Source: JBFMHD01 sp040752395 [NCBI: Candidatus Hydrogenedentota bacterium] (GTDB lineage: Bacteria; JBFMHD01). From it: DNA of 16,964 bases. The notes under the pieces were generated by a model. That model did not search any database. It saw only the letters and a program-made list of their open reading frames with translations, and was not told the DNA's origin. The stretch's first letter is position 1; every line of letters begins with the position of its first letter. Of this stretch, positions 1 through 16,964 are shown piece after piece. A program made the position numbers and the translations under genes. Where the stretch lies: assembly GCA_040752395.1 (NCBI GenBank), contig JBFMHD010000032.1, positions 1 to 16,964 on the forward strand, read 5' to 3'.

Positions 1-264
1 AGGCAGTGCCTCAACCCATTCTGCCATTCGGTAGCTGCTATGCCATAGTGCAAAATTGAATTATTTGCACAAAAAGCAGAGACCTTGTTGTCAAAGAGAC
101 GGATGAGGCAGTAAGAGAGCCGAATTATCATTTGGCACTTACTTTGTGCCCTTCTGTCGCTTCGCTCCATTGTAAAATTGTAAATTATAAATTTATTTGC
201 TCTCCTACGGGTCTAAAGACCCTTACTACTTTGTGCCTCTGTACCTCAACTGGGGGAGGCAGGG
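1..264. other. Non-coding leader region upstream of lplT
   Basis: I see no gene here. The stretch is rich in recurring short words (GGCAC/GTGCC, GAGGC/GCCTC), including two GGCACAAAGTA copies on the minus strand. A perfect small hairpin GGGTC-TAAA-GACCC lies at 209-222. A second inverted repeat, GCCTC (235-239) with GAGGC (256-260), would pair with part of the purine-rich GGGGGAGG at 252-259 just before the lplT start region. TGTGCCTC and TGTACCTC are adjacent degenerate octamers. No convincing -35/-10 pair was found, so the promoter is unassigned. Confidence 0.5.
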
Positions 265-279
265 TTGGGTGAAGCAATT

Positions 280-1500
280 ATGAAAAAGAATTATCCTGTA
301 TTACTTGTCAGTCAGTTTCTTGGAGCCTTTGGCGATAACGCTGTACTTGCAGTCATACTCGGTCAGCTCACTTTCTTACATCTAAAAGGTCTAATCTCTG
401 AAACTGAGATAGGTATAGCAAATGCTATATATACATCGCTCCTTTTTATACCATACATCCTCCTTGCACCATATTCAGGTTTTCTAAATGACAGGTTTGC
501 AAAAACCGACTGGTTATTAGGCGGCAACATTATCAAACTTGCCGGCAGTATAATGATAGTTTTAAGTTTAATATCAAGTAAATATCTGCAGGGGCTTGGT
601 TATCTTATTATAGGGATCGGTGCTTGTATCTACTCACCTGCTAAATACGGTATACTACCTGAGATACTACCACGTGAGCAGCTCGTAAAGGCTAATGGTA
701 CGATTGAGATGCTCACAATTGTTGCAATTTTAAGCGGAACACTAATAGGAGCGAGAATCGTTGATAAATTACCTGTTTTTGTTTGCTATCTTATAATTAT
801 AGTTATCTATCTCATCTCAAGTATTTTGATTCTATTTATGCAAAAAACACCTAAAAATTTAGAGACAAAATTAAAAGAGAGCATTGGTGAGTTTTACAAT
901 AATTTGATGTATCTAATAACTCATATCCGTCTCTCCAGGGTACTTTTAGGTACTGCTATATTCTGGGTTTGCGGTGCCTGTATGAAAATGAATATGCAGC
1001 CCTGGGGCCTGCAGGTTCTAAAATTGGAAACTAACACAGAGATAGCATATCTCGGGTTATGGCTAAGTTTTGGTATTATGGCAGGGAGCATCTTATCAGG
1101 CCAACTTCATAAAATCGGTGATTTAACCTGGACGAGAAGATATGGCTGGCTGCTTGCTATCTTGTTATTGTCTCTTGGTTTTATAACCAGGCACAATTTA
1201 GTAATTATTTTACTTTTATTAGCAGGCTCGAGTGCAGGCCTGTTTCTGATCCCGTTAAATGCGGTTCTGCAGGCTGAGACATCAAAACAAAAAATGGGCA
1301 AAACTATAGCTACTCAAAACTTTATAGAAAACATAGCTATGATAATCGGCGGTATATTAATATTTTGTGCAAGAAAAATAGGTTTGTCATCCTCACAAAT
1401 TTTTATATACTTGTCTATTATAGTGTTTTTTATAGTCTACTTTTTAAAATTTACGTCCATTTGTAGTAATAACTCAGAAGGTGTGAAAAAGCAGTTATAG
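280..1500 (+). CDS. lplT: Lysophospholipid transporter LplT (MFS)
   Basis: This is a 406-residue major facilitator superfamily protein with about 12 hydrophobic segments, close to the E. coli LplT length of 397. LplT flips lysophospholipids, mainly lysophosphatidylethanolamine, across the inner membrane for re-acylation by Aas. Family-like features are QFLGAFGDN in TM1 (residues 12-20), an MFS loop GFLNDRFAK (68-75) and YSPAKYGILPE (118-128) followed by LVKANG. The ATG at 280 is preferred because GGTGA (268-272) sits 7 nt upstream and complements the 16S rRNA tail. An in-frame TTG at 265, 5 nt after GGGGGAGG, would add five residues and cannot be excluded. aas follows after 132 bp on the same strand, the usual partner, so co-transcription is likely. 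Confidence 0.93.
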   Translation: MKKNYPVLLVSQFLGAFGDNAVLAVILGQLTFLHLKGLISETEIGIANAIYTSLLFIPYILLAPYSGFLNDRFAKTDWLLGGNIIKLAGSIMIVLSLISSKYLQGLGYLIIGIGACIYSPAKYGILPEILPREQLVKANGTIEMLTIVAILSGTLIGARIVDKLPVFVCYLIIIVIYLISSILILFMQKTPKNLETKLKESIGEFYNNLMYLITHIRLSRVLLGTAIFWVCGACMKMNMQPWGLQVLKLETNTEIAYLGLWLSFGIMAGSILSGQLHKIGDLTWTRRYGWLLAILLLSLGFITRHNLVIILLLLAGSSAGLFLIPLNAVLQAETSKQKMGKTIATQNFIENIAMIIGGILIFCARKIGLSSSQIFIYLSIIVFFIVYFLKFTSICSNNSEGVKKQL

Positions 1501-1523
1501 TAAGATAACGAAAGAAGTAGACC

Positions 1524-1575
1524 CCCACACCAATTGTCAAAAAACAACAGATGTTCAATGAATAATTGGTGTAGG
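1524..1575. repeat. Inverted repeat in the lplT-aas spacer
   Basis: The arms CCCACACCAATT (1524-1535) and AATTGGTGTAGG (1564-1575) pair at 11 of 12 positions around a 28-nt loop. No T-tract follows the right arm, so it does not look like an intrinsic terminator. It could be an mRNA processing or stability structure within an lplT-aas transcript, or a small repeat insertion. Confidence 0.55.
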
Positions 1576-1632
1576 AACAAAAAGCAAGATTAATGATTTC
1601 TACAAAAACGTGTTTTAAAGCAGGATCGGATA

Positions 1633-3777
1633 ATGTTTAAAGCTATTTGTAAATTTTTGGTAAAATTATTATTTCGGTTCAAAAGTTATAATGAAGCTGT
1701 TGTAAATACCAATGGTCCGGTACTTTTGCTACCTAACCATGTATCCTGGCTCGACTGGATGTTTATAGGTGTCTGTCTTGAGGATGATTGGAAATTTGTT
1801 ACTTCAAGAGAGGTTTCGCAGCGGGGCTGGCTTTATAAAAAGATTATGGACACACCGCGAACCTTTACAATAGACCCTGCTTCCTCGTTTGCCGTGAAAG
1901 AGATCGCAAGATATTTACAAAAAGGCGGGAGGCTGGTTTTATTCCCTGAAGGTCGTATAACAAAAACAGCAAGTTTAATGAAAATATATGAAGGTACCGG
2001 GTTTTTAATTTATAAAACAAACCCAAACGTGATCATAGCTTATATCCGTGGCGGAAATCGAACCAAATTCGCAAGTCATTCTGGCTGGAAACAATTTTTC
2101 CCAAAAGTTACAGTACATTTCAGCAATATATTAAAACCACCAGAATTGCATAACACCTCAACTGTCCAGGCACGTAAAATCCTGAGCAACTGGTTACACG
2201 ATAAAATGGTTGAACATCAGTTCAATGTAGAGATGAAATTCGGGCCAAAGACAATACCATGCGCAATAAGTGAGATTTCTAAATTAAAAGCCTCTCGGAC
2301 TATATTAGAAGATGTAAATAGAAAAACTTTAAAATATAGGGACTTAATTATCGGCTGCGATTTGCTCTCAGACAGATTATCTAAAATACTGCATAATAGC
2401 GAAAAAAATATCGGTGTTTTAATGCCTAATGTTAATGCTACGGTTGCACTTTTGTTGAGTCTATGGGATATAGATAAAGTTCCGGCTATATTGAATTACA
2501 CCTCAGGTCCTGCGATAATGCTTATCTGTTCACAGCTTGCACAATTAAAAACGATTATCACTTCATCTGAATTTGTTGAACGAGCAAAGATCAATCTTGG
2601 TGATTTTAAAAAAGTTGGGATAAAAATCATATTTCTTGAAGATATAAAAAAAAGTATCTCGATAATTAAAAAAGTACTCAAGGTTTTTAAATATTTTACC
2701 TCTGGTATTTCATTAAAAGATAGATCAAGAAGTATTGAAACCGATATTGCGGTAATTTTATTTACAAGCGGTTCTGAGAACATACCAAAAGGTGTTGTTC
2801 TCACTCACAGGAATATAATCTCAAATCTTAAACAGATGCTCTCAGTAATAGATATCCAGGACAGTGACCGCGCCTTTAATGCGCTCCCTTTATTTCACAG
2901 TTTTGGCTTGACTATCGGTATGCTATTACCTTTATTTCGTGGTATCTTTACATTTATCTATCCAACACCGCTTCATTACCGTGCGATCCCAACGGTCATA
3001 TATGATAGGAACTGCACAATAGTGCTTGCTACTAACACATTTCTCAATGGTTATGCGAGAAAGGCTCATTCCTATGATTTCCGAAGTGTGCGTTATCTCT
3101 TTGCAGGTGCTGAAAAACTTCAAGAAGAGACAAAAGACCTCTGGTCGAGAAAATACGGTATCCGAATCTTAGAAGGATACGGTGCCACTGAGTGCAGCCC
3201 TTGTGTAAGCGTTAATACGCCGTTAACACCAAAACACAATTCAGCAGGCAGACTTTTACCAAGCATAGAATACAAAATAGAGCCAGTTGAAGGAATCACT
3301 GATGGCGGCAGACTCTTTGTTCGTGGCCCTAATATTATGTATGGCTATCTAAACCCTGATGAAAACAAAAAGTTTAAAGCATTAAACGGCTGGTACGATA
3401 CAGGCGATATAGCCAGCATAGATTCTGAAGGTTTTGTGCATATATTAGGCAGACTTAAACGGTTTGCAAAGGTAAGCGGCGAGATGGTGAGTCTAACCGC
3501 GGTAGAAGAGATTTTGAGTTCCTCTTTCCCTCACTACGGTTTACATTTCAATATAGCAATAATGAGTAAGCAGGACGAGGACAAGGGCGAGGTATTAATT
3601 GCTGTAACAAATGAGCCGAGACTAAAGCTTGAGGAGCTAAGAGCAGCTATAAAAGAGAGAGGTTTAAGTAATCTATATATCCCGCGTGAGATAAAATTAG
3701 TTAAAGAGATTCCTAAACTTGGCAGCGGAAAAACTAACTACCGCGAACTCGAAAACCTGCTTAAAACTTGTCAGTAA
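1633..3777 (+). CDS. aas: Bifunctional acyl-ACP synthetase / lysophospholipid acyltransferase Aas
   Basis: At 714 residues this matches E. coli Aas (719) in length and order of domains. Residues 1-200 are a PlsC-type acyltransferase with the HX4D motif (H36, D41) and FPEGR (104-108). Residues about 210-714 are an AMP-forming acyl-ACP/acyl-CoA ligase with a P-loop TSGSENIPKG (378-387), YGATE (516-520), GWYDTGD (586-592) and the catalytic lysine in GSGK (K700). Aas activates a fatty acid onto ACP and transfers it to the sn-1 position of 2-acyl-lysophosphatidylethanolamine at the inner membrane. AGGA at 1622-1625 lies 7 nt before the ATG. The 3' end overlaps the convergent FAH-family gene by 17 bp. 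All key residues seem intact. Confidence 0.95.
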   Translation: MFKAICKFLVKLLFRFKSYNEAVVNTNGPVLLLPNHVSWLDWMFIGVCLEDDWKFVTSREVSQRGWLYKKIMDTPRTFTIDPASSFAVKEIARYLQKGGRLVLFPEGRITKTASLMKIYEGTGFLIYKTNPNVIIAYIRGGNRTKFASHSGWKQFFPKVTVHFSNILKPPELHNTSTVQARKILSNWLHDKMVEHQFNVEMKFGPKTIPCAISEISKLKASRTILEDVNRKTLKYRDLIIGCDLLSDRLSKILHNSEKNIGVLMPNVNATVALLLSLWDIDKVPAILNYTSGPAIMLICSQLAQLKTIITSSEFVERAKINLGDFKKVGIKIIFLEDIKKSISIIKKVLKVFKYFTSGISLKDRSRSIETDIAVILFTSGSENIPKGVVLTHRNIISNLKQMLSVIDIQDSDRAFNALPLFHSFGLTIGMLLPLFRGIFTFIYPTPLHYRAIPTVIYDRNCTIVLATNTFLNGYARKAHSYDFRSVRYLFAGAEKLQEETKDLWSRKYGIRILEGYGATECSPCVSVNTPLTPKHNSAGRLLPSIEYKIEPVEGITDGGRLFVRGPNIMYGYLNPDENKKFKALNGWYDTGDIASIDSEGFVHILGRLKRFAKVSGEMVSLTAVEEILSSSFPHYGLHFNIAIMSKQDEDKGEVLIAVTNEPRLKLEELRAAIKERGLSNLYIPREIKLVKEIPKLGSGKTNYRELENLLKTCQ

Positions 3778-4612
3778 AGGATGTTTTTTGAACAAATACA
3801 TTCAGAGGCTTGGTAATAAATATATCTTTTTTTAATTCTTTAAATTTTTTATCCTCGCTTTCTTTAACATAATTTTTCAATTTCCCTATGCCCTCTATTT
3901 CAACCTCAATCACATCCCCATCATTTAATCTACCAACCCCGGCCGGCGTACCTGTAAGAATTACATCCTGTGCCTCCATCTCAATAAAATTGCTGATATA
4001 ACTTATCAGTTTAGGAACATTGAACAACATATCATTTGTATTAGAATCCTGTACAACTTCTCCATTCCTGTATGTTCTTAATCTTCTGTTTTTCCATATT
4101 TTGTTATCATCAAGAATATTACCGATGGGACAAAAAGATTTAAATGATTTAGACCTGTACCATTGAATATCTCTTTTTTGTAAGTCTCTTGCTGTTACAT
4201 CATTTGCACAAACATAACCTGCAATATAATCGAGTGACACAAACTCCGGCACTTTATAGCAATTTTTAAGTATCACGACCCCTATTTCACCCTCATACTC
4301 AACCTGTTCACTCTCGTTTGGTAGATAAATAATATCACCCGAGGTAATAACCGATGCAGGGTCTTTATAAAAAACCAGCGGTTCTTTAGGAACCTCTTGT
4401 CCTAATTCTTTAATATGTTCTTTATAATTAAGGCCTATACCAAGGACCCGCTTAGGTGAAATTACTGGTAATAATTCTATATTACCAAGTCCTACCCTCT
4501 CACCTGCTGGTTCTAAGTGAGTAAATAGACTACCTGTGTATATTTCTATCTCATTTTCATCAAAACTGCCCCAGTATTCCTGATTCTTATACTTAAACCT
4601 TAGCCATCTCAT
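3761..4612 (-). CDS. Fumarylacetoacetate hydrolase (FAH) family protein
   Basis: This 283-residue protein is an FAH-superfamily enzyme of the YcgM/HpcE/acylpyruvase type. The N-terminal region (1-50) is the short family prefix, and the catalytic fold runs from about 54 to 250. The likely metal ligands are E107 and E109 in YEGEIG and D138 in CANDVTARD. Other family motifs are GLNYKEH (60-66), KSFKSFCPIG (155-164) and LTGTPAGVG (219-227). These enzymes hydrolyse or decarboxylate C-C bonds of 2-oxo/1,3-dicarbonyl acids; the substrate here is unknown (acylpyruvase or oxaloacetate decarboxylase are possible). About 33 residues after the fold form a lysine-rich tail. The ATG shares ATGA with the dapB stop, implying translational coupling. 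Confidence 0.88.
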   Translation of the reverse strand: MRWLRFKYKNQEYWGSFDENEIEIYTGSLFTHLEPAGERVGLGNIELLPVISPKRVLGIGLNYKEHIKELGQEVPKEPLVFYKDPASVITSGDIIYLPNESEQVEYEGEIGVVILKNCYKVPEFVSLDYIAGYVCANDVTARDLQKRDIQWYRSKSFKSFCPIGNILDDNKIWKNRRLRTYRNGEVVQDSNTNDMLFNVPKLISYISNFIEMEAQDVILTGTPAGVGRLNDGDVIEVEIEGIGKLKNYVKESEDKKFKELKKDIFITKPLNVFVQKTSFTDKF

Positions 4613-5412
4613 TTGGGGATCCCCAGAACATCCATCATGGTATAAAATCCTTTAGTTTTATCTTTAAGAAACAAAAGAGCTTTAATAGCACCAATAGCAA
4701 AAGTATCTCTGCTTTGGGCTCTATGGATAAGCTCTATTCGTTCACCTATACCGGCAAAAATAATTGTATGTTCACCGACAATATCTCCGCCTCGAACCGC
4801 AAAAATCCCTATCTCGTTATCTTTTCGCTCCCCGACTATACCATCTCTGCCATAAACCACTACGTCATTTATATTTTTTCCCAGAGTCGAGGCTATGTTT
4901 TCAGCAATTTTTTTAGCAGTACCTGAGGGTGCATCGATTTTATGTTTGTGGTGTGCCTCAACTATCTCTATATCAAATCCTTTACCGAGTATTTTTGCGA
5001 TCTCTGGCGCAATTTTAAATAATAAATTAACCCCTATGCTCATATTTGGTGATTGAACTACAGCGGTTTTTTCACCTATCTTTTTTAATCTATCAATAAA
5101 TTTATTATCAAGTCCGGTTGTGCCGATCACAGCTTTAATATTTGTTCTATCTATTATTTCAATTAATTCTTTAGTTGCATCTTTAGTAGAGAAATCCACA
5201 ACGCAATCTGATTTTTTAACGACCTTTTCTGCATCATCGCTCACTTCTATTCCTATCTCATCAAAACCAACAAGTCTTCCTATATCTTTCCCTATTTCAG
5301 AGTTACCTTTAAATTCCAACCCCCCTGTTAGCTCAAGTTCTTTATTCTGCAAAATAAGTGCAGCAATCCTTCTACCCATTCTACCACAAATACCATTTAT
5401 ACAAACACGCAT
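4609..5412 (-). CDS. dapB: 4-hydroxy-tetrahydrodipicolinate reductase DapB
   Basis: This is a full-length 267-residue DapB, which reduces the hydroxy-tetrahydrodipicolinate formed by DapA, using NAD(P)H, in the lysine/diaminopimelate pathway. The N-terminal Rossmann fold has GICGRMG (7-13) and GTTG (97-100). The catalytic and substrate-binding part has SPNMSIGVN (121-129), EAHHKHKIDAPSGTA (152-166) with the catalytic His pair and Lys, and RGGDIVGEH (207-215). AGGAGG (5422-5417) lies 4 nt before the ATG and belongs to a repeat-derived 30-nt block. It is followed directly by the FAH-family gene with a 4-bp overlap. The other DAP gene in the window, asd, lies more than 5 kb away on the other strand. 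Confidence 0.96.
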   Translation of the reverse strand: MRVCINGICGRMGRRIAALILQNKELELTGGLEFKGNSEIGKDIGRLVGFDEIGIEVSDDAEKVVKKSDCVVDFSTKDATKELIEIIDRTNIKAVIGTTGLDNKFIDRLKKIGEKTAVVQSPNMSIGVNLLFKIAPEIAKILGKGFDIEIVEAHHKHKIDAPSGTAKKIAENIASTLGKNINDVVVYGRDGIVGERKDNEIGIFAVRGGDIVGEHTIIFAGIGERIELIHRAQSRDTFAIGAIKALLFLKDKTKGFYTMMDVLGIPK

Positions 5413-5415
5413 AAA

Positions 5416-5625
5416 ACCTCCTCTGAAAAACGCTGTAACTCTAATAATTCGGGGTACAGGCTACAGGCTACGGACTACAGCCGGCTGGAGCCAAAAGCCA
5501 AAAGCCTGCTGAAAAGTCTTGAGTCTCGAGTCCTGTTTTGACTCACGACTTGCAACTTGTGACTCTTTTCATATCATCTTTAGTTTTTCATCCTTACCCC
5601 TATCTTTTTCATACTTTGTAGAACG
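5416..5625 (-). repeat. Modular repeat leader between glnB and dapB
   Basis: The whole glnB-dapB spacer is repeat material, read here toward dapB. Parts on the plus strand are: the 30-nt Shine-Dalgarno block (5416-5445); a heptad tract of eight 7-mers (5452-5507) such as GGCTACA, GGCTACG, GACTACA, GGAGCCA, AAAGCCA; a second heptad-spaced tract (5519-5565) based on GAGTC/GACTC words; a 22-bp block at 5570-5591 identical to 16890-16911; and a block near 5599-5625 resembling 11184-11215 in reverse complement. The segment 5459-5492 is identical over 34 bp to 16833-16866. The glnB stop codon abuts one edge. Confidence 0.85.
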
Positions 5626-5970
<345 letters not shown>

Positions 5971-6043
5971 TTACAATATTACAAATTTATTAAATTTGCT
6001 CAAGATATTTTTACGTGTATACCTTGCTTGCATCTATTCTATC

Positions 6044-6089
6044 ACGGATAAAGTGGGACTGTCCCGTCAAACCTTCTTTTTTCATCCGT
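6044..6089. repeat. Small nested inverted repeats upstream of glnB
   Basis: ACGGAT (6044-6049) and ATCCGT (6084-6089) are perfect inverted copies. Inside them lies the perfect hairpin GGGAC-T-GTCCC (6055-6065). The structure sits about 80-125 bp upstream of the glnB start, in a 510-bp stretch without an intact gene. It could be a small repeat element or an operator; I recognise no sigma-54 or NtrC site here. Confidence 0.4.
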
Positions 6090-6134
6090 AAATCACCCTC
6101 ATCTCATTTTTTATAGTATCAATCAAATAGTGCA

Positions 6135-6259
6135 TTGTGACATTAATTTCTGACCGTAGATTTTTTTATGTCATTCCCGCGAAAGCGGGAATCCATACGC
6201 TTTTACTGGATTTCACGGTCAAGCCGGGGAATGACAATGTGCTGAAATTTATGTCACAA
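6135..6259. mobile_element. Nested palindromic MITE/REP-like element
   Basis: This is a 125-bp element with outer inverted repeats TTGTGACATTAATTTCTG (6135-6152) and CTGAAATTTATGTCACAA (6242-6259), matching at 16 of 18 positions. Inside are a second inverted pair GACCGT (6152-6157)/ACGGTC (6215-6220) and a perfect 8-bp stem ATTCCCGC-GAAA-GCGGGAAT (6173-6192). The word TCATTCCC (6171-6178) recurs inverted as GGGGAATGA (6226-6234). The TCATTCCCGCGAAAGCGGGA core resembles small palindromic repeats common in many bacterial genomes. No ORF is encoded, so it would be non-autonomous. It lies in the gap between the 160-residue protein gene and glnB. Confidence 0.7.
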
Positions 6260-6285
6260 GCCAATAATAAGAATAATTTATTAAA

Positions 6286-6426
6286 TTAAGTACAGAAATC
6301 TAATGGGCTGTAGAATCGTTTGGGGATAGTGAAAACAAAATATCTGTGTGAAACCCTAGCAAGAACATTGGTTGTTAAATGATGAGCAAAATTGAGAGAG
6401 AGCAGAGAGATAATGTGCCGCGCTTT
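6286..6426 (-). pseudogene. Relic of an IS91-like transposase
   Basis: A minus-strand reading frame contains NVLARVSHRYFVFTIPKRF (within 6313-6390). This resembles the region after the zinc-binding domain in IS91/IS801-type transposases, typically of the form xVLxxVPHRxxVFxIPKxLR. The match stops abruptly: the next residues (YSPLDFCT) and the upstream residues do not continue the family, and the zinc-finger cysteines are missing. It is therefore a short decayed fragment. It lies beside the palindromic element at 6135-6259. The identification rests on a remembered motif over about 26 residues. Confidence 0.5.
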
Positions 6427-6475
6427 AATGTTTATAAAAAAATATAATGAATAATTAGAAAATAAAATTTTGATA

Positions 6476-6958
6476 TTACCACAGTATGAATTTCCCTGGT
6501 CTGAAGTTCGGATCATTTGTCAACAATTCTTTTCCTATAACTAATCCGCCGATGACCTTTGCACCAATAGCAACTCCTCCTATTGCGATATATCCAACGG
6601 CAAGTCCGCCAAGACTCAAAAGCCCAAACGTTAGTCCGCCTAAACAGAATACGCCGATTGAAATGCCGCCAACTGATATTAATCCGATTGAGATATTTCC
6701 TATGGCAATAATACCTTTTGCAATCCGAAATTTTCCTGTTTGCGAATCTAACCATATTCCATGGACGATATGAACTAATGGATACCCCCATAATGTTTTC
6801 TTGCTTTTATATTCAAACCCACACGTACTTTTAGTACGAAGCACCTGGTCAAGTTTTTCTTCTATATTTTGCAGCCGTTTTTCCATTTCATTATCTTTCA
6901 TCATATAATCGGTAGCGCCGAGTTTCCATTGTCTCGACTCAACACAAGTTTGTATCAC
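6476..6958 (-). CDS. Glycine-phased pentapeptide-repeat protein, function unknown
   Basis: This 160-residue protein has a charged N-terminus with a short predicted coiled coil (about 25-40, MEKRLQNIEEKLDQVL), a linker with WGYPLVHIVHG (57-67), then about 12 hydrophobic pentads from residue 83 to 142. Glycine recurs every five residues (87, 92, 97, 102, 107, 112, 117, 122, 127, 132, 137, 142). Every second pentad ends GG, giving a decapeptide period such as ISIGL-ISVGG. This could form a beta-helix-like solenoid or a membrane-associated sheet. Similar repeats occur in uncharacterised bacterial proteins, as I recall. The GTG start follows AGGA by 3 nt; ATGs at 6904, 6901 and 6886 are alternatives, and the last would start exactly at the coiled coil. 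Confidence 0.7.
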   Translation of the reverse strand: MIQTCVESRQWKLGATDYMMKDNEMEKRLQNIEEKLDQVLRTKSTCGFEYKSKKTLWGYPLVHIVHGIWLDSQTGKFRIAKGIIAIGNISIGLISVGGISIGVFCLGGLTFGLLSLGGLAVGYIAIGGVAIGAKVIGGLVIGKELLTNDPNFRPGKFILW

Positions 6959-6976
6959 TATTCCTAATTATGTCAA
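6949..6976 (-). promoter_or_regulatory. Candidate promoter for the pentapeptide-repeat gene
   Basis: On the minus strand TTGACA (6976-6971) is followed after 16 nt by TACAAA (6954-6949), a perfect -35 with a 4-of-6 -10. If used, transcription would begin near 6942, downstream of the GTG at 6958, and favour one of the later ATG starts (6904, 6901 or 6886). Confidence 0.3.
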
Positions 6977-7004
6977 TATAATATTTGTATCAATGAAACC
7001 TATA

Positions 7005-7056
7005 AAACCAGAACCATCCCTGTTTAATCTGTTTAATCGGTTTAATCGGTTAGTTC
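7005..7056. repeat. 21-bp dispersed repeat followed by nonamer tandem repeat
   Basis: AAACCAGAACCATCCCTGTT begins a 21-bp word (7005-7025) that recurs at 8017-8037 with two mismatches in the same orientation. It runs into a nine-base tandem: TGTTTAATC (7021-7029), TGTTTAATC (7030-7038), GGTTTAATC (7039-7047) and a decaying GGTTAGTTC. The two 21-bp copies bracket the 66-residue gene, the nucleotidyltransferase and the IS110-like relic. Confidence 0.65.
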
Positions 7057-7119
7057 CACGTATACAGTCTTTCTGAATGTGAAATAATATTTTATAATTC
7101 CCAAGAACATACCGCTTAA

Positions 7120-7320
7120 TTATGATATTCCCTGATTGGATAGTAATGCATCCTGCAGCCTGATAACCCTTCTTGGTAACGTTCTTCTTATTGCCCTCCA
7201 TAAAAGCCATGTTTCCTCAAGTTTCTTTAACCTTTGATAAGGCGTGGTATTTTTCACTACAAATTCAAGATGTTCATAAGGAATGATATATTCGTGTTTA
7301 AAGTCAGAACCTTTATTCAT
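7120..7320 (-). CDS. Small protein partnered with a nucleotidyltransferase
   Basis: This 66-residue basic protein starts 8 nt before the end of the upstream nucleotidyltransferase gene, so the two are translationally linked. AAAGGA lies 6 nt before the ATG. Residues 25-40 (TTPYQRLKKLEETWLL) form an amphipathic helix of the TPxxRLxxLEE type that I associate with small genes next to MNT/AbiEii-like nucleotidyltransferases. The following RAIRRTLPRRVIR is strongly basic. By analogy with two-gene nucleotidyltransferase modules it may be the cognate small component, for example of a toxin-antitoxin-like pair. No domain is recognised with certainty, and the C-terminus (LLSNQGIS) may be disturbed by nearby insertions. 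Confidence 0.6.
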   Translation of the reverse strand: MNKGSDFKHEYIIPYEHLEFVVKNTTPYQRLKKLEETWLLWRAIRRTLPRRVIRLQDALLSNQGIS

Positions 7321-7807
7321 TATTTATCCTTTCAATTTCTTTTAAATTCCTGATATCTATTAAATCCTGGGGTCGCGAAGCCATTAGTTTCAATTTAATA
7401 AGATGTTTGATGCTGATTACAGGGACACGCATATTGGCAATCTTTACTCTCTTCAACTCTTTTTCAATTTTAGAAAATTTTATCGGCTCAGTTATAAACA
7501 TATCTACCAGTTTTAAATGGTCCTTAAGATGAAAAAAAGAAAAAACCACCATCCCCTTTTTATCAATCCACTCCCTACGTTTCTGTTTGTCAATAAATTC
7601 TTCTTTTTTTACAGGTACTTTTGGACGATACCCCAGTTCATACATAATATCAAAAAATTTATTCAGGTTTTGATCGTTCAGCTTTACTATCAGATCAAGG
7701 TCGACGGTAAATCTCGTATACCCGTGCAAAACAACAGCAACTCCTCCTGCCACAGCATATTTTATCTTATTTTTATTCAGTGACTTAAAGATGTCTTCGT
7801 ATATCAT
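7313..7807 (-). CDS. MNT/AbiEii-type nucleotidyltransferase
   Basis: This 164-residue protein has the polymerase-beta nucleotidyltransferase core: VAGGVAVVLHGYTRFTVDLD (19-38) with the Gly-Gly turn (G21-G22), the H-G-x-x-R segment and the metal-binding pair D36/D38. A helical region follows, then VISIKHLIKLKLMASRPQDL near the C-terminus, a feature of AbiEii/DUF6036-like proteins in which a lysine-rich helix precedes a final R-x-x-D-L. Such proteins often act as the toxin of type IV-like pairs or as orphan NMP/tRNA transferases; the target here is unknown. No Shine-Dalgarno is visible, and TATAAT (7818-7813) ends only 5 nt before the ATG, so a leaderless mRNA is possible. The gene is divergent from glnE. 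Confidence 0.82.
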   Translation of the reverse strand: MIYEDIFKSLNKNKIKYAVAGGVAVVLHGYTRFTVDLDLIVKLNDQNLNKFFDIMYELGYRPKVPVKKEEFIDKQKRREWIDKKGMVVFSFFHLKDHLKLVDMFITEPIKFSKIEKELKRVKIANMRVPVISIKHLIKLKLMASRPQDLIDIRNLKEIERINNE

Positions 7808-7838
7808 ATAAAATTATAGACAATATGGCATGATCGGC

Positions 7839-7863
7839 ACTCTATAAAAATATATTATAGAGT
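7839..7863. promoter_or_regulatory. Perfect palindrome upstream of the nucleotidyltransferase
   Basis: ACTCTATAA (7839-7847) and TTATAGAGT (7855-7863) are perfect 9-bp inverted repeats around 7 nt. The minus-strand reading contains TATAAT (7859-7854), so the palindrome overlaps a possible -10. Centred about 45 bp upstream of the start, it is well placed for an operator in an autoregulated module. The -35 is unconvincing (GTGACA at 7887-7882 fits only a 15-nt spacer to GATACT). Confidence 0.4.
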
Positions 7864-7891
7864 ATCAAAAATATCTAATGATGTCACGCCT

Positions 7892-8002
7892 ATGAGTATA
7901 ATACGGTATGTTGGTATGGATGTCCACAAAAATTTTATTTTACAGAGGGATACCTGCCAACATTGTGACCCCTATTCGATATTGAGCCAATGGTCTTTTT
8001 AG
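7892..8002 (+). pseudogene. N-terminal relic of an IS110-family transposase
   Basis: An ATG-started frame reads MSIIRYVGMDVHKNFI before losing resemblance and stopping at 8000-8002. The segment YVGMDVHK is the hallmark N-terminus of IS110/IS1111-type DEDD transposases, with the first catalytic Asp in GMDVHK. The full enzyme is about 300-400 residues, so only the first 16 or so remain. The remainder (ILQRDTCQHCDPYS) is unrelated. ATGTTGG (7908-7914) and CCAACAT (7957-7963) form an inverted repeat within the relic. It lies between the nucleotidyltransferase promoter region and glnE. Confidence 0.55.
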
Positions 8003-8016
8003 TAAAAGAGTTTGAA

Positions 8017-8037
8017 AAACCTGAACCGTCCCTGTTT
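8017..8037. repeat. Second copy of the 21-bp dispersed repeat
   Basis: AAACCTGAACCGTCCCTGTT starts this copy; it matches 7005-7025 at 19 of 21 positions in direct orientation. It ends 53 bp upstream of the glnE start. Confidence 0.6.
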
Positions 8038-8090
8038 TTCGCCGGTTTTTGCTTGATTAGATATGTGGTAATAATTAAAATATAAAGTAT

Positions 8091-11036
8091 ATGAACAATA
8101 TAGGTACTGCGATCAGTAATGAGATATTTAAATTAATCAAAGATACTAATATCTCATCACCTCAATTAGCTGAGAAGAATTTAATCTCTATAGTTAATAA
8201 AGAAGAGTATGTACCATATTTTTTAGAAATTATTGACGTTTTAATTAGCGGTCTTAAATCAGCGGGTGATCCTGATAGAGTTCTTTGTAGTCTTGAAAGA
8301 TTTTTTTGCAATGCAAACGACCACATATATCTTTTTAGAAAATTTATAGAAGAACCCCATCTGTTAAAAAAGCTTGTGGTCCTGATTGATAACAGCATTT
8401 TCTTATCTGAATATCTTATAAAATATCCTATGCTGTTCTTTGAATATACTAAAAAAAATATCTTTACTGATAAAATCAGTGTTGATTACTTAAATGCAGA
8501 TTTTGAAAAGATTGAGAAATCAGGTATCTTTCTAAAAGATTTAATCTGTTTTCACCATAATACACTTTTTCATATAATCTATCGTCATCTTATCCTTGGC
8601 ATTTCTTTACAGGAGTATACAGAAGAGTTATCAGAGCTTGCCGGGTTTGTTATTAACAGGGTTTATAATCAATCGTTACAGGATTTAATTAATACTTACG
8701 GTACGCCGTCAAATAATTCTCAACTTATTATTATAGGTGTTGGAAAATTAGGTGGGATGGAATTAAACTATAGTTCTGATATTGATTTAATCTTTTTTTA
8801 TACAGAGGATGGGTATACAGAAACAGAGACTCAGCTCAAACAATTAACGAATAATGAATTTTTTTCTCGTCTCACAGATACAATTATCAAAACACTTGGA
8901 GCAAAGACAGAGGACGGGTGGTTATATCGGGTTGATATCCGGCTTCGGCCAGATGGCGAGACTGGTCCTTTATGTTTAGGTCTTGATGCGGCTTTAACTT
9001 ATTATTCTACGCGTTCAGCTTTCTTTGAGAAACAGGCTATGACAAAAGCAAGAGTTATTGCAGGTGATTTTAATAAGGGAAACGAATTTTTGGTTGGTAT
9101 AAAAAAACTGTTTTTTCCGCGTCACGGCGAGGATACTATACTTAACGATATTTATACAATGAAATCAAAGATAAATGCTGAACTCGGGAATATTACTGAA
9201 CTTACTTTTAATGTCAAACTTGGTTATGGCGGTATAAGGGAGATAGAATTTATTGTTCAGGCTTTGTTAATTTTAAATCTTGGTTCTTTCCCTCATATTC
9301 TCAACATCAATACTCTACAATCATTAACAAATTTAAGAGATGCCAGGATAATATCTAATGTTGAATTCGAGTTACTATTTAATTCTTATATTTTTTTACG
9401 CGAACTTGAACACAGTCTCCAGCTGCTTTCATTCAGACAGACTCATACTCTACCAGTTGATGAGAGGACCCTTGAGCAAATCGCAAAACGGCTTGGATAT
9501 AAAAATTTTAAGGATTTACTCAATAGATTTATGAAAACAACAGAGATGGTCCACCAGCTATATACAGATAAAATAAAAATACCGGCTTCGTTACAGTCGG
9601 ATTTAAAACTACTTCTTGAAAATATCGACATAATAAAGAAAAAAAATATTCTCGAAAGATACAAATTATTTGACTATAAAAAGGCATTGCAAGACTTATA
9701 TTATATTCAGTATGGCCATAAAAAAAGCCCTATCTATGAAGTCTCCACTGAAAAATTTATAGGTTTTTTGCCATCATTATTATCTTCAGTTTCAACAAAA
9801 TTTAACCCTTCCTTTACACTCTCAGCTATCGAACAAATATTTAATAATTTTACAGCAAAAGGTATGTTGTTTGATCTGCTTTCAAAGAACGAATTTCTTA
9901 TGTATTTGTTCTCCGAGATAGCATCAAAAAGTGAAATGCTGTCAAGCTATCTGGTAAAATATCCGGCGCTTTTTGATATACTTGTTGATTTTGATGAATT
10001 ATTTAAATCTGTAAATGATGAGAGTTTTGATGATACAGTTCACACCCATTTACTTAATTATAAAATAGAAAAACATTTTAAAACAGGTGTTCAGTATATT
10101 CTCGGTATTAACAATGTTTCTTCAACTCTATTGAACTATACTAAAATTGCTGATAATATATTGAGTGTTTTAACCAGATATTTTTATAGCAAAGAAGAGA
10201 GTGGATATTTCCTTGCATCTTTAGGAAAACTTGGTTCCTGTGAACTTGGCATCGCCTCTGATCTCGATTTATTATTTATACATAACGATGAAATCTCTGA
10301 ACCACTAACTAAAGCTACAAAACTTCTCAATTTTTTAAGTGAATCGACCCCTTCTGGAAAACTCTATAGAGTTGATGCCCGGCTCAGACCCGAAGGCGAA
10401 AAATCACCTATCTCAATACACATAAACCACTGTCTTCAATATTATCTCGATCGAGCCCGAGACTGGGAAAAACTTGCTATGACAAGACTGAGATATATAA
10501 GTGGTGATAAAAAATTGTTTGGGCTCTTTCAAAGTAAAGTATCTGAATTCGTATACGGCTCTACTCCGCCACCACCTTCAAACATTCTTGAAATGAAAAA
10601 AAATATCGAAATATCGCATAAAGATAAAAATGATTTCAAACATAATGAAGGTGGATTGATGGAAATAGAGATGCTTTTACAACTTATTAATATTCATCTT
10701 GGTAAAATAGATACTAATGTAAGATATGCCCCACCTCTTATTACACTTGAAAATTCTGTCACGCACGAGATAATCTCTCTCCAAGAATCCTTCACAATCA
10801 GAGAAGCATATATTTTATATAGAAGTATAGAAACAGGTCTAAATCTTATAGGACTCCAAAAAACAAATATATTCCCCACAAATAAAGAAATCTTAACTAA
10901 ATTATATTATACATTGCAGGATAATATGAAATTTGCAATAAATCAGAACGAATTTCTAAATTATATGGCTACTATCAGAGCAAAAATAAGAAAAATATTT
11001 AACAGCATTATTTATAGACTGAGCCCGCAGTCATAG
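8091..11036 (+). CDS. glnE: Glutamine synthetase adenylyltransferase / adenylyl-removing enzyme GlnE
   Basis: This 981-residue protein (E. coli GlnE has 946) carries two nucleotidyltransferase halves joined by helical regions. The N-terminal (deadenylylating) half has GVGKLGG (216-222), SDID (229-232), YRVDIRLRPDG (279-289) and GYGGIREIEF (378-387). The C-terminal (adenylylating) half has LGKLGS (711-716), SDLD (723-726), YRVDARLRPEG (759-769) and GGLMEIEML (854-862). GlnE attaches AMP to, and removes it from, a tyrosine of glutamine synthetase under PII and glutamine control. Metal-binding Asp pairs are present in both halves, so both activities look intact. No clear Shine-Dalgarno precedes the ATG. 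glnB lies beyond the accessory patch, and glnA is not in the window. Confidence 0.95.
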   Translation: MNNIGTAISNEIFKLIKDTNISSPQLAEKNLISIVNKEEYVPYFLEIIDVLISGLKSAGDPDRVLCSLERFFCNANDHIYLFRKFIEEPHLLKKLVVLIDNSIFLSEYLIKYPMLFFEYTKKNIFTDKISVDYLNADFEKIEKSGIFLKDLICFHHNTLFHIIYRHLILGISLQEYTEELSELAGFVINRVYNQSLQDLINTYGTPSNNSQLIIIGVGKLGGMELNYSSDIDLIFFYTEDGYTETETQLKQLTNNEFFSRLTDTIIKTLGAKTEDGWLYRVDIRLRPDGETGPLCLGLDAALTYYSTRSAFFEKQAMTKARVIAGDFNKGNEFLVGIKKLFFPRHGEDTILNDIYTMKSKINAELGNITELTFNVKLGYGGIREIEFIVQALLILNLGSFPHILNINTLQSLTNLRDARIISNVEFELLFNSYIFLRELEHSLQLLSFRQTHTLPVDERTLEQIAKRLGYKNFKDLLNRFMKTTEMVHQLYTDKIKIPASLQSDLKLLLENIDIIKKKNILERYKLFDYKKALQDLYYIQYGHKKSPIYEVSTEKFIGFLPSLLSSVSTKFNPSFTLSAIEQIFNNFTAKGMLFDLLSKNEFLMYLFSEIASKSEMLSSYLVKYPALFDILVDFDELFKSVNDESFDDTVHTHLLNYKIEKHFKTGVQYILGINNVSSTLLNYTKIADNILSVLTRYFYSKEESGYFLASLGKLGSCELGIASDLDLLFIHNDEISEPLTKATKLLNFLSESTPSGKLYRVDARLRPEGEKSPISIHINHCLQYYLDRARDWEKLAMTRLRYISGDKKLFGLFQSKVSEFVYGSTPPPPSNILEMKKNIEISHKDKNDFKHNEGGLMEIEMLLQLINIHLGKIDTNVRYAPPLITLENSVTHEIISLQESFTIREAYILYRSIETGLNLIGLQKTNIFPTNKEILTKLYYTLQDNMKFAINQNEFLNYMATIRAKIRKIFNSIIYRLSPQS

Positions 11037-11126
11037 ATGATATAATAGAAGCAAGATATTCCGGTTTTAAAATTCTTTACAAAATCTGTTATTTTTTGTT
11101 TTAATTATCTCGTTTTCATAAGCATC

Positions 11127-11196
11127 TTTTGCGCTCTACACTATTGGGTTCTTGGGTTCTTGCGTTATTGGGTTATTGCGTTTTTGCGCTCTACAC
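11127..11196 (+). repeat. Octanucleotide array between 15-bp direct repeats
   Basis: TTTTGCGCTCTACAC occurs at 11127-11141 and 11182-11196. Between them run in-phase 8-mers: TTGGGTTC (11144), TTGGGTTC (11152), TTGCGTTA (11160), TTGGGTTA (11168), TTGCGTTT (11176) and TTGCGCTC (11184, which opens the second flank). A shorter version of the array lies reversed at 16916-16964. The downstream AATATATGAAAAAGATAGG resembles the dapB leader near 5600-5620 (reverse complement). The preceding 11037-11126 holds only AT-rich DNA with a T-rich stretch; no clear terminator. Confidence 0.8.
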
Positions 11197-11210
11197 AATA
11201 TATGAAAAAG

Positions 11211-11281
11211 ATAGGAGTTAGGAGTTAGAAGTTTGTAATAATAGCTCCGAACTCCGAACTTCGAAGTTCTTTCAAAGGGGG
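11211..11281 (+). repeat. Heptanucleotide tracts and ribosome-binding region upstream of asd
   Basis: Two short tandem heptad runs are visible: GGAGTTA (11214), GGAGTTA (11221), GAAGTTT (11228); and CTCCGAA (11245), CTCCGAA (11252), CTTCGAA (11259). They end in GTTCTTTCAAAGGGGG (11266-11281), a diverged relative of the GTTTTTCAGAGGAG block that precedes dapB and the FecR gene, and supply the asd ribosome-binding purines. Confidence 0.7.
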
Positions 11282-11293
11282 TTGATAACTGCT

Positions 11294-12376
11294 ATGGATA
11301 AATTAAGAGTTGGTGTTATTGGTGCCACAGGTATGGTTGGCCAGAGGTTTGTTACCCTGCTTGAAAACCATCCCTGGTTTGATACTGTATTAGTTGCTGC
11401 AAGTGCTTCATCAGCGGGTAAAACCTATGAAGATGCGGTAGCTGGCCGCTGGACCATAAATAAACCAATCCCATCCCTTATTGCTAAACTTATTGTTTAT
11501 AACGCACAGGAGATAGCTGATATCGCTCAAAAGGTCGATTTTGTATTCTGTGCCGTAGATATGTCTAAAGACGAAATTTTAAAATTAGAAGAAAATTATG
11601 CTAAAGCAGAGGTACCAGTGGTATCTAATAACTCGGCACATCGTGGAACTATGGATGTCCCTATGATGATACCTGAGATTAATAGTTCTCATACTGCAAT
11701 TATAAATAAACAAAAAGAACGTCTTGGAACAAAAAGAGGGTTTATTGCGGTAAAACCGAACTGTTCTTTACAGAGTTATACGCCAGCGATACATCCATTG
11801 ATTGACTTTGAACCAACGGATATTATCGTCGCTACTTATCAAGCGATTTCAGGTGCAGGTAAAACTTTTGAGACCTGGGCTGAAATGATAGATAATGTTA
11901 TCCCTTTTATAAAAGGTGAGGAAGAGAAAAGTGAACAGGAGCCTATGAAGATCTGGGGTAGAATTGAGGGAGACCGAATCATAAACGCTACTTCACCAAA
12001 AATATCAGCTCAATGCATCCGTGTCCCTGTTACTGATGGCCATCTTGCCGCAGTTTCCGTAAAATTTAAGAAGAAACCAAAAAAAGAAGATATAATTTCA
12101 AGATGGAAGTCTTTTGAAGGCGAACCCCAAAAATTAAATCTCCCTTTAGCTCCAAAACCGTTCTTAACATATTTCGAGGAAGATATCAGACCACAAACAA
12201 AACTTGATAGAGATATCAGCAACGGCATGGGTATAGCTATCGGACGATTAAGAGAAGATAAAATCTTCGATTATAGGTTTGTATGTCTATCTCATAATAC
12301 TATTCGGGGGGCAGCAGGTGGTGCTATACTTATTGCTGAACTTTTATTCAAACAGGGATACCTTGGTAGAAGATAG
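11294..12376 (+). CDS. asd: Aspartate-semialdehyde dehydrogenase (archaeal/fungal-type)
   Basis: This 360-residue enzyme reduces aspartyl phosphate to aspartate semialdehyde, the branch-point to lysine/DAP, threonine and methionine. It has the NADP-binding [10 protein letters not shown] (10-19), the catalytic cysteine in KPNCSLQS (C157), SGAGK (186-190) and the catalytic histidine in RVPVTDGH (H250). The early [13 protein letters not shown] and AASxxSAGK segments fit the archaeal/fungal-like subfamily rather than the E. coli-type one. ATG at 11294 gives the usual N-terminus; an in-frame TTG at 11282 touches the GGGGG and is unlikely. The stop codon lies in the first unit of a heptad tract, so the last residues (GRR) may derive from repeat DNA. 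It follows glnE after 257 bp and is not clustered with dapB. Confidence 0.94.
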
Positions 12377-12440
12377 AAGACAGAATACAGAAGACAGAAA
12401 ATAAGAAATGAGAAATAAGAAGTAAAAAGTGAAAAGTATC
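12371..12440 (+). repeat. Ten-unit degenerate heptanucleotide tract downstream of asd
   Basis: Ten contiguous 7-mers run in one register from 12371 to 12440: AGATAGA, AGACAGA, ATACAGA, AGACAGA, AAATAAG, AAATGAG, AAATAAG, AAGTAAA, AAGTGAA, AAGTATC. The strand is nearly pyrimidine-free. The asd stop codon (12374-12376) lies in the first unit. The tract fills most of the 108-bp spacer before the cyclase-like gene. Confidence 0.85.
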
Positions 12441-12484
12441 AGAAAAATGGATGGAAAGCAAGATTAAAGGTTGCTGGATTTTAA

Positions 12485-14203
12485 ATGGTACAAAATACTG
12501 AAAATATAGCAGAAACAATCCGTAAAAATGTAATACTGAGTTATAAAGAGATACAGGAGATTCTGGATAATTTGAATTCAAAGACTGATGATAATTGTCC
12601 CTATGGGATTGTAGATTATAAAGCAAGTGATAAAAAAAACATTTTATCAGTATTTATTATGGGTACAGCAGGGACCAAAGATTTCAAAAGTATAACAACA
12701 AGACTGAAAAAAGATGAGAAATATTCTGATTTTGATATCTGGGTTATTTTAAAAGATAATCTATATACCAGTTCTTCTTTAAATCTTTTAAAAAATAAAA
12801 CAGATAATTTAATAAAGAAATTAAATTCACCTTATCCTATAACATTCTGGTTTATATCTGAGAGTAGTTATCGCGACTGGAGTTTTTTTGAATTCGGTAG
12901 TGAAGAGAGCTACCTTGGTCTTGCATCGAACCATTTAAAAGATTACTTCCTCTCAACAAAAACACTTATTGCTGGAAAAGAGATCTTTTCACACACTGTT
13001 TCAGAGATCCCGCCACAGGAAGGATATGAATTGTCTATTATCTCGCTTATGCAGGCATATAAAGGTAACCCGGCTAAAGCTGCTCTTAGAGCTGCGCTCG
13101 GACTTCTTATAGCAAGTCAGTCTATAAATCCGATCTCCGAAATTATGGAGAAGGAAGCTGAAAAAAATTTTAGTCCTGAAATGTCAAGATATGAATTGAT
13201 TAAAATCAGCGAAAAGCTACCAACGGTTTATGATATAATTTTTTCAAAGATTCTTGAAAAAGAAGGAAGCCTCTTTACAGCTCCAGAGGTAACTCTTTTA
13301 CATAACTGTTATAAACTTAAAAGCGGATTAGACAGTACAGAGGTGCAAAAACTTTTTTCTTCTAAAAATCCGAGTGATATAACGCTGCAAAAAAAATTCA
13401 TTGAGAATACGTTAAATTTCATTACTCAGATGCAGATGAAACTTAAAGATAGATACCTTTATTTTTTAAAAGGGTTTGATAAAAATATAGTAATCAAAAA
13501 ATTAACAGATTTAAAAATTTATACGCGAATGCTCCTCTCATGGGAATCAAGACATATAATTAATGATTTAATAAAAAATATACGCCTTCATTCTATATTC
13601 ATCGAACAGGATAAAGACGATAATTTTATCATCCAGTATCTTTATCAAGAAGGAATATATATAAATTCAAAATATCAAGATTTATTCGATGCTTTAAGCG
13701 AAATAGCAAGGGTTAAAGATGTTCTTAAATATATCCGATTTAAGGGTTCTGTGCTTCAAGCTGGCTATGATAGAAAATCCGCTCTCAGCTTACTTGAAAT
13801 ATTATCTAATTTTATATATACACCATCCTGCCATCCCACAATCTCATCGATGTATGACTATATACATTTAGATATTCCAGAACATATACTTATTATAAAG
13901 ACTGATGCTGGTTTTACTATGTTTTATAAATATCCTTACGGAAGAACAGGCAGATTAATGACTAATCTTTCAAAATATTTTTCTGATATCCAATCAATGT
14001 GTAATATCTTTTATGTTAAGATATTTAAACAGGGTTTAATTCAATCTGTAACTTTACCGCAGGTCACTATCCAGGCTACTGATTATACAGGATATAAAAA
14101 ATTAGCTAAAGAAATAGAAAGTGAATTTATTGAATATTTAAATATTTTAATGAGAGCTGATGAAATCGAAATAAAAATTAATTACTCGCTGAAAAATAAT
14201 TAA
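12485..14203 (+). CDS. Class I adenylate cyclase-like nucleotidyltransferase
   Basis: The N-terminal 300 residues of this 572-residue protein resemble the catalytic region of enterobacterial CyaA (848 residues). They show MGTAG (59-63), SDFDIWVIL (81-89) with metal-binding D82 and D84, a strand FWFISE (121-126) at the place of FFLIDE in CyaA, YKGNPAKAALRAALGL (192-207) matching the YKSIDSPYKAVLKTLLLEA segment, and LLHNCYKLKSGL (about 276-287) matching a RRCFYLKVCEKL segment. CyaA makes cAMP from ATP; whether this diverged, shorter protein does is unproven. The C-terminal half is unrecognised. GGA (12476-12478) precedes the ATG by 6 nt. It follows asd on the same strand and converges on the FecR gene. 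Confidence 0.6.
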   Translation: MVQNTENIAETIRKNVILSYKEIQEILDNLNSKTDDNCPYGIVDYKASDKKNILSVFIMGTAGTKDFKSITTRLKKDEKYSDFDIWVILKDNLYTSSSLNLLKNKTDNLIKKLNSPYPITFWFISESSYRDWSFFEFGSEESYLGLASNHLKDYFLSTKTLIAGKEIFSHTVSEIPPQEGYELSIISLMQAYKGNPAKAALRAALGLLIASQSINPISEIMEKEAEKNFSPEMSRYELIKISEKLPTVYDIIFSKILEKEGSLFTAPEVTLLHNCYKLKSGLDSTEVQKLFSSKNPSDITLQKKFIENTLNFITQMQMKLKDRYLYFLKGFDKNIVIKKLTDLKIYTRMLLSWESRHIINDLIKNIRLHSIFIEQDKDDNFIIQYLYQEGIYINSKYQDLFDALSEIARVKDVLKYIRFKGSVLQAGYDRKSALSLLEILSNFIYTPSCHPTISSMYDYIHLDIPEHILIIKTDAGFTMFYKYPYGRTGRLMTNLSKYFSDIQSMCNIFYVKIFKQGLIQSVTLPQVTIQATDYTGYKKLAKEIESEFIEYLNILMRADEIEIKINYSLKNN

Positions 14204-14258
14204 TAATGACCATCCTTTATTATAATTAAAGCTGATTAAACTCATCAATACTGATAGC

Positions 14259-14280
14259 AGCTTGTTTTAAAAGCTTTTTT
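14259..14280 (+). terminator. Weak intrinsic terminator after the cyclase-like gene
   Basis: AGCTT (14259-14263) and AAGCT (14271-14275) form a 5-bp stem followed by TTTTT, 56 bp after the stop codon at 14203. The stem is short and AT-rich, so efficiency is doubtful. Confidence 0.35.
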
Positions 14281-14310
14281 AATAAACCTATACCAGGTTC
14301 TTTAAAATGA

Positions 14311-14355
14311 TTATCCCGATACCATCCTTCAATATTAAGGATAATATCGGGATAA
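14311..14355. terminator. Long hairpin between convergent genes
   Basis: TTATCCCGATA (14311-14321) pairs perfectly with TATCGGGATAA (14345-14355). Inside, after a 2x2 internal loop, ATCCTT (14324-14329) pairs with AAGGAT (14337-14342) around CAATATT. The structure is symmetric, lies 8 bp after the FecR gene stop and about 108 bp after the cyclase-like gene stop, and probably ends or protects transcripts from both sides. U-tracts on either side are weak. Confidence 0.7.
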
Positions 14356-14362
14356 CGTTTAA

Positions 14363-16720
14363 TCAATTTGTAGTTGCAGAACAAGTAGCTTGTGAGCTCT
14401 CATTAGGCTGATTTGTAGGTGGTGCGATATTATCATCAAGCGCCGTTACAGCAAAATAATATGTCGTTTTCGCAGCAAGCCCTGTTACGGTATATGAACT
14501 TGAACTTGTCTGACCAAGAAACATCCATGGACCACCAGTACCAGCAGATAAACTTCTGTAAACCTTATAACTCGAGGCTTCAGACGACGGGCTCCACGAG
14601 ATGGTTACAGAGTTTGTTGTTGCATCTGATTGCTTTAATCCGCTTGGGGCAGACGGAGCAACCTGGTCCGAAGGAATATCAGAGGCTTCATTCGAATTTA
14701 ATGACTCATTACCATTAAAGTCATAACTTCTTAGAATAAAATAGTATGGTGTCCCATTAATTAGATTCTTTATCTCATAAAGCGATTGGGTTGAAGAAAG
14801 ATTTGCAATTAACGAATAAGGGCCACCAGAAGCCATACTCTGATACAACCTTAACCCCGCTATATCCTGATTTGTAGTATTGAATCTCCACGTGAGTGTG
14901 ATTGTACCACCAACTTTAGCATCAACAGCTGAAACATCAGACGGCGCATCAGGTGCAGTGTTAACAACAGTGAGCGTAGTTGCACTCGAAACACTCGAAC
15001 TATTACCAACAGCATCTGTTAATGTTAGACTCGAGACAGAATATATACCACCTGGTAAATCAGTCGGGATTGATAAAATTCCAGTATAACTGTTAACACC
15101 AGCTAAACTAAGCGTTGCTTGTAAAGTTCTACCTGTTGGACCTGTAAGCGCTATCTCCGTAGAATTTATTAAACCCGAAGCATCAGAAGCAACCACTGTT
15201 ACAGTAACAGCAGAAACCTCGCCAACAGTAACTGATGAAGGCGAAAAAGTTATAGATTGTAATGTTGGTCCGTCATTATCTACTGCACCACTTGGTGTCC
15301 TTACCTCCCGAGTTATATTACCTGCCCCATCTTTTGCCTCAAATGTAACATCACCACTTGTAGCCCAGTCAATCGTTGAACTGAACGAACCATTTGCATT
15401 AACCTCAAGCGGATAACCATTCGCAGTTACTATCGCACCTGCCTCCACAATACCTGATACTAATATCTTACCTGTAGCATTATCTACAAGGATCTGGGAT
15501 ATGGTAAGAGTTGGAGCTATAGAATCAAGTTCAACCTGTATAGTCTTCTCTGAAATATTACCTGCTTTATCTGTAACAATAATCTGGATATTATTCATCC
15601 CTTCAACTAAAGAATGCTGATGATTAACAACGCCTGATGCGGTCTGTAATGATAAATCACCTATCTTTACAATAGAATTAGCCTCTGTATTCAGGGAGAG
15701 ACTCAAAATAGACTGGTTTGTTATTGAAGGTATAATGCTTATAATTTGAATATCAGGTTTAATTGTGTCTATTACAACTGGTATTTCTTGAGATTGAGTC
15801 TTATCTTCATTTGTAATGATAATCTTATTATCACCTTCAGCAAGAGTTACAATTTCAGAGTATGACCCATCAGCGCCGCAGATTATAGAAATGTCGTTTA
15901 TTATTATCTTTTGATTTGCTCCATAGATACCAGCAACTTTTACCTGGCTCGTAGCAAATATCGTCCCGCTCGCAGGCTCGGAAACCATAATTACATAATT
16001 TTCCTGTATAGTTTCATCAGTAGGTGTTGTCTCGACTTCCGGGGTAACAGCTGTACCTGTATCAGTCGGGATTTGTGCTTCTTCTTTTGCTTTTTCTTCC
16101 TCTCCAACATTAGCATCAGGGTCCTCTGCTTTTTCTGGTGGTGTAACATCGCCTGTTGGCATTGAGAGGGATTGCTGAAATTGACCTACATTCACTTCCT
16201 GATTACTGAACACATTTCTTAAATTCACCTGACCATCACGAACATAAAGCATTGTTGTACCATCTTTTTCTATATTCATTGTAAAATCAGTGCCTCTTAC
16301 ACCTGCAACAGAAGTTGGTGTAGCCACCTCAAACATTGATCCCTCGGTTGGTAGTGGCTGTACCTTTGCCCTCACATTACCAATCCACATTTTTAATTGT
16401 TTCTGTCTGTCACCCCCTTTTGTGTCTTTTAATATTTTTATATCCATCATCGAGTTCTCTCTAACAAAAACCTCAGACCCGTCAGCAAATTCTAATCTTA
16501 ATTTTGAGGCAAATTTTGTTCTTACTTTATCGCCTTCTTGTAATTCAATCCCATTTGTTAAAGACTCCCATTTTTCACTATCTTTTACTTTGTAATCAGC
16601 ATCACCAACTAAATCAGTTACTTTAGCAGTATATTTTTCTGCATAAATCGTTATAGGGTATATCAGAAAAACCCCTAATATTAAAACCATCAAAACCTTA
16701 AAAAAATCTCTGTATCTCAT
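14363..16720 (-). CDS. Secreted FecR-domain protein with Ig-like and fibronectin type III repeats
   Basis: This 785-residue protein starts with a Sec signal peptide (RYRDFFK, then a hydrophobic core 8-26, likely cut after TIYA). Residues 29-185 form a FecR domain, including EGDKVRTKFASKLRLEFADGS, GNVRAKV and the signature GVRGTDF (140-146). A Pro/Glu/Thr-rich acidic linker follows (about 192-240), then about four Ig-like repeats (244-317, 322-398, 403-473, 485-586), several containing DKAGN/DGAGN/DAVGN turns, and two fibronectin III domains (588-683, 688-780). It is probably surface-exposed or periplasmic and binding or scaffolding in role; no sigma/anti-sigma partner or FecA-like receptor is adjacent. 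The ATG at 16720 is chosen because it begins the signal peptide and follows AGGAGG (16736-16731); the frame's further 33 codons lie in repeat DNA. Confidence 0.9.
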   Translation of the reverse strand: MRYRDFFKVLMVLILGVFLIYPITIYAEKYTAKVTDLVGDADYKVKDSEKWESLTNGIELQEGDKVRTKFASKLRLEFADGSEVFVRENSMMDIKILKDTKGGDRQKQLKMWIGNVRAKVQPLPTEGSMFEVATPTSVAGVRGTDFTMNIEKDGTTMLYVRDGQVNLRNVFSNQEVNVGQFQQSLSMPTGDVTPPEKAEDPDANVGEEEKAKEEAQIPTDTGTAVTPEVETTPTDETIQENYVIMVSEPASGTIFATSQVKVAGIYGANQKIIINDISIICGADGSYSEIVTLAEGDNKIIITNEDKTQSQEIPVVIDTIKPDIQIISIIPSITNQSILSLSLNTEANSIVKIGDLSLQTASGVVNHQHSLVEGMNNIQIIVTDKAGNISEKTIQVELDSIAPTLTISQILVDNATGKILVSGIVEAGAIVTANGYPLEVNANGSFSSTIDWATSGDVTFEAKDGAGNITREVRTPSGAVDNDGPTLQSITFSPSSVTVGEVSAVTVTVVASDASGLINSTEIALTGPTGRTLQATLSLAGVNSYTGILSIPTDLPGGIYSVSSLTLTDAVGNSSSVSSATTLTVVNTAPDAPSDVSAVDAKVGGTITLTWRFNTTNQDIAGLRLYQSMASGGPYSLIANLSSTQSLYEIKNLINGTPYYFILRSYDFNGNESLNSNEASDIPSDQVAPSAPSGLKQSDATTNSVTISWSPSSEASSYKVYRSLSAGTGGPWMFLGQTSSSSYTVTGLAAKTTYYFAVTALDDNIAPPTNQPNESSQATCSATTN

Positions 16721-16729
16721 CGAGTAGAT

Positions 16730-16826
16730 ACCTCCTCTGAAAAACATTGTAACTCTAATGATATCAAGTAGAAGCAAGAAGCAAGAAAACGTCTGAATCT
16801 CCTCTGAAAAACTTCGCAACCCTAAT
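16730..16826 (-). repeat. Duplicated Shine-Dalgarno leader block upstream of the FecR gene
   Basis: Two copies of a 30-nt block lie at 16730-16759 and 16797-16826. Read toward the gene, the near copy begins ATTAGAGTTAC and ends TTTTTCAGAGGAGGT. The near copy matches the dapB leader block (5416-5445) at 28 of 30 positions; the far copy is more diverged (GGGTTGCGAAG) and has AGAGGAGAT. Between them is a heptad run AGAAGCA (16770), AGAAGCA (16777), AGAAAAC (16784). Confidence 0.85.
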
Positions 16827-16832
16827 AATTTG

Positions 16833-16911
16833 GGCTACAGGCTACGGACTACAGCCGGCTGGAGCCCGAAGCCCGGAGCCTGAAGCCAACATATCATCTT
16901 TAGTTTTTCAT
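16833..16911 (-). repeat. Heptad tract and conserved block shared with the dapB leader
   Basis: Eight in-phase 7-mers run from 16833 to 16888: GGCTACA, GGCTACG, GACTACA, GCCGGCT, GGAGCCC, GAAGCCC, GGAGCCT, GAAGCCA. The first 34 bp are identical to 5459-5492. The following 22 bp (16890-16911) are identical to 5570-5591. In the dapB copy these two parts are separated by an extra heptad-spaced tract, so the modules vary in content. Confidence 0.88.
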
Positions 16912-16915
16912 GCTT

Positions 16916-16964
16916 TGTGTAGAGCACAAAAACCCAAGAACCCAATAGTGTAGAGCGCAAACCG
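16916..16964 (-). repeat. Short copy of the octanucleotide array
   Basis: The reverse complement reads TTTGCGCTCTACAC, TA, TTGGGTTC, TTGGGTTT, TTGTGCTC, TACAC. This is the asd-upstream array (11127-11196) with half as many 8-mers between the same flanking words. It is cut by the window end. Orientation relative to the downstream gene is the same as at asd. Confidence 0.8.

Follow-up and report, generated by a model that had tools for sequence, protein, structure and literature searches.

Cyanobacterial repeats (STRR) are degenerate heptads in intergenic regions, and intergenic seven-base repeats have so far been described piecemeal (in Xanthomonas, Nostoc, and Beggiatoa), with no established function in the literature compared here. 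The closest described systems are documented in three papers. Two Xanthomonas species carry GGGAATC heptamers as convergent pairs, in 70 and 75 cases; the G-rich repeat lies on the coding strand near stop codons and mostly on the non-coding strand near start codons, and the repeats are reported to have no general association with mobile elements (PMC4692102). In the trnL intron of Nostoc, the P6b stem is built from one of two heptad classes, and a similar structure results from either (PMC4476775). TAACTGA heptads are positioned just upstream of the start codons of unrelated genes in Beggiatoaceae, Cyanobacteria, and Bacteroidetes (PMC4679880).

Here, the window denotes the whole 16,964-nt stretch of DNA that was analysed. 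Three of its genes, dapB, asd, and fecR, are preceded by leaders that are mosaics of recurring pieces, with hairpins of facing tandem heptads set into them:

Positions 5413 to 5625, minus strand: dapB leader, between the glnB stop codon (5626-5628) and the dapB start (5412).
Positions 11127 to 11281, plus strand: asd leader, in the gap after the glnE stop at 11036.
Positions 16730 to 16964, minus strand: fecR leader, with the fecR start codon at 16720; it runs to the end of the window.

Pfam identified DapB, P-II (glnB, upstream of dapB), the FecR domain, GlnE, and semialdehyde dehydrogenase (asd), in agreement with the gene names given in a preliminary description of this DNA. The leader coordinates and the existence of repeat blocks reported there were reproduced by exact-match comparison, and its proposal of a modular leader family that lies in one orientation ahead of unrelated genes, and that did not arise by gene duplication, is supported. 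All three leaders share the strand of the downstream gene, but this has a chance of 1 in 4 and is weak evidence alone, and a block with a ribosome-binding site must point that way. The sample comprises three leaders, with that of fecR cut by the contig end; such a cut is compatible with an assembly that broke at a multi-copy repeat, which is only suggestive.

Leaders were compared by exact matches of at least 11 nt, scored along the coding direction of the downstream gene, and by 300 dinucleotide shuffles per pair. Matches between dapB and fecR measured 34, 22, 16, 14, and 12 nt, those between asd and fecR 31, 14, 11, and 11 nt, and that between dapB and asd 15 nt (TATGAAAAAGATAGG), whereas the longest shuffled matches were 12, 13, and 12 nt for the three pairs. 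Only one antisense match of at least 11 nt was identified among the leaders (11 nt, asd-fecR), and the five other window gaps (before MFS, Aas, glnB, glnE, and the cyclase-like gene) had no match of at least 11 nt with the leaders in sense or antisense. Sharing is therefore pairwise, and no long block occurs in all three leaders. The individual blocks are as follows:

Positions 5599 to 5613, minus strand, and 11201 to 11215, plus strand: TATGAAAAAGATAGG block common to dapB and asd, an exact match.
Positions 5570 to 5591, minus strand, and 16890 to 16911, minus strand: 22-bp ATGAAAAACTAAAGATGATATG block of dapB and fecR, an exact match.
Positions 5459 to 5492, minus strand: 34-bp block in dapB, common with fecR, comprising the end of the 5' arm, the centre, and the 3' arm of hairpin H2 (below).
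Positions 5416 to 5431, minus strand: Shine-Dalgarno block GTTTTTCAGAGGAGGT of dapB.
Positions 16730 to 16745, minus strand: Shine-Dalgarno block GTTTTTCAGAGGAGGT adjoining the fecR start.
Positions 16797 to 16812, minus strand: second, upstream copy of GTTTTTCAGAGGAGGT in the fecR leader, with one mismatch.
Positions 11142 to 11188, plus strand: TATTGGGT-like octamer array in the asd leader, with GCGCTCTACAC on either side.
Positions 16916 to 16958, minus strand: short octamer tract in the fecR leader, between GCGCTCTACAC (16948-16958) and TGCTCTACACA (16916-16926).
Backbone tail, in pattern form: ATYATTAG...GTTTTTCAGAGGAG.

The 22-bp, 34-bp, and Shine-Dalgarno blocks, which had been ascribed to all three leaders, are present in those of dapB and fecR but absent from that of asd. 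Similarly, the GCGCTCTACAC word is exact in the asd leader (11131-11141 and 11186-11196) and in the fecR leader, where TGCTCTACACA is a second copy with one mismatch, but dapB has a degraded form only; this counterpart, CGTTCTACAAA, carries two mismatches, a level at which the word is no commoner than expected by chance (five matches are reached in 16 of 200 shuffles). The TATTGGGT-like octamer tract is confined to the asd and fecR leaders. Matches to GTTTTTCAGAGGAGGT number 4 in the window versus 0.22 expected, the fourth being a 3-mismatch copy inside glnE, and the two copies in the fecR leader lie 67 bp apart. Collectively, the recurring pieces include a CTCTACAC word, a ATGAAAAA block, and a ribosome-binding tail (ATTATTAG...GTTTTTCAGAGGAGG), and no leader keeps all of them. 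Inspection by eye for a short leader peptide (ATGAAAAAGATAGG...) led to its rejection, since the candidate frames stop after 3-10 codons and no ribosome-binding site accompanies them consistently.

In each leader, the main heptad tract comprises two opposed halves: a first array of heptads and, behind it, a second array that is nearly the reverse complement of the first. The heptad repeats had been recognized in the preliminary description, but the opposed-arm architecture, which is their most informative feature, had been overlooked. The hairpins, and one array that lacks this design, are:

Positions 5510 to 5569, minus strand: dapB hairpin H1, GAGTC-type and then GACTC-type units; 15 of 23 pairs, with 147 of 5040 permutations as good.
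Positions 5457 to 5508, minus strand: dapB hairpin H2, GGCTNNN/NNNAGCC; 15 of 23 pairs, with 16 of 5040 permutations as good.
Positions 11213 to 11269, plus strand: asd hairpin, GGAGTTA/CTCCGAA; 15 of 21 pairs, with 202 of 5040 permutations as good.
Positions 16832 to 16887, minus strand: fecR hairpin, GGCTNCN/NGNAGCC; 16 of 22 pairs, with 66 of 5040 permutations as good.
Positions 12365 to 12437, plus strand: one-directional heptad array of AGAAGAC type, overlapping the end of asd, ahead of the adenylate-cyclase-like gene; no opposed arm.

Pairing was evaluated against all 5040 orders of the seven heptad columns in the 3' arm, a control that leaves the period and the composition unchanged. 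The real arms paired better than 96.0% (asd), 97.1% (dapB H1), 99.7% (dapB H2), and 98.7% (fecR) of the column-permuted arms; taken over three independent hairpins, the combined p is about 3e-4 (1e-3 if fecR replaces dapB H2), values that are generous given that the arms were picked by eye after folding. When the 3' arm was reversed but not complemented, asd and the two dapB hairpins retained 11, 10, and 11 pairs versus 15 in each real hairpin, whereas fecR retained 16 versus 16. Predicted pairs per hairpin amounted to 15.2-19.4 inside versus 0.4-3.4 outside, and in each of the eight arms tested the lag-7 identity (0.61-0.93) exceeded that at lags 5, 6, 8, and 9. Folding predicts hairpins that pair in a seven-base rhythm, which in dapB H2 takes the form of four pairs and then a three-by-three internal loop; in both dapB H2 and fecR, GGCTNNN and NNNAGCC units flank a GCCGGC centre. 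Opposed halves were not observed in the short AGAAGCA tract of the fecR leader (16770-16787) or in the octamer tracts of asd and fecR. The five 7/8-nt arrays of the window sit in intergenic gaps, one of them overlapping the asd end, ahead of the adenylate-cyclase-like gene, in which Pfam identifies a cyclase N-terminal domain. Either selection for pairing or a mutation process that copies one arm from the other would leave words that vary while pairing is kept.

Compared with the GGGAATC heptamers of Xanthomonas and the GGGGA(T/C)T heptamers of Anabaena-Nostoc, the hairpins of the window have the same seven-base unit and are likewise mostly intergenic; as in Xanthomonas, where many convergent pairs are capable of forming stem-loops, a G-rich unit lies by the upstream stop and its C-rich complement by the next start, and the strand placement described there implies the same polarity as in the window (PMC4692102). 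Unlike the quadruplex heptamers GGGAATC and GGGGATT, the words here are GGAGTTA, GGCTNNN, and GAGTC-type, and unlike the Xanthomonas and Nostoc repeats as described, they occur within mosaic leaders, two of which have a common ribosome-binding tail (PMC4692102). GGG tracts, as read by eye, number three in the asd octamer tract and two in fecR, which places them outside the quadruplex heptamers. The Nostoc trnL P6b stem is similar in being made of seven-base repeats whose different words yield a similar structure but, unlike the leaders, belongs to a group I intron (PMC4476775). TAACTGA heptads resemble the leaders in lying ahead of unrelated genes and in the recurrence of the same word in distant lineages; they are, however, direct repeats (169 sets versus one inverted), and canonical ribosome-binding sites are reported to be rare in the regions that hold them, whereas the dapB and fecR leaders keep one (PMC4679880). 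In having seven-base tandem units located between genes, the repeats of the window resemble the broad class of intergenic heptameric repeats; they fall outside REP/BIME and MITE elements, in that no termini are common to the three leaders and the heptad words differ.

The folding energy of the whole leaders was no better than that of dinucleotide shuffles (z of -0.67, -0.69, and -0.82), and the predicted ensemble left the Shine-Dalgarno cores neither clearly open nor clearly hidden, with partial pairing that followed no consistent pattern. No match to Rfam was obtained at the gathering score anywhere in the window. A sense-strand sigma-70-like promoter was not found in the three leaders, and a transcript start inside the leader is therefore not supported. 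Likewise, no terminator-like site (stem and T run) was found in sense orientation in any of the three leaders; one occurs on the antisense strand (11266-11245).

We assign a probability of roughly 0.5 to the reading that the leader spread by duplication and that its heptad hairpin, by inference, acts as an RNA spacer whose arms turn over but stay complementary. The leader would be transcribed together with the downstream gene, and in the RNA the hairpin would form a stable spacer from the upstream stop codon to the ribosome-binding site, one that may protect or insulate the message rather than sense a ligand. Whole gap segments would have spread by being duplicated and gene-converted, with the ribosome-binding tail included in two of three cases. 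The arms would grow, shrink, and be replaced in sevens by slippage and be retained only if they still pair; the words would thus change and the pairing would stay because turnover is kept only when the arms pair. The window links seven-base repeats to mosaic leaders, two of these sharing a ribosome-binding tail, and function becomes testable as the question of whether pairing or sequence matters.

The strongest rival is that the hairpins are a mutational by-product without function, in which slippage generates the tracts, template switching at hairpins generates the inverted halves, and selection only excludes the product from genes. We regard this as possible but rather doubtful. It accommodates the ordinary folding z-scores of whole leaders, but it sits poorly with pairing that beats most column-permuted arms and with the conservation of the leader tail, including its ribosome-binding site. 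The occurrence of similar words in unrelated bacteria is in its favor. TAGGAGT arrays were identified in 7 of 72,556 plasmid records, from five genera (Phaeobacter, Nostoc, Kovacikia, Sulfurovum, and Dolichospermum), versus one record, over 72% of the query, for the reversed-word control, and TATTGGGT octamers were identified in three plasmid records (Vibrio, Photobacterium, and Escherichia); a GGCTACA array had no match in plasmids. The leaders thus resemble cyanobacterial intergenic heptads in that the TAGGAGT word is present in cyanobacterial plasmids, but differ in that the strict test for an opposed arm was passed by 0 of 25 7-nt arrays from the scanned cyanobacterial DNA, although one 8-nt array of Nostoc did pass. 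At the level of whole leaders, asd matched plasmids mainly through its octamer and heptad tracts, and fecR had only short, weak matches to plasmids and phages.

Opposed heptads were then sought in viral contigs. The opposed GGAGTT pattern matched four of these (L086-L089), with the hairpin extending past the matched letters in each. The reversed-word control matched one contig (L096) at two places; since this match is itself a true opposed heptad hairpin, the specificity of the GGAGTT word is modest. Among whole genomes from samples of two phyla, 0 of 296 and 0 of 282 contained the opposed GGAGTT pattern. A GGCT version of the pattern matched contig L097, where a GGCTACT/AGTAGCC hairpin lies directly ahead of AAGGAGCAATCATG, the start of a 70-aa frame; in L086, AGGAGTTA/TAACTCC lies before CCAGGAGCCACAACGTG, where a 259-aa open frame begins. 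Phage head, portal, or terminase proteins are encoded by L086, L088, and L089, weak tail-protein matches were obtained for L097, and the one protein of L087 that was examined is a DNA methyltransferase. Viral contigs contained no match to the tail pattern of dapB and fecR, to the GGCT block pattern, or to a 25-mer octamer word. Two candidates were set aside upon inspection by eye: the 20-mer GAAAAACTAAAGATGATATG, which lies within coding sequence in two viral contigs, the same stretch twice, and was taken as unrelated, and a single viral-contig match to GCGCTCTACAC...ATGAAAAA, which is in coding sequence with the other blocks absent. As a separate observation, the hairpin of L096 occurs twice (2720-2778 and 6347-6405) in opposite orientation with reverse complementary loops, and looks like a mobile or recombining unit.

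A de novo scan for 7-nt arrays covered 104 sequences (1.76 Mb), with an opposed arm defined as lying within 90 nt of or inside the array; its opposed-arm table omits the small context loci L081-L085, L090-L095, and L098. In the pattern-selected viral contigs, 26 of 39 arrays had an opposed arm (permuted units predict 1.8, and the reversed unit gave 2), a rate that is inflated because the contigs were chosen for holding at least one such hairpin; in L089, where one array pair was selected for, 13 of the 20 other arrays had one. The window yielded 2 of 4 (both asd; 0.12 expected, reversed unit 1), and 80 asd loci yielded 3 of 12 (1.4 expected, reversed unit 5). The many arrays that lack an opposed arm, in Kovacikia (0 of 22; 0.4 expected, reversed unit 7), Nostoc (0 of 3), Sulfurovum (0 of 1), and Phaeobacter (0 of 1), speak for a mutational product. 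The reversed-unit controls, of which 2/39, 1/4, 5/12, and 7/22 passed, indicate that certain units nearly match their reversal.

A paired-arm scan for opposed 7/8-nt hairpins detected two in the 17-kb window (asd and fecR), 11 in 14 kb of L089, three in 100 kb of Kovacikia, and two in the 80 unrelated bacterial asd loci (1.36 Mb), both in Anaeromyxobacter. Hairpins with units of 5, 6, 9, or 10 nt numbered zero in L089 and the window, one in L088, and eight in the asd loci. Both automatic scans missed dapB H1 and H2, and the paired-arm scan also missed the pattern-selected hairpin of L088. A claim that cyanobacterial arrays are strictly one-directional was softened, since Kovacikia gave none in the strict test but three opposed hairpins in the looser scan. 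The Anaeromyxobacter hairpins (L010, 8790-8868; L016, 7679-7777) are of the opposed CCCGTGG/CACGGGC type with the C-rich arm first.

The 11 opposed heptad and octamer hairpins of L089 span 503-9377 and use several different words. By a crude frame caller, they fall in 7 of 13 gaps between frames of at least 60 aa, six of these gaps being consecutive (5349-9364; five heptad, one octamer), which argues against a mutational by-product; conversely, 4 of the 11 fall inside frames of that caller, which speaks for it. Certain of these frames may be wrong: judged by eye, the hairpin at 1642-1706 seems to separate a stop codon from a start codon. The G-rich arm comes first in 22 of the 26 hairpins from all sequences scanned, rows that are not independent (11 derive from L089 and 2 are copies in L096), and in both of the automatically found hairpins of the window. 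This order was rejected as a rule because four hairpins are C-first (one of two in L088, those of L010 and L016, and that of L087, where two hairpins are merged).

These phage contigs indicate that the opposed design can occupy consecutive gene gaps. A broader proposal holds that opposed-heptad hairpins are a general gap-filling punctuation of bacteria and phages, with free turnover of word and length, conserved pairing and polarity, and a dedicated activity that rebuilds one arm from the other and seeds GGAGTTA, GGCTACT, GGATTTT, and TATTGGGT across phyla; we judge this improbable. These leaders were not described in the results of a literature search that covered few subscription journals. 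In kind, the opposed heptad hairpin is not new, with published relatives in Xanthomonas and heptad stems in Nostoc (PMC4692102, PMC4476775). What is new, as far as the literature searched extends, is the mosaic leader with a ribosome-binding tail, the presence of several words on one genome fragment, and the occupation of consecutive gaps in a phage contig.

Insertion of a small mobile element (MITE or REP-like) ahead of the three genes, a concrete form of the mobility that the preliminary description had contemplated, would explain copies ahead of unrelated genes and an inverted structure, and a direct repeat of 11-15 bp does flank the octamer tract of asd (with one mismatch in fecR), dapB having a single degraded copy and no tract. 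The anatomy of the leaders does not support such mobility: shared segments break off at different points, no fixed terminal inverted repeat is held in common, heptad words differ among copies, and no target-site duplication of the leader is seen. Moreover, the dapB leader occupies exactly the space from the glnB stop to the dapB start, its sequence filling that space up to the ribosome-binding site. Transposition is accordingly an unlikely source of the leaders. Least probable, and in our view very unlikely, is the regulatory role raised in that description, taken here as a cis-acting RNA, be it a riboswitch, an attenuator, or a protein site, through which genes of the lysine pathway and others would be co-regulated. 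The dapB and asd genes do both belong to the lysine/diaminopimelate pathway and the leaders have blocks in common, but these two share only 15 nt, the strongest sharing is with the non-pathway gene fecR, whole-leader folding energies are ordinary, no Rfam family was matched, and the only terminator-like site is antisense.

Other features of the locus were recorded alongside the leaders. The asd gene (11294-12376) has scattered relatives among the best 80 of 189 matches, mostly in Myxococcota, Deltaproteobacteria, and Clostridia, with one spirochaete, at 63-71% identity (the best, at 71%, to a Myxococcales MAG); this distribution suggests that asd may have been horizontally transferred. None of these best 80 of 189 loci contained the leader DNA of the window by blastn. 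For glnE, 10 of 60 genomes examined from one phylum had a match, the top-scoring one at 32% identity. In the gap upstream of glnB, an inverted element at 6169-6236 (TGTCATTCCCGCGAAAGCGGGAATCC ... GGGAATGACA), which we take to resemble the ATTCCC-type dispersed repeats (dRS3-like) of other bacteria, is flanked by a 23-nt inverted repeat (6128-6150 / 6244-6266; 83% complementary), and together these look like a MITE-like unit. A direct repeat, AAAACC(A/T)GAACC(A/G)TCCCTGTTT, with copies at 7004-7025 and 8016-8037 that are 91% identical and 1012 bp apart, brackets a nucleotidyltransferase-like gene, and a nine-base tandem array (GTTTAATCG, 3.3 copies) is located at 7022-7051.
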